Position numbers and translations under genes: made by a program. A stretch of 64,000 nucleotides of DNA from Rhizobium aethiopicum (GTDB taxonomy: Bacteria > Pseudomonadota > Alphaproteobacteria > Rhizobiales > Rhizobiaceae): NCBI RefSeq assembly GCF_014197535.1, contig NZ_JACIFV010000002.1, positions 186,001 to 250,000 on the forward strand, given 5' to 3'. The notes below the pieces were generated by a model. The model ran no database searches and had not been told where the DNA came from. It saw nothing but the letters and a program-made list of their open reading frames with translations. Below are positions 1 through 64,000 of the stretch, piece by piece. Numbering within the stretch: the first letter of the stretch is position 1; the number at the start of each line of letters is the position of its first letter.

Positions 1-99
1 GAAGGTGAAAGAATCGATCCTGTAGACATAAGCTTAACCGGCAGTTAACCATCATGTGCTAAAATACAACCTAATATTAGTCGCGATGTCTTCTCAACT

Positions 100-352
100 A
101 TGGATAAGTACAGAACGCCGTTCTCCGCGGCAGCCGTTTCGCTATCGCTGGCGAGCTGCGGCGCTTCGCACCCAGGTGAAGATCACGCCGGAGACCCTTG
201 CGCTTTCAATCGGGAGCTACAAGGATGGCAAATCCTCATTGCTTGATGTGTTGGACGCGCAGCGTTCTGTCACGGCCGCCCAGGCGAGCATGGCGCAGGC
301 GGTTCAGCAAACGGCGAAGGATCATGTCATTCTGAATATGGCAAACAGGTTC
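100..352 (+). pseudogene. Remnant of a TolC-family outer-membrane efflux lipoprotein
   Basis: Two pieces of one gene family are joined out of frame. From ATG 100 the frame reads a lipoprotein signal peptide with lipobox LASC (Cys about residue 20) and stops at 244-246. In another frame, about 170-352, comes the C-terminal helix of a TolC/NodT-type outer-membrane factor: its residues SLLDVLDAQRSVTAAQ match the well-conserved C-terminal coiled-coil segment of the family. The intact protein would be about 450-480 aa, so nearly all of the barrel and tunnel is missing. A large internal deletion with frame loss is the simplest explanation. Family assignment is from motif recognition; no complete copy is present in the window. 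Confidence 0.65.
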
Positions 353-465
353 CGGCTACACTGTCGACGCCGCGATCAGGCCAACTTCATATGAACACTG
401 TGATTCGTGCCGTTGCAGCGATAGATGGGAAATCGATCAACCCGCCACGTGGTCGGGTCTCATAA

Positions 466-1257
466 ATGGGTTACATGTCTAATTATCTAGGACGGTGGCG
501 ACAACAGATACCGATATTGGCCGCCAACCGTAAGCAGCGCGCTCGGCTGAGCTTTGCCGAAGGCGACTTCGCTGCGGTCTACGCCATGAGCGATGTTCAC
601 GGATGTTACGACGAGCTCGTCGAGGTGCATCGCCGCATCGAGGAGGACGCAGCACGCATTCAGGGGCCGAAACTCATCGTCATGCTCGGCGATTATGTCG
701 ATCGTGGACCCGATTCGAGCGCAGTTCTGGAGTTCCTGAGCAAGAACCCGCCGCCAGGATTTCAGCGCCTGGTTCTTTGCGGCAATCACGATGCAGAACT
801 GGTGAAGCTCTATCGCAAACCGGCGGGCATTCTCGAATGGCTGGGTTTCGCCGGGACGGAGACGCTGCACTCCTACGGCATCGATATCGAGCATCTCCTG
901 CAGTCGGCGGCGGGAAATGAAACGATCGCCCGCGTCATTCGCAATATGATACCCGAGCGGCATATCCAGTTCCTGGAATCGCTGCCGATCATGCTGCGGA
1001 TAGGCAGGGTGGTGTTTGTGCATGCAGGCGTCAGACCCGGCATCGATCTCAAGAAACAAAAAGACAGCGACCTCATGTGGATCCGGCAGCCCTTCCTGGA
1101 CGAGGGGCCACAGCTTCCTGTCCTCGTGATCCACGGACATACTCCGGGGCGAGCCCCGACATTCGGTCCGCAACGCATCGGCATCGACACCGCGGTTTCG
1201 GCGACGGGCCGGCTGACCGTACTGACGATCAAGGGGACGCGGGTAGGGCTGCTTTAG
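466..1257 (+). CDS. pssZ: PPP-family serine/threonine protein phosphatase, PssZ-like
   Basis: A 263-aa metallophosphatase with the full PPP signature: DVHG (residues 43-46), GDYVDRG (75-81), GNHD (106-109), the metal ligand in VHAG (His186) and GHTPG (224-228). This is the layout of bacterial diadenosine tetraphosphatase/Ser-Thr phosphatases, acting in the cytoplasm on phosphoproteins or nucleotides. In Rhizobium leguminosarum a phosphatase of this kind, PssZ, is needed for exopolysaccharide production, and the position beside exo5 and the pss export genes fits; the symbol rests on that family and context argument. Start is ATG 466; a second ATG at 475 is possible. A repeat follows directly after the stop. 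Confidence 0.7.
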   Translation: MGYMSNYLGRWRQQIPILAANRKQRARLSFAEGDFAAVYAMSDVHGCYDELVEVHRRIEEDAARIQGPKLIVMLGDYVDRGPDSSAVLEFLSKNPPPGFQRLVLCGNHDAELVKLYRKPAGILEWLGFAGTETLHSYGIDIEHLLQSAAGNETIARVIRNMIPERHIQFLESLPIMLRIGRVVFVHAGVRPGIDLKKQKDSDLMWIRQPFLDEGPQLPVLVIHGHTPGRAPTFGPQRIGIDTAVSATGRLTVLTIKGTRVGLL

Positions 1258-1355
1258 AGCCCTTCGGACGCAAAAAGGACGCGCTGCCCTATCCGTGTCG
1301 TGCTTTCCGAAAATCGATTCCGGCCTTCAAGCCAATGCGCTGGGCGAAGAGAGCG
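1255..1355 (+). repeat. Rhizobial dispersed intergenic repeat, copy A (degenerate)
   Basis: Begins at the stop codon of the phosphatase. It shares with three other places in the window the order GGACGC-CAAAGGACGC, a spacer, then TCGTGCTTTCCGAAAATCGATTCCG and a tail ending near GCGCT. Here the first hairpin arm is degraded (only CTTCGGACGC remains). The other copies are at about 10805 (inverted), 21949 (partial) and 41159. Confidence 0.6.
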
Positions 1356-1367
1356 TGGCGCATGCTC

Positions 1368-1404
1368 CAAAAACAAACGCCGCGGGATTGTGCCCGCGGC
1401 GTCA
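1368..1404 (-). terminator. Rho-independent terminator of exo5/ugd
   Basis: On the minus strand, 28 bases past the dehydrogenase stop, a GC stem (arms GCCGCGGG and CCCGCGGC, loop of 6) is followed by the T-rich tract TTTGTTTTT. This is a classical intrinsic terminator. It separates the gene from the plus-strand phosphatase. Confidence 0.8.
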
Positions 1405-1431
1405 GAAGATTCAGAGAGTTGCCAGGCGCTG

Positions 1432-2751
1432 TCAGGCGTCCTGATAAAGATTGGTGCCGATACCGGTATAGGTAAAGCCGTGTTTGCGGATCTCGTCGCT
1501 GCGGTAGATGTTACGCAGATCGACCAGGACCGGAGCGCGCATCGACTGCTTCAGGCGATTGAAATCGAGGGCGCGGAACTGGTTCCATTCGGTGACGATG
1601 ACGAGGGCATCGGCGTCGGCAGCGGCTTCGTAAGGGCCGTTCGCATATTCGATGTTCTCGATGACCTTGCGGGCATTGTCCATACCCTCGGGATCATAGC
1701 CGACGACCTGGGCGCCGGCGTCCTGCAGCGTCTGGATAATGGCGATCGCCGGGCTGTCGCGCATGTCGTCGGTGTTCGGCTTGAAGGTCAGTCCGAGGAT
1801 GGCGACTTTCTTGCCGCGAATGTCTCCGCCGACGGCCGAAATGACCTTGCGGCCCATCGCCCGCTTGCGGTTGTCGTTGATCGAGATCGTCGTTTCGATC
1901 AGACGGACCGGTGCGTCATAATCCTGCGCCGTCTTGGCAAGGGCAAGCGTATCCTTGGGGAAGCACGAACCGCCGTAACCCGGACCGGCATGCAGGAACT
2001 TGGAGCCGATACGGCCATCGAGGCCGATGCCGCGCGAAACGTCCTGGACGTTTGCGTCGACCCTTTCGCAGAGATCGGCGATCTCGTTGATGAAGGTGAT
2101 CTTCATGGCCAGGAAGGCGTTGGCCGCATATTTGATGAGCTCGGAGGTGCGGCGGCTCGTGAAGACCAGGGGAGCCTGGTTGAGGTAGAGCGGACGATAG
2201 ACTTCGGTCATGGTCTCGCGTGCCCGGTCGTCATTCAGTCCGACGACGATCCGATCAGGACGCTTGAAATCCTCGATCGCCGCGCCTTCACGCAGGAATT
2301 CGGGATTGGAGACGACGGCGACGTCAGCCGAAGGATTGGTTTCCCGCACGATGCGCTCAACCTCATCGCCGGTGCCGACCGGCACCGTCGACTTGGTGAC
2401 GATGACGGTGAAGCCCTCCACATAGGTGGCAATCTCGCGCGCAGCGGCATAGACGTAGGAGAGATCGGCATGGCCGTCGCCGCGGCGGGACGGCGTGCCG
2501 ACCGCGATGAACACGACGTCGGCGCCACGAACGCTTTCGCCGACATCCGTCGAAAACGACAAGCGGCCGGTGCTGGTGTTTTCAGCAACCAATTGATCGA
2601 GACCCGGCTCGTAGATCGGAATACGGCCCTCGCGAAGGGCCTCGATCTTACTCAGATCCTTGTCGACGCAGATGACGTCGTGGCCGAAATCCGCAAAGCA
2701 AACGCCTGAAACGAGGCCGACATAGCCTGATCCAATCATCGTGATGCGCAT
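1432..2751 (-). CDS. exo5: UDP-glucose 6-dehydrogenase
   Basis: Converts UDP-glucose to UDP-glucuronate with two NAD+, supplying glucuronic acid for acidic exopolysaccharide and the substrate of the UDP-xylose synthase at 51.3-52.3 kb. The 439 aa show the N-terminal Rossmann motif GSGYVG (7-12), the central ELIKYAANAF helix with Lys207 and Asn211, and the catalytic-cysteine motif GYGGSCFPKD (Cys263), with a C-terminal NAD/UDP-binding domain. Length is normal for the family. Orthologues are called rkpK in Sinorhizobium and exo5 in R. leguminosarum. Transcribed alone, with its own terminator downstream and a palindrome just upstream of the ATG. Confidence 0.93.
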   Translation of the reverse strand: MRITMIGSGYVGLVSGVCFADFGHDVICVDKDLSKIEALREGRIPIYEPGLDQLVAENTSTGRLSFSTDVGESVRGADVVFIAVGTPSRRGDGHADLSYVYAAAREIATYVEGFTVIVTKSTVPVGTGDEVERIVRETNPSADVAVVSNPEFLREGAAIEDFKRPDRIVVGLNDDRARETMTEVYRPLYLNQAPLVFTSRRTSELIKYAANAFLAMKITFINEIADLCERVDANVQDVSRGIGLDGRIGSKFLHAGPGYGGSCFPKDTLALAKTAQDYDAPVRLIETTISINDNRKRAMGRKVISAVGGDIRGKKVAILGLTFKPNTDDMRDSPAIAIIQTLQDAGAQVVGYDPEGMDNARKVIENIEYANGPYEAAADADALVIVTEWNQFRALDFNRLKQSMRAPVLVDLRNIYRSDEIRKHGFTYTGIGTNLYQDA

Positions 2752-2775
2752 ATTTCCCTCAAATCATTAGAGTAG

Positions 2776-2804
2776 AACGTCATGCTGCGTCGCAGCATGG
2801 CGTT
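2776..2804 (-). promoter_or_regulatory. Palindrome upstream of exo5, possible operator
   Basis: Arms CATGCTGCG (2781-2789) and CGCAGCATG (2791-2799) are perfect inverse complements around one base, extended outward by AACG (2776) and CGTT (2801). The element lies 25-53 bases upstream of the exo5 ATG. A weak minus-strand promoter can be drawn at 2828-2833 (TTGTCT) and 2806-2811 (TATGAC, spacer 16), which would put the palindrome at the transcription start. Operator or 5' UTR hairpin; inference only. Confidence 0.45.
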
Positions 2805-3019
2805 CGTCATACTGAATCTGGGCCAAAAGACAATATCGAAGATCGCTTAATACCCACATCGGAAGTCGTATTGCGGGTGCCGCTGTTTGCTGCCAGCCAC
2901 CCGCTCGACAGCAAAAACATAGGTTTATGTGGGCGATATGACAAGTCGAGCCGTTCGTGAGTGCCGGCTCGACTTCAATCCTGGAATGAGACGAATTGCT
3001 CTATCGGCTGCCTCGGCTG

Positions 3020-3619
3020 CTACAGCCGGTACCAGACGTACGGGTCCGTTCCCGATTGGATCTTGTCCCAGCGCAGATCTGTATCGCGCCAGTTCTTGAT
3101 GCTGCTTTGCCTGTTGTCGAGCACCAGATCGCCCTTGTCGGTTCTGACCACGAGGACGGCGTGCCCTTCGCCGGAGGGTGTATAGGCCGTTGCGATCCGC
3201 AAGGCGCGCGATGACCAGCCCATCGCCATCAGCCGGCTGCGCTTGGTCAATGCAAAATCTTCGCAGTCGCCGCTGCGCACATTCACCTTCCAGACATCGC
3301 CGTTCAGTTCGTTGCGGGAATCGTTGCGGCCAATCATGGTACGATTGACGGTGTTGTTCACATTCTTCAGCTGCAGCATTTCCTTGTCCGTCAGTGCGAT
3401 CACCGACAGTCCGTTGTTGTCGCGGCATTCGGCAGGGTTCTGGGCGCAGAACAGCACCTGGGCGAAGGGCGGAACGATCTTTCCTTTTTCGGAGATATAG
3501 CTGACCTCCGAACCGTTGGTCAGGCCGCGAGCGAAACCTGCGGGGCCGGCCGCGAATGCAGAGCAGGCATTCCCCGCTGTAAAAGCCAGTGCCAGAAGTG
3601 TAACGAAGGTTTTCTTCAT
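3020..3619 (-). CDS. Periplasmic bacterial transglutaminase-like cysteine peptidase (BTLCP)
   Basis: A 199-aa exported protein with a signal peptide (residues 1-23, ending SAFA). The papain-like catalytic triad of the BTLCP family is visible: Cys119 in GDCEDFA, His153 in EGHAVL and Asp168 in LVLDNR. Such proteins occur widely in alphaproteobacteria, often beside surface-polysaccharide or type I secretion genes; LapG of Pseudomonas, which releases adhesins, is a distant relative. A role in releasing Rap-type surface proteins is possible but unproven here. It is a single minus-strand gene facing away from pssT, with about 300 bases of non-coding DNA (3620-3921) between them. Confidence 0.8.
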   Translation of the reverse strand: MKKTFVTLLALAFTAGNACSAFAAGPAGFARGLTNGSEVSYISEKGKIVPPFAQVLFCAQNPAECRDNNGLSVIALTDKEMLQLKNVNNTVNRTMIGRNDSRNELNGDVWKVNVRSGDCEDFALTKRSRLMAMGWSSRALRIATAYTPSGEGHAVLVVRTDKGDLVLDNRQSSIKNWRDTDLRWDKIQSGTDPYVWYRL

Positions 3620-3921
3620 CTCTTAATCTCCGTCAGGGCAAGCGATTGAGATCAGGCTTGCCTTTTGGCTCAGTCAATGGCATGGCGATTTAGTGATCTG
3701 CCAAGTATTGGGCACAGAACGTCTGTCCCGTTTCTGCTGCTTGAAGGAGCATAAGCGGGGTCCTGTCTCGATTGGCTTAAGCCATTCGCGACAATTTTAA
3801 CGATGTGGAATTCTGTTGCACTTTAACACGCAAGCGCTTGATCTGCAACTTATGTTAGTACGAGTATATTAACCGTAATGGTTGTGATTGCCTCGTTTTG
3901 ACTGCTGGTGAGTGAAGTCAA

Positions 3922-5331
3922 ATGTTATCCAACCTCATCAACAGGCAGGTCTTGCGGGAGGCGATTCTCGTTGCCTTCATCGGCCTGGTGATATTGACGC
4001 TCATTCCTTTTGGAAGTGTCACACCTTTGCCCTTCGCCTTCGCCGCAATCGGAATGTTTGCTCTCGCCATCGTTTCGATATTGCTGTTTGCGGAGCCACG
4101 ACAAAGCAGGTGGGTGTTCAAGATCGCCTTGCTTTTGCTCGTCGTGCTGACGAGCTGGACATTTATTCAAACGATCGAACTGCCGGTCAATCGGCTGGCA
4201 AATCCAGCCTGGGGCGCTGCGCGCGATCTGGCGGGCGTCCAATATGCGGCGATCTCCGTCGAACCGGCGGACACGCTTGCCTCGATACTCTGGGTGGCCC
4301 TGCCTTTCGTGACCTTTCTGACCGGACTTATCTTATGCGATACCGATCAACGAGCGCGGAAAGTGCTGGCCAGCCTGGGGCTCGCGGCGGGGGGCATCGC
4401 CGTTTTCGGCCTGCTGCAATTTTCGCTGTTTCCCAACATCCTGATCGTCATAGAAAAACACGCCTACCTCGACAGCCTGACAGCGGTCTTCGTCAACCGC
4501 AATACCGCTGCGACCTTCCTCGGGCTGGGAACGTTGCTCATGCTGACGCTGGTCAGGGACATTGCCCGTTCCTATTCAATCCACCCGCCCGGCGAGCCGG
4601 GCCGAAACCTTCTGCTCTTGAGAACGTGGATCTATGTTTTGCTCCTGTGCGCATGTTTCACCGCATTGATGCTGAGCCGATCACGCGCCGGAATATTCGC
4701 GACCTTTATTGCCGCGATCATCTATTTTCCCTGGCTTGTCATCAATTGGAACAGCTCGAGGCGATATTTAACACCGGCGCCGAGATGGCGCTCGGTATTG
4801 AAGCTTCTCTCGGCGGTCATTTTCATCGTTCTGCTGTTGAGCATGTTTGCAGGGCAGGCGATTTTGCGCGCGCAGGAGCGGCGGCTCGAGGATGATGATC
4901 GTTTCTGTATTCTGCCGGGCATATGGCGTGCCATTTCGGATCATTGGTTAACCGGGACGGGCCTTGGAACCTTCCGCACCGTGTTTTCTGCGTACCGCGA
5001 TCCGGCCTGCGGCATCTTCGGGATCTTTGACCGCGCACATAATTTCTATCTCGAAGGATTTCTGGGGCTGGGGGTTACGTTTCCGGTTGCGACGTTTCTT
5101 ACTTTCGCAGTGCTTGCGAAGGTTTTCTGGCGCGGGCTCTCCGAGCGGCGGCGCCTGAGGCATTATGTTCTGCTCGGAATAGCGGCGACGGTTTTGGTCG
5201 CCCTTCATGCGGCCGTCGACTTTTCGCTGCAAATCCCTGGTTTTGCGGTATTTTTTTCCGCATTCCTGAGCGCCGTCGTTGCGATCAGCCTCGGTCGCAG
5301 TCACGGCCAAACGGATCGCCAATATGTGTAA
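3922..5331 (+). CDS. pssT: Polytopic O-antigen ligase/Wzy-type polymerase, PssT-like
   Basis: A 469-aa inner-membrane protein with about 11-12 hydrophobic helices and a long periplasmic loop around residues 300-380. That loop carries the Wzy_C-type signature GTGLGTFRTVF and RAHNFYLEGFLGLG (the conserved N-E in the H-N-x-Y-L-E motif), typical of O-antigen ligases and polymerases. In R. leguminosarum pssT is the multispanning protein next to pssN-pssO-pssP, and this gene holds that place, so it probably works on exopolysaccharide polymerisation. About 300 bases with a good promoter lie between it and pssN. A second protein of the superfamily is encoded at 22.1-23.5 kb, so the split of labour is unknown. 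Confidence 0.75.
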   Translation: MLSNLINRQVLREAILVAFIGLVILTLIPFGSVTPLPFAFAAIGMFALAIVSILLFAEPRQSRWVFKIALLLLVVLTSWTFIQTIELPVNRLANPAWGAARDLAGVQYAAISVEPADTLASILWVALPFVTFLTGLILCDTDQRARKVLASLGLAAGGIAVFGLLQFSLFPNILIVIEKHAYLDSLTAVFVNRNTAATFLGLGTLLMLTLVRDIARSYSIHPPGEPGRNLLLLRTWIYVLLLCACFTALMLSRSRAGIFATFIAAIIYFPWLVINWNSSRRYLTPAPRWRSVLKLLSAVIFIVLLLSMFAGQAILRAQERRLEDDDRFCILPGIWRAISDHWLTGTGLGTFRTVFSAYRDPACGIFGIFDRAHNFYLEGFLGLGVTFPVATFLTFAVLAKVFWRGLSERRRLRHYVLLGIAATVLVALHAAVDFSLQIPGFAVFFSAFLSAVVAISLGRSHGQTDRQYV

Positions 5332-5409
5332 CCGGTCCTCACACAAAGGTTTAAATGAATGGAATTTATGAAGGTTTTTCGAAAATACCGATTGATTGAG
5401 GGCTGCGGG

Positions 5410-5438
5410 TTGACTCTTAAACGCAAGAAATTTTATAG
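5410..5438 (+). promoter_or_regulatory. Sigma-70-type promoter of pssN-pssO-pssP
   Basis: TTGACT (5410-5415), a 17-base spacer, and TTATAG (5433-5438): five of six bases match the -35 consensus and four of six the -10. Transcription would start near 5445 and leave a 5' UTR of about 190 bases before the pssN ATG at 5634. It is the only convincing promoter in the 5332-5633 gap. Confidence 0.55.
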
Positions 5439-5633
5439 CGGACGCAGCCTTTAGATTATTGCCGGCGTCAGAGAGCCGGGCTGAGGCCGTTCGTTTGCTG
5501 AAGGGCTCGGCGTTGCCGGGCTGCCACAGTTAGAGAATGATAAACGGCGTTCGGTAATTATTGATCAGGGATTGTCTTGTAATTTGTCCGATTGCGGAGC
5601 AGTAGCTTCAAGGGCGTCAACACGGGTTATTCT

Positions 5634-6845
5634 ATGGGTTGTTTTCCTGTCGGTAGTACACGCGTCGCCATTGTTGTAGCGCTAACGAGTATATTGGCAA
5701 GCTGCACGTCCTTGCCAAGATCCGGTCCCGATCACAAAGATGTCGATCGAGGGGCGGCGGTAAAGGTAACAACGAAGGAGCGTCGCGTCGGTATCGACTA
5801 CGCCTTGGTTGATCTCAGCAAGAACGTCCTGTCCTATTTCACCTCTCCGCAGCCGACCTCCTTCAAGGGTTTTGGCGGTGGTCGTGGCGGTGCGCCTGAA
5901 ATTCCGCTCGGTTACGGCGATGTCGTCGAGGTTGCGATTTTCGAAGCTCAGTCCGGCGGTCTCTTCATTCCCTCCGACGCCGGTAGCCGGCCCGGCAATT
6001 ATATCTCTCTGCCGGCGCAGACCATCGATAGAAATGGAACGATCACGATCCCCTATGCGGGTCGTGTTCCGGCTGCCGGCCGCCTGAAGGAGACCGTCGA
6101 GCAGGATGTCGAAGATCGACTGGCCAGCCGCGCGATCGAGCCGCAGGTTGTTATCACCACGACGACCAACCGCTCCAGTCAGGTAGCCGTGCTCGGTGAC
6201 GTCAACAATCCTCAGCGCGTTCAGATCAGTCCGGCCGGTGAGCGCATTCTCGACGTCATTTCCGCCGCGGGTGGTTTGACGACCAATAACATCGAAACGA
6301 ATGTGACGCTGCAGCGCCGCGGCAGAACGGCTACCGTCGCCTACAATACGCTGTTGAAAAACCCAGCGGAGAATATCTATGTCGCGCCGGATGATACGAT
6401 CTCGGTCGATCATGAGCGCCGTACGTTCCTCGCGCTCGGCGCCGCCGGCACCAGCGGCCGGTTCGATTTCGAAGAGTCGGATCTAACCCTCGGGGAGGCC
6501 ATCGCCAAGGCGGGCGGCCTGCGCGACGACCGTGCGGATCCGGCGCAGGTCCTGCTCTATCGCCTTGTCCCGAGGAAGACGCTTGCGGCGATGCATGTAG
6601 ATACGACGCGGTTTGCGGGCGATACGGTTCCGGTGATTATCCGCGTCAATCTTCGTGATCCGGCAACCCTGTTTGCCGCACAGCAATTCAAGATGGAAGA
6701 CAAGGATATTATCTATGTTTCCAATTCGGACTCTATCGAATTGGTCAAGTTCCTTGACATCGTAAACTCGGTATCGTCCACTGTTGCCGGCGTGACGGAC
6801 GACGCACGCGATACTCGTAGTGCGGTGCGAGAGCTCGGGCGTTAA
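5634..6845 (+). CDS. pssN: Outer-membrane polysaccharide export lipoprotein
   Basis: A 403-aa member of the OMA/Wza family that forms the outer-membrane channel or its periplasmic part for exopolysaccharide. Start at ATG 5634 is chosen because it puts the lipobox ILASC at residues 20-24; the frame is open back to a TTG at 5592, which would spoil the signal peptide. The poly-export domain begins at GYGDVVEV (93-100). Two SLBB-type domains follow: around SSQVAVLGDVNNPQRV (181-196) to AAGG (211-214), and around RRTFLALGAAGTSGRF. It lacks the long C-terminal amphipathic helix of Wza, as reported for PssN. First gene of pssN-pssO-pssP-orf, driven from the promoter near 5.4 kb. Confidence 0.88.
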   Translation: MGCFPVGSTRVAIVVALTSILASCTSLPRSGPDHKDVDRGAAVKVTTKERRVGIDYALVDLSKNVLSYFTSPQPTSFKGFGGGRGGAPEIPLGYGDVVEVAIFEAQSGGLFIPSDAGSRPGNYISLPAQTIDRNGTITIPYAGRVPAAGRLKETVEQDVEDRLASRAIEPQVVITTTTNRSSQVAVLGDVNNPQRVQISPAGERILDVISAAGGLTTNNIETNVTLQRRGRTATVAYNTLLKNPAENIYVAPDDTISVDHERRTFLALGAAGTSGRFDFEESDLTLGEAIAKAGGLRDDRADPAQVLLYRLVPRKTLAAMHVDTTRFAGDTVPVIIRVNLRDPATLFAAQQFKMEDKDIIYVSNSDSIELVKFLDIVNSVSSTVAGVTDDARDTRSAVRELGR

Positions 6846-6857
6846 TTGAGGAAATGG

Positions 6858-6887
6858 CCGGCGCCGATCGCAAACGATCGGTGCCGG
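6858..6887 (+). promoter_or_regulatory. Strong intercistronic hairpin between pssN and pssO
   Basis: A 13-bp stem (CCGGCGCCGATCG, loop CAAA, CGATCGGTGCCGG, one G-U pair) lies 13 bases after the pssN stop. It is followed by only a short T run (TTTCC), so it is more likely an attenuator or mRNA-stabilising element than a full terminator. pssO begins 44 bases further on. Confidence 0.6.
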
Positions 6888-6930
6888 TGGCCTGTTTCCG
6901 ATAGCGGATTTGATGAAGGAAGCCACTTAT

Positions 6931-7650
6931 ATGGCAAGGTTTAGTGTTCATCGTAAACTTGCATATAGCGGAATTGCCGCGGCAATTTTTGTCGGCATGA
7001 CTTCGAGCGCCTTTGCGGCTGCTTGCCTGGGTCCCGCAAATCTCACACCCGCAGACGTCGGCGGATTTACCGCCAATCCCGCTGTTCTGCTCGACATGTC
7101 CGATCCCTTGGTTCTGTCATCGCGTGTTCGAGCGCTGGTAGGGAGCAGTAACGACGCCCTATTGCCGGTACTCGAGCAGGCCAAGAAGGCCAATGCCGCA
7201 CAGATGGCGGCGATCGGATCCGGTCTCGGGCGAGCCGCAAACAGTTGCCAAGTCTCGGATCCGCAGTTCAAACTGGCGATCGAAAAAGCTGTTGCCGAGG
7301 CGGCCGGCGCCGATCCCAATCTTGCGCCGCTGCTGACAGCCTTTGCAAAGGTTCTGGCTGAAGGCGGGACGGCGGCGCTCGGTCCGGGCACAGGTGCGCC
7401 AGCGGCAGCATCCGGTATCGGCAACACCGGTTCGATCGGGCAGACAGGTCCCGGGTCGGATGACGGTACGCCGTTTGACGGCAGCACCACGACTGCCGGC
7501 ACGCTGAGGGTTTCGGATACGAACGATGAGGACAGCTCGTCCACGAGTTCGACGACTTCGACGACGACAGTCGTCAGCGCGGGAGGAGCGGGGCAGTCGT
7601 CCTCTGATACGACGGAGTCGACCAGTCAGAGCATCCCCGTCACACAATAG
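6931..7650 (+). CDS. pssO: Secreted protein PssO-like
   Basis: A 239-aa protein with a clear Sec signal peptide (about residues 1-24, ending SAFA/A). ATG 6931 is preferred over TTG 6910 or ATG 6913 because GAAGGA lies ten bases before it. The mature N-terminal part is helical, with two cysteines (CLGPAN and SCQVSD). The last 90 residues are low complexity, rich in Gly, Ala, Ser and Thr, and look disordered. Position between pssN and pssP and general build match PssO, an extracellular protein affecting exopolysaccharide yield in R. leguminosarum bv. trifolii. No enzymatic motif is visible. Family assignment is mainly by synteny. Confidence 0.7.
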   Translation: MARFSVHRKLAYSGIAAAIFVGMTSSAFAAACLGPANLTPADVGGFTANPAVLLDMSDPLVLSSRVRALVGSSNDALLPVLEQAKKANAAQMAAIGSGLGRAANSCQVSDPQFKLAIEKAVAEAAGADPNLAPLLTAFAKVLAEGGTAALGPGTGAPAAASGIGNTGSIGQTGPGSDDGTPFDGSTTTAGTLRVSDTNDEDSSSTSSTTSTTTVVSAGGAGQSSSDTTESTSQSIPVTQ

Positions 7651-7701
7651 CTGGAATTGCCTGTAGATCTTAGCGCTTGACGCCATTGTTGGAGATCGAA
7701 A

Positions 7702-9978
7702 TTGCTGTCACCAGATAAACTTACGCCGCGTATCGACGCTTCCCGCGATACGGGAAACGAAGCTGATTTCATCGATTTCGACAAGCTTATCGCAATCGTT
7801 CGCCGGCAGTGGCGGATCGTCGCGGTGTGCGCTTTCGCCTTTGCCATTCTTGGTGTCGTCTATGTCCTGACTGCGGTGCCGGTCTACACGGCCGAGACCA
7901 AAGTGCTGATCGACCGCAGTGACAATCAGATGATTAACCAATTGGCGGCTTTCGGCCAGCTGGACGATGACGAGGGCACGGTCCTCAGCCAAGTCGAGCT
8001 GTTGAAGTCCGATACGATTGCCTATGCGGTTGTCGACAAGCTGAAACTTGTCGATGATCCGGTGTTCACTGCACAGAAGAACTCACTCTTTTCTGTCGCA
8101 ACGCTGAAATCTCTGCTGAATTTTCGCTCCTGGTTTGCCGACGACGGGGCCGTTGCTCCCGATGCGGAAATGAAGCGGCGATGGGCTGCGGAAACGGTCG
8201 CCGGAAATATCGACGTCGAGCGTGTCGGCAAATCCTACGTCCTCGACCTCAGCTATACCTCGCAGTCGCCGGATCTGGCGCGAGAAATCGCCGCCGCCAT
8301 CGCCGATGTTTACCTGGTCGATAAGCTCAATTCGAAATATGAAGCGACACGCCGGGCCGGCGAGTGGCTGCAGGAGCGTATCGAAGAACTCCGGCAGCAG
8401 GCGCTGGACACCGATCTCGCAGTGCAGAAATTCCGCAGCGAGCATGGGCTTGTCGAGGCAGGATCGGGCACCTTGCTCAGCGAGCAGCAGCTTTCCGAGC
8501 TGAACAGCCAGTTGATCAAGGCTCAGGCCGAAACGGCGCAGGCGGAGGCGAAATATACCCGCATCAAGTCGATCATCGAAGCCAAGCAGACCGATGCGAT
8601 CGTGACCGATGTGCTCGACAGCTCGATTTCAAACGACCTTCGCAAGAAATATCTGGAAGCTTCGAAGCTCGAGGCCGAGATCGAGGCGCGGCTTGGCCCC
8701 GACCACGTTCAGGCAGTCCGGCTCCGTGCGGAGATGGCCGAATACGAACGGCTTATGTTCGACGAGCTGAATCGCATCGCCGAGAGCTATCAGAGCGAAC
8801 TCACGGTTGCGCAATCCCGCGAAAAATCGCTGCGCGACAGCGTTGATAAGGCAACGGGTGTGGCCGCAACGGCGGGCGAGACGCAGGTGCAGCTCCGCGA
8901 GCTCGAGCGGACGCGGGATACTTATAAGAACCTCTATCAGAGCTTCCTGGCGCGTTATCAAGAAGCGATCCAGCAGCAGAGCTTCCCAATTACCGCCGCA
9001 CGTATCATCACGACTGCGGAGACGCCGACGAAGCCGAGCGCGCCGAAAAGAAGCCTCGTCATCGCTTTCGCCATGTTCCTGGGATGCGCGTTCGGTAGCG
9101 GCATTGGAGCTTTCCGTGAATTCCGCGATCGCTTCTTCCGCACCGGTGATGATGTCAAGGATATGCTCGACGTCGAATCTCTTGGCGTGATGCCGCTGAT
9201 TGAGAACAACGTCGATGATCCGACGCTCGTCGATCCGGGGAACCCGCGAAGCATCGCCAGAGGCGGCAAGACCACGACCTATGTCGAGGAGCATCCGCTG
9301 TCGGCATTCGCCGAGACGCTTCGCAGCGCAAAAATCGCGATCGATATCAGTGCCTCCGATCAGCGCTGCAAAGTTATCGGTGTGGTTTCGAGCTTGCCCG
9401 GTGAAGGCAAGTCGACGACCGCCATCAATTTTGCCAAGCTTTTGGCCATGCAAGGGGCACGGTGCCTGCTTATCGACGCCGATATGCGCAATCCGGGAGC
9501 GACGCGGGCCATCGGCCGCCACGCGGAAGCCGGCTTGCTTGAAGCAATCGTCGACAATCGCCCGCTGAAGGATCTCATTCTCCTTGACCCCAAAACAAAG
9601 CTCGCATTCCTCCCGACCGTGGCGCGGTATCGCGTTCCGCATTCGTCGGAGCTGCTTGCGTCGCGCGGTATGGATCAGCTTCTCGAGTTTGCGCGTCAAA
9701 GTTTCGATTACATTATCGTCGACTTGCCTCCTCTGGCTCCGGTGGTGGATGCACGTGCCATTAACCCGAAGCTCGACGCGGTCGTGTTCGTGATCGAGTG
9801 GGGCAAGACTTCGCGGAAGGTGGTTCAGTCGACACTGTTGTCCGAACCGGATCTCTATACGAAGTGCGTCGGCGCTATATTGACCAAGGTCGATCCGGCG
9901 CAGATGAAGCTCTACCGGACGTTCGGTTCCAGCGAGTATTATTATAAGCGCTATTCGCGATACTATACCGAAAGCTGA
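7702..9978 (+). CDS. pssP: Polysaccharide co-polymerase with BY-kinase domain
   Basis: A 758-aa PCP-2a protein (Wzc/ExoP type) that sets chain length and couples polymerisation to export. The Wzz domain is bracketed by membrane helices at about residues 33-55 and 451-475, with a long periplasmic coiled-coil region between. The cytoplasmic bacterial tyrosine kinase has Walker A GEGKST (about 567-572), Walker A' LLIDADMRNP (about 590), and a C-terminal tyrosine cluster with six Tyr (746, 747, 748, 751, 754, 755) for autophosphorylation. Start is TTG 7702, supported by GGAG at 7691. It overlaps the next gene by one base (TGATG). Confidence 0.92.
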   Translation: MLSPDKLTPRIDASRDTGNEADFIDFDKLIAIVRRQWRIVAVCAFAFAILGVVYVLTAVPVYTAETKVLIDRSDNQMINQLAAFGQLDDDEGTVLSQVELLKSDTIAYAVVDKLKLVDDPVFTAQKNSLFSVATLKSLLNFRSWFADDGAVAPDAEMKRRWAAETVAGNIDVERVGKSYVLDLSYTSQSPDLAREIAAAIADVYLVDKLNSKYEATRRAGEWLQERIEELRQQALDTDLAVQKFRSEHGLVEAGSGTLLSEQQLSELNSQLIKAQAETAQAEAKYTRIKSIIEAKQTDAIVTDVLDSSISNDLRKKYLEASKLEAEIEARLGPDHVQAVRLRAEMAEYERLMFDELNRIAESYQSELTVAQSREKSLRDSVDKATGVAATAGETQVQLRELERTRDTYKNLYQSFLARYQEAIQQQSFPITAARIITTAETPTKPSAPKRSLVIAFAMFLGCAFGSGIGAFREFRDRFFRTGDDVKDMLDVESLGVMPLIENNVDDPTLVDPGNPRSIARGGKTTTYVEEHPLSAFAETLRSAKIAIDISASDQRCKVIGVVSSLPGEGKSTTAINFAKLLAMQGARCLLIDADMRNPGATRAIGRHAEAGLLEAIVDNRPLKDLILLDPKTKLAFLPTVARYRVPHSSELLASRGMDQLLEFARQSFDYIIVDLPPLAPVVDARAINPKLDAVVFVIEWGKTSRKVVQSTLLSEPDLYTKCVGAILTKVDPAQMKLYRTFGSSEYYYKRYSRYYTES

Positions 9979-10682
9979 TGCTCGGCATTCGGTATGTTTC
10001 GCCCACGAGAATCGTTTTCCTCATCGTCGCCGTGGTCTTTACGGTGCTGGCCGGCCGGGAGCTCTATGCTTCGATAAGGACGGCCAGCATTTCGCTCGTC
10101 GCCGAGAGGATAGAACGCGGCGAAACTGTCGCGAACGATGTCACGGCCAGATATGCGGCGCGTACTGTCGAGGTGGTCGAAGGGCACTATTGCCGATCTG
10201 ACATCGTCGCCGCCGGCGTCACGCTCATTCTGACGCAGCTCGATCGACAGAACGTCAATGTCAACTACGACGCTTGGGCAGCTGCGGCGTCAAATGCGCG
10301 TCAATATTTACGGCATGCCCTCTCGTGCATGCCGACGAACAGCAACTTTTGGCTTCGACTTGCGGCCGTGCAGTCGAAAATCGCAGAAGAGCCGGTTTCG
10401 ATTGCGGAAATGATGAAGCGTTCGGTCGTGCTCGCGCCCCACGATCAAGGAATGATTTTGTCGCGGTTTTATTTCTGGAACGATTTTACCAGCGTAACCC
10501 TTTCCGCTGCAAAGATTGCGCTTGATAGCGATCTCACCACAATGCTGAAACTTGGCGATCGCTGTATGGTCAATGCCGCGATAAAGAAGGTCAACCCGCA
10601 GCTCCGCCCGATCTTCGATCGAACTTGGGCGAGCGTAGGAGAGGGGGCGACAGCGCGGTTTCGACAGCGCTGCGGCAGATAA
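9978..10682 (+). CDS. Membrane-anchored protein of unknown function, coupled to pssP
   Basis: A 234-aa protein whose ATG shares a base with the pssP stop (TGATG), so it is translationally coupled and is the last gene of the pssN-O-P operon. One N-terminal membrane helix (about residues 9-27) anchors a periplasmic domain of helical appearance with four Cys, including HYCRSD, LSCMPT and the C-terminal RCG. The segment with NARQYLRHALSCMPTNSNFWLRLA recalls tetratricopeptide-like helices, so it could be a scaffold for the export complex. I do not recognise a named family. Confidence 0.65.
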   Translation: MLGIRYVSPTRIVFLIVAVVFTVLAGRELYASIRTASISLVAERIERGETVANDVTARYAARTVEVVEGHYCRSDIVAAGVTLILTQLDRQNVNVNYDAWAAAASNARQYLRHALSCMPTNSNFWLRLAAVQSKIAEEPVSIAEMMKRSVVLAPHDQGMILSRFYFWNDFTSVTLSAAKIALDSDLTTMLKLGDRCMVNAAIKKVNPQLRPIFDRTWASVGEGATARFRQRCGR

Positions 10683-10804
10683 TCGTTCTCCGCCATTCCT
10701 GAAGAGCGTAGCAAGCTTAAGCTGTCTAAACCCGCACCCGCATCTGAGATGAAACATTGCCAGCGCGGACAAAGCACGTCGTGATAACGACATGCGAGAA
10801 ATAA

Positions 10805-10906
10805 AGAGCTAGCGTATCAGCGCGAAAAGCGGAATTCGATTTTCGGAAAGCGCGACACGAGAATTGCGAACGTAACAGCGTCCTTTGCGCGTCCGATAAG
10901 ACGCCC
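10805..10906 (-). repeat. Rhizobial dispersed intergenic repeat, copy B
   Basis: Read on the minus strand this gives GCGTCTTATCGGACGC, CAAAGGACGCTGTTACG, then GCGCTTTCCGAAAATCGAATTCCG and a tail ending TGATACGC. It matches copies A, C and D in order and spacing. It occupies most of the 330-base space between the pss operon end and the rapA end (10683-11013). The only other structure there is an imperfect inverted repeat around 10961-10992 past the rapA stop. Confidence 0.65.
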
Positions 10907-11013
10907 GTTAGTCAGTGATGCCAACGGCCAAATTTCGTGACGGTACTGGTTGATAACCGACAACGTCCGCCGCGTAAGCAGCGGGCGTTGCATCATAGAC
11001 GGTTTATCGTTGA

Positions 11014-11721
11014 TCAGACGGTGGCGCCGGAGACGACGTCCGTGCCCGTGATGTTGAGCGTTAGAACGCCGACATCCGTATGGCCCTGACCATCGGAGAT
11101 CTTGTAGTACTGGATGGTTTCGGTGATATGGTCGCCCGGAGCGATATCCGAGGCTAGATCATAGGTAAACGAGCCGTCCGCCTTGACATGGAAGGTTCCA
11201 TAGGTGCCGGCAATGTTCGTTGTTGCGGTCGGGTCGCCGTTTACGCTGGTGTTGGCGAACTGACGCAGGAAAAGATGGCCATTGTCGCCAGGAATGTCGT
11301 TGGTCAGCAGATTGCCGCCGACGGCGTCGCCCTCATTGAAGCTGAGATGGTCGTCAACAGCAATCGGCTTTACCTGAGTGACGCCCTGGATATTCAGCGT
11401 GAATAGGCCGAAATCGGTATGGCCGGCGCCATCGGAGATCTTGTAGGAAACCCGTTCGTGGAGCGTCTCACCGGCAGTGAAGCCGACCTTTGCAGCATCA
11501 CTCAATACGTAAGTATAGCTTCCGTCCGGCTTGACGTAGAACGTGCCGTAGTCGCCTGCGATTGCGGTAATCTGATTGTTGCCCTGCTTAGCACCAACGC
11601 TCTGCTGGTCGAAGGCGCGAAGGAAAAGGTTGCCATCGGATGTGTCGTTGCTGAGCAGGTTCCCGGAAATGACGTCGGTTTCCAGAAATGTTGCAGTATC
11701 GTCGGTTGCGTGAATAGCCAT
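11014..11721 (-). CDS. rapA: Rap-type secreted adhesin with two cadherin-like (Ra/CHDL) domains
   Basis: A 235-aa protein made of two homologous halves (about residues 1-115 and 116-235). Each reads DDxxxF-E-D-x3-GNLL-ND near its start, then GTFxVKxDGSxTY, then YKISDGxGHTDxGxxTLNIxG at its end. This is the architecture of Rhizobium Rap proteins (RapA1/RapA2), calcium-binding lectins that bind the strain's own acidic exopolysaccharide and are exported by PrsDE. There is no Sec signal peptide, as expected for a type I substrate. Start at ATG 11721 is supported by AAGGAGAG; a longer frame to 11757 has no site. The prsDE genes 3 kb away support the assignment. Confidence 0.85.
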   Translation of the reverse strand: MAIHATDDTATFLETDVISGNLLSNDTSDGNLFLRAFDQQSVGAKQGNNQITAIAGDYGTFYVKPDGSYTYVLSDAAKVGFTAGETLHERVSYKISDGAGHTDFGLFTLNIQGVTQVKPIAVDDHLSFNEGDAVGGNLLTNDIPGDNGHLFLRQFANTSVNGDPTATTNIAGTYGTFHVKADGSFTYDLASDIAPGDHITETIQYYKISDGQGHTDVGVLTLNITGTDVVSGATV

Positions 11722-11780
11722 CTGTGTCTCTCCTTGAAATTGATCTTCGCCGGTCACTTTTGACTTCGGCGAGCCGCATG

Positions 11781-11809
11781 ATTAAGATTATCTTAATACA
11801 TAGAGTCAA
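11781..11809 (-). promoter_or_regulatory. rapA promoter overlapped by a perfect palindrome
   Basis: On the minus strand TTGACT (11809-11804), a 17-base spacer and CTTAAT (11786-11781) give a start near 11774 and a 5' UTR of about 53 bases. The -10 and adjacent spacer lie inside a perfect 17-base palindrome at 11781-11797 (ATTAAGAT, T, ATCTTAAT), a good place for a repressor. Confidence 0.55.
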
Positions 11810-12014
11810 GCGTGTAGTTAACAACAGACAAGCACTTGAGAGTGTATTGATCGATAATTAAACGCGTGCAATGTGCGTAAGTCGATGAAAGTCATAAATA
11901 TTATAATTTTAACAATTAGTGATCGCCTACGTCGTGGCAATCTCTCTTGGATGATTCTTCGTACTGAGAAAATCGTTATTCTATGACAAATGCAGTAATG
12001 TTGTCCTGCGGTGT

Positions 12015-12040
12015 ATTACCCTGCAGGGCTATTGGGTAAT
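12015..12040. promoter_or_regulatory. Inverted repeat in the rapA/beta-helix divergent region
   Basis: ATTACCC (12015-12021) and GGGTAAT (12034-12040) are perfect 7-base arms separated by 12 bases. The site lies in the AT-rich 690-base region (11722-12410) between two divergent genes for probable PrsDE substrates. Possible regulator site; no promoter for the plus-strand gene was identified with confidence. Confidence 0.35.
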
Positions 12041-12410
12041 CATGACGGATTATTACGCGGAGTTGCAATGTCGTAGGACCCTATTACCTCTTGGTTGTAG
12101 TATATCGCCGAAATAAACGCCTCCGTAACCGCATATAGGTTTAGTTGGGGAACGTTGTGCTGCGCTGGAGCGGGGCATATGCCGGCTTCATCTTGCTCCG
12201 GATAACAGTGCGGTAGTGTGCCGAATCGAGGTAGAATGGGCGTGGGTTGGCTCTACAACCTTATCGCGATACAATATTTTGAGTACACTAAAATAATCAT
12301 GCTCAGAATGTAAGAATATTCCGAGATATCGCGCATTTTAGTGTTTCATTTTAGCAGCCGGAGAGATGTCCGCAGTTAGAAGGTCTTCCATAACCTCGGG
12401 AGATCGCAGC

Positions 12411-14030
12411 ATGACCGTCTATTACGTGAATTCAGTGACGGGATCCGATTATAACAGCGGAACCGGTGAGAGTTCAGCCTTTGCGACGTTGTCCGCTGTT
12501 GAAGCCTTGAAACTAAATCCTGGTGACAGCGTGTTGCTTGCTGCCGGGAGTGTATTTAACGAACAGTTCGACCTGAAATATTCCGGCACTGTCAGCGCTC
12601 CGATCACCATCGGCAGCTATGGCATCGGTGATGCGCCAGTCATTCACAGCAGCAATAACGGGATACACGGTTCCAAGGCTTCGAACATCATTGTCGAGAA
12701 CATCAAGATCGCCGATACTGGCGCCAACGCGATCTATGCCGGGAGTGTATCGAACTGGATCGTCCGCAACGTCGAGGTCTCGAATACCGGTTTGGCCGGA
12801 AAGGCCGGCTCGCTCAGCTTTCAAAGCAGCCAGAACATCACGATCGAGAATAGCACCCTGACCGGTGTCCATGCCGATGGCATTTGGATGGATAAGGTCA
12901 AGGGCGTCACCCTCGTCAACAATACAGTTACCAACAGTCAGGGGAGCGTGGCTGACGCCATTCAGCTCAACAACAGCAGCAATATCCTGATCAAGGACAA
13001 TCATCTCGAGCAGACGGAAACCAATAGCGCCAAGGGCGTCCTGGTGCTGATCCGGGCTCAAGATGCCGTGGTTGAGGGCAATACGCTTATCGGCGGCGGT
13101 TTCGGGCTGAGCGCTCAGGCGGGCACGAACATCGCCATCCATGACAATGACATCTCTGGATATGGCGGCTACAGCTGGTCGTACGGCATCGGCCTTGGCG
13201 ACTCCGGCGACGCGAAAAATTACGACATTAGCGGAAATTACCTGCACGACGGCGTCTACGGCGTTCTGGTCAGCGCTGTCGGCAATCCCGCCTATGTCCG
13301 CGAGAACATCATTGTCCACGACAATGTCTTCGACGACCTGACCGCGTCGGCACTGAAGGTCGACAGGTCTGCTTCGGGCTCCTTCTACGACAATGTCATC
13401 GATAGTTCGGTGTCGACGCTGACGATGCCCGCCACAATCGCTGCGCAGAACACGTTCTCCATCGGTGAAAACAAGACGCTCGAACAAGCGCAGGCCGAGC
13501 TTGACAGCGCAGCGGGCAGCGCGAGCGGCGACACGTCGTCGAGCAATGGGCAGACTCCTGTCGCACCGGTTTCCGAGCATGTGGAGGTGCCGGCGCCTCA
13601 GGTAGCTTCTCCGGCGCCTAGCGTGGAAACGCCGGCCGCGACCGTGCCTGCAGCGGTCGTTCCGAAAATTGTTGCGGTTCACGATAGCTTGAAGATTGCG
13701 GAAGATACCGGCAGTGCCTATCACGGAAATCTGCTTGATAACGACAATGCGAGTAACGGCACAATACTGCTGCGCCGCTTCGGGGACAACGCGGTGGACA
13801 AGCACGGCCTGACGCTGACCGGAAAATACGGCGTCATCCACATCGAAAGCGACGGCGATTATAGTTATACGGTCGATGCCACCAAACTCGCAGGCCTCAG
13901 CGGCAAAGTCAGTGAGTTCTTCCAATACAAAATCTCCGATGGCGCTTCCCATATCGATACCGACAGCTTGAGCGTGTCGATCAACGTCGACGCATTCCAT
14001 GGCAGTCACGCCTCGTACGTCCTGGCGTGA
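12411..14030 (+). CDS. Right-handed beta-helix protein with C-terminal Ra/cadherin-like domain
   Basis: A 539-aa protein. Residues about 5-340 are a parallel beta-helix of the pectate-lyase/mannuronan-epimerase type, with many N-I-x-I-x-x-N and N-x-V-x-x-S rungs. A Pro/Ala/Val-rich linker follows (about 385-430). Residues 425-539 repeat the domain found twice in RapA (GNLLDND, KYGVIHIESDGDYSYT, QYKISDG). No Sec signal; with prsD 480 bases downstream it is very likely a type I substrate that binds exopolysaccharide and cuts or modifies it. It sits where R. leguminosarum has plyA, but I cannot show it is that gene. ATG 12411 has GGGAG eight bases before it; ATG 12366 does not have a usable site. 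Confidence 0.78.
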   Translation: MTVYYVNSVTGSDYNSGTGESSAFATLSAVEALKLNPGDSVLLAAGSVFNEQFDLKYSGTVSAPITIGSYGIGDAPVIHSSNNGIHGSKASNIIVENIKIADTGANAIYAGSVSNWIVRNVEVSNTGLAGKAGSLSFQSSQNITIENSTLTGVHADGIWMDKVKGVTLVNNTVTNSQGSVADAIQLNNSSNILIKDNHLEQTETNSAKGVLVLIRAQDAVVEGNTLIGGGFGLSAQAGTNIAIHDNDISGYGGYSWSYGIGLGDSGDAKNYDISGNYLHDGVYGVLVSAVGNPAYVRENIIVHDNVFDDLTASALKVDRSASGSFYDNVIDSSVSTLTMPATIAAQNTFSIGENKTLEQAQAELDSAAGSASGDTSSSNGQTPVAPVSEHVEVPAPQVASPAPSVETPAATVPAAVVPKIVAVHDSLKIAEDTGSAYHGNLLDNDNASNGTILLRRFGDNAVDKHGLTLTGKYGVIHIESDGDYSYTVDATKLAGLSGKVSEFFQYKISDGASHIDTDSLSVSINVDAFHGSHASYVLA

Positions 14031-14164
14031 GGCTGGACGGGATTCTGGCGCATTCCCGTGAGCCGCGGGCGGTCTCAATTTGCGAGGCAGCCAAGTTTTC
14101 GCCAACGGGCGATGCAAAAGGCACCCTCTTAATCGAAAAAATTCGCGTCTGACATAGCCAAAAC

Positions 14165-14189
14165 AAACTATAGATTGCATTTATAGTTT
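14165..14189. promoter_or_regulatory. Inverted repeat upstream of prsDE
   Basis: AAACTATA (14165-14172), nine bases, TATAGTTT (14182-14189): perfect 8-base arms in the 480-base gap 14031-14509. It could be an operator or a hairpin at the end of the beta-helix mRNA. The rest of the gap is moderately AT-rich and shows no gene. Confidence 0.4.
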
Positions 14190-14509
14190 AATTCGTTAGT
14201 AAAGGTCGGATTTAAGCTGCCACACGCTCGCCGCTTTTAACCCTTATTGGCGGTTTTGCGATATTCACTTGCTTCGGCTGGTTTGCTTATCGTAGTGTTA
14301 AAGTTAGACCCCCTGAAATTGCTCGTGATAGGTTTGTATTTTCGGTCATTTTTCAGTGGGATTTATGTTCTATGTTAGGGCTCGCAAGCGGGATCGGCAA
14401 CGATGCCGGGGATCCGAAGGCAGCCATGTCAATGATCGGGTTTGAGGGCCTGTAACTGCACTGTGGACCAGCATTCGTTGGTGCGCGATGCGGTAGAGAG
14501 GATTGCTTC

Positions 14510-16273
14510 GTGTTTCAAATTTCAGCAGCTGACGTCAATGAACCGTCCAAAGCCTTGCGGAAATGCAAAGGAGGATTGATCTTCATTGGTATAGCCAGCG
14601 CGCTTATCAATATACTTTATCTGACAAGTTCATTTTTTATGCTTGAGGTGTATGATCGGGTCATTCCAAGCAAAAGCATACCGACGCTGGCCGCCTTGGC
14701 AATACTTGCGCTGACTCTTTATGCTTTCCAGGGCGCGTTCGAAGTTCTCAGGAGCAGAATGCTCGTTCGCGTTGCCGGTGCGCTTGACGAGATGGTGAAT
14801 GGGCGGGTGTTTCGGGCGTTGATCAAAGCGCCGCTGAAGGTCAAGATCGGCGGAGACGGGCTTCAGCCCCTGCGGGATTTCGATCAGATAAGAACCTTCC
14901 TGTCCGGCATGGGCCCGACGGCAATGTTCGATCTGCCCTGGCTTCCTTTCTATCTCGTTATCTGTTTCTTGTTCCATCCGGCAATTGGATATATCGCGAT
15001 CGGCGGATCGCTCGTTCTCGCCATTCTGACGTTCCTGACCAACCAGGGCACGCGTACGCTCTCCAAGCGGCAATCGGAAGCCGCCAACATGCGCAACGGA
15101 TTTGCGCAGAGCTCGATCCGCAATTCCGAGGTCATTCATGCCATGGGCATGGCAGGCACCATGGCTGAGATCTGGGACCGCAAGAACGGCGAATACCGGA
15201 ACATCACCCGGCAGGCATCGGATGTCGGCAACGGTTATGCGACGCTGTCGAAGATTTTCCGTATCGCCCTGCAGTCGGGAACGCTGGCAACAGGCGCGAT
15301 CCTGGTCATTCAAGGTCAGGCCTCTTCGGGTATTATCATCGCCGGCTCCATCCTGACGTCCCGCGCTCTGGCGCCTGTAGAGGCGGCGATCGGAAATTGG
15401 CGCGGTTTCGTTTCCGCCCAGCAGAGCTGGGCGCGGCTTGCGAACCTCCTGAAGACAATTCCGGAGATCCAAGCCCCTCTCGCGCTGGCTGCACCTTCCA
15501 AGCAGGTCACGGTTGAAGGCGTCGCCAGCGGACCGCCAGCCGGCCAGCGGCTGGTCATCTCCGATATCAGCTTCGGCCTGAAAGCCGGGAGCGCGCTTGG
15601 TGTCATCGGCTACAGCGCCTCGGGCAAATCGTCGCTGGCGCGGGCGATGATGGGCATCTGGCCGACGGTCAGAGGATCCATTCGCCTGGATGGCGCGGCG
15701 CTTGACCAGTGGGACGGCGACGCACTCGGCCGGCATATCGGTTATCTTCCGCAGGATGTCGAGCTCTTCTCCGGCACCGTCGCGCAGAATATCTGCCGCT
15801 TCGCCAAAGAGATGTCGCCGGAAGCGGTGGTTACCGCGGCGAGGGCGGCGCGCGTTCACGACCTCATTCTGCGTCTGCCGAACGGTTACGAGACCGAAAT
15901 CGGCGAAGGCGGTGCTGCGCTTTCAGCCGGGCAGAGACAGCGTATCGCGCTTGCGAGAGCGCTCTACGGCGAACCATTCCTCGTCGTGCTCGATGAACCG
16001 AATTCCAATCTCGATGAGGAAGGCGAGCGGGCGCTGAGTGCTGCGATCATGAGCGTGCGTGCACGTGGCGGCATCGTCGTTGTCATCGCGCATCGCTCCG
16101 GCGTTCTGGCGGTGTGCGACTTCGTGCTGATGATGCAGGAGGGCAGGATGATCGCATTCGGTCCTAAGGAAGAAGTACTGGCGCGGGTCAGCCGGACCGA
16201 GGCAGCGCGCACGCCGATTGCCGAGCGCGTGGCTCAGCTTAAGGTCGTGGTCGACGGCAATGCGGCGGAATAG
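14510..16273 (+). CDS. prsD: Type I secretion ABC transporter PrsD
   Basis: A 587-aa inner-membrane ATPase/permease of the PrtD/HlyB class without a C39 peptidase domain. The membrane domain covers about residues 20-310. The nucleotide-binding domain has Walker A GYSASGKSS (about 367-375), signature LSAGQRQR (about 470), Walker B FLVVLDEP (about 489) and the switch His in IAHRS. GTG 14510 is supported by GAGAGGA. With PrsE and a TolC it exports Rap proteins and exopolysaccharide glycanases in R. leguminosarum. The nearby RapA and beta-helix genes are the obvious substrates. prsE follows after 15 bases. Confidence 0.9.
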   Translation: MFQISAADVNEPSKALRKCKGGLIFIGIASALINILYLTSSFFMLEVYDRVIPSKSIPTLAALAILALTLYAFQGAFEVLRSRMLVRVAGALDEMVNGRVFRALIKAPLKVKIGGDGLQPLRDFDQIRTFLSGMGPTAMFDLPWLPFYLVICFLFHPAIGYIAIGGSLVLAILTFLTNQGTRTLSKRQSEAANMRNGFAQSSIRNSEVIHAMGMAGTMAEIWDRKNGEYRNITRQASDVGNGYATLSKIFRIALQSGTLATGAILVIQGQASSGIIIAGSILTSRALAPVEAAIGNWRGFVSAQQSWARLANLLKTIPEIQAPLALAAPSKQVTVEGVASGPPAGQRLVISDISFGLKAGSALGVIGYSASGKSSLARAMMGIWPTVRGSIRLDGAALDQWDGDALGRHIGYLPQDVELFSGTVAQNICRFAKEMSPEAVVTAARAARVHDLILRLPNGYETEIGEGGAALSAGQRQRIALARALYGEPFLVVLDEPNSNLDEEGERALSAAIMSVRARGGIVVVIAHRSGVLAVCDFVLMMQEGRMIAFGPKEEVLARVSRTEAARTPIAERVAQLKVVVDGNAAE

Positions 16274-16288
16274 GCCGGAAGGAAGATC

Positions 16289-17596
16289 GTGAGCAAAGTT
16301 ATTAGTGAATCCAAACGCTCCCTCAATCGCCATGTGGCGGTTGTCGGCGCGCTGTCCATAGCGTTGGTTTGCGGCATCGGCGGTTGGGCGGCGACGACGG
16401 AACTTTCGAGCGCCGTCATTGGCGAAGGCGTCGTTGTCGTCGACGGCGACGTCAAGAAGATCCAGCATCTGACGGGCGGTATCGTCTCGGAACTTCTGGT
16501 CTCCGAAAACGAGCATGTGTCGGCCGGACAGGTTTTGATACGGCTTGATGGAACGGCGACAAGAGCACAGCTGTCGATTGTCGAGAGTACGCTTGCTCAG
16601 CTTTATGCGCGCCGCGCTCGCCTGAAGGCGGAGCGGATCGGCGCCGAGTCGTTCGAAGTCGAAGAAAACCTCAGCGATCTGACATCCAGCACCGCGGCGC
16701 AGCAGCTGCTCGACGGCGAGCGGAAGTTGTTCGACAGCCGCAGGTCAGCGCTGATCGGAATGAAGAGTCAGCTGGCGTCGCGCAAAGATCAATTGGGCGA
16801 GCAGATCAAAGGCTTGGTTGTTCAGATCAACGCCACCGGCGATTCCCTCGGCTTGATCGAACAGGAGCTCGAAGCCGTCGATGTTCTCTACAAGAAGGGT
16901 CTGGTCACGCTTCAGCGTTTGAATACGCTCAAGCGCGCCCGCGCCGATCTCCAGGGTAACAGCGGTCAGGAAATCGCTGCAAAGGCGGAGGCCGAAGGCA
17001 AGGCGATCGAAATCGACCGACAGTCGATTCAGCTGGATGAGGACCGTCGTTCGGAGATCGCAAAGGACCTGACCGATGTCGAAGCTCAAATCGCCGAAAA
17101 TGAGGAGCGCCGCGGCACTGCGCTCGATCAACTCCGCCGTCTCGACATCACCGCGCCGCTCAGTGGCCGCGTTCACGAATTGTCGGTGCACACCGTCAAT
17201 GGCGTTATCGAAGCCGGTCAGACGCTGGGGCTTGTCGTTCCCGAAAATGACGATCTTACCGTTCAGGCGAAGGTCGCCACCCGCGATATCGACCAGGTCC
17301 ATGTCGGCCAATCCGTCGATGTGCGTTTCAGCGCTTTTGATCAGCGCACGACGCCCGATGTGCAGGCGGTGATCACCTCAATTGCGCCTGATATCGTCAA
17401 GGATGAGCGGACGGGGATCAGCTATTATCCGGTGCGCGTCAAGCCGGAGGCTCAAAGTATCGCGAAGCTGAAATCGATAAAGCTCTATCCCGGCATGCCG
17501 GCCGAAGTCTTTATCAAGATCGGCGACCGGACCGTTATCTCTTATCTTACAAAACCGCTGACCGATCAGATGCAGCATGTATTTCGTGAGGAGTGA
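16289..17596 (+). CDS. prsE: Type I secretion membrane fusion protein PrsE
   Basis: A 435-aa HlyD-family periplasmic adaptor. It has a short cytoplasmic N-terminus, one membrane helix (about residues 14-34), a lipoyl/biotinyl-like half (IQHLTGGIVSELLVSENEHV), a long alpha-helical hairpin (about 90-280) and the second lipoyl half plus beta-barrel (LDITAPLSGRVHEL). It would link PrsD to an outer-membrane TolC. GTG 16289 follows GGAAGGAA. No intact outer-membrane factor is encoded in the window; the broken TolC-like gene at the left edge is of a different, lipoprotein subtype. Confidence 0.9.
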   Translation: MSKVISESKRSLNRHVAVVGALSIALVCGIGGWAATTELSSAVIGEGVVVVDGDVKKIQHLTGGIVSELLVSENEHVSAGQVLIRLDGTATRAQLSIVESTLAQLYARRARLKAERIGAESFEVEENLSDLTSSTAAQQLLDGERKLFDSRRSALIGMKSQLASRKDQLGEQIKGLVVQINATGDSLGLIEQELEAVDVLYKKGLVTLQRLNTLKRARADLQGNSGQEIAAKAEAEGKAIEIDRQSIQLDEDRRSEIAKDLTDVEAQIAENEERRGTALDQLRRLDITAPLSGRVHELSVHTVNGVIEAGQTLGLVVPENDDLTVQAKVATRDIDQVHVGQSVDVRFSAFDQRTTPDVQAVITSIAPDIVKDERTGISYYPVRVKPEAQSIAKLKSIKLYPGMPAEVFIKIGDRTVISYLTKPLTDQMQHVFREE

Positions 17597-17808
17597 TTGG
17601 CGCTCCTCGGCGTCGTTGCGGCATGTCGAGGCAGCTGCTATCGCCCGGTTGGATGCAAGGCTGACTTGCGCACTGAAGCGGACGTGACAATCTGTCCTTC
17701 ATGATATTGTCTCAAGCCTGCTGCAAGGCTGGCTTCAACGGCCTGCCAGCCGTTCCACAAGGTTCTCCTGCCGGTGACGTATAGCTCTCGCCGAGATATG
17801 GTTCTGTC

Positions 17809-18504
17809 ATGATATGTTTGCGGCTTTGGCGAGCGGCGCCGACCGAGAGGCGACTGGTCTCGGGTCTGGTTCTGCTTTTAGCCTGCCTCGTGATGGTTTT
17901 GATGACTGGAAAGAGTGATGCCGAGAACCTTCCACCGCTGAAAATAGTGGCTTTCGGAACATCGCTGACAGCGCGCGGGGGATGGCAGCCCGGCCTCCAG
18001 ACAAGGCTTTCTGCCTGCCTGCAGAGATCCGTGAGAGTCGACAGCGTAGCAAAGAGCGGCGAGACGTCCACATGGGCTTTGACCCAACTGGATCGGGTCG
18101 TTGCCGAGCAGCCGGATATTATTCTGATCGAGCTCTACGCCAATGACGCGACATTGCATCGGTTCGTGTCGCTGGCGCAAAGCCGAAGGAATATTGCCGA
18201 CATTCTCGATCAGCTTCATCAACGCGTGCCGCGGGCGCGGATCATCCTCATGGCGATGAATCCGTTTTCGGGGCTGCGTGGGCTGATCCGTCCTTTCGTC
18301 GGCAGCTATATTTCGGCTCATCAGGCGGAGGCTCGGAAACGCGGCCTAGAGTTTATCGACTATCGGCCCGATTGGGAGCGTCTGACCCCTGACGATCTGG
18401 CCGCTGCAATTCCTGACGGCGCACATCCGCGGCCCGAAGTCGCTTCTAAAATCATCGTGCCCCAACTGGCCCGGCACATAGCCGGCCGCGGTTGCGGAGA
18501 ATGA
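17809..18504 (+). CDS. Exported SGNH/GDSL hydrolase, PssW-like position
   Basis: A 231-aa protein with an N-terminal membrane or signal helix (about residues 17-33). The SGNH blocks are present with variations: block I FGTSLTA (nucleophile Ser52, GDS replaced by GTS), block II Gly84 in KSGETS, block III YAND (Asn112, the usual leading Gly replaced) and block V DGAHP (Asp203, His206). The family are esterases or carbohydrate deacetylases. Lying between prsDE and pssED it matches the GDSL-like gene of the R. leguminosarum Pss-I cluster (called pssW). It may remove acetyl groups from exopolysaccharide or intermediates; substrate is inferred. Confidence 0.7.
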   Translation: MICLRLWRAAPTERRLVSGLVLLLACLVMVLMTGKSDAENLPPLKIVAFGTSLTARGGWQPGLQTRLSACLQRSVRVDSVAKSGETSTWALTQLDRVVAEQPDIILIELYANDATLHRFVSLAQSRRNIADILDQLHQRVPRARIILMAMNPFSGLRGLIRPFVGSYISAHQAEARKRGLEFIDYRPDWERLTPDDLAAAIPDGAHPRPEVASKIIVPQLARHIAGRGCGE

Positions 18505-18510
18505 ATCTCC

Positions 18511-18542
18511 CCCGCCTGTGGGTGTCTGCACCTGTCGGCGGG
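18511..18542. terminator. Hairpin between convergent genes
   Basis: CCCGCC (18511) pairs with GGCGGG (18537), and GGGTG pairs with the inner CACC, between the plus-strand SGNH gene (stop 18504) and minus-strand pssE (stop 18544). No good T tract follows on either side, so efficiency is doubtful. Confidence 0.4.
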
Positions 18543-18543
18543 T

Positions 18544-19020
18544 TCAACCTGTTGCGAGATAACCCTTCAAATAGTTGACCAGCGACGTCCGGCCGGCATC
18601 CGACACGTCTTGATGAGAGGGGCTGTCCAGGTCCTGGAGGAGATAGTCTTTGAGCTCGTCATCGTTCTGGGCGACATAGATGCCCGGCCGGCCGACAAGC
18701 TGGCTGACCGTGGCAAGCTGGTGATCGTTTCGGTGCTCACCAAGAGCCGCCTTCCGCGGAACAAGAATGATCGGTTTGCCGAAACGCTTCGCCGTGAGGA
18801 CGGTGCCGATTCCCGCATGAGAGACGATGACAGTCGCATCGCGAAAGACCCTATCGAAGTCCGCAGGCTCGATATTCTTGATCCATTTCATGTTCTGTGG
18901 AGTATAGGTGCCCTTGCCGATCTGCGCCAGCACCGGTCTGGTCAGATCCTTGGCGAAGGTATCGACCGCCTTGACGAGGCGATCAAACGGCAGCTGCGTT
19001 CCGACGGTGACAAGGATCAA
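18544..19020 (-). CDS. pssE: Glucuronosyltransferase catalytic subunit PssE (Alg13-like)
   Basis: A 158-aa GT28-type C-terminal half, like yeast Alg13. It starts ILVTVGTQLPFDRLVKAVD and contains the UDP-sugar binding segment VSHAGIGTVL and later HRNDHQ. TTG 19020 is chosen as start: it gives the canonical N-terminus and overlaps the pssD stop (TTGA), so translation is coupled. The frame extends upstream to 19071 only as overlap with pssD. PssD and PssE together add the first glucuronic acid to the lipid-linked glucose in R. leguminosarum exopolysaccharide synthesis. The usual neighbour pssC is not next to this pair. Confidence 0.85.
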   Translation of the reverse strand: MILVTVGTQLPFDRLVKAVDTFAKDLTRPVLAQIGKGTYTPQNMKWIKNIEPADFDRVFRDATVIVSHAGIGTVLTAKRFGKPIILVPRKAALGEHRNDHQLATVSQLVGRPGIYVAQNDDELKDYLLQDLDSPSHQDVSDAGRTSLVNYLKGYLATG

Positions 19021-19478
19021 AGGACAGCTCCTGCGTAATGGGGGCCATCCGGCCGCGAGAGATGTTGCCATTGCGTGAGCCAGAGCGTTGCAATATGGCC
19101 GGCCAATTTTCCCGATAAGGACAGTTTCTCGACATTGGCGACGCTATCGATCCAGATCGTTTGTTTGCCCATGAGCCTGCCGGCCAACAGGCAGAACAGG
19201 CCTGGAGCTGCTCCCGTCGACAGGATGACATCGGGCTTCAGCTTGAAGACAATGTAGAACGCGCTGAAAAAACACTTGATTGACATAACGATTGAATCCC
19301 GACTGCAATCGGGCAAAACCAAGCCATTGCTGATATCGTACTTTTTTAAGAGACCGGGAATCGTGGTGGCGAAAAATACCTCGCTACCCTCGAAGGCGGC
19401 GCGCATAGCCATCATCTGTTCCCAGTGACCACCTCCGGACGAAGCGGCGAGAATTTTCCGTTTTTTTCCGTCAGTCAT
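19017..19478 (-). CDS. pssD: Glucuronosyltransferase membrane subunit PssD (Alg14-like)
   Basis: A 153-aa protein matching the N-terminal half of GT28 enzymes and yeast Alg14. It has ASSGGGHWEQM near the N-terminus (glycine-rich lipid/acceptor loop), KPDVILSTGAAPG in the middle, and a membrane-associated hydrophobic stretch (about residues 67-82). It recruits PssE to the membrane. First gene of a two-gene minus-strand unit with pssE. The divergent gene is an acyltransferase, with a 9-base direct repeat in the space between. Confidence 0.85.
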   Translation of the reverse strand: MTDGKKRKILAASSGGGHWEQMMAMRAAFEGSEVFFATTIPGLLKKYDISNGLVLPDCSRDSIVMSIKCFFSAFYIVFKLKPDVILSTGAAPGLFCLLAGRLMGKQTIWIDSVANVEKLSLSGKLAGHIATLWLTQWQHLSRPDGPHYAGAVL

Positions 19479-19597
19479 ATTAGATCCATCCTCGCACTAT
19501 CTTATGGTTCGCGCTGCTATGGTGTCTCAGCATATTTAGGCCCGTTGCGAATTGTTCACATTTTGCGAGCCATGCGTTGGAGAGTGTGATTTCCTAT

Positions 19598-19629
19598 TGC
19601 AATGCACCATTTTTGAATGCAATGCAATG
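19598..19629. promoter_or_regulatory. Direct repeat TGCAATGCA between pssD and the acyltransferase gene
   Basis: TGCAATGCA occurs at 19598-19606 and again, extended to TGCAATGCAATG, at 19618-19629. The copies are exactly 20 bases apart, two helical turns, in the 220-base divergent region. This spacing suits a dimeric regulator. Confidence 0.4.
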
Positions 19630-19701
19630 TGAGTGGCTCGGCCGGCATTGACTTCGCGAGTGACAGTGTATCGTCTTGTATCACCTCGAAAGGACAATCG
19701 G

Positions 19702-21798
19702 ATGCACAACAATCCCGTACGCACTTACCGTCCCGATATAGATGGTCTTCGTTCGGTTGCCGTCATTTCCGTTGTGCTGTTTCATGCAGGTTTGAGGTCA
19801 TTTTCCGGCGGATTCGTTGGTGTCGACATTTTCTTCGTCATCTCCGGGTATCTCATTACAGGACACATTTATGGCGACATTCTAAAATCGGAATTCAAAT
19901 TCACAAGATTCTATGCGCGGCGGGCACGGCGCATCTTGCCGGCGCTGTTTTTCGTATTGGCTGTTTCGTTTCTGATCGGTTTTCTCCTCTTGTCCCCGGG
20001 CGAGTTCAGGAAATTTTCGCATAGTGCCGTTGCCGCCATGTTAGGCTTTTCTAACGTCTATTATTGGCTTTCCAGCAACTACTTCTCGCCGGCATCCGAC
20101 CAGCTGCCCATGCTGATGACCTGGAGTCTCGGCGTGGAGGAACAGTTTTATATGGTCTTTCCCTGGGTCATTTTGTTCCTGAACCGCTACTTCAAGCGGG
20201 CTATTCTTCCCGCAATCGCATCGCTTGTCGTACTCTCCTTCATATTTTCCGTTGCAGCGTTGAAGATCAATCCGGCTTTCACCTTTTACCTGCTTCCGAC
20301 ACGCGCGTGGGAGCTGGGGATTGGCGGCATTCTCGCTGTGATGGAGACAAAGGGTTTGCGTCTCGATCGGGGGGGAAGCGCAGTCGTCAATGCCATTGCA
20401 TTGATCGGCGCGATATTGATTGTCGTCCCGATCTGCGTCTACAACGATTCCACGCCTTTTCCCGGAGCTGCGGCGCTTTTGCCGGTTCTCGGGTCGGCGC
20501 TGCTGATTGCGACGCCAAGCTCGATCTTGGCTTTTGCACTCGGTTCGCGGCCGTTCGTTTTTATCGGGCTTGTCTCATATTCCTGGTATCTGTGGCATTG
20601 GCCTCTTTTGAGCTTCGCCAGCGTCGCATCCGTCTGGCCATTGCCGCAATCGACGGCTTTGCTCATCGTTGGACTCTCATTTATTTTGGCGGTTCTGACG
20701 TATTATCTCGTGGAGAAACCGTTTCGGCGCCCGGGCCTTTCCAATGGCCGCACACTTTGGCGCTACGCAACGGCCCTGGCGGTTTTCGCGCTTCCTTTCG
20801 CGCTGACCGCGCTACTGGCCGGCGTTCCACAGAGATTTGGTTCACAGGTTGCCAGGATTGAAGAGATCGCAGGCGGGCGTGAAGCGTGCCTCGTATCTTA
20901 TGGTGCAACCGCCCCAGCTCTCGGCAGCAACTGCCAACCTGCAGGCAATACCGAGCCTGCGATAGCCTTGATCGGCGACAGCCATGCGGCTGCACTTGCG
21001 CCCGGATTGCGAGCCATCGCGCAAGAGCGGGGTTACCAGCTTTACGTCTTTACCAAAACATCCTGCCCGCCGCTGACAGACGCCACGCGCTATATGCCCA
21101 ATCATCCGCTCCATGCTGCAGAATGCTCGGCTTATAACGCCAAAGTATTGGGTTTGCTGCGTGAAAACGACGCGATCAAGAAAGTTATCCTGGCCGGGTA
21201 CTGGTCTGCTCCGATGCGTGAGGCAGAGACCGGTTCGCGCTATATCAGCCCAGGCGCCAATGGCGCAGAGCAGGCCGAAAACCAAAATGGGCCGACCCTG
21301 GAGTCGGCACTTGCATCGCAGGTCGCCCAATTGCGGGCCATGAACAAGGATGTCGTCCTTCTGCAAGACGTTCCGCTGTTCAACTTTAACCCTGTCCGTG
21401 CCGTGCTCCAGCGTGCGATACCCTTCAGAGCGGCGTTTGGAAGATGGATCGACGGCGATCGTGATCTGACACCATATGATGCTCCGATGAAAGCTGTCGC
21501 GAATTTCAACGATCCGGTCAGGGATATCATCACGCGTGTCGCGGAGAAATCACCGCCTGGCGTGGCCCTGGTCGATCCTTTCAACGCGCTTTGCCCGGGA
21601 GCTCGGTGCAGTTTTTCCGCCGCCGACGGCGCCCCGTTGTTCATAGACAACCAGCATCTATCGACGGTCGGCTCGGAGGTTGCCGCCAGGGCAGTCCTTC
21701 CGGCGGATGGCGAGGAGAAAATGAGGACGACGTCTTTTTCCGACAAACAGTCTTGGGTGACTGGTATTGTGAGGCATATTGATACGCCGGTGCGCTGA
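19702..21798 (+). CDS. OafA/YrhL-type membrane acyltransferase with SGNH domain
   Basis: A 698-aa two-domain protein. Residues about 8-345 are an Acyl_transf_3 domain with ten helices, the start motif YRPDIDGLRSVAV, catalytic His28 in LFHAG, and FYARRARRILPAL. Residues about 415-695 are a periplasmic SGNH domain with GDSH (Ser about 425) and DNQHLS (Asp/His about 649-652). Such proteins take acetyl groups from acetyl-CoA across the membrane and place them on sugars in the periplasm. ATG 19702 has AAAGGA ten bases before it. It is convergent with the Wzy-like gene and probably acylates the exopolysaccharide made here. Confidence 0.88.
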   Translation: MHNNPVRTYRPDIDGLRSVAVISVVLFHAGLRSFSGGFVGVDIFFVISGYLITGHIYGDILKSEFKFTRFYARRARRILPALFFVLAVSFLIGFLLLSPGEFRKFSHSAVAAMLGFSNVYYWLSSNYFSPASDQLPMLMTWSLGVEEQFYMVFPWVILFLNRYFKRAILPAIASLVVLSFIFSVAALKINPAFTFYLLPTRAWELGIGGILAVMETKGLRLDRGGSAVVNAIALIGAILIVVPICVYNDSTPFPGAAALLPVLGSALLIATPSSILAFALGSRPFVFIGLVSYSWYLWHWPLLSFASVASVWPLPQSTALLIVGLSFILAVLTYYLVEKPFRRPGLSNGRTLWRYATALAVFALPFALTALLAGVPQRFGSQVARIEEIAGGREACLVSYGATAPALGSNCQPAGNTEPAIALIGDSHAAALAPGLRAIAQERGYQLYVFTKTSCPPLTDATRYMPNHPLHAAECSAYNAKVLGLLRENDAIKKVILAGYWSAPMREAETGSRYISPGANGAEQAENQNGPTLESALASQVAQLRAMNKDVVLLQDVPLFNFNPVRAVLQRAIPFRAAFGRWIDGDRDLTPYDAPMKAVANFNDPVRDIITRVAEKSPPGVALVDPFNALCPGARCSFSAADGAPLFIDNQHLSTVGSEVAARAVLPADGEEKMRTTSFSDKQSWVTGIVRHIDTPVR

Positions 21799-21948
21799 AT
21801 TCGCTTCAGCTCCTGTGTGAACAGTGGTGACTTTCACCTCTACACATCCCGCAACGAATGCGCCCAAGCACCGATTCAACTAATGCGCTGTCATCCACGG
21901 CCTCGACGCCGTGTGAGATCGACCAGTTGAAAAATGGGCGGCTTCCAG

Positions 21949-22025
21949 TGCGCTGGGAGCCGTGCGTCTAGGCATCGTGCTTTCCGAAAGATCGATTCCA
22001 ACTTTCAGGCCAAGGCGCTAAGCCG
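21949..22025 (+). repeat. Rhizobial dispersed intergenic repeat, copy C (partial)
   Basis: GCATCGTGCTTTCCGAAAGATCGATTCC followed by TTTCAGGCCAAGGCGCTAAG matches the right half of copies A, B and D. The left hairpin half is mostly lost (only CCGTGCGTCTA remains). It lies in the 340-base gap 21799-22138 between convergent genes, which holds nothing else recognisable. Confidence 0.55.
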
Positions 22026-22138
22026 CAACAACCTTAGCTCTGAGGCTGATGGATTTGAAGTAGCGCCCCACTGGCTTTTCGATGAACGTATAAATCAAAG
22101 CACGGCCACCGGCAGCGATCGCAAAATAAGTAAAACTT

Positions 22139-23479
22139 CTATCCACTGTGTGTGTTCATCGACGAGCCACCGCTCTTCATTCTGCTTAGCGGAAGCGAGA
22201 CAACCAGGTAGGGCCAGAGAATGACTGGTGCCAGCATCATTCCCGCTTCCATCATTGAGCCAACCACGATCAGAAGAATGATTGCAACTTCCTTGGAGTG
22301 TGTGGCACGAAGCTCGGTAGAACGTTGGATCGTTACTAGACGGCCGCCCAAACGCTGGAGAATAAAGGCTGTCCAGGCAATCATGCCCGGCACCCCGATG
22401 TTGAGCGCAAGTTCCAAGTAGGTGTTATGGGTGGAGCGTGCGTCGAAGGTCAGCGAGACATATTGCTCCATAATTTCAGGCTGACGGAAAACGGCAAAAC
22501 CGTAACCAAAAAGAGGGCGGTCGTATACCAGAGGCAGCAATTGTTCCCAGATGTTGGTGCGTCCGGAAAAGGTAAGGTCTTTTCCAAATGCGTCCGCAAT
22601 CACTTGTGCAACGCCAAGATAGGCGAAGGATGCCGCCACTCCCAAAATAATGCAGAAGAAGAAAACAATGAAGGAGCGCGCCAGTGAGTTTCTCACGGTT
22701 TGCATCATACGTGAGCCGGCCAATGTGGCCACGCCGATAGCCACCATAACAACCGCAGTCGAGGATTTGGAAACAACGATGAGTAGGAGAGTACACAGCA
22801 ACGCCGCCCAGCGTAGAAGTTGGCTATAGCGTAATGGCCCCCTCGGCATTCCCAGCGACAGCATGGTTATGAAACTAACGGCGCAAAACTGACCTAGGCC
22901 GTTCTTGTGGTAGAATAGACCCTTAACCATGCCGGCATAGGATCCTCCCATCACACCATATCTTGGCAAGGCCACGGTATACAGGATGTTCGCAAACGCC
23001 GCGAACATACCAAAGGTCGCCAGGAGCCGGAAGGTTTCAACGCTGCCGTATCGATGTCGGTAAAGCAACGGCGCTACTGTCAGCACGGCGACGGCGGCTA
23101 TGCCGCGCACGGATGCGCTAAAACTGATGGAAAGCCCAAGGGAAATGATTGAAATTATAATAACGATGAAAACCAGAACCGGTATCCTACGAAAATAGGA
23201 AAGGAAACGGTTTGGTTCCAATACGAAGTAAAGGCCGATCAGCGGAATGAGGCTGTACAGCATCAGTTTCTGCGCGAACGGATCAACAGATGCATCTTCA
23301 TTGAAGTTTGAGGGATAGCCATACCACATCCCGGTTGTTCGCAAGAGTGTTAGATAGAACATTCCGGTGAGGAGCACGCGGACAAGCGTTTCCTTTCTGA
23401 TGCCGCGACGTGGCCGCGGTCGGACGACTGGCCGCAGGATGACTTCCTGGTCCGAAAGATAAGAATGGCCGAGACTCAT
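22139..23479 (-). CDS. O-antigen ligase/Wzy-like polymerase
   Basis: A 446-aa inner-membrane protein with about 11-12 helices. The large periplasmic loop carries the Wzy_C signature: FGYGFAVFR and later ARSTHNTYLELALNIGVPG (His-Asn-x-Tyr-Leu-Glu). It is the last gene of the eleven-gene minus-strand glycan operon and so is probably the polymerase for the repeat unit built by that operon. ATG 23479 (MSLGHSY) is chosen over an upstream start at 23497. Its base composition is less GC-rich than its neighbours, as is usual for Wzy genes. Ligase and polymerase cannot be told apart from sequence. Confidence 0.82.
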   Translation of the reverse strand: MSLGHSYLSDQEVILRPVVRPRPRRGIRKETLVRVLLTGMFYLTLLRTTGMWYGYPSNFNEDASVDPFAQKLMLYSLIPLIGLYFVLEPNRFLSYFRRIPVLVFIVIIISIISLGLSISFSASVRGIAAVAVLTVAPLLYRHRYGSVETFRLLATFGMFAAFANILYTVALPRYGVMGGSYAGMVKGLFYHKNGLGQFCAVSFITMLSLGMPRGPLRYSQLLRWAALLCTLLLIVVSKSSTAVVMVAIGVATLAGSRMMQTVRNSLARSFIVFFFCIILGVAASFAYLGVAQVIADAFGKDLTFSGRTNIWEQLLPLVYDRPLFGYGFAVFRQPEIMEQYVSLTFDARSTHNTYLELALNIGVPGMIAWTAFILQRLGGRLVTIQRSTELRATHSKEVAIILLIVVGSMMEAGMMLAPVILWPYLVVSLPLSRMKSGGSSMNTHSG

Positions 23480-23503
23480 CCGAGTGTACTCCTGCAAACA
23501 GTA

Positions 23504-24487
23504 TCAGAAGGCGGCATTGGGCCTGTATTCCTGGTATGCGTGTCCGAGAATTCCGTTCACCATGCCGGCACCGCGTAGTACATGGGTGAGTGCCCGCATG
23601 CCCCAATAGGGTGAAACCAGGATCGCCGGCAGCATGACCAGCCCAAGCATCACTCTCGTGGCGCCATAGGCCGCGCGATAGAGCCGGCGCTTGAGGTTGC
23701 CGTGCAGGACTTCGCTGACGGCGAAAGTGTTGCCGAGCCGGTATTGTCGCTGCAACACCCATTTCCAAGTCATGCGGCTGGCGGGAACGATATCATAGAC
23801 GAGCGCCTTGTCAGCCCAGAAAACCTGCATGCCACGACGAATTGCCTGATTGAAGAAGAGATAGTCAGTGCCGCCGGTGAAGCGCATTTTCTCTTCGAAG
23901 CGCAAATTCCACGAGCGGATGAGGGGATAATCGAACATGACATTGTTCGAAGCCGCATAGGAAATGCGCTGACCGTCCTTATTCTTCTTGCGCTCGAACA
24001 CCCTTGCCTTGATGAAATATTCCGGCGGATTCTCGGGATAGACCGGCTGGACCGGACCGTAGACGCAATCGGCGCGGTTTTTCTCCCGGGTCTCCAGCAT
24101 TGCATCGAGCCAGCTGTCGACCGGCCATTCGTCATCGTCAAGAAAGCAGAAGAGATCGGTGCCGGCAGGGGCTGAATCGAGCGCGCGATTGCGCGCAAAG
24201 GGTATGCCCTGGTTCGGTTCGACGACATAGATCAGATCGTAGGCGCCCGTTTGGCCAAAGGCCTCGACCGTGGCTCTTGCGCTGCCGGCGGCATCGTTGT
24301 CGACGATCACCATCGTCAGGTGATAGGGGCGAGCCGGATGCCTGGTCTGGCGTGTCATCACGTCGAGCAGCTTGGCAATTCCGTCCAGCCGCCGATAGGT
24401 CAGCACGCCGACGGCGATGTTCAACGGCGACGCGCCTGACGGATCAGTTCCGGCTGATGAACGCGGAAAAGTGTCCTGCTGGTTCAT
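23504..24487 (-). CDS. GT2 glycosyltransferase, ExoM-like
   Basis: A 327-aa GT-A enzyme: VGVLTYRRLDGIAKLL at the N-terminus, NQGIPFARNRAL, and the metal-binding DDDEWP (three acidic residues). A C-terminal hydrophobic stretch (about 290-310) suggests membrane association. The build resembles succinoglycan beta-glucosyltransferase ExoM. It overlaps the upstream GT2 gene by four bases (ATGA). It should add one sugar to a lipid-linked oligosaccharide on the cytoplasmic face; donor and linkage are not deducible. Confidence 0.85.
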   Translation of the reverse strand: MNQQDTFPRSSAGTDPSGASPLNIAVGVLTYRRLDGIAKLLDVMTRQTRHPARPYHLTMVIVDNDAAGSARATVEAFGQTGAYDLIYVVEPNQGIPFARNRALDSAPAGTDLFCFLDDDEWPVDSWLDAMLETREKNRADCVYGPVQPVYPENPPEYFIKARVFERKKNKDGQRISYAASNNVMFDYPLIRSWNLRFEEKMRFTGGTDYLFFNQAIRRGMQVFWADKALVYDIVPASRMTWKWVLQRQYRLGNTFAVSEVLHGNLKRRLYRAAYGATRVMLGLVMLPAILVSPYWGMRALTHVLRGAGMVNGILGHAYQEYRPNAAF

Positions 24488-25365
24488 GACTGTCCTCTCC
24501 GCAGCATAGTGCCCAAACGCTTGCGCACGGCCATAAGGGCCACTTCGTTGACGGCATCGCCGAACGGACCGCCGGCCACCGTGTTGCGAGCTTCGCTCCT
24601 CAGTTTCAAAAGCGATGTCGTTTCGGCAATGCCTCCGGCCACCAGGCTCTTGCCCAGCGCATGCAGCCCGTCATAGCGGCGCGCCAGCTCCAATCCTGTG
24701 GCGATCATGATCCGTGGGCGCAGTGTTTTTGCCCTGCTCGTGCCCGTATAGCGGTTCGAGGCATGAATGCGCTGAAAGGTCAGCGGCGTTTCGACGATGG
24801 CGCCGCGACCGAGATAGGCGGCTGCAAACTTGATGTAATTGTCGCTGAGCACGACGTCTTTCGCGACCGACATCGGCAGGATCTGGGACAGAAGGTCGCG
24901 GCGGAAGCTCAAGCCGGAGGTCGGCACCGGAAGCGAGGGAAAGCCGCCCCTGCGCAACGTGTCCCGTTTGTCGAACAGCGTCACCTGCAACTGCGCGGGA
25001 GACTGGTCGTCTTGGTTGGTCGTCACACGGTCGAAACACCAGTCGATCTCGTTGCGGTCATAGACCTCGACGATGCGCGCGAGTTTGCCAGGCAGAAACG
25101 CATCATCGGCATCGAGGAGAAAGAGGATATCGCCGCTTGCAGCCGCAAAACCTGCGTTGAAGCTTGAGGCCTGGCCGCCGTTTTCCTTCAATACGGATCG
25201 GATCTGCTCGCCGTAGGAAGCGAGGATCTCCCTGGAATCATCCGTGGAGCCATCGTCGACGACAATCACCTCGTAGTCGGGATAGGTCTGCGACAGGACG
25301 CTGTCGATGCATGGGCGCAAGAACTGCCCATAATTGAAATTGTTGATCAGCACCGAAAGTTTCAA
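24484..25365 (-). CDS. GT2 glycosyltransferase
   Basis: A 293-aa GT-A enzyme with SVLINNFNYGQFL, VVDDGSTDDSREI and the nucleotide-sugar/metal site DADDAFLP. It reads into the next gene by four bases, so translation is coupled. A second acidic/aromatic region (KDVVLSDNY) probably contributes the acceptor base. No transmembrane helix. One of four GT-A enzymes in this operon; its sugar specificity is unknown. Confidence 0.85.
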   Translation of the reverse strand: MKLSVLINNFNYGQFLRPCIDSVLSQTYPDYEVIVVDDGSTDDSREILASYGEQIRSVLKENGGQASSFNAGFAAASGDILFLLDADDAFLPGKLARIVEVYDRNEIDWCFDRVTTNQDDQSPAQLQVTLFDKRDTLRRGGFPSLPVPTSGLSFRRDLLSQILPMSVAKDVVLSDNYIKFAAAYLGRGAIVETPLTFQRIHASNRYTGTSRAKTLRPRIMIATGLELARRYDGLHALGKSLVAGGIAETTSLLKLRSEARNTVAGGPFGDAVNEVALMAVRKRLGTMLRRGQS

Positions 25366-25389
25366 ATTACCGTCTCCTGGGCCAATCGA

Positions 25390-26328
25390 TCACCGCCCCA
25401 GCGGCGCGTATCGGCGAATCCCGGCACGATACCCGCGCATGTAGTAGTATTTCCAAATCGCCCAGAAACGCTTCTTCGACCGCGGCAGGAGATAGAGGAG
25501 GGCTGCTCGGAAAGCCCACTGTGCGCTTTCGATCCAGGTCGGCAATGGAACGCCGCTTATCCTCACGCCTTCCGGCACCTCATCAGGAAAGAGTGCCGGC
25601 ATGCCGTAGCCAAGCCGCTCGCCGCGTTTCTGCACCCAATTCTCGGTCACGCTCGACGCCGGGATCCAGTGGTGAACCACGGCTTCGGCGCATCGATAGG
25701 ATTTGGCTCCGCCCGCGGCCAGGCGGATGATGATTTCAGCATCCTCACCCATCGCGAACATCTTTCCCGGAAGAGGGCCGATGTCTTCTCGATAGCGTAC
25801 GCTCGTCCCCAGCAACTCTCGCCGAACGATCGTGTTCGGGCCCCAAACCTTTGTCGGATCGCACGGTCCGCTTTGTGTTTCATCGACGATCGCGAATGTC
25901 GATCCCATGGGAATCCAGTCGATAAAGCGGTCCTTCGGCTCCTCCTCCCAATCTGGAACGATTCTGCCGCCGAAGACGCCAAAGCTCGGATGGGCTGCGG
26001 CACAATCGACGATCGCTTTCAGCCAATTTGGTTCGGCGCGGATGTCGTCGTCGGTAAGGACAACGAGATCCCCCTTCACCCGATCCAAGGCCAGATTCAG
26101 CGCGCTGGACTTCCCCGGCTTGCGCTGCTGCAGGATGGTGATCGGAAGTTTTTCGCTATACGATTTCAGAAGGTCGAACGTATCGTCCTTGCTATTGTTG
26201 TCGACAGCGATCAATTCCCATCGATCATGGGGAAGCTCCTGGCTCACCAATGAATCCAAAGTATGGCGCAGCCGGCGGCTGGCGCCATTATAGGATGAAA
26301 AGAGCACGCTGACGAAAAGATCCGACAT
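25390..26328 (-). CDS. GT2 glycosyltransferase
   Basis: A 312-aa enzyme with FSSYNGASRRL, AVDNNSKDDTFDLL, KPGKSSALN and the metal site TDDDIRAEPNWL. Tightly placed 24 bases before the following GT2 gene. It belongs to the same minus-strand operon for the exopolysaccharide repeat unit. The sequence resembles rhizobial GT2 family enzymes in pss clusters, but I do not assign a letter. Confidence 0.85.
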   Translation of the reverse strand: MSDLFVSVLFSSYNGASRRLRHTLDSLVSQELPHDRWELIAVDNNSKDDTFDLLKSYSEKLPITILQQRKPGKSSALNLALDRVKGDLVVLTDDDIRAEPNWLKAIVDCAAAHPSFGVFGGRIVPDWEEEPKDRFIDWIPMGSTFAIVDETQSGPCDPTKVWGPNTIVRRELLGTSVRYREDIGPLPGKMFAMGEDAEIIIRLAAGGAKSYRCAEAVVHHWIPASSVTENWVQKRGERLGYGMPALFPDEVPEGVRISGVPLPTWIESAQWAFRAALLYLLPRSKKRFWAIWKYYYMRGYRAGIRRYAPLGR

Positions 26329-26409
26329 CAGTTACCAACCCTTTTGGTGAAGTCGAAAGAGAAAAGCCTCATGATTTGACTGCCTATGCCTATTGGACGG
26401 ATCGGTTTG

Positions 26410-27231
26410 CTATGCGGGATTCGACCGCGCCCCGCCGAAGAATTCGCGCCGGTAACCGCCGCCGAGAACCCTCAGCTTGCGAAAATTGCGCAACAACCGT
26501 CGCGGCTTCAGAAGTACGCCGCGATTGAGAAAATACTGCCGCATCAGGCTCGGCGCGCGGCTGTGCGATCCACCATGGGCGACCCGGTAGACTGCCCCCC
26601 GGAAGGGCAGTTTGGTCAGGGGCGCTCCGCGCTGGGCAAGAATGCCCGCAATGCGGACGTGGCTGCCCAGCATCGACTTGATCCAGCCGAGAGAGGCGTC
26701 TTCAAACCGCTGCGGCAGCTCATACAGATCGGCGCGAATGATCAGCGAGGTGCCGCAGAGATGGCTGAAGTCATCATGGCCGAGCAGAAAATTGCCGCCG
26801 TCGTCCCAGATGTAACCGTTGTCGATCGTCCATCCGTTGGCATCCCGGTTTTCCGATACATATTGCACGATCCGGGAGCTGACGAAATCGTCGTCATCGA
26901 CAATCATGAAAAAGCGGCTGTCGGCCGCGGCCAGCATGCCGCTCAGAACGCGCCGGCCTTTGTCTGCGCGGAAGGCATCGAGGAAGTCTTCCTTGCTGCC
27001 CTTTCCGAGTTCGTGCATGTCGTTCGGTGGAAACGTCACACGAACGGCGGAAAATTTCTCCGGCAGATCAGGCAGATCGGCCCCTTCGTTGGCTACGATG
27101 ATGCCGCGCCAATCGCCATTGGTCTGATTGGAAATGGAGGCCACGGTCTGGCTGAGATTTGCCTTCAGCTTGCTCCAATCGCGCGCGTTGTCCTGATGTC
27201 GGACCGGGATGATGAAGGTGACAAGTGGCAT
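26410..27231 (-). CDS. GT-A fold glycosyltransferase
   Basis: A 273-aa protein beginning MPLVTFIIPVRHQDNARDW, with a typical GT-A motif MIVDDDDFVS near residue 105. Its acceptor half differs from the neighbouring GT2 enzymes, so it is a more distant GT2-like family. C-terminus is basic (RRLLRNFRKLR), suggesting contact with the membrane. It lies 11 bases from the pyruvyltransferase gene, within the operon. Confidence 0.75.
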   Translation of the reverse strand: MPLVTFIIPVRHQDNARDWSKLKANLSQTVASISNQTNGDWRGIIVANEGADLPDLPEKFSAVRVTFPPNDMHELGKGSKEDFLDAFRADKGRRVLSGMLAAADSRFFMIVDDDDFVSSRIVQYVSENRDANGWTIDNGYIWDDGGNFLLGHDDFSHLCGTSLIIRADLYELPQRFEDASLGWIKSMLGSHVRIAGILAQRGAPLTKLPFRGAVYRVAHGGSHSRAPSLMRQYFLNRGVLLKPRRLLRNFRKLRVLGGGYRREFFGGARSNPA

Positions 27232-27242
27232 CGAATTCCCCC

Positions 27243-28274
27243 TTAAGCCCGCAGGCCCACAGCTTCTTTTTCAGCGACGCGCCCCTTGGCAGCCTGCTGA
27301 CGCGCCCACTCGATTCCGTCTTCGAGCGAGGTCGCTTTGTAGGAAAGGTCGGTTCCGCCGGAGAAGGCATTCATGAAGCGGCGGATCTTTCCATAGCTGT
27401 TGTCCAGCACCGCATGCGGACGGCCGAGCAGCAGCGAGCAGATATGGACGTGCAGGCGGTCGGTCACGATCGCGCGGGCGCGCGAAATCTGACTGATGCC
27501 ACGCTCGAAGCGGTTATGAGCCGCAGCGTCCAACCTGCGCAAGGCAACCTCGCTCGGCTTCAATGCGAGATAAGCGGAGGCTACGCCCAACTTCTTGGCG
27601 ATGTCCACCTTCCGCTTCGATTCCGTAATCCAGTCTTCCACAGGAATATCGGAAGGAATCTTGCGATCACCGCCGCCGACGCGTTCCGCATCCTCCCGCA
27701 ACATGGCGAGGACGGGAATCTGCGTCGCCCTTTCCGGCAGCGGGCCGATGGCGAAAGCCATATCCGGGCACAGCCGCACGGTGCAGTCGAAGTGCTTCTC
27801 GGAAAACTCCTTCGATTCTTCATCGCGCACCAGCAGTACGAAATTCTTGTGGCGTCCGATGGCCTTTTTGGACTGCTCGATGCGCTCGGGCGAACTGTAG
27901 TGGATCGATTGCGGGAACTGGATGATCTGCCGATCCGGGAAGCGTTCCATGATCATTTCGCGGAAGTCCTGGTGGGCGACCCAGATATCGCCGAAATTGC
28001 CGCCGCCGTGAATGAAGATCGGACCGGTCGGCACACGTCGTTTCAGCTCGTCGGCGGAGAAGTCGTAGAGCCTGGAAACATAGTCCGGGCGCTTGCCGAA
28101 GCGATCCCTGAGATAGGCCATCTCTCCCAGCCAGATCGCCGAGTCGCCGCAATTGCGGATGTCGGGAAAGTCGAGAATCGCAAGCGGTTCATCGCGCGAG
28201 ACATAGTCCTTCAGGCAATCATGGATCATGCCGTTGAGTTTTGCGATCAGCTCCGGTCTGGATTGGCTGGTCAT
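27243..28274 (-). CDS. Polysaccharide pyruvyltransferase
   Basis: A 343-aa protein of the WcaK/CsaB/ExoV pyruvyltransferase family, which transfers pyruvate from phosphoenolpyruvate to form a ketal on a sugar. Key features are DSAIWLGE near the N-terminus, IHGGGNFGDIW, LLVRDEES, CPDMAFAIG, and the C-terminal RLHVHICSLLLGRPHAVLDNSYGKI (Arg-Leu-His). Pyruvate adds negative charge to exopolysaccharide. The operon has a second member at 29955-30857, so the product may carry two ketals, as R. leguminosarum exopolysaccharide does. Confidence 0.88.
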   Translation of the reverse strand: MTSQSRPELIAKLNGMIHDCLKDYVSRDEPLAILDFPDIRNCGDSAIWLGEMAYLRDRFGKRPDYVSRLYDFSADELKRRVPTGPIFIHGGGNFGDIWVAHQDFREMIMERFPDRQIIQFPQSIHYSSPERIEQSKKAIGRHKNFVLLVRDEESKEFSEKHFDCTVRLCPDMAFAIGPLPERATQIPVLAMLREDAERVGGGDRKIPSDIPVEDWITESKRKVDIAKKLGVASAYLALKPSEVALRRLDAAAHNRFERGISQISRARAIVTDRLHVHICSLLLGRPHAVLDNSYGKIRRFMNAFSGGTDLSYKATSLEDGIEWARQQAAKGRVAEKEAVGLRA

Positions 28275-28304
28275 TCTGCCTCTCTTGTTGATGTTCGTTT
28301 AACT

Positions 28305-29807
28305 TCAGGCCGATTTGGGTACGGCAATACGTTTTGCTTTTGACAGGAACTTGACAACGATACGCTGAACTTCAGTTTCCGGGCCATTTGGCTTCTTCAT
28401 CGCCACCCAGAGAACAAAGCTCGACCCGGCGTAGATGATGCCGCCCGTGGTGACGAGGAAGGCGAGATAGAGCGCCAGATGCAGCTTGTCTGTAGGCATG
28501 CTCAGAATGTGCGACAATCCCCAGACGCCGGCGGCCATCAAGACGACGCTGGCAAGCGCGCGGAAGTTGGCCGCGAGCTGCTGGAAGAACGGCAGATTGA
28601 TCAAGCGCTTGACGAGAAGCATGTTGACCACGGTGGAAATCAGGCCGGTCAACACCCGGGCATAAACGACACCCGGAAGCCCGGCCATCATCAGGCCGGC
28701 GATGATGATGGGAATGCGGACCACCAGCATCTGCGTGTCGCGGATGAACAGCATCTTCGTATGGCCCTTCGCCATGCCGAGCGGTTGGACGAGCGAGCCG
28801 AGCGTCTGCAGGGCAAAGACCGATGCGAGCGCCTGGACGATGAAGATGGCGGGAATCCACTTCTCTCCCAAGGCAAGCCGCATCATCGGCTCGGCCACCA
28901 CGGCCATGCCGATGCCCGCCGGGAGCGCCACAGCGGCCAGCAGCGCCTGTGCGCGCTGATAGGCTGCGATCAGCCGGACCGGATCGTTGCGGACCTTCGA
29001 GAAGCCTGGGTAGATCGTCTGATTCAACGGCGCCGTGGCCTCGCGCGTCGGCAGCGTCGAAAGGGTGTTGCCGACGGTGTAGTGGCCGAGCTGCGTGGCG
29101 CCGAGCAACTTTCCGATCAGCAGATATTCGATCCGCCAATTCAGCGTGTTGACGATCTGTCCGGCCGTCAGCCACACCGAGAACGAAAACAATTCGCGTG
29201 CGTGCCGAAAGGTGATGCGCGGCCAGAATGGCAGGACGGTGTAGGAAACGATGATATTGGTCACCTGATAGGCGAGGGTGCCGATCACGAGGGCCCAGTA
29301 ACTCTGATAGATGGCCGCAATCGCCACCGTCACGATGAAGCCGACCAGCTTTTGCGAGACGTTGAGGACGAATTCCTGCCAGAAGATCAGATCGCGCTGG
29401 AGCATGACACGGCGTGGATTGGCAAGACCGCTCAAGAGCAGGCTGAAACTCAAGGCAAGCATGACGCTCGTCAGCCGCGGCTCATCATAAAATTCGGCGA
29501 TCGGATAGGACGCGGCGGCAAACAGCAGCGCCAATATCGCGCTTCTCGTCACGCTCAAGGTCCAGACCGCGCTGAAGTGCGTTTCGCTGGGCGACTCGTG
29601 GCGGATAAGCGCCTGATTGAGCGAGAGTTCGGTGACCGAACTCAGAATGACCTGGATCGTCGTTGCAATGGCGACGAGACCGAAGTCAGCCGGCACCAGG
29701 TACCAGGCGAGTACGAAGGTGCTGAGCGCCGAGAGTCCGTTGACGATGGCGCGGGACAAACTCAGCCACATGCTGCCTTGAATCAGCCGGTCGGTAACAC
29801 TGCTCAT
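28305..29807 (-). CDS. pssL: Wzx-type exopolysaccharide flippase
   Basis: A 500-aa MOP-superfamily inner-membrane protein with about 12-14 helices, beginning MSSVTDRLIQGSMWL and containing the WYLVPADFGLVAIA and NPRRVMLQRDL segments common in rhizobial Wzx proteins. It flips the lipid-linked repeat unit for polymerisation. In R. leguminosarum the Wzx-like protein of this cluster is PssL. ATG 29807 is the favoured start; the frame is also open from 29864, adding 19 non-hydrophobic residues. It sits between the two pyruvyltransferase genes. Confidence 0.87.
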   Translation of the reverse strand: MSSVTDRLIQGSMWLSLSRAIVNGLSALSTFVLAWYLVPADFGLVAIATTIQVILSSVTELSLNQALIRHESPSETHFSAVWTLSVTRSAILALLFAAASYPIAEFYDEPRLTSVMLALSFSLLLSGLANPRRVMLQRDLIFWQEFVLNVSQKLVGFIVTVAIAAIYQSYWALVIGTLAYQVTNIIVSYTVLPFWPRITFRHARELFSFSVWLTAGQIVNTLNWRIEYLLIGKLLGATQLGHYTVGNTLSTLPTREATAPLNQTIYPGFSKVRNDPVRLIAAYQRAQALLAAVALPAGIGMAVVAEPMMRLALGEKWIPAIFIVQALASVFALQTLGSLVQPLGMAKGHTKMLFIRDTQMLVVRIPIIIAGLMMAGLPGVVYARVLTGLISTVVNMLLVKRLINLPFFQQLAANFRALASVVLMAAGVWGLSHILSMPTDKLHLALYLAFLVTTGGIIYAGSSFVLWVAMKKPNGPETEVQRIVVKFLSKAKRIAVPKSA

Positions 29808-29954
29808 GGGCGAACGGCTCCCGAGGTCGATGACGTTGACCATTTCATCGGGCTGCAGGCCCATCCGGAGTGCTTCTTGCCCTTGCGGAAGCGGAGAGTA
29901 TTGGCGGAATTAGAAAGCATCATGCCTTATTGCCTCGTCACGGAGTCTGCGACA

Positions 29955-30857
29955 TCAAAGGGCGCTGGCCGTCTTCGTGGAAAAATCCTGCTTCAGCCGA
30001 TCCAGCTCGACCAGCATTTTCTCGTGGGCTCTTACGATAGCCTCGTCGGAGCTGAGCTGTCCCGGCTTCTCAGCCACCCGCTGCAACGTCTTGACGGTCG
30101 AGCCGAAGACATAGTTGCCGGTCAGTTGCCGGATGCGGCGGTGGCGGAACGTGATGTTCTTCAACAGATATGTGTTTTTCCGCACCAAAGATGCGCCTGC
30201 TTCGACGAGGTTCGACGGGCCGATCGGATCGAAATCGATCTCCAGATCGAGCGCACTCGCCCAGTCATGCCACTTGGCGCGATTGCCCGGCGCGATCGGC
30301 CGGATCGCCCGCCACGGAACGCGCAGCGCATCTGAGATAATGCAGCCATGCATCGCTTCGGAGACGACCTTCTGCGATGCGCTGAGTTCGGTCAGAACCG
30401 TTTCCACCGACCAGCGGGGATCGATATAATGGATGCCGGCGAGGTCGCAGACCTTGTCCCAGCTGCCGTACATGGCGCTTTCGTAGTGCGGCATAAAGGA
30501 GACGGGGTAGCGCTTCTCAACGCTCTTCGCATCCCAGCAGCTGCGCGTCAGGATGCCCGAATCGCCGATGGCGTAGCTCGGATCGATGCCGAGGACCTCG
30601 GCGGTCTTTTTTCCGCGCACGAAGTAGAAGGTCCAGTTGCCGTCGACCTTCGGCGCGTTGGTGTAGCCGCCATAGCCCGAGCCGAAGACGATCTTCTGTA
30701 TGTTCGGGTCGAAATTATCGTAGAGGATCGAACCGATGCCGAGAAAGAGCTGGCTCTCGTCGTCATTGAAGAAGCCGGGCAGCAGACGTTCCCAGAGCCA
30801 ATGGTTCAGTTCGTCGCCGAAATTCTCGTGTTTCCCGCGATAGGCAAACATCTTCAT
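29955..30857 (-). CDS. Polysaccharide pyruvyltransferase, ExoV-like
   Basis: A 300-aa enzyme with [35 protein letters not shown], the acceptor/PEP region [12 protein letters not shown] and a C-terminal [21 protein letters not shown]. It resembles ExoV of succinoglycan synthesis, shorter than the other pyruvyltransferase here. ATG 30857 has GGAGAAG before it and overlaps the acyltransferase stop by four bases. The longer frame to 31037 is just overlap. Confidence 0.85.
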
Positions 30858-31360
30858 CGTGCTTCTCCAGTCGGCAAGTGCGTCACGATCTGCGTGACCG
30901 TTTCGTCCTCGCGGGCCATGCGTCCGTAACGCGAAATGATCTTGATGTCGCTGCGGATTATCTTGGCCGGGTTGCCGGCCACGAGCGAGCGCGGCGGCAC
31001 GCTCTTGGTCACCACCGAGCCGGAGCCGATGACGCATTCGTCGCCGATCTCCACGCCGGGCAGGATGATGCTGCGGGCGCCGATGAAGCAGCGTTTGCCG
31101 ATCCTCGTGTGAAGGTAGAGCCCGCGTGTGAGGTCGTGGGTCAGGATGGCGGCTTCAAAGGCGACGTAGGTTTCGGCGCCGATATGCAGTCCCTTCGGGT
31201 TGGTCTTGTCGAAGCGCACGCTCAGCGAAAAACTGGCAGTGGGATCGATGTCCATACCCCAGAATTTCGTATAATAGAGCCACTTGGCCTTAACGATCCC
31301 GTTCCGCAGCGGCCGAAATACGTTCAGTCCCCACTTCGGCTTCTTTCCTGTCTGCACCAT
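30854..31360 (-). CDS. Hexapeptide-repeat (left-handed beta-helix) acyltransferase
   Basis: A 168-aa acetyltransferase of the WbbJ/NodL class. It starts [18 protein letters not shown] and shows hexapeptide repeats including [21 protein letters not shown] and the closing [26 protein letters not shown]. Transfers an acyl group from acyl-CoA to a sugar hydroxyl in the cytoplasm. ATG 31360 shares a base with the stop of the GT4 gene (TGATG), and its own stop overlaps the next ATG by four bases, so three genes are translationally coupled. It is a counterpart of the pss acetyltransferases of R. leguminosarum (possibly PssR). Confidence 0.87.
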
Positions 31361-32511
31361 CAAGTCCGACCCCGGCTGGAAAATTGGTCTAGTACGGAAC
31401 TGTAATAGTCCTCTAGCATCCCCGTTTGACGACGTATGTCGAAGCGCTCGGCCACCAGAAGCGGTGCCCGCGCGCTGAAGGCTGTCCACAGGGCCTGGTC
31501 GTTGAGCAGCCTTCCGACCGCTTCCGCCATGCCCGCGACATCCCGCTCCTCCACGAGATAACCAGTTTTCCCCTCTTCGATCGCTTCGCCCACGCCTCCC
31601 GAGCGGAATGCGACTACCGGAGTGCCGACGGCTTCGGCCTCCAGATTGGCGAGGCCGAAGGCTTCCGCGTGACCATTGTCGAGCGTCACGCTGCCGTGAA
31701 GATAGAGTTCCGCACTGGCGAGCAGATCCCTTATCTCCGTCTGCGACAGATTTTCATGGATCGTGACGCTTGGCAAGGAACGGCGCGCCAAGGCTTCGAT
31801 TTCCTCCTTCAATGGTCCCTGTCCGACCATGACGAATTCAACCGGGGTGCCGGCGGCCGCCACGCGTGAAAGCGCGTCGATCATGAAGCGGTGGCCCTTA
31901 TAGTCGACGAAACGGGCAATGGAAACCACCAGCCCCTTTTTTCGTGGACGCGGCTCCATTTTGAAGAGATCGAGATCGATGCCGATGTGATGGCGAAAGA
32001 CGCGGTCGGCGCGGAAGCCGAGCGCCAGCAACCGCTCTCGGATGAAATCGGAAACGGCGATGTTCCAGCTGTTCCAGCCTGCCATCTCGCTCCGGCCCTT
32101 GGCGAAGAAACGCACCTGATTGAAGCCGCCCGGTTTTTTCGGATCGCCACGATAGGTGGCGTCGAAGCCATGAAACGTCGTGACGAGCGGCTTGCCGGCG
32201 GCGCGCGCGAGCGGACCGATGACATAGCCGTTCTTGCCGAAATGGGCATGGACAAGATCGGCTTGGCTGATCGCGGGAAAGAGAAAAGGCAGGCCGACCT
32301 GCGGGATTTTCAGAAGTAGCTCACCGGCCCGCGCAACGGGAGACCGACGAATGTCATGAACCGGGACAGTCGATTTTTTTGTATGGGCGGAAGAGATTCG
32401 CGAACCGGCAAGAATTTCAGCTTCGAAGGAGCGAAACGCCACCGCCTGGTTGAGAACAAATGCCTGGCTGGCAGGCAGAAATTTTTCCACGTAAATAACG
32501 GCTTTTCTCAT
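31360..32511 (-). CDS. GT4 glycosyltransferase
   Basis: A 383-aa GT-B enzyme of family 4. The donor-binding C-terminal half has VVSIARFVDYKGHRFMIDAL, VMVGQGPLKEEIE and the E-x7-E site EAFGLANLEAEAVGTPVVAF. The N-terminal half has the acceptor segment LVHAHFGKNG and TTFHGFDA. Only GT-B enzyme of this operon besides PssDE. It uses a retaining mechanism, so it makes an alpha linkage with common donors. Coupled by one base to the acyltransferase gene. Confidence 0.88.
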   Translation of the reverse strand: MRKAVIYVEKFLPASQAFVLNQAVAFRSFEAEILAGSRISSAHTKKSTVPVHDIRRSPVARAGELLLKIPQVGLPFLFPAISQADLVHAHFGKNGYVIGPLARAAGKPLVTTFHGFDATYRGDPKKPGGFNQVRFFAKGRSEMAGWNSWNIAVSDFIRERLLALGFRADRVFRHHIGIDLDLFKMEPRPRKKGLVVSIARFVDYKGHRFMIDALSRVAAAGTPVEFVMVGQGPLKEEIEALARRSLPSVTIHENLSQTEIRDLLASAELYLHGSVTLDNGHAEAFGLANLEAEAVGTPVVAFRSGGVGEAIEEGKTGYLVEERDVAGMAEAVGRLLNDQALWTAFSARAPLLVAERFDIRRQTGMLEDYYSSVLDQFSSRGRT

Positions 32512-32542
32512 GAATCTGTTCGCGTCTCCACTGTCTTGGCGA

Positions 32543-33616
32543 TCACATTGCCTTTATTGCCCGCTTGATGCCGTCAATCGAACTTCTCGGATCGTTGTTT
32601 TCGTCGTAAAGATTAACGCGCTTCGTGCATGCCGCGCCGGGGTTGGTGTCCTTCTCGTCAAGCCCGCCATATTTCTCCGACATGCCCCAAACGGTGGCGC
32701 CTTTCAAGTCACCACGCTCGGCTGCGATGGTGATCACGTCACCGAAAATCTCGGCATAGGAGACCGGTGCGGAGCCTTTGTCGCGGTTGAGGAAGTGGCA
32801 GGACGCATCGAGTTCGGTGATAAAAACCCCGACACCCATATCCTTCAGCGTTGCACAGAATCGGCCCATGCCCTCCGGATCGATCCGATCAAGACCGGGG
32901 CGGAAATGCGATTGCAGCCCGACGGCGCAGATCGGCGTCTTTCTGGCGACGAGATCCTCGACAATCTTCAGGATGCGTGCACGCTTCTGTTCGAACACGT
33001 CGGATTTTTTCTCCAGGTGCGTCTCGTTGAGAACCAGCATCGCGTCGGGATTGGCCTCGTGTGCCATGTCGAAGCTCATGCGGATATAGTCGTCGCCAAG
33101 AAGGCGTCGGAAAACGCAGTTCCGCAGATCCGGCACATCATATTCCAACGGCTCGTTCACCACATCCCACGCATCGATCGACTCCTTATAGCGACCGACA
33201 ACCTGTTTTATATGACGGTTCATCGCCGCCCGAATGGTCGCAGCATCGGTGATGGCGGACACCCAGTCGGGCGTGCGATACCAGACAAGCGTGTGTCCAT
33301 AAACCCTCATGTTGTTTTTGCGTGCAAACGCAACGATTTGATCGGCAGGGCCGAAGGAAAAGACGCCTGGCCTTTTTTCCGTTGCATTCCACTTCAGCTG
33401 GTTTCGCGGCGTTATCGAATTGACGTTGTCGATGTATATCTGCGACGCAATCGGATTGCCGACATCCTCCGGATCGATCGCCGAACCGAATCGAAACGAT
33501 TTTCTGTCGGCAAGGGCGCGCAGCCCCGCGGACGGCGGCACCTGCGCCAAAGCCTGACCGGCGCGGGCAGATAACAGGGCGAGCGGAACGGAGGCGAGGA
33601 AACGTCTTCTATTCAT
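32543..33616 (-). CDS. Exported GH10 endo-beta-glycanase (xylanase family)
   Basis: A 357-aa glycoside hydrolase. The N-terminus MNRRRFLAS is a twin-arginine signal. The GH10 active site is complete: acid/base Glu155 in WDVVNEP and nucleophile Glu269 in VFITELDAS, with HTLVWY and KWNATEKRPG before them. As first gene of the glycan operon it probably trims the polymer made there in the periplasm, a job done by ExoK-like enzymes for succinoglycan. GH10 is normally a beta-1,4-xylanase, so xylose-like or glucuronic-acid-containing polymer is suggested; the substrate is inferred. ATG 33616 is used rather than 33628 to keep the signal intact. Confidence 0.88.
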   Translation of the reverse strand: MNRRRFLASVPLALLSARAGQALAQVPPSAGLRALADRKSFRFGSAIDPEDVGNPIASQIYIDNVNSITPRNQLKWNATEKRPGVFSFGPADQIVAFARKNNMRVYGHTLVWYRTPDWVSAITDAATIRAAMNRHIKQVVGRYKESIDAWDVVNEPLEYDVPDLRNCVFRRLLGDDYIRMSFDMAHEANPDAMLVLNETHLEKKSDVFEQKRARILKIVEDLVARKTPICAVGLQSHFRPGLDRIDPEGMGRFCATLKDMGVGVFITELDASCHFLNRDKGSAPVSYAEIFGDVITIAAERGDLKGATVWGMSEKYGGLDEKDTNPGAACTKRVNLYDENNDPRSSIDGIKRAIKAM

Positions 33617-33809
33617 TCTTTCTCTCACTGTTGGCTGTGTTTAACGTCTTCGGCGGAATCGAAGGGCCAAGCTTGCGGATTACGATCCATCGCGGCTTCG
33701 ATCTTAATTAATACATCGGTACGTATTTTCGGCGGCGTGGATAGCGACGGCAATTGTTAGACTTTTCTGCGTAATCCAAGATATTAAACCGCTGCGGAGG
33801 GAGCTCGTT

Positions 33810-34163
33810 ATGGAAGATTGGTTTAACTATCTGATGAGCTATGCCGCTTTTTTTATGGCGACCGTTCGCAGCGGCGTATCCCTTTTTGATGATCGGCAGT
33901 TCGCGGCGTTTGCTCTCGGCGTTGTCGGCATCATTCTCATCCTGTTCGGCGCGCTCGTCAGAACCTCGTTGCTATTGCGTCGATCGGCACGCGTCGTTCG
34001 CTCGCTCAACGACGAACTTGCGCAGGCTACTCAGGATCTCAATGTAGAGCGTCTCTGGCGTCTGGCCGACGGTGAAGGGGCCGAACGGCCAGGTCCAGAC
34101 AGCTTGACGGAGCTTTACAGGGTCCTGTCCCGGCATCACGGTGATGCAGGTCGCATCGCCTGA
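33810..34163 (+). CDS. Small membrane protein of unknown function
   Basis: A 117-aa protein with one or two membrane helices (about 7-22 and 32-52), then a basic, coiled-coil-like segment (RRSARVVRSLNDELAQATQDLN) in the cytoplasm. ATG 33810 has a strong GGAGGG site at 33798-33803. It diverges from the GH10 operon and ends just before the convergent unknown gene. No family recognised. Confidence 0.6.
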   Translation: MEDWFNYLMSYAAFFMATVRSGVSLFDDRQFAAFALGVVGIILILFGALVRTSLLLRRSARVVRSLNDELAQATQDLNVERLWRLADGEGAERPGPDSLTELYRVLSRHHGDAGRIA

Positions 34164-34181
34164 AGTGCGCCGCATGCGGTT

Positions 34182-35141
34182 CTAATTGTGATTTACTGCC
34201 GGCGGCTCTTGATGGGGAAGTTCCGGCTGCGTGCGGTTGGCCGCAATTGCGGGCTCCGGCGCGGGAAGCCATGTTCTGCCGGAAAAGTAATTCCTCGCCC
34301 TTTTCTGGGGGCCCGACGTTGCCTCCAGCGTGAGGGTAAAATTGTATCGCTGCGGATTGAGCACTTCGTGGGTGAAGGCGATATTGGCTCCGAAGCCGTC
34401 TTCCTTGACATCCTTCAGGTTTTTTATCGCATTCAGGGTCTCATGAAAATCGAGCCATTGCGGTTGAAGCAGCATGGTTTCGAAAACTCGCAGGATAGCC
34501 GGATCGAGCTGGCCATTCTGATCCGTTCCGGGATTGACGATCTTCACGCGCATGCTGCTGATCGTGCCAGCGGCATCGCCACGAACAATGACGAAGATGG
34601 AATTCGCAAGCTGATCCTTTTCACGCTTGGCGCTGTGCTCGTAAAAGCATTCGAACGTGTCGGCGTTGAAGCTGGCCGCCGCCCATTCGCTGGTCTGAAC
34701 GCCCGCCTGGCGCAGCGCCGCGCACATTGCAGGCCCGGATATGCGCCATGTGCGCAGAAAGGCCGACGCGGTCTGTGCCACGGGCGCTTCGGTGGCATGC
34801 AGGGGAAGCTTGTAGACCGCCGGCGGCGCCGGTCTGGGAAGGGCTTTGGGCGGCGGCGGCTTAACCTCAGGGGGGAAAAGGTCGAAGCCGAAATAATGGC
34901 CAACCGCCTTTAAATGTTTCATGTCGTTGGACAGAAGCACCGTTCCGATGACCAGCGAGAGGGAAATCGTCAGCAACAACCAGAAGATCACGGGAATCCG
35001 CGGTTTTCCTGCCGGCTGTTTCGCATATGCGGGGGGCGAATTATCGGGCAAGCTTGTCTTCTCCGGCACGCGAGAAGGGTTTCGTTGGTCTGTCTGGAGT
35101 ATACATGATCCGGTTAAATATCCTTGGCTTCGTGTCTGCAA
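34182..35141 (-). CDS. Membrane-anchored periplasmic protein of unknown function
   Basis: Up to 319 aa. A basic N-terminus, one membrane helix (IPVIFWLLLTISLSLVIGTVLL), a Pro-rich linker (PPEVKPPPPKALPRPAPP) and a periplasmic globular domain with two Cys (MCAALR and FECFYE). It resembles small rhizobial DUF6030-type proteins found near exopolysaccharide genes, but I am not certain. Start uncertain: TTG 35141 has AAGGG upstream; GTG 35069 would still keep the helix. Confidence 0.65.
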   Translation of the reverse strand: MQTRSQGYLTGSCILQTDQRNPSRVPEKTSLPDNSPPAYAKQPAGKPRIPVIFWLLLTISLSLVIGTVLLSNDMKHLKAVGHYFGFDLFPPEVKPPPPKALPRPAPPAVYKLPLHATEAPVAQTASAFLRTWRISGPAMCAALRQAGVQTSEWAAASFNADTFECFYEHSAKREKDQLANSIFVIVRGDAAGTISSMRVKIVNPGTDQNGQLDPAILRVFETMLLQPQWLDFHETLNAIKNLKDVKEDGFGANIAFTHEVLNPQRYNFTLTLEATSGPQKRARNYFSGRTWLPAPEPAIAANRTQPELPHQEPPAVNHN

Positions 35142-35564
35142 CCGAGCGCCCTTTCATCCGCGCCCGCATGTTCGCCGAGAGCGCTTCAACAGGATTCCAG
35201 CCGAGAATTCCAATACAGCGTTCGGCAATTCGGCGAGGGCTAGCCGCTGATCTTGCCGCTTCTGTGGTGGCATAGAGGGGCGTTATCCGAATTGGATTGA
35301 AATAAATCCGAGTTTTTTGAAAATATTGTTGAATTGACATGTTTAATTTCAGCTCTCGGTCGAGAGTATTAAGATATTTAATGGCGATTTGGGGTAAATT
35401 GGCTTAATTTCAGCAATTTTTTCGCGCAGAGCGTTCAAAGTTATCTGATGAATTCTAAATTATGCCGGACCTATATTTATATCCTGAACGGATTTAGGCG
35501 AATTAGATCAAATTTTCGACGCATTAATCGATAGGGTTGCGTGCAACAGCAGAAAGGAGAGACC
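35142..35564. other. AT-rich non-coding region before the methyltransferase gene
   Basis: No gene seen. It holds TTGACA at 35334-35339 without a convincing -10 element at the right distance, and a perfect inverted repeat CTCTCG-GT-CGAGAG at 35353-35366. It is clearly richer in A and T than the flanking genes and probably contains the control region of the following gene. Confidence 0.5.
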
Positions 35565-36197
35565 ATGTCCATCGAGCTAGACGCAACCACTTATATTCAC
35601 GCCAAACCGACAACCGCGCACTCCTACATCTTGCCCAAGATCTTCGATGTACTGGGGGATCATTTCGACGGTTCTGCGGAAAATGACGTCTTCGATCTCG
35701 GATGCGGCACCGGCGGTGCCGCTGCGGCTCTTGCGAAAGCAGGATATGATGTCGTCGGCGTCGATCCCTCCAGCGACGGGATCGGCAAGGCCAATATCCG
35801 TCATCCAGGTCTGGCGCTGAGCGTCGGTTCTGCCTATGACGACCTGTCCCGGGATTATGGCAGTTTCAGTGCCGTTATCAGCCTGGAGGTCGTCGAGCAT
35901 GTCTACGATCCGAAGAGCTTCACCTCGACGATGTTTGATCTCGTCAAGCCGGGCGGCATCGCGGTGATATCGACGCCCTATCACGGCTATCTGAAGAATC
36001 TTGCACTGGCTGCGACGGGAAAAATGGACGATCACTTCATGCCGTTGAAGGATCATGGGCATATCAAGTTCTGGTCGAAAAACACATTGCGCACACTGTT
36101 GCTGGAGACCGGCTTCGATAACGTCCGTTTCGAATATGTTGGAAGAATTCCTGCCTTTGCCAAATCAATGATCGCCGTCGCCGACAAGCCGCTTTAG
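35565..36197 (+). CDS. Class I SAM-dependent methyltransferase
   Basis: A 210-aa enzyme with motif I FDLGCGTGGAAAAL (about residues 40-53), acidic motif II VVGVDPSSDGI and motif III-like VISLEVVEHVYDP, close to UbiG/Coq5-type small-molecule methyltransferases. ATG 35565 is preferred (AAAGGAGAG upstream) over the open frame from 35541. It stands 160 bases before the XRE-led operon and may or may not belong with it; methylation of a glycan or of a peptide are both possible. Confidence 0.78.
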   Translation: MSIELDATTYIHAKPTTAHSYILPKIFDVLGDHFDGSAENDVFDLGCGTGGAAAALAKAGYDVVGVDPSSDGIGKANIRHPGLALSVGSAYDDLSRDYGSFSAVISLEVVEHVYDPKSFTSTMFDLVKPGGIAVISTPYHGYLKNLALAATGKMDDHFMPLKDHGHIKFWSKNTLRTLLLETGFDNVRFEYVGRIPAFAKSMIAVADKPL

Positions 36198-36360
36198 CCG
36201 GTCGGCGCGACATTGCGCCGTTCGCCGCAGTAGTCCGGAGGTTGTTTCTACTGCGTGCTGTGCAAAAAAAACCGTGATGAAATATTTACTTTTAGTTGCA
36301 TTCTTGCTTAAACTCTCCATTATACAGCGGGCGTATTGATGAAGCGGGAGACTTAAGCAG

Positions 36361-36786
36361 ATGAAGGCCAAATCGCCGAACTCCATCGATGTCTATGTTG
36401 GCAACCGCGTGAGAGTTCGGCGAAAGACGCTCGGCATGACCCAGCATGGTTTGGCCGAACTTCTTGGCATCACCTTCCAACAGATTCAAAAATACGAAAA
36501 AGGAACGAACCGGATCGGCGCCAGCCGCCTTCAGCGCATTTCCGAGATCCTTCGCGTGCCGGTCGGCTTCTTCTTCGAGAACGGCGGTTCCGGGCCGATC
36601 GAAGGCGAGACGAGCGAATTGAACAAGTTTTTGTCCTCGAAGGAAGGGCTCGCGCTCAATAAAGCGTTCATCGCCATCGAGGATCCCAACATCAGGCAGA
36701 AGCTGGTGGCGTTGGCCAAAAGTCTGGCGATGACGGGATTGCCTGACGTCGATAGCGACCTGCAGGATCCGGTTGTACACAACTGA
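36361..36786 (+). CDS. XRE-family transcriptional regulator
   Basis: A 141-aa protein with a Cro/C1 helix-turn-helix at about residues 14-68 (VRVRRKTLGMTQHGLAELLG and ITFQQIQKYEKGTNRIGASRL), the type common in rhizobia (PraR-like group). The C-terminal 70 residues are helical and probably dimerise. It opens a plus-strand operon: the SARP-like gene begins nine bases after its stop. A possible promoter TTGCAT (36296) and TATACA (36321) has a long 19-base spacer, so it is doubtful or needs an activator. Confidence 0.85.
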   Translation: MKAKSPNSIDVYVGNRVRVRRKTLGMTQHGLAELLGITFQQIQKYEKGTNRIGASRLQRISEILRVPVGFFFENGGSGPIEGETSELNKFLSSKEGLALNKAFIAIEDPNIRQKLVALAKSLAMTGLPDVDSDLQDPVVHN

Positions 36787-36795
36787 GGATGGATC

Positions 36796-38640
36796 GTGCT
36801 TCATCTGCAGACATTCGGCGATCTGCGGCTGACTGAGTCGGATGGCGAGCCGGTTCGCTATCCGATCAAAGGTCTGTTGATGATGGCCCACATCTATGCG
36901 GGTGCGAGCCATGAACTCAGCCGTTATGAACTGGCCCAGTTTCTATGGAGCGACGTCGAGCCCGAATTGGCGCGGCTCAATTTGCGCAAAATGCTATCCC
37001 GCATCCGCGAGATGGACGGCGGACGCACTGACATAGCTTTCGATTTCACTGCCACGACGGTGTGCCTCAACAAGCAGGTGGTTTCCAGCGATTTGGATGT
37101 CTTTCGGGCCGGCGGCCCGCCGCTGGATCGACTACAGGCGATCGCCGAATCGACGCAGCGCGGTTTCATCGGAAATATCAAGCCGGCGACAAAGCAGATA
37201 GATGCCTGGATCAGGGCGCAGCGGGACGCCCATGCGCTGCAATTGCGTCAAGCATTGCTGGAGGCGTTGCCCGATGTGCAAAAGCCGGGCGCGGCGCGCA
37301 TCATTTCCAGCGCCGCCCTGCAAATCCTCGAGCGGGATCCGAATGACGAGCAGGTCAGGGCATTGCTGCATCGGCTATCCGGCGGCGCATCGTTCGGCGA
37401 GAGATTGCCGGAAGGCGGCGGCCAAGCAAGGGTGGAGGTGAAGCGTCCCGAGCCCGGCAGCCAGTCGACCAATATTGAACACATATCGCCGATCCCGCGG
37501 ATCCTTCCCCGTCTGGTGTTACTTCCCCCGACGGCGAAGCACGCCGATGCCGGACTTGCACTTGCCAACGCCCTGATCGAAGACGTCACAATCGAACTCT
37601 GTGCGCTTCGGCATATTTCCATCGTCGCTCCGCATACGGCCGGACAGATCCGCCGCGACTCCGAAAAAGCGACGGTGGTCGCCAGGCACTCGATCACGTA
37701 TCTTCTCGACACCCGATTTTCCGAAGAGGGATTGTTCGCCCAGCTGATCTATTTCCCCACCGATGAGATCGTCTGGGCCAATCGCTTTAAGATGACCCCC
37801 GATATATTGCCGCGTCAAAGGCGCGTTCTCGCCCAGCAGTTGACCGAATCGGTGGCGCGTGAGCTGGCTGAAAACGAGGAGGAACGGCTACGTTTCGAAG
37901 CCAATCCTGAGGCGTATCACGCCTATCTCATCGGCTCCAGCCTGATGAGCAAGCTGACGCTGCCGCATATCCGCCGGGCAAGGAAGGCGTTCAAACAGTC
38001 GCTGTCGCATAGGTCGGATTTCTCTCCGTCATTTACCGGGCTGGCAAGAACTTTCACCAGCGAGTGGCTCGTGACGGCGCAGGGAAACAATGAACTGCTG
38101 CACCTGGCGGAGCAGCATGCGCTTCGCGCAATCGAACGAGATCCGGGATCGGCGGCGGGCCATCGCGAGCTCGGGGTCACCAGACTTTATCTTGGTGATG
38201 TGGATGCCAGCGTTGCAGCCCTTCATCTGGCGGAAGAGCTCAGTCCGCATTTTGCCGATGTCATCTACAGCCATGCCGACACGCTTGTGCATGCATCCCG
38301 CCCCGGCGACGCGCTCGCCAAGATCAGAAAGGCAATTTCGCTCAATCCGATTGCGCCTGACGCCTATCTCTGGTGTGCCGCGGGAGCAAGTTTCTTCCTG
38401 GAACAGTATGAGGAGGCCATCGCCTATGTCGAGGCGATGAAAGACAAAGCGCCGGCCCATCGTATCGCCGCGGCCAGTTGCGCAATGATCGGCGATCGAA
38501 AACGGGCACTCTTCCATCGGCAGCGCGCCGAAAGCATCAATCCGGTGTTCGACGTCGAGAAGTGGCTCGCCATCGTTCCCTTCAAGGAGCACTGGCAAAA
38601 AGAGCTATATCGGGAGGGCCTGTTGAAGGCTGGTTTTTAA
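36796..38640 (+). CDS. SARP/CadC-like winged-helix regulator with TolB-like and TPR domains
   Basis: A 614-aa multidomain protein from GTG 36796 (GAGGA upstream). Residues 1-95 form an OmpR/SARP-type winged helix (LHLQTFGDLRL, LARLNLRKMLSRIRE). Residues about 95-200 resemble the bacterial transcriptional activator (BTAD) domain. Residues about 235-350 are like the TolB/FlgO-like domain of adenylate-cyclase-type regulators (LPRLVLLPPT, SITYLLDTRF, IVWANRF). The rest is TPR (about 375-600). It probably senses a small molecule or partner and activates the genes downstream. The 70-aa peptide gene begins 20 bases after its stop. Confidence 0.8.
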   Translation: MLHLQTFGDLRLTESDGEPVRYPIKGLLMMAHIYAGASHELSRYELAQFLWSDVEPELARLNLRKMLSRIREMDGGRTDIAFDFTATTVCLNKQVVSSDLDVFRAGGPPLDRLQAIAESTQRGFIGNIKPATKQIDAWIRAQRDAHALQLRQALLEALPDVQKPGAARIISSAALQILERDPNDEQVRALLHRLSGGASFGERLPEGGGQARVEVKRPEPGSQSTNIEHISPIPRILPRLVLLPPTAKHADAGLALANALIEDVTIELCALRHISIVAPHTAGQIRRDSEKATVVARHSITYLLDTRFSEEGLFAQLIYFPTDEIVWANRFKMTPDILPRQRRVLAQQLTESVARELAENEEERLRFEANPEAYHAYLIGSSLMSKLTLPHIRRARKAFKQSLSHRSDFSPSFTGLARTFTSEWLVTAQGNNELLHLAEQHALRAIERDPGSAAGHRELGVTRLYLGDVDASVAALHLAEELSPHFADVIYSHADTLVHASRPGDALAKIRKAISLNPIAPDAYLWCAAGASFFLEQYEEAIAYVEAMKDKAPAHRIAAASCAMIGDRKRALFHRQRAESINPVFDVEKWLAIVPFKEHWQKELYREGLLKAGF

Positions 38641-38660
38641 CAATAGCTGAGGGGCAAACC

Positions 38661-38873
38661 ATGGCGAAAGCTGTCATTATAGGAATACCGGGCGAGGAAG
38701 GGCTTTGGCTCGCCGATCTCGACGCAGGCACCGTCAAACCGCTCAATCCGACGGGGGAATTGACGACGGCGAGCAGCCTGCGCAAAGCCGGCGGCATATT
38801 CGTGAAGGGCGTCGATTTGGCCGTCGCCGTTTCGTCGGCGCAGGTCGCGCTTTCCGGTCACGTCGACGGCTGA
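38661..38873 (+). CDS. 70-aa peptide, candidate YcaO-TfuA substrate
   Basis: A 70-aa protein from ATG 38661, with GAGGGG eight bases before it. It has no Cys, few aromatic residues, an acidic/hydrophobic N-terminal half (EEGLWLADLDAG) and a second half that starts after KAGG and is rich in Val, Ala, Ser and Gly (VKGVDLAVAVSSAQVALSG). The KAGG at residues 42-45 looks like a double-glycine leader end, but no peptidase-transporter is nearby. Position directly before ycaO, in the same frame, makes it the best candidate for a RiPP precursor or modified protein. No homologue is known to me; function is inferred from context only. Confidence 0.65.
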   Translation: MAKAVIIGIPGEEGLWLADLDAGTVKPLNPTGELTTASSLRKAGGIFVKGVDLAVAVSSAQVALSGHVDG

Positions 38874-38882
38874 GCCGGCATT

Positions 38883-40103
38883 CTGACGGACCGGTCGATA
38901 TATTCCGACAGGATCATATCGCCGCGGGAAACTCTTTCCCGCGTCGAGCCTTTTTTAGCTCGGTTCGGTATAACAAGAGTTGCACGACATACCGGGCTTG
39001 ATGACGTCGGAATTCCCGTCTGGTGCGCCTATACTCCGAATTCGCGCTCAATCGTGATTGCTCAGGGGAAGGGTCTGACCGATATCGGCGCCAAAGTATC
39101 CACCGTCATGGAAGCCGTGGAACGGGCAGTTGCCGGCGAGCCTTTCGTCGATCTTGTCCGCAGCACCTCGTTCGGTCTGCAGGCGATGGGGCACAAGATC
39201 GATACGCTGAGCTGCCTGATCGCCATGCATAAACCCGATCTCGGGCCGGACGAGGAGACGGAATGGGTGGCCGGCATCAATATCCTCACCGGCGAGACGA
39301 TTCATATCCCTTTTGAAGCGGTGCTGCTCGACCGCACGCGCGATGCGCGATACTGGATGTCATCTGACGGCTTGGCATCGGGAAATAATATCGAGGAGGC
39401 CGTTTTCCACGGTGTGCTCGAGCGGATCGAGCGGGATGCGCATGTACTATGGCAGGTTGGCGCGGAAAGGGATCGTTATGCCGGCTGCGTAGACCCCCGC
39501 GGCTTTCAGAATGATGCACTGACCGGGTTGATCGACAAGATCGAAAAATCAGGATTGGCGCTCCGGCTCTTCGATATCACAAGCGACATCGCCATTCCCT
39601 GTTTCACCGCCATTCTGGGGCCTGGGGGTTCCGTTCCAGGCCAGCGGGATCGCCACGGCGGCAGCGACATTCGCCTTGTCGAGGTGACCGGCGGTACGGG
39701 GGCCCATCCGTCTCCCGTGCGCGCGGCCATCCGAGCGGTAACGGAAGCCGCGCAATCCAGACTCACCTATATCAGCGGAGCCAGGGACGATATTTCTCCC
39801 GCCACGTTTTCGAGATCCTTGCCGCCGCTGATGCGGCGAGCCTTCGACGCAGTTCCCGTCTCGCCGGCTGCCGGTCCTGTCCACCACCGAACGCCGGGAC
39901 ATCGGGATCTGGCGCATTTGCTGCAGCATGTGCTGGAGGCTTTGCGAGACAAAGGGATCGGTTCGGTCATCGCCGTACGCCTCAGCGACGACACGCTTCC
40001 TTTTGGCGTCGTCAAGGTGGTTATCCCCGAACTCGAAAATCCGGAAGGGCCGCGTGCTCGCCAGTTTGGAACAAGGGCGCTCGCGAGAGCGATAGGTTTT
40101 TGA
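38883..40103 (+). CDS. YcaO-domain cyclodehydratase/thioamidation enzyme
   Basis: About 406 aa if translated from CTG 38883; the frame is open from 38874. YcaO proteins use ATP to activate a peptide-backbone amide. ATP/Mg-binding segments are visible: QGKGLTDIGAKVSTVMEAVER and ASGNNIEEAVFHGVLERIERD. The family's usual N-terminal block (SPRETLSRVEPFLARFGITR, then TGLDDVGIPVWCAYTPNSRS) is encoded upstream of the first standard start, GTG 39054, so that start is too late. No ATG, GTG or TTG exists in frame before it. Candidates are ATT 38880, CTG 38883, or read-through of the TGA at 38871. The stop overlaps tfuA by four bases. Confidence 0.85.
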   Translation: MTDRSIYSDRIISPRETLSRVEPFLARFGITRVARHTGLDDVGIPVWCAYTPNSRSIVIAQGKGLTDIGAKVSTVMEAVERAVAGEPFVDLVRSTSFGLQAMGHKIDTLSCLIAMHKPDLGPDEETEWVAGINILTGETIHIPFEAVLLDRTRDARYWMSSDGLASGNNIEEAVFHGVLERIERDAHVLWQVGAERDRYAGCVDPRGFQNDALTGLIDKIEKSGLALRLFDITSDIAIPCFTAILGPGGSVPGQRDRHGGSDIRLVEVTGGTGAHPSPVRAAIRAVTEAAQSRLTYISGARDDISPATFSRSLPPLMRRAFDAVPVSPAAGPVHHRTPGHRDLAHLLQHVLEALRDKGIGSVIAVRLSDDTLPFGVVKVVIPELENPEGPRARQFGTRALARAIGF

Positions 40104-40807
40104 AGTTCATTTTCGCGGGTCCCAGTCTTCCCGACGCAGCCTCACTTGCCGGCGAGGGGATACGGGTCCTGCCGCCCGCTACGCAGGGCGATGTTCTGGC
40201 TGTGGTGGAACAGGGTGCCAATGTCATCGGCCTGATCGATGGCGGTTTCGAATACGCTGCACCGGTCTGGCATAAGGAAATTCTGCATGCTCTTTCGCTT
40301 GGCGTGGCGGTCCTCGGGGCGGCAAGCATGGGCGCGCTACGCGCTGCGGAATGTCATTCATTCGGGATGATCGGGGTCGGCCGCATTTTCGAAGACTATC
40401 GGACGGGTCGGCTGGTCGACGATGCCGCCGTTGCGCTCGTGCACGCGCCGAGCGCGCTGGGCGGCAAGCCGCTGACGATGCCGCTCGTCAATGTCAGCGC
40501 CACGCTCGATGCCATGGAAAGGAATGAGTTGCTCCCAGATGGGCTGCGCCAAGTCATCGAAGACGCCGCGAGCGCAATATTTTTCAAGAGGCGGACGTGG
40601 CGGGCAATCGTCGAGCAATGCGCTGACGTAGCCGAGCCGGATCGCCCGCACCTTCTGGCCACCCTCGTGTCGCATTCCGTTGATCAAAAACGCATCGATG
40701 CGCTGGAATTGCTGGAGGTGGTGCAGTCGACCGCCGATATTCGCGTGAATGCCGATTTGTCCTGGAAACTGCGCGAAACCTCGTTCTCCACACGGTCCGC
40801 ATTGTGA
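40100..40807 (+). CDS. tfuA: TfuA-family partner of YcaO
   Basis: A 235-aa TfuA protein: FIFAGPSLP at the N-terminus, IGLIDGGFE, LGAASMGALRAAEC and GVGRIFEDYRTG, all family hallmarks. TfuA was first found with the peptide antibiotic trifolitoxin of Rhizobium. In archaea and in thioamidated RiPPs it partners YcaO to install thioamides in a peptide backbone, delivering sulphur or helping hydrolysis. TTG 40100 overlaps the ycaO stop (TTGA), so translation is coupled and a two-protein complex is likely. No trifolitoxin-type precursor (TfxA) is recognised here. Confidence 0.9.
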   Translation: MKFIFAGPSLPDAASLAGEGIRVLPPATQGDVLAVVEQGANVIGLIDGGFEYAAPVWHKEILHALSLGVAVLGAASMGALRAAECHSFGMIGVGRIFEDYRTGRLVDDAAVALVHAPSALGGKPLTMPLVNVSATLDAMERNELLPDGLRQVIEDAASAIFFKRRTWRAIVEQCADVAEPDRPHLLATLVSHSVDQKRIDALELLEVVQSTADIRVNADLSWKLRETSFSTRSAL

Positions 40808-40910
40808 AGCGAAGACGACGATCGTCACCGAGAGTTGTGTCACGCTTTTTTCACGGGCTCGACCACGTCAGCCCGCGTATCATTCCTTCCATTCGTTGGA
40901 GAAAATGGGC

Positions 40911-41159
40911 ATGGGCGTGACATCGACTATTAAGCTAGATGGAGATCCGGGGGCGAAAGACGCTCTGGACGAACTGGTTGCACTGGCACGGATGATCGCC
41001 TATGCGCGACAGGTTGCTCAGGATGTCAAACTGCAATTCGCGACGAATTGCCTCGACCTTGCTCTTGAGGCGGTGAAGCAGGAAGTCGGGGAGGGGCTGA
41101 CCAGAGAGTTGGCCGAATTGAGCTCTCCGGTTCCCCTGGTGAGCATAAAAAGTCATTAA
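40911..41159 (+). CDS. 82-aa helical protein, last gene of the ycaO-tfuA operon
   Basis: From ATG 40911 (GGAGA nine bases before; a second ATG at 40905 is too close to it). Strongly helical: ALDELVALARMIAYARQVAQD and LDLALEAVKQEVGEGLTREL. One Cys. No family recognised. It is 103 bases downstream of tfuA on the same strand with no terminator seen between, and it is directly followed by repeat copy D, which may end the transcript. It could be a second substrate, an immunity factor or a chaperone; none is shown. Confidence 0.55.
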   Translation: MGVTSTIKLDGDPGAKDALDELVALARMIAYARQVAQDVKLQFATNCLDLALEAVKQEVGEGLTRELAELSSPVPLVSIKSH

Positions 41160-41262
41160 AGCGCCGTGCGTCCTATCGGACGCACAAAGGACGCTTTAAC
41201 ATCCGATCTACGCATCGCGCTTTGCGAGAATCGATTGCGGTTCCGGGCCGATGCGCCGGGCG
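41159..41262 (+). repeat. Rhizobial dispersed intergenic repeat, copy D (best preserved)
   Basis: Starts at the stop of the 82-aa gene. It opens with a perfect hairpin GTGCGTCC-TATC-GGACGCAC (41166-41185), then AAAGGACGCTTTAACA, CGCATCGCGCTTTGCGAGAATCGATTGCGG and a tail ending CCGATGCGCC. The rest of the gap to 41645 has no gene or clear signal. Confidence 0.65.
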
Positions 41263-41645
41263 GCGCCTTGCTGCTTCAGAACTTTGGATAACCCGTGAAA
41301 ATTAACTTGGGCTTCGAGGTTATGAGCGCCCTTGTACCGGTGATGGGTCGCGAATAGTGGGGCTTGATCGGTTCAAGAGACGAGTGGTGCCGGGTGAATA
41401 CGAGCTGCCCTGCAGACTCAATGTATCGGCAATCATCTGAATTGTTAGCTTCGAAGAGGTCCCCGGCATTTCGCGGGCCGCCGGACGACTGCCGCTCGTT
41501 CAGAGCTTATTCGACGCCTTGCATAAAAGATAGGTTCAAATGAATGGTAAGCGGTTTCGTTGACGTTGTCTCCGGGCAAGGAGACGGCGACGATTGTCGT
41601 TTCAGCGGTCGTCTGCCGACCGGCCAGCCTGGCCGATCCTTGATC

Positions 41646-41852
41646 TCAATGGGTCAAATTGCGCTTCTGTGCCAGCAGTAAAATGTAATCGTCGGCAATG
41701 TCCGCGATGGCCATTGCGACTTCTGCCGGATCGCACCCCTCGACCTTCGTGTTTGCAATGAACTGATAAACCGCCTTCTCAATCTGTTTCCGGCAGATCA
41801 TCACGCGTTCATCATAACCAAATTCCGGAATCTGCGATGCCATATCACTCAT
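41646..41852 (-). CDS. Small conserved-looking protein of unknown function
   Basis: A 68-aa protein (MSDMASQIPEFGYDERVM at the start), mostly helical, with two Cys and no membrane helix. ATG 41852 has GAGGAG upstream on the minus strand and coding-like composition. It stands alone between the ycaO operon and an AT-rich gap. No family recognised. Confidence 0.55.
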   Translation of the reverse strand: MSDMASQIPEFGYDERVMICRKQIEKAVYQFIANTKVEGCDPAEVAMAIADIADDYILLLAQKRNLTH

Positions 41853-43037
41853 CAGGTCGGCTCCTCACTACTTACAGTGACCATGACACAAATTATAAGT
41901 TGAGCAAGCAAATGCTTTATGAACGGTTAATTCGACGGCGGGTGCGACCATTTCGACACAGGTTTGGTCATAAGCAGACATTCAGCCGTTGAATGAGGTG
42001 AGGTCTTTCGTGCCGGAGGTTCATCGTTCCATGTCGGGGGAGCCGCTCGATCGAAGCTGGTCTTCTCTTAGGCTGCGGCTTGTCGTTTCGAGGGTCTCGG
42101 CTCATCAGGAGAACTTGTCATGATCAGTCGAAGGCTGCCCTTATACCGATCTGGCCAGTGGCGTGATGAACGGTGATAATCATTTGATTTGCCGGCATAT
42201 TAAAGTTTCATTCGTCTCCAGATCATCATTCGTTGATGTTGAATTACGTCGCCAGGTCTTTGGAGCCGGCCAGTCCAGACACTGCCGGGCAATCGGTCGT
42301 GGCCGCCTCGTTTATAGTCACGCCGCTGCCGACAAGGGCAAATCGGAAATAACGTCGGCAGTTTTACTTTTTTCTGAAAGAATTCGTCGCTGTTCGCTGT
42401 GGGTTCAAAATTTAATAATCCCATGGATGAGTAAAGTATTAATAAAATTTTACCAAAAGGTAAAAATATTTATTTCACATAAAAGTTGTATTTAAATATC
42501 CATTATAAGCTGAATGAGGTTTGTCTAATAATTATTGGAGGATGTGGTAACCGAAACATAGTAGAGACAATGTGCTTGACTATAATTGATGATAATATCG
42601 CCTGTGTGACGACTTCTTGCTGTGCGCCGGGCCACTGAGTGGAAGCATTCGGCATTAATTGCAATGTTGGCCGAGACGATGCGCTGTAAAACGGCAGCCT
42701 TGGTTCTGTCGATATCGCGGATTTCTCGTCGTCCGACGCAGGATTCATCACTGTTTACTCTGCGCCAACCTTCGCAAGTGCGAGGACCCGCCGGGGTGGT
42801 GACGGGTCCTCGGGTAAGATTGCCTGCACAGTACGAAGATATGATTGCTGTTAAAGTCGATACTGTCACGGATTATTGTTGGGTAGTTATGTTTTCCCAC
42901 AATTTATTGTCTTATCGTTATGCCAATATTTGTATTTTTTTGAAGTTTGTACTTCAAAATAATGAGCTGGTCGCCGGCGGAGTGGAAAGCGCCGGCTTCC
43001 GAAGCATTTTCGTTCTCTCTCGATTGGCGGAGATGCT
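41853..43037. other. AT-rich intergenic region of about 1.2 kb without a supported gene
   Basis: Open frames here (for example plus-strand 42622-43293) lack a good ribosome site and family resemblance. Composition is much richer in A and T than the flanks, notably 42380-42550 and 42900-42960. It ends at the 3' end of a minus-strand GT2 gene. It may be decayed DNA at the border between two horizontally mobile glycan loci. I see no intact insertion-sequence ends. Confidence 0.55.
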
Positions 43038-44147
43038 CTACCTTCGCGAGGTCGCAATGGACTCTCCGCAGCACCGGTCGATCTTCGATAAGCGCCGGAA
43101 CAAGGCCTTCGTCCGGAAGCGTGACCACCCGCCGACCAGCGGGATAAGGGGGTCTAATTCCTCGAATTTCTTAAAATACTTCTGCTTTGATTGCCTGACC
43201 GGCCGGACTTTGGCCAAAGCCCTGTTTGTGGCTCTGTTGGCTTTTGAGAAGATCAGTTTGATTACGACGGCCACAGCAAGCAGGGGGCTATGACGATAGA
43301 TGTGCCTAAGCGAGGTGGCGGCGCTGTGCCAATCTTTCAAAGCTGCAAATTTTGAGAATGCATACAGGTGAGCCGAGGCGTGGGCGCAGCTGACGACGAA
43401 AGCGGGAAGCTCCGGGTTGCGGGAGACACATTGCTCGGTCACTGCCAAAAGCGACCGCGCCATTCGGGACCTGTCGGCAGACATGGCTGCGGAATGAAGG
43501 CGATAGCCCACCAGACCGAGTGGCACAGCCTCGATCTTGAAATGCTCGGCGGTGCGGAGTTCGAAATCGAAGTCTTCGCATCCTCCAATTCCTCGATCGG
43601 CATAGCTCGGATCGTAGCCGCCGATTTTGTCTATGACGGCGCGGCGCACCATGAAGCCGCTGCCATTGCCGACAAAGCGGAAGACGAGGTGGCGAATGAG
43701 AATGGATTCCCGGGCGTTGAGCGACGAGCCGGACCTCGTGCAATATCCCTCGGAATCGACGAAACGGTGAAGGGCATATACTGCACCCCACGCGTCCGGC
43801 AGGGGATGGAGCGCTGACAGCATCCTTTCGACATAAGTGGGATGCCAGAGATCGTCTGCGTCGATGAAGGCTATATAGCTAGACCTGGATGCCTCGATCC
43901 CGGCATTGCGCGCCGCGGCTACACCACGATTTTCGGTCGACAGGATCGTGATCCTCGGATCAGCTGCGGCGAACTCGCGACAGATCGATGCGGTATCATC
44001 GGTGGAGCCGTCGTCCACGACGATGATTTCGAGTGCCGAATGGGTCTGGTCGACAACCGATCGAAGTGTGGCGGCGATGAACTCTTCGGCATTGTAGGCA
44101 GGGATGACGACTGCCACCGTCAATCCGGATAGAGGCTCAGCCGCCAT
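43038..44147 (-). CDS. GT2 glycosyltransferase
   Basis: A 369-aa GT-A enzyme: AVVIPAYNAEEFIAATLRSV, VVDDGSTDDTASI, GVAAARNAGIEA and the metal site FIDADDLWHP. It is clearly a paralogue of the GT2 at 45897-46973 over the first 250 residues (GYDPSYADRGIGGCEDFDF against GYDSALRDQGAEGCEDLKL). The C-terminal part is hydrophobic in places. Start 44147 (GGATGGG before it) overlaps the end of the ABC transporter gene; 44159 is possible. Last gene of the second glycan operon. Confidence 0.85.
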   Translation of the reverse strand: MAAEPLSGLTVAVVIPAYNAEEFIAATLRSVVDQTHSALEIIVVDDGSTDDTASICREFAAADPRITILSTENRGVAAARNAGIEASRSSYIAFIDADDLWHPTYVERMLSALHPLPDAWGAVYALHRFVDSEGYCTRSGSSLNARESILIRHLVFRFVGNGSGFMVRRAVIDKIGGYDPSYADRGIGGCEDFDFELRTAEHFKIEAVPLGLVGYRLHSAAMSADRSRMARSLLAVTEQCVSRNPELPAFVVSCAHASAHLYAFSKFAALKDWHSAATSLRHIYRHSPLLAVAVVIKLIFSKANRATNRALAKVRPVRQSKQKYFKKFEELDPLIPLVGGWSRFRTKALFRRLSKIDRCCGESIATSRR

Positions 44148-45900
44148 AGAGCAACCCATCCGCTGTTGTGGCCGGACGCAGGTCGATCCGGTTCTTCATC
44201 AACCTTGCGACCGACGGGCGATGGCTGACGACGATCAGGGTCCGGCCGTCATATTCCCTGAGCAGGAGGGAGAGCACGCGCCCCTCCGTCTCCTCGTCGA
44301 GTGCGCTGGTCGCTTCGTCCAGGAGCAATATGTCGGGCCGGCCGGCCAGCGCCCGCGCCAGACCGATGCGCTGTCGTTGCCCACCCGAAAGCCGGATCGC
44401 TTCGTCGCCCAGCCATTCGTCGAAGCCGTAGGGCAGATTCTCGATGAATTCGGTGGCGCAGGCCATATCTGCCGCCCAGCGGACATCCTCCTCAAGGATG
44501 TCGCGACGGAAGCGGATATTGTCGAGGACGGAGCCATCCATAAGCTCGACGTCTTGGCCCGAGACCGCGAGCAGGCGCAGCCAGCTGGATCGCTCGATAG
44601 TCGAGAGGTCCTTGCCATCGATCGTGATCCGGCCTTCGGTCGGCTGAATAAGGTCGAGAAGCATGTTGATGATCGTCGTTTTGCCGGAGCCGCTGGGTCC
44701 GGTCAGAGCCGTGGTCTCGCCTGCCCTGATCGAGAAGCTGGCATGACGCACGGCAGGCATTCTGGCCTCTTCGTAGAAGAAGGATACATCGTGGAAAACG
44801 ATCTCCTGTTTTAGATGTCGCAGTTCCTCTCCGCCTGCAGTTTTTCTGGCGTCGTCCTGTTCCGCGATCAGCGCGAGCACGTTTTGCAGTGAGGCTTCGA
44901 TTTCATGCAAGCGCAGCAGCTGGGAATCGAATTGCTTGATATGTGGCTGGAGCCTGTAAAGAAGTATCGTGGCAGACAGGGCGGCCCGAAAATCGACCGG
45001 CAGGACCTGCGAGGACAGGATGATCGTCAGGATCACCCCGAATGTCAGCGTTTCGCTCAGAAGCGACGTTGCTGCCCCCATCCGATCCGAACGGCGCCAG
45101 GTTTCCCCCACTGTCTTGGACAAGGTTTCGAAAATACCTTTGTGGTCGTCTTCCAGACCGAAGCTCTTCACCGCCTTTAAGGTCTGCAATGTGGTCCAGC
45201 TCAGATGGGTCAATTCTTCCAGAGCTGAAAGACTGGCGGCGCCAAGACGGCGATAGGCAGCTGCAAACAAGCCGAGGCTGAGGTTATGGACGACGCCGAA
45301 CATCACCGCGAGCACAGCAATCGGCCATGCCATTACGAGCATTCCGGCCCCGAAAATGATGATGGTCCCGAGACTGATTCCCAGGCGCACAAGGCCGGTA
45401 TGAGCTGAGGCCACGGAATAGGATTCGGTGGCGATGACATTGATCAGATCGCTGCGCTCATAGCGTTGAAATCGCTGGAAGGGGATCGTCAGAATCTTTG
45501 CATAAAGACGGTGACGAATACTCTCGCTGATCTGATGGCTTACGGTGCTTGCGATGATGTCGTTGACGAAGCCCAGAATGATCCTCAGGATGATCGCGCA
45601 GATCAGCACGGCGACTAGCATCGACTTCGTGATGGAAGATTCCAATCCGCCAAAATATGCCGGTAGCCAGGCGACGGACCCGGAAGCAGGGCTTTGTTGG
45701 CTGAGGGCAAAAACGAGGCTGACCAGCAAGGTTATCCCCACCATTTCCGATAGCCCGGTCAGGATACCGATGACGATCAGGACGGAGGTCTTCAACCGGA
45801 GCGAGGGAACGAGCTCCAGAAGTTCGCGAAAACGCGCTGCGACAATAACGTTGAAGGCGCCCCACGACCTGCGGAGAACGGGTTTCCGTAGCGTCATCAT
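44137..45900 (-). CDS. PglK/MsbA-like ABC half-transporter, probable glycan flippase
   Basis: A 587-aa fused membrane-ATPase protein. Six helices cover about residues 25-300. The nucleotide-binding domain has Walker A GPSGSGKTT, Q-loop SGQDVELMDG, signature LSGGQRQRIGLARAL, Walker B ILLLDEATSALD and the His switch VSHRPS. Closest in type to PglK, which flips lipid-linked oligosaccharides, or to lipid exporters; there is no Wzx or Wzy in this locus. ATG 45900 overlaps the preceding GT2 stop (ATGA). It is flanked by two paralogous GT2 genes. Confidence 0.87.
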   Translation of the reverse strand: MMTLRKPVLRRSWGAFNVIVAARFRELLELVPSLRLKTSVLIVIGILTGLSEMVGITLLVSLVFALSQQSPASGSVAWLPAYFGGLESSITKSMLVAVLICAIILRIILGFVNDIIASTVSHQISESIRHRLYAKILTIPFQRFQRYERSDLINVIATESYSVASAHTGLVRLGISLGTIIIFGAGMLVMAWPIAVLAVMFGVVHNLSLGLFAAAYRRLGAASLSALEELTHLSWTTLQTLKAVKSFGLEDDHKGIFETLSKTVGETWRRSDRMGAATSLLSETLTFGVILTIILSSQVLPVDFRAALSATILLYRLQPHIKQFDSQLLRLHEIEASLQNVLALIAEQDDARKTAGGEELRHLKQEIVFHDVSFFYEEARMPAVRHASFSIRAGETTALTGPSGSGKTTIINMLLDLIQPTEGRITIDGKDLSTIERSSWLRLLAVSGQDVELMDGSVLDNIRFRRDILEEDVRWAADMACATEFIENLPYGFDEWLGDEAIRLSGGQRQRIGLARALAGRPDILLLDEATSALDEETEGRVLSLLLREYDGRTLIVVSHRPSVARLMKNRIDLRPATTADGLLYGG

Positions 45901-46973
45901 AAATGATCCATCCGGGACTTGATGAGCTCGCCTGTCCGTATCGTTGGCGTGGCTGCGACAAGGTCGTAAAACGACGTGCCGCTGATGGGGAGCGCCACGC
46001 TTTTCGGAGCCGCCCCTTTCGGCCACGCGTGCGACCTACGACGTATCCGTTTCAACAGTTTCCTGCGCTGCCGCTTCGCTTGGCGCCACAGATGCCTGAC
46101 AGCTTGGCCGACAAGCCTTGACGGGAATCTCCTGACAAGGAGAGGCGCCACTTTCCTGACCTGCCCGTAGTTGCCGCCGGCAAACGCCTGCTTGAAATAC
46201 CAGCACGCCGTATGGAATTCCGCCCGGGTGGCGGCGGCGGCAAGATCGGGATGGCGCCGCTTCACGTCTGCCATCACCAGAGCGTGGGATTTCAGCATGC
46301 GCGAGGCGTTGCTCGACATGTTGCCTGCGGTAAAACGATAACCGGTCAGGAAATCGGGAGCCACTGCAAAGGGTAGTCTTTCAGCCAATGCGAGATAGAG
46401 CTTCAGGTCCTCGCATCCCTCGGCTCCCTGATCACGCAGGGCAGAATCATAACCCCCGCATGCCAGGACTTCCGCCCGCGGCATGAGGGGGGTGCTGCCG
46501 TTGCCGATGAAATTTTCCCCGACCAATATTTCGAAGACATCGCCCTCATAGAGCACGGGACCCGAATGGCTGAAAATCACGTCGTTCCCGTCGATTGCCG
46601 CGTACCAGTTGTAGGCGACGCCGTGGCCTGTCGACAATTTCCCGAGTGCGCGGACTTGCATCTCGATTTTTAGAGGGTGCCAGAGGTCATCGGCATCGAT
46701 CGGTGCGATGTAGCTGCCGCGGGCCTCTTCTATACCGTAGTTGCGGGCACGGGCGACGCCGCCGTTTTGCTGGCGAAGGACACGAACGCGCGGGTCAGAA
46801 AGGCGATATTCTGTCGCCAGTTCGAATGTTTCGTCCCGCGATCCATCGTCCACGACGAGGATCTCGAGGTGTTCATAGGTTTGGGCCGAGACGCTTCGCA
46901 GCGTTTGCACGAGGGTCGCTTCCGCATTGTACGCGGGAATGATGACGGTCACCAAAAGAGGGTCAATGATCAT
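45897..46973 (-). CDS. GT2 glycosyltransferase
   Basis: A 358-aa GT-A enzyme with VTVIIPAYNAEATLVQTLRS, VVDDGSRDETFEL, GVARARNYGIEEA and PIDADDLWHP. The C-terminal half is basic (KRQRRKLLKRIRRRSH), suggesting membrane surface binding. It begins four bases after the stop of the big fusion gene and runs into the ABC transporter gene by four bases. Paralogue of the GT2 at 43038-44147. Confidence 0.86.
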   Translation of the reverse strand: MIIDPLLVTVIIPAYNAEATLVQTLRSVSAQTYEHLEILVVDDGSRDETFELATEYRLSDPRVRVLRQQNGGVARARNYGIEEARGSYIAPIDADDLWHPLKIEMQVRALGKLSTGHGVAYNWYAAIDGNDVIFSHSGPVLYEGDVFEILVGENFIGNGSTPLMPRAEVLACGGYDSALRDQGAEGCEDLKLYLALAERLPFAVAPDFLTGYRFTAGNMSSNASRMLKSHALVMADVKRRHPDLAAAATRAEFHTACWYFKQAFAGGNYGQVRKVAPLLVRRFPSRLVGQAVRHLWRQAKRQRRKLLKRIRRRSHAWPKGAAPKSVALPISGTSFYDLVAATPTIRTGELIKSRMDHL

Positions 46974-46977
46974 GGCA

Positions 46978-49900
46978 TTATCCGATAAAGGCGTTGGGAT
47001 GGCCCATCAGTTCGGCAAACGCCGTGATGGGTAAATCGCCGCGTACCTCAAGGCGCGGGAGTGACAGCAGCTTGTCCGAAAAGCCCGCTTTTGCCGGCCT
47101 GGTGGTGAAGCCAATTTGATATCCCGCCTCGGCCAGAATTCCGGGAACACGGAAATCGGTGCAGCCGAAGGGGAGAGCGATAGATGTCGTGGCCGCGCCG
47201 AGCCGGTTCTCCAGCGTCTTGCGAGAATGAACCGCTTCGGCCAATAGCATGGCGTTATCCAGCGCACTCGCCGGCGTGTGGGTTTCCAGATGAGACCCAA
47301 ATCGGATGCCCTTTCGATGGAGATCCTCAATGTCGTTCCAAGACATCAGAGGGGCTGGCTCACCGTAAGCGGCATCCCAATCCGATCGGCCGCCCACTTT
47401 GTCCGTCACGACGAAGACGTCGGCGCTGAAGCCGTTCTCTACAAGGATGGGATAGGCTTCGGTAAAAAAATCGAGATAGGCATCATCGAAGGTCAGGACG
47501 ACCGGCCGCCCCTGTATCGGCTTTCCCACCTGAAGCAGATGGGCCAGCGCATCGGACGTCAGCCCATAGTAGCCCTGCCGCCGGAGAAACTGCATGTGCT
47601 GGCGGAACATCTCCGGCGCGATCCGGAAACGCCGCAGCCGATCGGGACCTTCGCGCGCGATTCTGTGATACATCAACACCGGGATCGAGGTCGTCACTTC
47701 GTTCGACCACGCCGCCACTCGTTCGACACCGGCCGGTCCCCAGATGATGTTCTTGGCCACCTCCGTGTCCAATGGGACACCGTGCCGTTCAAACCGTATT
47801 GTGTGTACGGACGTTTCACGCTTGCGGAACCGATGAATGGCGTAAAGCTCGGTCTCGATCGTTTCTTCCAGGCTAAGGTCCGGCAGGTTCGAAAAGACTT
47901 TCCTGATGGTGCCGACACCGAACGGATTGTCCCAATCGAAACCGGTCCTTTCGGGCTCGTCTCGCCGGAGATGGGCGTGAGCGGTAATCAGACAGCCGCC
48001 CGGCTTCAGTGCTGCGGCAATCTTTCGGCAGACCCGCTCCAAGACCTGTTCGTCATCCATGTAATAGAGGACTTCCGAGCAGACGATCAGGTCCTGTCCG
48101 CCAGGAATGTCGTCGCCTGCGAAGTCCAGGACACGAAACTCGGCATTCCCCAACTCTCGGCACCGCTCGGATGCTCTTTCGATCGCACGACGCGAGATGT
48201 CCGTTGCCGTCAGCGTCCCGACCTTTTGCGCAAGCTTGGCGGAGAATATCCCCTCCGCACAGGCAAGTTCCAATGCCTTGCCTATCCCTTCCGGGACAAG
48301 GCCCAGCGTCTGCTCGTATTTGACCTGTTCGTAGATCGACACGTAGTTCCATGGGTCGGGATGCTCAAAGACCCGTTCCCAATATTCCTCTTTGGAAGCG
48401 GCCTCTGACAAAAGGGCTTCCTTTCCCGTTTTTTTTCCGCGGCGCTCGGCTAACACCGCGCCATGCAAGCGCTCATTCTGCCGATCTGCCTTCGAAAGGT
48501 GCAGGTCATCCGTTTCCCCGTCGCCTGCCAGAGATTTTATAAGAGCTGCGTCGCGCGTTGATTGGACAAGGCGGCCGAGGCGTCCCCGCCGTCGTCCTCC
48601 CCGACGAAGAATCCCAAGGAAGCCTCTATAGTTACGCAAGGTTTCGAATAACCAGTGGCGCGCATAGGCGAAGGTCCTTGGCGTGGGCAGCCGGCCGCCT
48701 GCATGCATGTCCCGGACGATCAGGCGAACCAATGCGCCGACCGACAGATCTCCCCATAGCGGCCCCACGTGGGCACCGATATGTTTCTGTCCAGACGAAA
48801 GCTGCAGTACCAGCGTATCGGCTTCGACGGCCTTGGTAATCTTCGCGAGCTTGTTGACGTCGACGCCCACAGTCTGGACGCGTCCGAGCTTAAAAGGACG
48901 CGAGACGGCTTCTGATGAAAGCCGCCAGGCAAGAAGCTGCTCTGTCTTTCGTGCGGTTCCGGCCAGCGAATGGCTTTCGATGAGGGCGAGGAGCCGCGCG
49001 ACTGCCGGTGCCCACGAGTCCATCAGGTCGATCAGGGCGCCAGTATTCTCAACCGATTGGCCCGTCTGCAACCCATGAAGGATGGCCACCGCCATCATGT
49101 CTTCGTGGCCCGAGCCATCGGGAAATTCCGGCAGAAGCTCGGCCAGGTCCTTGGGATCGGTTTCCGCACAAAGATGCATCGACGCGATCCAAATGAAGAT
49201 GCGAAGCTGGCTAAGGGCCGGCTTCGGCCAAGCGTCGTCCTCGCCCTGCGTCGGCAAGCCCCGCTCAACTTGCAAGGCCCGCGCCCTTTCCGTCACGACA
49301 ATCGCGTCCCGCATCATCCTGATCGGATCGGACGACAGAGAGCCGGCCTTCATGCGATAGAAGGCCAGGCATTTGTCCACCCGCTGGAATCGAGCCCCGG
49401 CGAACGCCATGCGAAGCCAGAGATCCCAGTCCTCGCAGGTTTGTAATGTGACATCCATGCCGCCTAGTTCCGTAAAAAGGCGCTTGGGAAAGACTGCCGT
49501 ATGAATGGCCAGAGCGCAAATTGACGAAAATTGTTGGATTGCACGATCTCCGGTAAGATCATGCGCCTGCTCGATCTTCTGCATCCGGCCGTCGGCCGTG
49601 ACGCGGCGATAGCTGCAATGGGCGATTAGTGGCTGAGACTGGTTGCTGGCGATCGGCAGCATGCTTTCGTTGAAGGCGGGATCCAGCCAGTCGTCGGCAT
49701 CGAGCATGCAGAGGAGAGGCGCAGCGGCAAGCTGAGCGGCTGCATTGCGTGCGGCGGCGGCACCGGCATTCGGTTGACGGTAAAGGGTAATCCGCCCGTC
49801 CGCGTTGGCAAGGCTTTCAAGGACCTCCCAAGTCCCGTCGGTCGAGCCGTCATCCACCACGACCGCCTGCCAGTTCGATATCGTCTGATTTTGCAGGCTG

Positions 49901-49980
49901 CCCAGACAATCCGACAGCGTACCGGCGGCATTATAGGCCGGGATGAGAAAGGAGATCGCAGGTCTCGACGCCGTCACCAT
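46978..49980 (-). CDS. Three-domain fusion: GT2, NodS-like methyltransferase, NodB-like deacetylase
   Basis: A 1000-aa protein from ATG 49980, which overlaps the upstream GT2 stop by seven bases. Residues about 9-240: GT-A domain (SFLIPAYNAAGTL, VVDDGSTDGTWEV, MLDADDWLDP). Residues about 530-730: SAM methyltransferase of NodS type, with PWNYVSIYEQVKYEQTL, ALELACAEGIFSAKLA and SEVLYYMDDE. Residues about 760-1000: polysaccharide deacetylase with TFDDAY and the metal site SHLETH. All catalytic motifs look intact. It would add an N-acetylated sugar, remove the acetyl and methylate the product, but the substrate is not known and this is not a nod locus. Confidence 0.88.
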   Translation of the reverse strand: MVTASRPAISFLIPAYNAAGTLSDCLGSLQNQTISNWQAVVVDDGSTDGTWEVLESLANADGRITLYRQPNAGAAAARNAAAQLAAAPLLCMLDADDWLDPAFNESMLPIASNQSQPLIAHCSYRRVTADGRMQKIEQAHDLTGDRAIQQFSSICALAIHTAVFPKRLFTELGGMDVTLQTCEDWDLWLRMAFAGARFQRVDKCLAFYRMKAGSLSSDPIRMMRDAIVVTERARALQVERGLPTQGEDDAWPKPALSQLRIFIWIASMHLCAETDPKDLAELLPEFPDGSGHEDMMAVAILHGLQTGQSVENTGALIDLMDSWAPAVARLLALIESHSLAGTARKTEQLLAWRLSSEAVSRPFKLGRVQTVGVDVNKLAKITKAVEADTLVLQLSSGQKHIGAHVGPLWGDLSVGALVRLIVRDMHAGGRLPTPRTFAYARHWLFETLRNYRGFLGILRRGGRRRGRLGRLVQSTRDAALIKSLAGDGETDDLHLSKADRQNERLHGAVLAERRGKKTGKEALLSEAASKEEYWERVFEHPDPWNYVSIYEQVKYEQTLGLVPEGIGKALELACAEGIFSAKLAQKVGTLTATDISRRAIERASERCRELGNAEFRVLDFAGDDIPGGQDLIVCSEVLYYMDDEQVLERVCRKIAAALKPGGCLITAHAHLRRDEPERTGFDWDNPFGVGTIRKVFSNLPDLSLEETIETELYAIHRFRKRETSVHTIRFERHGVPLDTEVAKNIIWGPAGVERVAAWSNEVTTSIPVLMYHRIAREGPDRLRRFRIAPEMFRQHMQFLRRQGYYGLTSDALAHLLQVGKPIQGRPVVLTFDDAYLDFFTEAYPILVENGFSADVFVVTDKVGGRSDWDAAYGEPAPLMSWNDIEDLHRKGIRFGSHLETHTPASALDNAMLLAEAVHSRKTLENRLGAATTSIALPFGCTDFRVPGILAEAGYQIGFTTRPAKAGFSDKLLSLPRLEVRGDLPITAFAELMGHPNAFIG

Positions 49981-51152
49981 GGCTGCATTTTCCAGCGGCC
50001 GAGAAGATAAAATGCGCCCTGCAGGCTCCCCAGAACCTCTTCCTTCAGAAAGAAGTTGTCCGAAGTCGCTCCGCGTTCGAGCCGCTTCGCGAACCTTTTG
50101 AGATGATACCAGGGGAGCGACATTAGCATGCGGCGCAGATTGCCCAGCTTGCCGGTGTTCTGGTACTGGATCAGCAGCGCAGCGACATGGCCTTTCATAT
50201 ATTGATGGATCTGTTTTGCCAGCCCTTCCATGTCCTTGCGGTGAAAATGCCACGAAACCGCGGTCGGCTCGTAGCGGCAAGTATGGCCATGATGGAGAAG
50301 CCGATCCCAGAACTCGGAGTCGTCCGAACACCCAGCCGCCCCCGCGCCGAGTCGGACGTCGAATAATCCGCATTCATCGAACACTTTGCGACGAAACGCC
50401 TGGCTTGCTCCTGCGCCGACCATCGACATGGGATTTTTATGCCGCTTATGCCGGCGATAGAAGTGCCGATCGAAGTCCCTGCGCCGATAGCCTCGGCCGA
50501 ACCCCCAGTGTCTTTCGAATATCAGCTGCGCGGGCGTGGAAAGCTCTCCGGGAAGGACGAGGCCGGTGACGCACCCGATTTCGGGCTGGTCGAACCCCTT
50601 CATCAGGTTCTCGAGCCATCGTTCGTGAAGCACGACATCGTCGTCCGTGAAGGCGACGAATTCCGTCGTTGCCGCGCGCACGGCAGCGTTTCGGGCATAG
50701 TCGAGGCCGATCCTATCCTCACGGACATAGGTGGCGCCGGCTGCCTCTGCGACACGACGCGTGCCATCGCCGGCCGATGCGTTGTCGACAACGACGATCT
50801 CGACCGGCGGAAGAGATTGTCTGGGGATGGATGCCAAGCAGCGGGCCAGCTCGTCGGGCCGGTCCTTGGTGCAGATCAGAATACTGACGTCGTGATTTTT
50901 GAGCGGGATTTGCGCGACCTGATGCGCATGCTCGACCGTCTCGGGCTGCACGACGCGCAAGGCGAGTGCGGTCGTGTTCTCTGGCTTGTCGACATAGGCC
51001 TGTCCTACGGGAAGGCCATCCGACAGAAAGATCACCAACCCCTCGGAAAGGGCGGATGAGCCAGTATCGACCTCGGCCGAGGCGAGATCCAGATAGCGAA
51101 TTGGTACGGGAAAGCGGATGTCCTTCAGATCAGCCGGAATTGGTTCTCGCAT
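49974..51152 (-). CDS. GT2 glycosyltransferase with N-terminal extension
   Basis: A 392-aa protein. The first 85 residues are an extension without catalytic motifs. The GT-A domain follows: VSILICTKDRPDELARCL, VVDNASAGDGT, GLDYARNAAVRAA and TDDDVVLHERWL. The C-terminal part includes FWDRLLHHGHTCRYEP and ends GRWKMQPW. ATG 51152 has a GAGAGAG purine run. Its stop lies inside the start of the fusion gene, so the two are coupled. UDP-xylose synthase, 140 bases upstream, may supply its donor. Confidence 0.85.
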   Translation of the reverse strand: MREPIPADLKDIRFPVPIRYLDLASAEVDTGSSALSEGLVIFLSDGLPVGQAYVDKPENTTALALRVVQPETVEHAHQVAQIPLKNHDVSILICTKDRPDELARCLASIPRQSLPPVEIVVVDNASAGDGTRRVAEAAGATYVREDRIGLDYARNAAVRAATTEFVAFTDDDVVLHERWLENLMKGFDQPEIGCVTGLVLPGELSTPAQLIFERHWGFGRGYRRRDFDRHFYRRHKRHKNPMSMVGAGASQAFRRKVFDECGLFDVRLGAGAAGCSDDSEFWDRLLHHGHTCRYEPTAVSWHFHRKDMEGLAKQIHQYMKGHVAALLIQYQNTGKLGNLRRMLMSLPWYHLKRFAKRLERGATSDNFFLKEEVLGSLQGAFYLLGRWKMQPW

Positions 51153-51290
51153 CAACGCTCTCTCGATCGCACCCTTGAACCTTGCGCATCGGCCCTAGAT
51201 CGGGCTTATCTGACGGCACTATGCGCCGGTTCAGAATATCGGCGCCCTTCGCGCGTTCGAAAGGCCGCGCGCCGCCCCAAGCCGTCAGCA

Positions 51291-52271
51291 TCAACGATGC
51301 GCGCTGCGCAGCTGTGATGATTGCTTCTCGGCCTTCATTTTTTCCCTGAACCATTCGAGCGTCAGGGCCACGCCTTGCTCGTAACTGATCTTACAGGACC
51401 ACTCGGGCATGACGTAGTTCGCATTGCTGAGGTCCGGCCGCCGGTTGGTGGGATCCTGCGGAGGGGACGGCTCGAAGACGATCGGTACGCCGCCGACGAG
51501 ACGGGAGACATATTGCGCGACCTCGAGAACCGAGATTTCGCGATCGTTGCCGACGTTCAGAGGCCCCTTATAGTCGGTTTGGTTTACCCAGAAATAACGC
51601 GCGAAGCCGTCGACGATATCGTCGACATAACCCCAGCTGCGGGACTGCAGACCATCGCCGAATACGGTGATCGGGCGGCCCGAGAGCGCCTGGGTGATGA
51701 AGTTGGAGACCGCGCGCCCATCGTCGGCGCGGGTGCGGGGGCCATAAATGTTGAAGGGACGGACGACCTTGACGTCGAGCCCCTGGGTGCGCTGCATCTC
51801 GAACAGCAGCGATTCCGTGCAGCGCTTGCTCTCGTCGTAGGACGAGCGTGGCCCTGTACAGTCGACCTGGCCCTTGTAGGATTCGGGCTGCGGCGAGACC
51901 AGCGGGTCGCCATAGACTTCGGAAGACGAGGTAAAGCCGAAACGACCGCCCTTTTTCAGGAGATCGAGAAGCCGCATTGCCCCGAGAAGATTGGCGGAAA
52001 TCGTCCGCTTCGGCTCCTTCATATACCACGGTGGCGATGCGGGAGAGGCAAGGTGGTAGATTTCGTCGAATTTATCGGAGGTCTGTAAGGTTTCGACATC
52101 CGATTTCACGAAGTGAAAACGCGGATCCTTGATGTGCTCGATGTTTTCGAGAAGTCCGGTCCAAAGATTGTCAACAACTACGAGTTTCTGAACGTCAGTC
52201 CGGAGCAGAAGTCGGTCGCACAAATGCGACCCGATGAAACCAGCTCCGCCCGAAATCAATACAGTTTTCAT
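51291..52271 (-). CDS. uxs: UDP-glucuronate decarboxylase (UDP-xylose synthase)
   Basis: A 326-aa extended SDR. NAD-binding GGAGFIG (8-14), the SSSEVYGD strand, catalytic SYDESKR (Tyr and Lys), and RPFNIYGPR, YVDDIVDGF motifs mark it as UXS. It makes UDP-xylose and CO2 from the UDP-glucuronate produced by the dehydrogenase at 1.4-2.8 kb. ATG 52271 lies nine bases after AGGGG; a second ATG at 52277 is too close. Together with a GH10 enzyme in the other glycan operon it hints at a xylose-containing glycan. First gene of the second glycan locus. Confidence 0.9.
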   Translation of the reverse strand: MKTVLISGGAGFIGSHLCDRLLLRTDVQKLVVVDNLWTGLLENIEHIKDPRFHFVKSDVETLQTSDKFDEIYHLASPASPPWYMKEPKRTISANLLGAMRLLDLLKKGGRFGFTSSSEVYGDPLVSPQPESYKGQVDCTGPRSSYDESKRCTESLLFEMQRTQGLDVKVVRPFNIYGPRTRADDGRAVSNFITQALSGRPITVFGDGLQSRSWGYVDDIVDGFARYFWVNQTDYKGPLNVGNDREISVLEVAQYVSRLVGGVPIVFEPSPPQDPTNRRPDLSNANYVMPEWSCKISYEQGVALTLEWFREKMKAEKQSSQLRSAHR

Positions 52272-52647
52272 TTGCATTGCCCCTGATGACTTCAAGTAAG
52301 GTAATTGTCTATTAGCATTCCCTATAAGGACTGGCAATTGCTTAGAAAAAGTCTAAGAAATACTCGCGCGTTAATCTTAATTATTAATTTGCAGTACTTA
52401 AGGTAGTATCACCATGTGCACTGCGGGGCGAAGTTGCGGACCCTCGGACATATGCTGCAGCCGGCTCGACCACAGCATTCTCCATCGGCCGTTGCGGGTT
52501 CTCTAGCACACGAGCGCAGTCGCGCATCGGTCTAAAGTCCGACTCGAGACGAGTACTTTGATTCAGAGCGTTCTCCTCCGTGTGCCTCAAGGCCGACGCC
52601 TAAACAGCCTGCTCCAGCGTCCATCAAGCCGACTGCGCCCATTTCGA
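52272..52647. other. Intergenic region between uxs and ampC
   Basis: No gene. A perfect inverted repeat CTTAGA-AAAAG-TCTAAG (52341-52357) lies about 75 bases upstream of the uxs start and could be part of its control region. The ampC side has no clear terminator. Confidence 0.45.
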
Positions 52648-53802
52648 TCAGTCGGCCGCAAGCGCAGTCAATATCTGATAGGCGGCGGCGACCCGATCCT
52701 CGTTGGGATAGTTTTTGTTGGCCAGGATGGCGATTCCAAGGCGCTCCTTGGGAATGAAGGCGACATAGGCGCCGAAGCCGTTGGTCGAGCCTGTCTTGTT
52801 GATCCAGACGTCGTCACGCGGTTTCATCGGCGGCCTGAGCTCAGAGACTGGAATTGTCTTCAGCATAGCGGCCGAATTGCCCTCGAGCAGGCTCTCCAGG
52901 GTGGCGGGATAGGCATATTGCTCCCAGATCAGACCCTGGGTCATCGCCCCGACACTGAAATATCCGTTATGGGTCCTGGCAATCGCTTGCTGCAGCGTTT
53001 CGTCGAGCTTGACCAGGCCCATATTGGCGCCGACGAAGCGGATCATGTCGCCGGCGGTCGATCTCACGCCATAGGCTTCGGAGGAGAGCAGGGCCGGCGT
53101 CAGCCGCGCCGGCTCGCCGTTGCGCTTATAGCCTTGAGCATAATCGGCCAGCCGCGACTTCGGCACCTTGATAAAGGTGTTCTTCAATCCGAGAGCGGAA
53201 AACAGCTTGCCTTCCATCAGGGCGGCGAAATCGCCGCCCATCGCCTTCGCGGTGATATAGCCGAGCATGCCAATGCTCGGATTGGCGTAACTTCTCTGCG
53301 TCCCCGCCGCGTAAGAGGGCTGCCAGGCGGCGAAATAGGAAAGCAGCTGCTTTTCGGTCTTGATGTCATCGGGCAGCTGCAGCGGAAATCCGCCGGCGGT
53401 ATGGGTGGCGAGATTGATCAGCGCGACATCGCCGAACGGCTTGCCCTTCATCGCCGGCAGATATGTGCTCACCTTGCCGTCAAGCGAAAACCTGCCCTTC
53501 GCGTCAGCGTAAGATGCCAGCGTCGCAGTGAAAGTCTTGCTGACCGATCCGAGTTCGAACAGCGTCGTCGGCGCCACTGGCCGGCCGGTCTCCTTCGATT
53601 CGACGCCATAAGTGAAGACATGCTGCTCTCCATCGATGGTGATGCCGACGGCAATACCCGGAATGGCGTTTTTCTCCATGACCGGCTTGATCGCGGCGTC
53701 GGCGATCGTCCTCACTTTCGCGGCATCGGCGGCAAAGCCGCTTGCGCAAGTGCATGTCGAGATCAACGCGGCCGATAAAATTCTTATCCCAATAATCTTC
53801 AT
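52648..53802 (-). CDS. ampC: Class C beta-lactamase
   Basis: A 384-aa serine hydrolase with signal peptide (residues 1-24, ending GFA). The three active-site boxes are present: SVSK (nucleophile Ser and Lys), YAN and KTG. Length and order fit AmpC cephalosporinases rather than DD-peptidases. ATG 53802 lies nine bases after GGAGG; the upstream ATGs are too near the site. The divergent ampR at 53927 is the classic inducible arrangement, so expression likely follows cell-wall turnover signals. It works in the periplasm. Confidence 0.9.
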   Translation of the reverse strand: MKIIGIRILSAALISTCTCASGFAADAAKVRTIADAAIKPVMEKNAIPGIAVGITIDGEQHVFTYGVESKETGRPVAPTTLFELGSVSKTFTATLASYADAKGRFSLDGKVSTYLPAMKGKPFGDVALINLATHTAGGFPLQLPDDIKTEKQLLSYFAAWQPSYAAGTQRSYANPSIGMLGYITAKAMGGDFAALMEGKLFSALGLKNTFIKVPKSRLADYAQGYKRNGEPARLTPALLSSEAYGVRSTAGDMIRFVGANMGLVKLDETLQQAIARTHNGYFSVGAMTQGLIWEQYAYPATLESLLEGNSAAMLKTIPVSELRPPMKPRDDVWINKTGSTNGFGAYVAFIPKERLGIAILANKNYPNEDRVAAAYQILTALAAD

Positions 53803-53890
53803 ATCAGTCATCCTCCAAAGGTCGGTCAACAGAGCGTGAAGCGCACTCAGACCGCGTTTAAAGGCGCTGTTTTCCGATCACAAACGATGA

Positions 53891-53906
53891 TATCTCGCGG
53901 GAGATA
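53891..53906 (+). promoter_or_regulatory. Candidate AmpR operator
   Basis: TATCTC-GCGG-GAGATA, a perfect inverted repeat in the 124-base ampC/ampR space, 20 bases before ampR. LysR regulators bind short dyads of this kind between divergent genes; it does not exactly match the enterobacterial AmpR box. Confidence 0.45.
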
Positions 53907-53926
53907 AAAGAAAATCTGGGGCTTAC

Positions 53927-54802
53927 ATGGTTCGTCCATTCCTCCCGCTGAACGGTCTCCGCGCCTTCGAAGCCTCCGCCAGGCATCTGAGCTTCACCCG
54001 CGCCGCAATTGAGCTCTGCGTCACCCAGGCGGCCGTCAGCCAGCAGGTCAAGGGCCTGGAGAAGCGGTTGGGCGTGGCTTTGTTCCAGCGCCTTCCCCGC
54101 GGCTTGAAGATCACCGCGGAAGGCGAAGCGCTGCTGCCGACGGTCACCGCCTCCTTCGACCAGATGGCGGCGACGCTCGATAGGATCGAGGCCGGGCAGG
54201 TGCGCGAACTGCTGTTCCTCGGTGTCGTCGGAACCTTCGCCGTCGGCTGGCTCCTGCCGCGGCTTGCGGACTTCCAGCGCCGGCATCCCTTCATTGATCT
54301 GCGCATTTCCACCAACAACAACCGCGTCGATCCGGCGGCAGAAGGGCTCGATTTCACCATCCGCTTCGGCAACGGCTCATGGCACGGCACGCAGGCTGAG
54401 CGCCTGTTCGAGGCGCCGCTTTCACCTCTCTGCATCCCGAAACTGGCCGATGATCTCCAATCGCCGGCAGACCTTGCCGGGATGACGCTGCTTCGCAGCT
54501 ACCGCACGGATGAGTGGAGCACCTGGTTCCAGGCCGCGGGCGTGCCGCCGGCCGCCCAGATCAATGCCGGCATCGTCTTCGATTCCTCCGTCGGCATGAT
54601 GGAGGCGGCTCTGCAGGGGCTCGGCGTGGCGCTCGCCCCGCCCTCGATGTTTTCAAGGCACCTCTGCTCGGGTGCGATCGTGCAGCCCTTCGCCACCGTC
54701 ATCTCGCTCGGAAGCTATTGGCTGACGCGCCTGCAGTCGCGGCCGGTCACGCCGGCCATGCACGCTTTTTCCGACTGGATCTTTTCGGAAATGGAAAGGT
54801 AA
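53927..54802 (+). CDS. ampR: LysR-family regulator AmpR
   Basis: A 291-aa regulator with the LysR helix-turn-helix in the first 60 residues (LPLNGLRAFEASARHLSFTRAA, CVTQAAVSQQVKGLE) and a periplasmic-binding-protein-like effector domain. The start MVRPFLPLNGLRAFEA and RTDEWSTWF are typical of the AmpR/GcvA group. Effectors of AmpR are muropeptides. Divergent from ampC, sharing the dyad at 53891-53906, and followed by a bidirectional terminator. Confidence 0.88.
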   Translation: MVRPFLPLNGLRAFEASARHLSFTRAAIELCVTQAAVSQQVKGLEKRLGVALFQRLPRGLKITAEGEALLPTVTASFDQMAATLDRIEAGQVRELLFLGVVGTFAVGWLLPRLADFQRRHPFIDLRISTNNNRVDPAAEGLDFTIRFGNGSWHGTQAERLFEAPLSPLCIPKLADDLQSPADLAGMTLLRSYRTDEWSTWFQAAGVPPAAQINAGIVFDSSVGMMEAALQGLGVALAPPSMFSRHLCSGAIVQPFATVISLGSYWLTRLQSRPVTPAMHAFSDWIFSEMER

Positions 54803-54808
54803 TCCAGG

Positions 54809-54834
54809 GGAGCGCCCACCGGAATGGGCGCTCC
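54809..54834. terminator. Bidirectional terminator between ampR and the sugar-binding gene
   Basis: Perfect 10-base stem GGAGCGCCCA/TGGGCGCTCC with loop CCGGAA between convergent genes (stops at 54802 and 54844). T-runs are weak on both sides, but placement and stem strength argue for termination. Confidence 0.7.
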
Positions 54835-54843
54835 GATTAAGGG

Positions 54844-55833
54844 TCATTTCTGGATGCAAGTGTCGACCGTATCCTTGGTGCACTCGTCCAGCCCGGTAAA
54901 GACCGGATCATCGACCTTCTTGCCCGAGATCAGGTCCATCATCACGGTCGGCGCCTTGTAGCCCATTTCGAACGGCCGCTGGCCGACGAGCGCGGTCACC
55001 AAGCCTTCCTTGGCGATCGCCACTTCGTCGCCGATCGTGTCGGCGGCGCCAATGACGAACTCGTTCTTGCCGATCTTGTCGGCCATCGGCTTGAACAGGT
55101 CGCGATAGGGCTGCGGGGCGCCGAACAGCGGCCAACCGCCCATGATACCGAAGGCATCGAGGTCGGGATTGGCGGCAAGGATGTCGGTCATCGCCTGCAC
55201 GCCCTTGGCGCCGTCGTCATTGGTAAAGACCGGGCAGCCCGCCACCTCGGTCCAGCCGCCTTCGCCCTTGAGGGCGTCGAGTCCCTTCTTGCCGCTCAAC
55301 GTGTCACGCATGCCCTGAGCGCGGCGCAGGATGTTGTCGGCGCCGGGATTGCCTTCGATCGTGCAGATCTTGCCGCCCTTCGGCTTGGCCTTCTTGATAT
55401 ATTCGCCGATCTTGGCGCCCATGAGGTAGTTGTCGGTGCCGAGATAGGTCTTGCGCAGCGCCGAATCTTCCGCCGCCAGATCGGCATCGAGGGTCATGAC
55501 GGGTACGCTCGGATTGGCGGTCTTCAGCGTCTGGGCGATCAGTTTGGCGTTCGACGGCGAGATGGCAATTGCCGCCGTATCGGCCTTGCCGAGCATATCC
55601 TGGACGATCTGCGCTTCGCCGGCCTCATCCGAGGTCGATGCCGGGCCGGTATAGAAGCATTCATATTCGGCCGAAGCGTTTTCCTTGTTCCACTTCTGGC
55701 AACCCTGGTTGATCGCTTCGAAGAACGGGTTGTCGAGGCCCTTGACGACAATGACCAACTGCTTCTTGGCTGCCAGGGCCTGACCGGCCGTCAACGCCAG
55801 GACTGCAGCTGTAAGCAATAATGCCTTCCTCAT
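54844..55833 (-). CDS. Sugar ABC transporter periplasmic binding protein
   Basis: A 329-aa Peripla_BP_4 protein with signal peptide (1-21, ending ALA). Mature sequence begins KKQLVIVVKGLDNPFFEAI; inner strands carry AIAISPSNAK and LDADLAAEDSAL as in ribose/fructose-type binders. Ligand contacts are not deducible. It is downstream of an epimerase gene (48 bases) and divergent from the ATPase and permease genes, with which it forms a CUT2-type importer. Confidence 0.87.
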   Translation of the reverse strand: MRKALLLTAAVLALTAGQALAAKKQLVIVVKGLDNPFFEAINQGCQKWNKENASAEYECFYTGPASTSDEAGEAQIVQDMLGKADTAAIAISPSNAKLIAQTLKTANPSVPVMTLDADLAAEDSALRKTYLGTDNYLMGAKIGEYIKKAKPKGGKICTIEGNPGADNILRRAQGMRDTLSGKKGLDALKGEGGWTEVAGCPVFTNDDGAKGVQAMTDILAANPDLDAFGIMGGWPLFGAPQPYRDLFKPMADKIGKNEFVIGAADTIGDEVAIAKEGLVTALVGQRPFEMGYKAPTVMMDLISGKKVDDPVFTGLDECTKDTVDTCIQK

Positions 55834-55881
55834 AGCTTCCTCCCATTGAAAAAGACGGGCGCTTCTGCACCCGCCGCGTTA

Positions 55882-56862
55882 TCAACCTGGATACCAGACG
55901 ACCCGAGGCTCCTCCTTCGACCGCTGGTAGTCCCAAGCCGAATTGATCAGCTTTTCCAGATCGTAGACCGGCTTCCAGTCCAGCAGATATCTGGCCTTGC
56001 TGTTGTCCATCCAGTTCGAGTGATATTCGCTCGGAATGTCGACGGAGCCGAGCCCGCGCGTGCGGGCGAGATAAGCGGCGACCTCGCCGTAATCGACCGG
56101 CCGGTCCATCGCGATGTTGAAGAGCTGGCCCACGGCGCGCGGATTGTCGATCGCCGCCAGGATCGCGGAGACGAGATCGTCGACATGGACGAAATTGCGC
56201 TTCAGCGGCCGCCCGTCGGCATCGCGCAGCAGTGGCACGGTGCCGTCGCGCGCATAACGTTCCGCATCGGCCGGCGGCACCAAGCTCTTCCAATCCGGCC
56301 CGCCGAAGACATCCTCGCCGAAAGAGAGGGTAAACTTGAAATCGTCTCTCTCCATGATCCAGGGGGCGCGCAGGCAGCAGCTGTTGATGCCATATTGAAT
56401 GGCGAACTGCTCCAGCATCACCTCTTCCAGCACCTTGGAGAGCGCGTAGCAGCCGGGATAGGCGCGATGCGGCGTCTTTTCGGTCACCGGCCCATCGTGA
56501 CGATAGAAGAAATGGCCGATGCCGGCATCGCCGCCGATCAGGATGAACTGCCGCGCCGTCGAGCTTAGGCGAAAGGCCTCGAGCAGCCAGAACAGCCCCT
56601 TGACGGTAACGTCCATCACATCGTCAGGCGTTTCCTTGCAGGTGGCGAGATGCAGCACATGAGTGACGCCCGCCATCGCCGCTGCGACAACATTGCTGTC
56701 GGCGATCGAACCCTTCACGACACTGACGCGGTCGGTTTCCTCAAGCACGCGATTATGGCAAAGCGCGCGAATGCGTGCTTTGGAAAATCGCGGCTCGTCA
56801 AGCAGCCCAGTAATGAAGCGCCGCCCGACCTTGCCCGTAGCCCCGGTGACAAGGATCAGCAT
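55882..56862 (-). CDS. NAD(P)-dependent epimerase/dehydratase (extended SDR)
   Basis: A 326-aa protein beginning MLILVTGATGKVGRRFI (Rossmann glycine motif), with YALSKVLEEVML supplying the Tyr-x3-Lys pair. It belongs to the galactose/sugar-aldose SDR group often encoded with CUT2 sugar importers, where it may reduce or oxidise the imported sugar. It heads a two-gene minus-strand unit with the binding protein. Substrate unknown. Confidence 0.8.
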   Translation of the reverse strand: MLILVTGATGKVGRRFITGLLDEPRFSKARIRALCHNRVLEETDRVSVVKGSIADSNVVAAAMAGVTHVLHLATCKETPDDVMDVTVKGLFWLLEAFRLSSTARQFILIGGDAGIGHFFYRHDGPVTEKTPHRAYPGCYALSKVLEEVMLEQFAIQYGINSCCLRAPWIMERDDFKFTLSFGEDVFGGPDWKSLVPPADAERYARDGTVPLLRDADGRPLKRNFVHVDDLVSAILAAIDNPRAVGQLFNIAMDRPVDYGEVAAYLARTRGLGSVDIPSEYHSNWMDNSKARYLLDWKPVYDLEKLINSAWDYQRSKEEPRVVWYPG

Positions 56863-56970
56863 ACCTCTCTCCCCAGCAACAGCTAATATGCGCGCGTTTC
56901 CCGCGTCAATCTGTATTTGTCGTACTAAAATAGATTTTTGTGATGAGGGGCCGTTTTAGCGGACATTCGA

Positions 56971-56999
56971 TTGACGATTCCTGGCGCTTTTGCATTAAT
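56971..56999 (+). promoter_or_regulatory. Promoter of the ABC importer ATPase/permease operon
   Basis: TTGACG (56971-56976), 17-base spacer, ATTAAT (56994-56999), 110 bases before the ATPase gene in the divergent 247-base gap. Confidence 0.5.
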
Positions 57000-57109
57000 G
57001 AACCCAATCGCTCTTCCGGGAGGAGATCGGCAAAAGCGAGATCGCAGGCGTCTGACCGGCTATCGGCAAGCGGCGGCGCGGGCATGCAGGTTCCGGGGAG
57101 GGTAGTCGG

Positions 57110-57853
57110 CTGGTTGCGGTTCTCGAACTTACCAATATCTCAAAACATTTCGGCGCCATCCAGGCGGTGAACGACGTGTCGTTTACGCTCGAAGCCGGCC
57201 AGGTCGTCGGTCTGATGGGCGATAACGGCGCGGGAAAGAGCACGCTGGTCAAGATGATCGCCGGCAACTTCCGGCCGAGCGAGGGCACGATGCGGCTCGA
57301 CGGCAAGGAAATCGTCATGCACCGGCCGGTCGAGGCGCGCCAGCACGGCATCGAGATCGTCCATCAGGATCTGGCGCTCTGCAACAATCTGACGGCCGCC
57401 GCCAACGTCTTCCTCGGCCGGGAGCTCCGCCGCGGCATCGGTCCGTTCCGCGTGCTCGATTACAAGACGATGTACAGGCGCGCCGGCGAGATCTTCAAGG
57501 AGCTGAAATCGGAAACCCGCCCACGCGACCTCGTCAAGCAGATGTCGGGCGGCCAGCGCCAGGCGGTGGCGATCGGCCGCACCATGCTGTCGGAAGCGAA
57601 GATCGTGCTGATGGACGAGCCGACCGCTGCGATTTCGGTCCGCCAGGTGGCGGAGGTCTTGAACCTGATCCGCGAGCTGCGCGATCGCGGCATCGCGGTT
57701 GTGTTGATCAGTCACCGCATGCCCGATGTCTTCACCGTCGCCGACCGGGTGATCGTCATGCGCCGCGGCCGGAAAGTCGCCGACAAATCGATCGCGTCGA
57801 GTTCGCCGGAGGAAGTGACGGGTCTCATAACAGGCGCCATCGAACAGGTTTGA
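57110..57853 (+). CDS. Sugar ABC importer ATPase (single domain), probable CTG start
   Basis: A 247-aa ATPase if started at CTG 57110, which has GGGGAGGG at 57095-57102 in perfect position. The N-terminus then reads VAVLELTNISKHFGAIQAVN, the standard opening of sugar importer ATPases; the next usable codon, GTG 57167, would cut it off. Walker A is GDNGAGKST, signature MSGGQRQAVAIG, Walker B IVLMDEPTA, and His switch ISHRM. Half the length of the usual CUT2 ATPase (RbsA), so it is of the FrcA type that forms homodimers. The permease follows after 33 bases. Confidence 0.88.
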   Translation: MVAVLELTNISKHFGAIQAVNDVSFTLEAGQVVGLMGDNGAGKSTLVKMIAGNFRPSEGTMRLDGKEIVMHRPVEARQHGIEIVHQDLALCNNLTAAANVFLGRELRRGIGPFRVLDYKTMYRRAGEIFKELKSETRPRDLVKQMSGGQRQAVAIGRTMLSEAKIVLMDEPTAAISVRQVAEVLNLIRELRDRGIAVVLISHRMPDVFTVADRVIVMRRGRKVADKSIASSSPEEVTGLITGAIEQV

Positions 57854-57886
57854 GCGGCGCGGCACGGGCAGAAAAGAAGGTCAGCA

Positions 57887-58885
57887 ATGGCAGTTACCCT
57901 CGATCAGACGATTGCGCAGAGAGAGCGAAGCCGGCTTTCGGAGTTCATCGGCAGCCAGACCTTCTGGGTGCTGATCGCCGTCATTCTCGCCTGCCTCTTC
58001 CTGTCCTTCGCCACCGATTCCTTCGCGACGGCGAAGAACCTCTACAACATCACCCGCAACGTCACATTCGTCGCCATCATCGCGCTCGGCATGACGCTCG
58101 TCATCATCACCGGCGGCATCGACCTATCGGTCGGCTCGGTGCTCTGCCTTTGCAGCATGGTGCTGGCGGTCACCATGCATGCCGGTTACAGCATCGAGGT
58201 CGGCATAGCGGCCGCGATCGGCACGGCGCTTGTCGTCGGCGCCTTCAATGGCGTGATGATCGCCTATCTCGATTTCCCGCCCTTCGTGGTGACGCTCGGC
58301 ATGCTGTCGGTGGCGCGCAGCCTCGCCATGGTCGCCTCCAACAACACCGTCGTCTTCCAGTTCGGCCCCGATCATGACCAACTCCTGGCGCTCGGCGGCG
58401 GCGCTTGGTTCCTCGGCATCGCCAATCCGGTCCTCTACATGATCATACTGGCGCTGCTGACCGGCTTCGTGCTGCGCTGGACGCGGTTCGGCCGCTATAT
58501 CTTCGCGATCGGCGGCAATGAGCATGCTGCAACACTGACCGGTGTTCCCGTGCGCAGCATCAAGGTCGCCGTCTACATGATCTCGGCGCTGTCGGCCGGC
58601 ATTGCCGGCATCGTCCAGACCGGCTGGCTCGGCGCCGTCACCACCAATATCGGCGCCGGCATGGAGCTGCAGGTCATCGCCGCCGCCGTCATCGGCGGCG
58701 CCAATCTCGCCGGCGGCGTCGGCACCGCCTTCGGCGCCCTGGTTGGCGCGGCTCTGATCGAAGTGATCCGCAACAGCCTCGGCCTGCTCGGCATCAACGC
58801 CTTCTGGCAGGGGACCTTTATCGGCGGCGCGATCGTGCTGGCGGTGCTGTTCGATCGGATCCGGAATTTCAGGCAGAGCGAGTAG
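57887..58885 (+). CDS. Sugar ABC importer permease (RbsC/FrcC-like)
   Basis: A 332-aa inner-membrane protein with about ten helices and the CUT2 permease motif GGIDLSVGSV; near the end AAAVIGGANLAGGVGTAFGALVGA is another family hallmark. It forms the channel for the sugar delivered by the divergent binding-protein gene. Start is ATG 57887. Confidence 0.9.
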   Translation: MAVTLDQTIAQRERSRLSEFIGSQTFWVLIAVILACLFLSFATDSFATAKNLYNITRNVTFVAIIALGMTLVIITGGIDLSVGSVLCLCSMVLAVTMHAGYSIEVGIAAAIGTALVVGAFNGVMIAYLDFPPFVVTLGMLSVARSLAMVASNNTVVFQFGPDHDQLLALGGGAWFLGIANPVLYMIILALLTGFVLRWTRFGRYIFAIGGNEHAATLTGVPVRSIKVAVYMISALSAGIAGIVQTGWLGAVTTNIGAGMELQVIAAAVIGGANLAGGVGTAFGALVGAALIEVIRNSLGLLGINAFWQGTFIGGAIVLAVLFDRIRNFRQSE

Positions 58886-58976
58886 GCTGCGGTCCTTCGA
58901 CAGCAGCATGCGTAAAAACAATGAGCTGAGCGCGAGCGGATCCGAATGTCTCGGCGCGCTTTGATGCTACCGCAAT

Positions 58977-59303
58977 CTAGGCTGCCGGCGGGCGGTACCG
59001 GATCGACTTCGCTCTTTCCAGGGCGTGGATCGTGTCCTCGACTTCGAGCAGCACGGTGGTCTCGATCGAGCTGAGCGCGCCGCCGGCGCCGATCGCAAGC
59101 GTGACGGCCGCCATCGACACGTTGTCGGGCGCCTCCCACAAATTCCATCCGTCATGCTCGCCAAAGGCATACCAGAACCCATGGAGTTTGCCGCCCACGG
59201 ATTCGATGTAGCTGCGTGCCGCCTCGCGGCGATCTTCAGGCTTTTCGATCATGCGCGCCCAGGTTTCGGGCGTGTAGCTGAAGCGTGTGAGATACATGGC
59301 CAT
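58977..59303 (-). CDS. GYD-domain protein
   Basis: A 108-aa protein of the GYD family: MYLTRFSYTPETWARMI at the start, GGKLHGFWYAFGEHDGW in the middle. GGAGG lies nine bases before ATG 59303. The family is small, alpha/beta, common in Rhizobium and without known function. Single minus-strand gene. Confidence 0.8.
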   Translation of the reverse strand: MAMYLTRFSYTPETWARMIEKPEDRREAARSYIESVGGKLHGFWYAFGEHDGWNLWEAPDNVSMAAVTLAIGAGGALSSIETTVLLEVEDTIHALERAKSIRYRPPAA

Positions 59304-59434
59304 GGTCTGCTTCCTCCGCCAGACCGACAGAGTAAACGCTCAAGCCGGGAGGAAGGCCAGTCACTCAATGTGCGTATTGGGTGTCGGTGGGCGGATCGGC
59401 GGCGAAAATGACGCCGCCGGGACCGCCTGCTGGT

Positions 59435-60223
59435 TTAAACCTCGATGATGTAGACAATCGTCAAAGCATCGGGATCGACGATGACGATCCGGCCATCCGC
59501 AAGGATGAAGAAGCGATAGCCTTCATATTGCGGAACGATCTTGACGATGCGTGGGGGCAGTGGTTCGAGCCGCACTTTCTTCGGGATTTTCACCCCGACG
59601 GAGACCGTGAAGTCCACTTCCTTCACCGGCGCTACATGGACCTCCTTCACGACCGTTCGAATTTCGGTCTGTTGCTCGACCGAGATGTTGACGTTGGTGG
59701 TGTTCGAAGTCTGTTTGTTCGTCGTCGTGTTGTTGTTGACGTTGGTTTCCGACGAGCTCTTGTTTGTCGTCGTCGCGTTCTGATCGCTCGGCTGCTTCGT
59801 CGTATCGCCGCTCTGCGTGGTGGTGGTGCCGGATTTGGCGGCGGGCTTCTGTTCGGTCGTGGTGGCGCCGCTGGCGTCCGGCGATGCGGGCTTGGTTTCC
59901 GTCGAAGCCTTGCCCGAGGTGCTTCCGCTCGTCGCGCTGTTGTCGTTGGAAGGCTGTTCAGCGCTCTTTTTCATGTCGGAGCCCTGGCCGGATTTCTGCT
60001 GCGTCGTCTGGCCCTTGCCCTGCGGGCAGGCCCCGGAAGCATCGGGGGTGCAGTCGGTCTTGCCGGCGCCGGACTGTGAACCGGAATCCGTGCTTTGAGA
60101 ACCGGACTGGGTCTGGCCGCTGCTCTTGGTGGTGTCCTGCTGGGCTGCGGCCGGCAGTGTCGCCAACGGTGACACGCTGAGCGACAGCGCTGCCAGAAGC
60201 ATGGTGAGATGGTTGCTTTTCAT
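59435..60223 (-). CDS. Exported low-complexity protein with C-terminal DUF1236 domain
   Basis: A 262-aa protein with signal peptide (1-26, ending PAAAQ), a 150-residue Ser/Thr/Gln/Asn-rich disordered middle (TTNKQTSNTTNVNISVEQQT), and a C-terminal DUF1236 module (PPRIVKIVPQYEGYRFFIL, DGRIVIVDP). The module also occurs in the next gene. GGAGATTGATC before ATG 60223 supports the start. Function unknown; possibly an outer-surface stalk protein. Confidence 0.75.
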   Translation of the reverse strand: MKSNHLTMLLAALSLSVSPLATLPAAAQQDTTKSSGQTQSGSQSTDSGSQSGAGKTDCTPDASGACPQGKGQTTQQKSGQGSDMKKSAEQPSNDNSATSGSTSGKASTETKPASPDASGATTTEQKPAAKSGTTTTQSGDTTKQPSDQNATTTNKSSSETNVNNNTTTNKQTSNTTNVNISVEQQTEIRTVVKEVHVAPVKEVDFTVSVGVKIPKKVRLEPLPPRIVKIVPQYEGYRFFILADGRIVIVDPDALTIVYIIEV

Positions 60224-60320
60224 GATCAATCTCCGAAGTTCGACCGCGCGATGCCGCCCGCATTCTCATGCGTGACATGCGCGCCCTGATTGTTGGAATG
60301 GCGGCTTTGCCGCCCGTTGG

Positions 60321-60716
60321 TCACTCGATGACCTGGATGACGGTCCGCGAGGAAGGTTCGACGATCACACGCTGATTATTGACGATCGCATAGGCATATT
60401 TCGGATCATCCGGAATTGGCGTCACGACGACGGTCTCCGGCAGGGGCTGTCCGACGACGACCTTCTCCTTCACCACGACGCGTTCAGCCGGGGCGGGAGC
60501 CTGCTCGACATAGGTCACCACCTTTGGCGGCGGCGGATCGATGACGCTGCCTGCGACGCCGCCGACGATGCCGCCGACGGCAGCACCCACCGGGCCGCCG
60601 ACGATCGCACCCGTCGCGGCGCCACCGACCGCACCTGTGACCGTCGACTGCTGCGCAAAGGCAGAGGCCGACGCCAGCAGGATGCCGGCAGCAGTTGTTA
60701 CTGCTTTGATATTCAT
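60321..60716 (-). CDS. Exported glycine-zipper protein with DUF1236 domain
   Basis: A 131-aa protein with signal peptide (1-21, ending AFAQ), a glycine-zipper stretch (GAIVGGPVGAAVGGIVGG) that can insert in membranes, and a C-terminal DUF1236 module (PDDPKYAYAIVNNQRVIVEP). GGAG precedes ATG 60716. Paralogous at its C-terminus to its downstream neighbour. Common rhizobial envelope protein of unknown role. Confidence 0.75.
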   Translation of the reverse strand: MNIKAVTTAAGILLASASAFAQQSTVTGAVGGAATGAIVGGPVGAAVGGIVGGVAGSVIDPPPPKVVTYVEQAPAPAERVVVKEKVVVGQPLPETVVVTPIPDDPKYAYAIVNNQRVIVEPSSRTVIQVIE

Positions 60717-60838
60717 CTGTTGCTCCATTGATGCGGTTGGTTCCGCTGGAGTGCCAACCGGTTAATGGAGGAACGGTTCCGGAGTTAGGACTTGAGGCCG
60801 GGGCTTAGCCGACCTTGGTCCCAGCCGCCGATCCCTCG

Positions 60839-61105
60839 CTACTGCGGGGGGAAACGGCTCAGCATCCGATCGTGGACATTCTCCTCACCGACGATCATCG
60901 CGGCAAGCGCGATGGCTTTGTCGCGGTCGGCGGGCTTTGTTATATAGCCTTCGAGCAGCACGACAGGGCCGAGCATCCTGACTTCGATAGCGCTGCTGTC
61001 GATGTCGGGATCAGCGGAAAGGGCTGCTTCGATTGTGGCGACAGTTGCTGCCGAACTGTGGCCTTGCGAAAAGCGCTCTTCGTGGTTGTTGGGGCCGAAC
61101 TTCAT
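60839..61105 (-). CDS. BON-domain protein
   Basis: An 88-aa protein from ATG 61105 with an excellent GGGAGGAGGAG site. The BON-like core reads VATIEAALSADPDIDSSAIEV, VVLLEGYITKPADRDKAIAL. No signal peptide. BON domains bind phospholipid or other ligands and are linked to osmotic stress. Single-domain version; stops just after FPPQ. Confidence 0.75.
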   Translation of the reverse strand: MKFGPNNHEERFSQGHSSAATVATIEAALSADPDIDSSAIEVRMLGPVVLLEGYITKPADRDKAIALAAMIVGEENVHDRMLSRFPPQ

Positions 61106-61378
61106 CTCCTCCTCCCGTTCCGCCCCTCCACGGACCTGCAGGTTACATGACTCTGTTATATGAACAGCAGATGCCGCCCTTCCAGTCCGACTTAGGTCCG
61201 GCTTTTCCCCGGCATCACCTGCCTTAGATGCTTCCCGTCCGATGGAAGGGACATTTCGGGAAGGTCCTGGTCGTTGTCGCGAAACACCGCCGAGACCTCC
61301 TGGCGAAGCGCCAACCTGCCATCCCGACGTCCGCGTTTCAGCGGATGGGGAAGGCGTCTTGTGAGGGTAACGGAACGA

Positions 61379-61666
61379 ATGGCAATACAGACGGTCGGTA
61401 TCGTGGACTGGCACACAAGCGAAGACTTCGCGCCTCTGATGCTCGTGATGGGCGGTCAGGAAAAACACAGGCTTGTCCGGTCGCTCGGCGAGGTCGCCGG
61501 CGCGCTTATCGCCGCCTGGCCGACGGATGACGGCCGGGAATATATAGCGGCTGTAAAGACCTGCCTGGACGCGATCCAGGGCAATATTTCGCCCGATGTG
61601 GCGCGCGCCGCACTCATTCGCGCCGCGGAGGAAGCCGGAATACGGGTGATCGCGGTTGTTCACTGA
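61379..61666 (+). CDS. DUF982 protein
   Basis: A 95-aa protein of the DUF982 family, found almost only in Rhizobiales: WPTDDGREYIAAVKTCLDAI and AARAALIRAAEEAGI-like helix at the end. ATG 61379 is chosen for the conserved beginning (MAIQTVGIVDW). Function unknown. It diverges from the BON gene across 270 bases. Confidence 0.7.
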   Translation: MAIQTVGIVDWHTSEDFAPLMLVMGGQEKHRLVRSLGEVAGALIAAWPTDDGREYIAAVKTCLDAIQGNISPDVARAALIRAAEEAGIRVIAVVH

Positions 61667-61912
61667 GACAGTGAGATGTCGCCTGAGCCGGCGGCATATG
61701 CACAGCGCTGTCGGGCCGGATGAAATGGTGGGGGCGGCCGGCCGCTGCTCGCACTCGGATCTCAGAAGGTTGTCTCGAGGGTAGTGTGGATCGCACAGAG
61801 CATAGGGGTGCGCGCGGAGACAGGAGAGGCTCCATCTGCGCGATCCGAAGCAAGAAACGCCCGCGGGCCGCAGGAGTTTCCGTACGGTGCCGTACTGAGC
61901 AAAGTACTTCCG

Positions 61913-61940
61913 CAAAAAAAGCCCCGCTGGATTGCGGGGC
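61913..61940 (-). terminator. Strong intrinsic terminator, possibly of a small RNA
   Basis: On the minus strand a stem GCCCCGC/GCGGGGC (loop AATCCA) is followed by eight T. It lies 327 bases past the stop of the DUF882 gene, too far for an ordinary 3' end, with no gene between. The preceding minus-strand sequence contains TTGTCCTTTCC, a pyrimidine-rich anti-Shine-Dalgarno-like stretch. A small RNA ending here is possible. The rest of the 600-base gap 61667-62267 shows no gene. Confidence 0.7.
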
Positions 61941-62267
61941 AGCGAAGAGTTGGAAAGGACAAATGCGAAGTCGACCGAGCGACGATCACATCTGCACTGC
62001 TAGCGCACCGGTTTTGAAGAAGTTCCGGCGACTTATGATCTCGCTAATACGGCTCAGAAGCGTTAGGCGAGTGATGATATATTTAAAATCTTGCGTTGAT
62101 GTATTTTGATCGCTCTATTGATCTGATCGCGAACGGAGAGAAGAGCATCTCTGTTTCTGCCGTGTCGCAATTGGCTCTCCGCAAGTGTCCCCACAGCACC
62201 TGAGCAATTCTCTCACGCAAGCTTAGAAACGCCTTCTGGCCCCTATGCACCTGTCGTTTTCCTGTGC

Positions 62268-63641
62268 TCAACCCTCCGGGAGCGACGAAAACCGGCTGGC
62301 GTCGAACGGACCTGTGGCGGCGACCGGAACGGGATTCTCGTCTGAAGCCGCGACATTCGCCTCGCGATGAACCGTGCGGGGAGAAAGGCGAGGCGCGCTC
62401 AAGCCGATCGCCGCGCCGGGAGAATGCAGCGCCCATTGCATCAGCGCCGCTTCGGACGTCGATCCAAGGAAATCTGCTTCTTCCCAGGACGCGGTCATTG
62501 GCAGGGAGGCGATCATGTCGGCGCCCTGCCTGGAGGTCTGCGGTGCGGCAATGACGGGATGGAAGCGTGCGTGAACCGGCAATGCGGGCGGCCGTCTCTC
62601 CGGAAGGGCTGTAATCGGGCCGATCGAGGCAGTCTCCAGCCTGTCGTCCGCGCCCGCCTCCTGCGCAACGGCTGATGGGCGCATCACCGGTATCGGAATC
62701 GGGAGAGATGAAAGATCGGGAGCGGAGCCTTTGTCATCCCGCTCGACCGCGCCGGTCTGTTGCGCCAGCGCATTCAAGGCCCGGCTTTTCGGCGCCGGCA
62801 GCAGCGCCGTCACCAGCTTGCTGTCTGTGGTGCCGCCGCTCGGCGTGTTCGACACTGCCACGTCTTCGTCTCCTCCCGCGGTGCCGGCGATCTCGATCGA
62901 GGTGGAGCTGACGCGTTTCCTGTAGTTCGCAACCGCCTGGTTATATCCCGGCAGCGGCCGGCCATCGGCCGGAAGATGCATCGTCTTCCCATTCGGGAAT
63001 ATGCGCGCGAGTTCCTGCCGGGACATGCGGGGCCAGGCCCGGACATTGCCGACGTCCAGATGCACGAAGGGCGATCCCGAGGTCGGATAATATCCGACAC
63101 CGCCGACCTGCATCTGCATGGCAATGGCACGCAGCGTCGCAAGCTTGACGCCGGGAACGTAGAAATCCATCGCCTTGCCCAGCATGTGCTGGCTCTTCTT
63201 GGCGACTCCGGTGCTGCGCGAACGGTTGCGCAGCATGTTGTTGGTGGCGGGGGAACGATAGGCGGAGACGACGTGGATATAATCCTTGCCGCCGCTCTTC
63301 TTATACACCTCCCAGACCAGGTCGAGCAGCCGCAGATCCATCCGGGTCGGCTCATTCCTTCGCCAGTCGCGCAGAAACCGGTTGATCTGGGCAAGGCCTC
63401 TGGAATCGAACTTTCCATCCCGCTTGTAGGTAATCGTCGCCCTTTCGCCCGTATGGGTAAAGAACAGCTTCAGCGCCCGATCTTCCGCCGAGGCGAGGGA
63501 TGCAGAACCGACAAGTGCCGGCAGCGCAAACAGAGCCGGCAGAATGGTCTGCGCTGCGAAGCGTTTAGCACGCGACAGGAGCGCGGCAATTCCGCCCAAG
63601 GCTCCGCCCGACAAACCCTGTGAATACTCCAACACGAACAA
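62268..63641 (-). CDS. DUF882/peptidase M15-like exported protein with long C-terminal tail
   Basis: A 457-aa protein with an N-terminal signal or membrane segment (about residues 28-52). The conserved domain (about 55-235) has the M15-like zinc site: SQHMLGKAMDF (His and Asp) and FVHLDVG (His), as in YcbK murein peptidases. The 200-residue tail is low complexity and probably disordered. Likely a periplasmic cell-wall amidase or endopeptidase. TTG 63641 is the assumed start; there is no strong ribosome site. Confidence 0.75.
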   Translation of the reverse strand: MFVLEYSQGLSGGALGGIAALLSRAKRFAAQTILPALFALPALVGSASLASAEDRALKLFFTHTGERATITYKRDGKFDSRGLAQINRFLRDWRRNEPTRMDLRLLDLVWEVYKKSGGKDYIHVVSAYRSPATNNMLRNRSRSTGVAKKSQHMLGKAMDFYVPGVKLATLRAIAMQMQVGGVGYYPTSGSPFVHLDVGNVRAWPRMSRQELARIFPNGKTMHLPADGRPLPGYNQAVANYRKRVSSTSIEIAGTAGGDEDVAVSNTPSGGTTDSKLVTALLPAPKSRALNALAQQTGAVERDDKGSAPDLSSLPIPIPVMRPSAVAQEAGADDRLETASIGPITALPERRPPALPVHARFHPVIAAPQTSRQGADMIASLPMTASWEEADFLGSTSEAALMQWALHSPGAAIGLSAPRLSPRTVHREANVAASDENPVPVAATGPFDASRFSSLPEG

Positions 63642-63779
63642 TCCCGTCCCACACCAAACATTCGACGACGGGCGGAAACCTCCGCATCCATCAGGCCCAG
63701 TAAAGCCAGCTTATGGTCAACAAAATGCTAACGAGCGCATGTGGAGGTTTGGCGAATTGAAGATGTGGGCCGCCCAAAG

Positions 63780-63905
63780 CGTCAAGCTCGTGAATGTGCG
63801 CACCACTTTAAGCTTGATCTGGGCGAGGCGGTTTGGATCGAACCTTCCGTCGCGCCCTTCTCGCCCGTATGCGTGAAGAACAATTCAGCGCATGACCTTC
63901 CGCTC
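63780..63905 (-). pseudogene. Decayed fragment of a DUF882 paralogue
   Basis: The minus strand encodes ELFFTHTGEKGATEG followed by a degraded match to FDSRGLAQIN, the same segment as LKLFFTHTGERATITYKRDG in the adjacent DUF882 protein. At the DNA level GATCTGGGCGAGGCGG and CGCCCGTATGCGTGAAGAACA correspond to 63389-63470. A short deletion and frame loss mark it as a remnant of a tandem duplication. Confidence 0.6.
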
Positions 63906-63975
63906 AGGCTGGCCGTCGCCGTCTGATTATCTTACCCGCCTGCGGGACCTCACGAGCAACAGAAGGGACTATCAA

Positions 63976-64000
63976 ATGCCGGCCAGCGGCGAGACAGCCG
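63976..64000 (+). CDS. Start of a gene cut by the window edge
   Basis: ATG 63976 is preceded by AGAAGGG at a good distance and reads MPASGETA to the edge. Too short to identify. Confidence 0.35.

Follow-up and report, generated by a model that had tools for sequence, protein, structure and literature searches.

What does a bacterium make with a single protein that joins a GT2 glycosyltransferase, a NodS-like methyltransferase and a CE4 deacetylase, and has it anything to do with nodulation? N-methylated amino sugar chemistry is familiar mainly from Nod factors; N-methylated dideoxy amino sugars have also been reported in R. leguminosarum LPS, but a literature search did not confirm this and those reports are not used as evidence here. 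The gene in question, which we call TRI, lies in a 64,000-nucleotide stretch of Rhizobium aethiopicum DNA (the window), and the features of its locus are collected in Table 1.

Table 1. Features of the TRI locus, with positions in the window
Feature	TRI residues	Positions	Strand	Basis
TRI, GT2 / NodS-like methyltransferase / CE4 deacetylase fusion, 1000 aa		46978..49980	-	ORF, Pfam, homologue alignment, AlphaFold2
GT2 (GT-A) domain	5-235	49276..49968	-	PF00535; K4CP 2z86
Middle region, variable; low-confidence linker at 491-527	236-529	48394..49275	-	Alignment and model
NodS-like SAM methyltransferase domain	530-722	47815..48393	-	PF05401; 3ofk
PWNYVSIYEQVKY stretch, partly common to NodS and deacetylase-linked methyltransferases	543-555	48316..48354	-	Alignment
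CE4 deacetylase domain	763-982	47035..47694	-	PF01522; 6dq3 PplD
CE4 motif 1, TFDD	830-833	47482..47493	-	D832, D833 in 55/55
CE4 metal-site motif, SHLETH	896-901	47278..47295	-	H897, H901 in 55/55
EPI, NAD-dependent epimerase/dehydratase, flanks both cassette types		51291..52337	-	PF01370, E 6.6e-49
GTa, GT2 glycosyltransferase directly upstream of TRI		49974..51155	-	Pfam; adjacent in 33/33 loci (L064-L096)
GTb, GT2 glycosyltransferase directly downstream of TRI		45897..46973	-	Pfam; adjacent in 33/33 loci (L064-L096)
ABC, one-chain ABC exporter (positions of the longest ORF; the real start is probably close to 45897)		44137..46026	-	PF00664 + PF00005
GTc, GT2 glycosyltransferase, operon end		43038..44159	-	Pfam; in 33/33 loci (L064-L096)
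YcaO (39054-40103) and TfuA (40100-40807), RiPP-type pair, other side of slot		39054..40807	+	PF02624, E 1.4e-62; PF07812, E 1.4e-40

The TRI frame is uninterrupted to its end at 46978. The longest open reading frame starts at 50373 and would encode 1131 amino acids; the start at 49980 is supported by the overlap of its ATG with the stop codon of GTa and by the Rhizobium homologues, whose alignment begins there. One intact 1000 amino acid three-domain protein, as the initial annotation had it, is borne out by this unbroken frame and by three Pfam matches over their curated cut-offs (Glycos_transf_2, PF00535, residues 10–163, E 3.1e-28; NodS, PF05401, residues 532–669, E 1.5e-17; Polysacc_deac_1, PF01522, residues 823–956, E 2.5e-16), and the motifs it quoted, PWNYVSIYEQ, TFDDAY and SHLETH, are all found in the translation. 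Among 55 aligned full-length TRI proteins (the window's own and 54 chosen from 80 loci), every one retains glycosyltransferase residues D94, D97, E183 and D186, methyltransferase residues P543, W544, E551, K554, E571, G577 and D594, and deacetylase residues D832, D833, H897 and H901, and this conservation from Rhizobium to cyanobacteria indicates that the architecture is not due to chance. Neither a frameshift nor a missing catalytic residue, the two things named at the outset as speaking against the annotation, was found. Comparison with an 80% identical orthologue shows purifying selection on all three catalytic domains (dN/dS 0.13 for the glycosyltransferase, 0.08 for the methyltransferase and 0.12 for the deacetylase). 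A 98% identical orthologue is less clear because there are few changes (0.04, 0.31 and 0.51, respectively, uninformative at dS 0.01–0.04), and R. johnstonii gives 0.12–0.31 near saturation (dS 1.3–1.8). A frameshifted or pseudogene status is ruled out by the intact frame, the conserved homologues and the values of 0.08–0.13. The AlphaFold2 model of the whole protein has a mean pLDDT of 85.9, and the highest 19-residue hydropathy value, 1.39, gives no hint that the chain crosses a membrane. Of the 29 NCBIfam models that match the whole protein, none of the best 25 passes its cut-off.

The model of the glycosyltransferase domain resembles chondroitin polymerase K4CP (2z86) with a Z of 26.9, and its structural matches are polymerising glycosyltransferases. 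Mean identity to the 33 rows outside the Rhizobium group is 15.6% for residues 241–525, compared with 37–53% for the three catalytic domains, the methyltransferase being the most conserved at 53%. A separate model of the middle region, with a mean pLDDT of 73.6, had no Foldseek match in the PDB at E ≤0.001, and we make no new-fold claim for it because part of the model is of low confidence; in the whole-protein model the stretch up to about residue 339 aligns with RmlT, TarP and TarS chains. The deacetylase domain has the fold of PplD (6dq3, Z 29.8), a Bacillus CE4 enzyme (4v33, 28.2), IcaB (27.2) and PgaB (25.4), and it shares with them TFDD and the two metal-site histidines, the features that define CE4 enzymes in the available text of PMC6415152. 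The consensus given there has Ser or Thr after the first histidine, where TRI has Leu. At the places presumed to match CE4 motifs 3 (RxPY) and 5 (I(V/I)LxHD), TRI proteins have A-L/A-P-F/Y and LPR[L/I]E. Unlike these relatives, the TRI domain is fused to a glycosyltransferase and a methyltransferase and scores below every NCBIfam cut-off.

The closest solved structure of the methyltransferase domain is NodS (3ofj, E 2.7e-14). It superimposes on NodS 3ofk with Z 25.0 and rmsd 2.2 over 187 residues at 28% identity, and the two have in common D542, P543, W544 and E551 as well as SAM-site residues E571, G577 and D594; P543, W544 and E551 are present in all rows compared (20 TRI, 8 NodS and 13 others). 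The domain has a class I SAM fold with the NodS-type N-terminal signature, and a further likely parallel is that NodS acts after a deacetylase, NodB. It is nevertheless distinct from NodS, scoring 75.4 bits against the 300-bit curated cut-off of the NodS equivalog model (NF041650), being part of a fusion outside any nod cluster, and belonging to a separate clade; the Pfam NodS family is itself unspecific, 6 of the 14 control genomes having matches that pass its cut-off. In a 50-row methyltransferase tree TRI (support 99/96) and NodS (100/100) form separate clades, so that the tree does not make TRI ancestral to NodS; it has no outgroup, and the long branches of L155, L156, L157, L161 and L163 weaken its deeper order. 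An origin of NodS from TRI was rejected, NodS not falling within the TRI clade.

By sequence comparison, the methyltransferase is the only Nod-like part of TRI, the other two domains resembling other polysaccharide enzymes. NodC (TIGR04242, cut-off 550 bits) is absent from the best 25 of the 27 NCBIfam families matched by the glycosyltransferase domain, down to E 0.025, and the six families that the deacetylase domain matches at E ≤10 are led by PgaB with 74 bits and do not include NodB. Pairwise comparison with one Bradyrhizobium nod operon gave E-values of 4e-22 for NodS, 2e-7 for NodC and 0.004 for NodB, and a search of the genome for NodC and NodS found no NodC over cut-off and a PF05401 match in TRI alone. 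The initial annotation suggested an ancestral or parallel use of the nodulation enzyme set. With a glycosyltransferase that is not NodC-like and a deacetylase that is not NodB-like, use of the set as such is not supported, and the separate clades do not favour the ancestral version; what survives of a parallel use is one reasonable step, deacetylation followed by N-methylation. It is very improbable that TRI produces a symbiotic signal resembling a Nod factor or gave rise to the Nod enzymes: the likeness of its methyltransferase to NodS and its many carriers in genera of legume symbionts would fit, but the genome has neither NodC over cut-off nor a separate NodS, the operon genes scanned include no acyltransferase, two of the domains are not NodC or NodB, the TRI and NodS clades are separate, and TRI is also found in Methylococcaceae and cyanobacteria.

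TRI belongs to a glycan operon next to an ABC exporter, with GTa, GTb and ABC flanking it in 33/33 Rhizobium-group loci; the best NCBIfam matches of ABC are of HepA/MsbA type, below their cut-offs. One Rhizobium slot holds two alternative TRI cassettes. Type A, with the one-chain exporter, is present in 48 of 148 Rhizobium genomes and the diverged type B, with Wzm and Wzt adjoining TRI in 12/12 loci, in 12 of them; the remaining 88 gave no TRI match, none of the 148 was found to carry both, and 11 of the 12 type B sets occupy the same slot as the type A set of the window. The type A copy of R. johnstonii 3841 spans 3,822,527-3,825,526 of NC_008380.1. EPI is present in 31/33 type A and 11/12 type B loci. 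Wzm and Wzt also adjoin TRI in Novosphingobium and Scytolyngbya, and a Wzt_C sugar-binding domain was detected by Pfam in all three TRI-linked Wzt proteins scanned from the 14 loci (Rhizobium, Novosphingobium and a cyanobacterium).

The fusion has been named before: RefSeq plasmid records of R. leguminosarum, Gloeothece and Sulfitobacter bear the PGAP name "trifunctional glycosyltransferase/class I SAM-dependent methyltransferase/polysaccharide deacetylase", which describes the same architecture, and the R. leguminosarum record has the gene order of the window, but the name comes without a stated function. A literature search combining its three terms was empty, and among the papers listed by further searches there was no functional paper on such a fusion or on an N-methyl amino-sugar pathway, which is no proof of absence. 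New here are the setting of TRI in a glycan operon by an ABC exporter, the A and B cassettes in Rhizobium, the Wzt_C domains beside TRI and the frequent neighbourhood of NodS-like methyltransferases and sugar deacetylases. Outside the Rhizobium group, GTa, GTb and ABC homologues flank TRI on its own strand in 7 of 47 loci (including Methylococcaceae, Synechococcus and Bradyrhizobium), and 34, of which 30 are titled Mesorhizobium, have none of the three beside TRI, which rules out a strict operon rule. Three of these 34 are near other exporter genes (Wzm/Wzt at L131 and L138, and at L128 an ABC gene of opposite orientation). In Mesorhizobium the conserved genes next to TRI are different ones, for a redoxin and a cyclase/AAA/TPR protein, and these could not be reconciled with a glycan model.

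We propose, with a probability of roughly 0.6, that TRI attaches an N-acetylhexosamine and then, before export, deacetylates this residue and methylates its nitrogen; the modified sugar may cap the chain end. TRI would work in the cytoplasm as a soluble enzyme and contribute three steps to the assembly of a surface glycan, in which the GT2 domain would put the N-acetylhexosamine onto a growing, probably lipid-linked, glycan, the CE4 domain would take off its acetyl group and the NodS-like domain would methylate the bared amine using SAM; the glycan bearing the N-methyl-hexosamine would leave through the ABC transporter encoded in the same cassette. The initial annotation had suggested a surface glycan with an N-methylated amino sugar, and the support for it is by association only (nearest relation to NodS, relatives beside deacetylases, operon and exporter). 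In type B the N-methyl-hexosamine is plausibly a non-reducing-end cap read by Wzt_C. The residue targeted by NodB is that at the non-reducing end, according to the available text of PMC6415152, and the accessible part of PMC11231755 describes a Klebsiella exporter whose C-terminal module binds a terminal epitope and which exports terminated chains only.

A cap would place TRI beside the chain terminators WbdD (O9a) and KpO7 ORF6, which, as far as the accessible text describes them, also carry a methyltransferase and another modifying enzyme on a single chain, KpO7 ORF6 adding glycosyltransferase modules. Their systems share with type B loci (Wzt_C in the three scanned), and with L131 and L138, Wzm/Wzt with a C-terminal sugar-binding domain. 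The differences are that TRI has a deacetylase and a putative N-methyltransferase instead of a kinase and a methyltransferase, and that its AlphaFold2 model has no evident long coiled-coil ruler and no helix longer than 24 residues; against a cap in the window is its type A exporter, one chain of PF00664 and PF00005 without the Wzt_C of ABC-dependent O-antigen systems. We only tentatively suggest that TRI is a self-contained chain-capping enzyme whose N-methyl-hexosamine cap licenses export, being recognised by Wzt_C in type B and by the one-chain exporter of type A; if so, deacetylate-then-N-methylate end chemistry would be common to Nod factors and to a far wider range of bacterial surface glycans. 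A serious rival to the cap part, falling somewhat short of even odds, is that the same chemistry takes place inside the repeats of the glycan or on a short oligosaccharide attached to a lipid. The MsbA/HepA-like exporter and four GT2 domains of type A fit a short oligosaccharide, and no ruler is evident in the model; the presence of Wzm/Wzt in every type B locus argues for capping, as does Wzt_C in the three proteins scanned, a module that goes with terminated chains in the accessible part of PMC11231755.

The methyltransferase could be an O-methyltransferase and the deacetylase could act on another residue, the fusion merely grouping three glycan enzymes. Class I methyltransferases are versatile, and the TRI motifs are not directly informative on the methyl acceptor. 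Glycosyltransferase and methyltransferase modules also meet in one protein elsewhere, in KpO7 ORF6 (PMC11231755, accessible part). We consider this unlikely, as the domain is nearest to NodS and its relatives often have a deacetylase neighbour, of either the PIG-L or the CE4 kind, a pattern that suggests a role for the bared amine. It is more improbable still that the cluster glycosylates a thioamide peptide (RiPP) from the neighbouring YcaO-TfuA pair. The pair adjoins the slot, YcaO is present in 19/33 type A loci and the pair in 11/12 type B loci (the twelfth is on a short contig), and the genome mining in the available text of PMC8120280 finds glycosyltransferases and ABC transporters common in the dominant proteobacterial TfuA families, including those of Rhizobium. 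It lies, however, on the strand opposite to the TRI operon, and within the stretches searched (mostly 10 kb on each side) it was not found by the other type A loci, such as L067–L073, and none of the 47 loci from beyond the Rhizobium group showed it either, indicating that TRI operons exist without the pair nearby.

If the proposed three-step reaction is correct, a single enzyme equips a surface glycan with an amino sugar that is N-methylated but still basic, and the NodS step in nodulation would belong, as one branch, to a broad family of glycan modifiers. The A and B cassettes in one Rhizobium slot would then be a natural test of whether the chain end selects the exporter, and a system for studying surface-antigen swapping in soil bacteria. 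It would also supply function hypotheses for NodS-like genes by PIG-L deacetylases in Deinococcus, Acinetobacter, Novosphingobium and others.

It is common, but no rule, for a NodS-like methyltransferase to have a PIG-L or CE4 sugar deacetylase next to it. All nine plasmid loci examined that are neither NodS nor TRI have the methyltransferase near a deacetylase (8 PIG-L and 1 CE4), with an intervening gene in two and one locus picked with its deacetylase known. In a sample of the class, 5 of 16 adjoin a deacetylase and none was detected beside the other 11. NodB lies within the examined stretch in one of three NodS loci, indicating that a true NodS need not adjoin its deacetylase.

The single reading frame called for TRI, the 1000 amino acid fusion protein, in the initial annotation is intact and encodes one protein, and its start codon is the best choice because that ATG overlaps the stop codon of the upstream glycosyltransferase gene and the Rhizobium homologues align from it. 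Its three Pfam domains, GT2 (GT), NodS-like methyltransferase (MT) and deacetylase (CE4), each score above their cut-offs, and a highest 19-residue hydropathy of 1.39 is compatible with a soluble protein. Records from R. leguminosarum, Gloeothece and Sulfitobacter already bear a PGAP name for this architecture, which means that the fusion as such is catalogued; no functional paper on a GT/MT/CE4 fusion was found among the literature matches listed. The new elements are the limits of the comparison with Nod enzymes, the association of this MT family with deacetylases, the conservation of the cassette and the existence of an alternative exporter.

Coordinates of the features discussed (window positions unless residues or another locus are named)
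Feature	Position	Strand
TRI gene	46978–49980	−
GT (Glycos_transf_2)	TRI residues 10–163	
Middle	TRI residues 236–529	
MT (NodS)	TRI residues 532–669	
CE4 (Polysacc_deac_1)	TRI residues 823–956	
YcaO and TfuA pair (thioamide RiPP type)	39054–40807	+
DUF882 (Peptidase_M15_2) gene	62268–63641	−
Split type B TRI, L052 (G007)	10654–13691	
TRI copies with no recognisable GT, L140 and L143	about 9275–11458	
Fused NodS-like MT, L170 (G159:C84)	4899–7313	

A scan of genome contigs confirmed 146 relatives, from which 80 loci were kept. Alignment A2 has 55 rows, the window TRI and 54 of these loci; L132 (contig edge) and L140 and L143 (no GT) were omitted, as were another 23 loci solely for thinning the Rhizobium and Mesorhizobium rows. 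GT residues D94, D97, E183 and D186, MT residues P543, W544, E551, K554, E571, G577 and D594, and CE4 residues D832, D833, H897 and H901 are present in all 55 rows, and GT D43, D44 and D96 in 53, 54 and 53, respectively. Mean identity of TRI to the 33 rows outside the Rhizobium group (L064–L096) is 53% for MT, 43% for CE4, 37% for GT and 16% for the middle, which points to the methyl and deacetyl steps as the most fixed part of the protein and the middle as the most variable. For GT, middle, MT and CE4, respectively, dN/dS is 0.13, 0.30, 0.08 and 0.12 against L068 (80% identical), 0.17, 0.31, 0.12 and 0.14 against R. johnstonii (near saturation), and 0.04, 0.48, 0.31 and 0.51 against a 98% identical orthologue with very few changes. 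We note that the Mesorhizobium loci L140 and L143 keep the middle, MT and CE4, and that no upstream GT domain is recognisable there.

An AlphaFold2 model built with A2 has a mean pLDDT of 85.9 and a pTM of 0.73, with a low-confidence linker at 491–527. In VIA-align comparisons of this model, CE4 matches PplD (6dq3; Z 29.8, rmsd 2.3, 222 residues), Bacillus 4v33 (Z 28.2), IcaB 4wcj (Z 27.2) and PgaB 4f9d (Z 25.4), MT matches NodS (3ofk; Z 25.0, rmsd 2.2, 187 residues, 28% identity), and GT matches chondroitin polymerase (2z86; Z 26.9), with TarS, TarP and RmlT also among its matches. The middle, modelled alone, gave no significant PDB match.

The suggestion that TRI may reflect an ancestral or parallel use of the nodulation enzyme set is supported in part: MT resembles its Nod counterpart, and CE4 and GT are closer to other families. 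Among NCBIfam families the best match of MT alone is NodS (75 bits, cut-off 300), that of CE4 is PgaB (74 bits), with NodB absent from the six families matched at E≤10, and that of GT is TuaG/EpsD-like, where NodC does not appear in the best 25 of 27 families. Pairwise E values against one Bradyrhizobium nod operon are 4e-22 for NodS, 2e-7 for NodC and 0.004 for NodB. Across the whole genome no NodC above its cut-off was found, and TRI is the sole match to PF05401. In an unrooted MT tree of 50 rows with long branches, 20 TRI sequences form one clade (99/96) and 8 NodS another (100/100), NodS is not seen nested within TRI, and 12 PIG-L-linked MTs lie inside one 15-row group (96/90).

N-methylation by the MT domain is likely, because NodS-like MTs often adjoin sugar deacetylases. 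Nine plasmid loci that are neither NodS nor TRI were taken from 60 listed of 146 matched records, eight for spread and that of Komagataeibacter since its PIG-L was already evident; PIG-L accompanies the MT in eight of them (Komagataeibacter, three Deinococcus, one of these with a gene between, two Novosphingobium, Acinetobacter and Comamonas) and CE4 in the ninth (Rubrobacter, one gene between). An evenly drawn class sample of 385 genomes gave 19 MT matches at E≤1e-8 in 15 genomes (2 TRI, 1 NodS and 16 others); PIG-L adjoins four of the 16 and a CE4 gene one, and tblastn queries detected no deacetylase beside the other 11. NodB lies within the displayed stretch in one of three NodS loci opened. 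PIG-L and CE4 have unrelated folds, which argues that the freed amine is the feature common to MTs linked to either. In L170 the NodS-like MT is fused behind a hydrophobic N-terminal part, which we read as flippase-like, and a separate CE4 gene is next; this appears to be an alternative packing of the same steps as TRI. A set of acyl-CoA dehydrogenase, PIG-L deacetylase and NodS-like methyltransferase genes recurs in Komagataeibacter, Deinococcus, Novosphingobium, Acinetobacter and Comamonas (L145–L147, L185, L186, L188 and L189), with an adjoining glycosyltransferase in most loci and trehalose synthesis genes in two (Acinetobacter and Comamonas).

TRI can be likened to known multi-module glycan-modifying enzymes. 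Starting from the domains, catalytic residues and linkage observed, its GT would add a HexNAc at a chain end, CE4 would then free the amine, MT would methylate it and the cassette exporter would take up the N-methylated product. TRI matches at E≤1e-60 occur in 60 of 148 Rhizobium genomes, 48 of them, the window included, with the type A cassette and its one-chain ABC exporter (60–100% match spanning 998 or more of the 1000 residues) and 12 with the diverged type B cassette and Wzm/Wzt (39–40% match, frames of 1004–1022 amino acids); with five candidates scored in each genome, every one gave a single match at this threshold, so none showed both. The TRI gene of L052 is two overlapping frames, either a natural break or an assembly error, and its neighbours match over their full length. 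In 12/12 genomes type B TRI is flanked by GTz on one side and by a Wzm-Wzt-GTx-GTy block on the other, and in 11 this set fills the slot used in the window, between the epimerase/dehydratase gene EPI and the TfuA-YcaO pair, the twelfth contig being too short. The three Wzt proteins scanned with Pfam, each encoded beside TRI, all carry Wzt_C: those of type B L053 (E 1.5e-19), Novosphingobium L131 (1.7e-20) and Scytolyngbya L138, a cyanobacterium (5.4e-19); the remaining 11 type B Wzt match by tblastn at 92–99% over full length. A chain-end cap is suggested in type B and no more than possible in type A, where the exporter is without a Wzt_C module. The YcaO-TfuA pair, which in the window borders the glycan slot at its other end, is present by 11 of the 12 type B loci; a RiPP-mining paper (PMC8120280) describes glycosyltransferases and ABC transporters as common in TfuA cluster families including those of Rhizobium, and these are perhaps neighbourhoods of the window's type.

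The window gene order is EPI, GTa, TRI, GTb, ABC, GTc, where GTa, GTb and GTc are GT2 genes and ABC encodes the exporter, and GTa to GTc are tightly packed. All neighbour and occurrence counts given here are drawn from samples and from tblastn queries whose reach is limited. In 33/33 Rhizobium-group loci TRI is surrounded by GTa, GTb, ABC and GTc (four titled just "Rhizobiales bacterium"), and within the stored DNA EPI is present in 31 and YcaO in 19. An annotated R. leguminosarum plasmid carries all six genes in the window's order, which shows that the operon can lie outside the chromosome. Outside the group, a script placed GTa, GTb and ABC on the strand of TRI in 7 of 47 loci, in Methylococcaceae (L097), Synechococcus (L098), Bradyrhizobium (L099–L101 and L133) and Mesorhizobium (L137); Neoroseomonas L136 is an eighth by eye, the script having measured from a partial TRI match. 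By the same script all three are missing in 34 of the 47, 30 of them titled Mesorhizobium, and other exporter genes are nearby in three (L128, L131 and L138). In L113 and a further 28 loci, 27 of these titled Mesorhizobium, TRI is solitary and its conserved neighbours are not glycan genes: a redoxin (27 of 28), a cyclase-AAA-TPR protein of about 1170 amino acids (28 of 28) and an OmpA-family protein (14 of 28). The window's DUF882 gene has a homologue close to the operon in R. leguminosarum loci as well.
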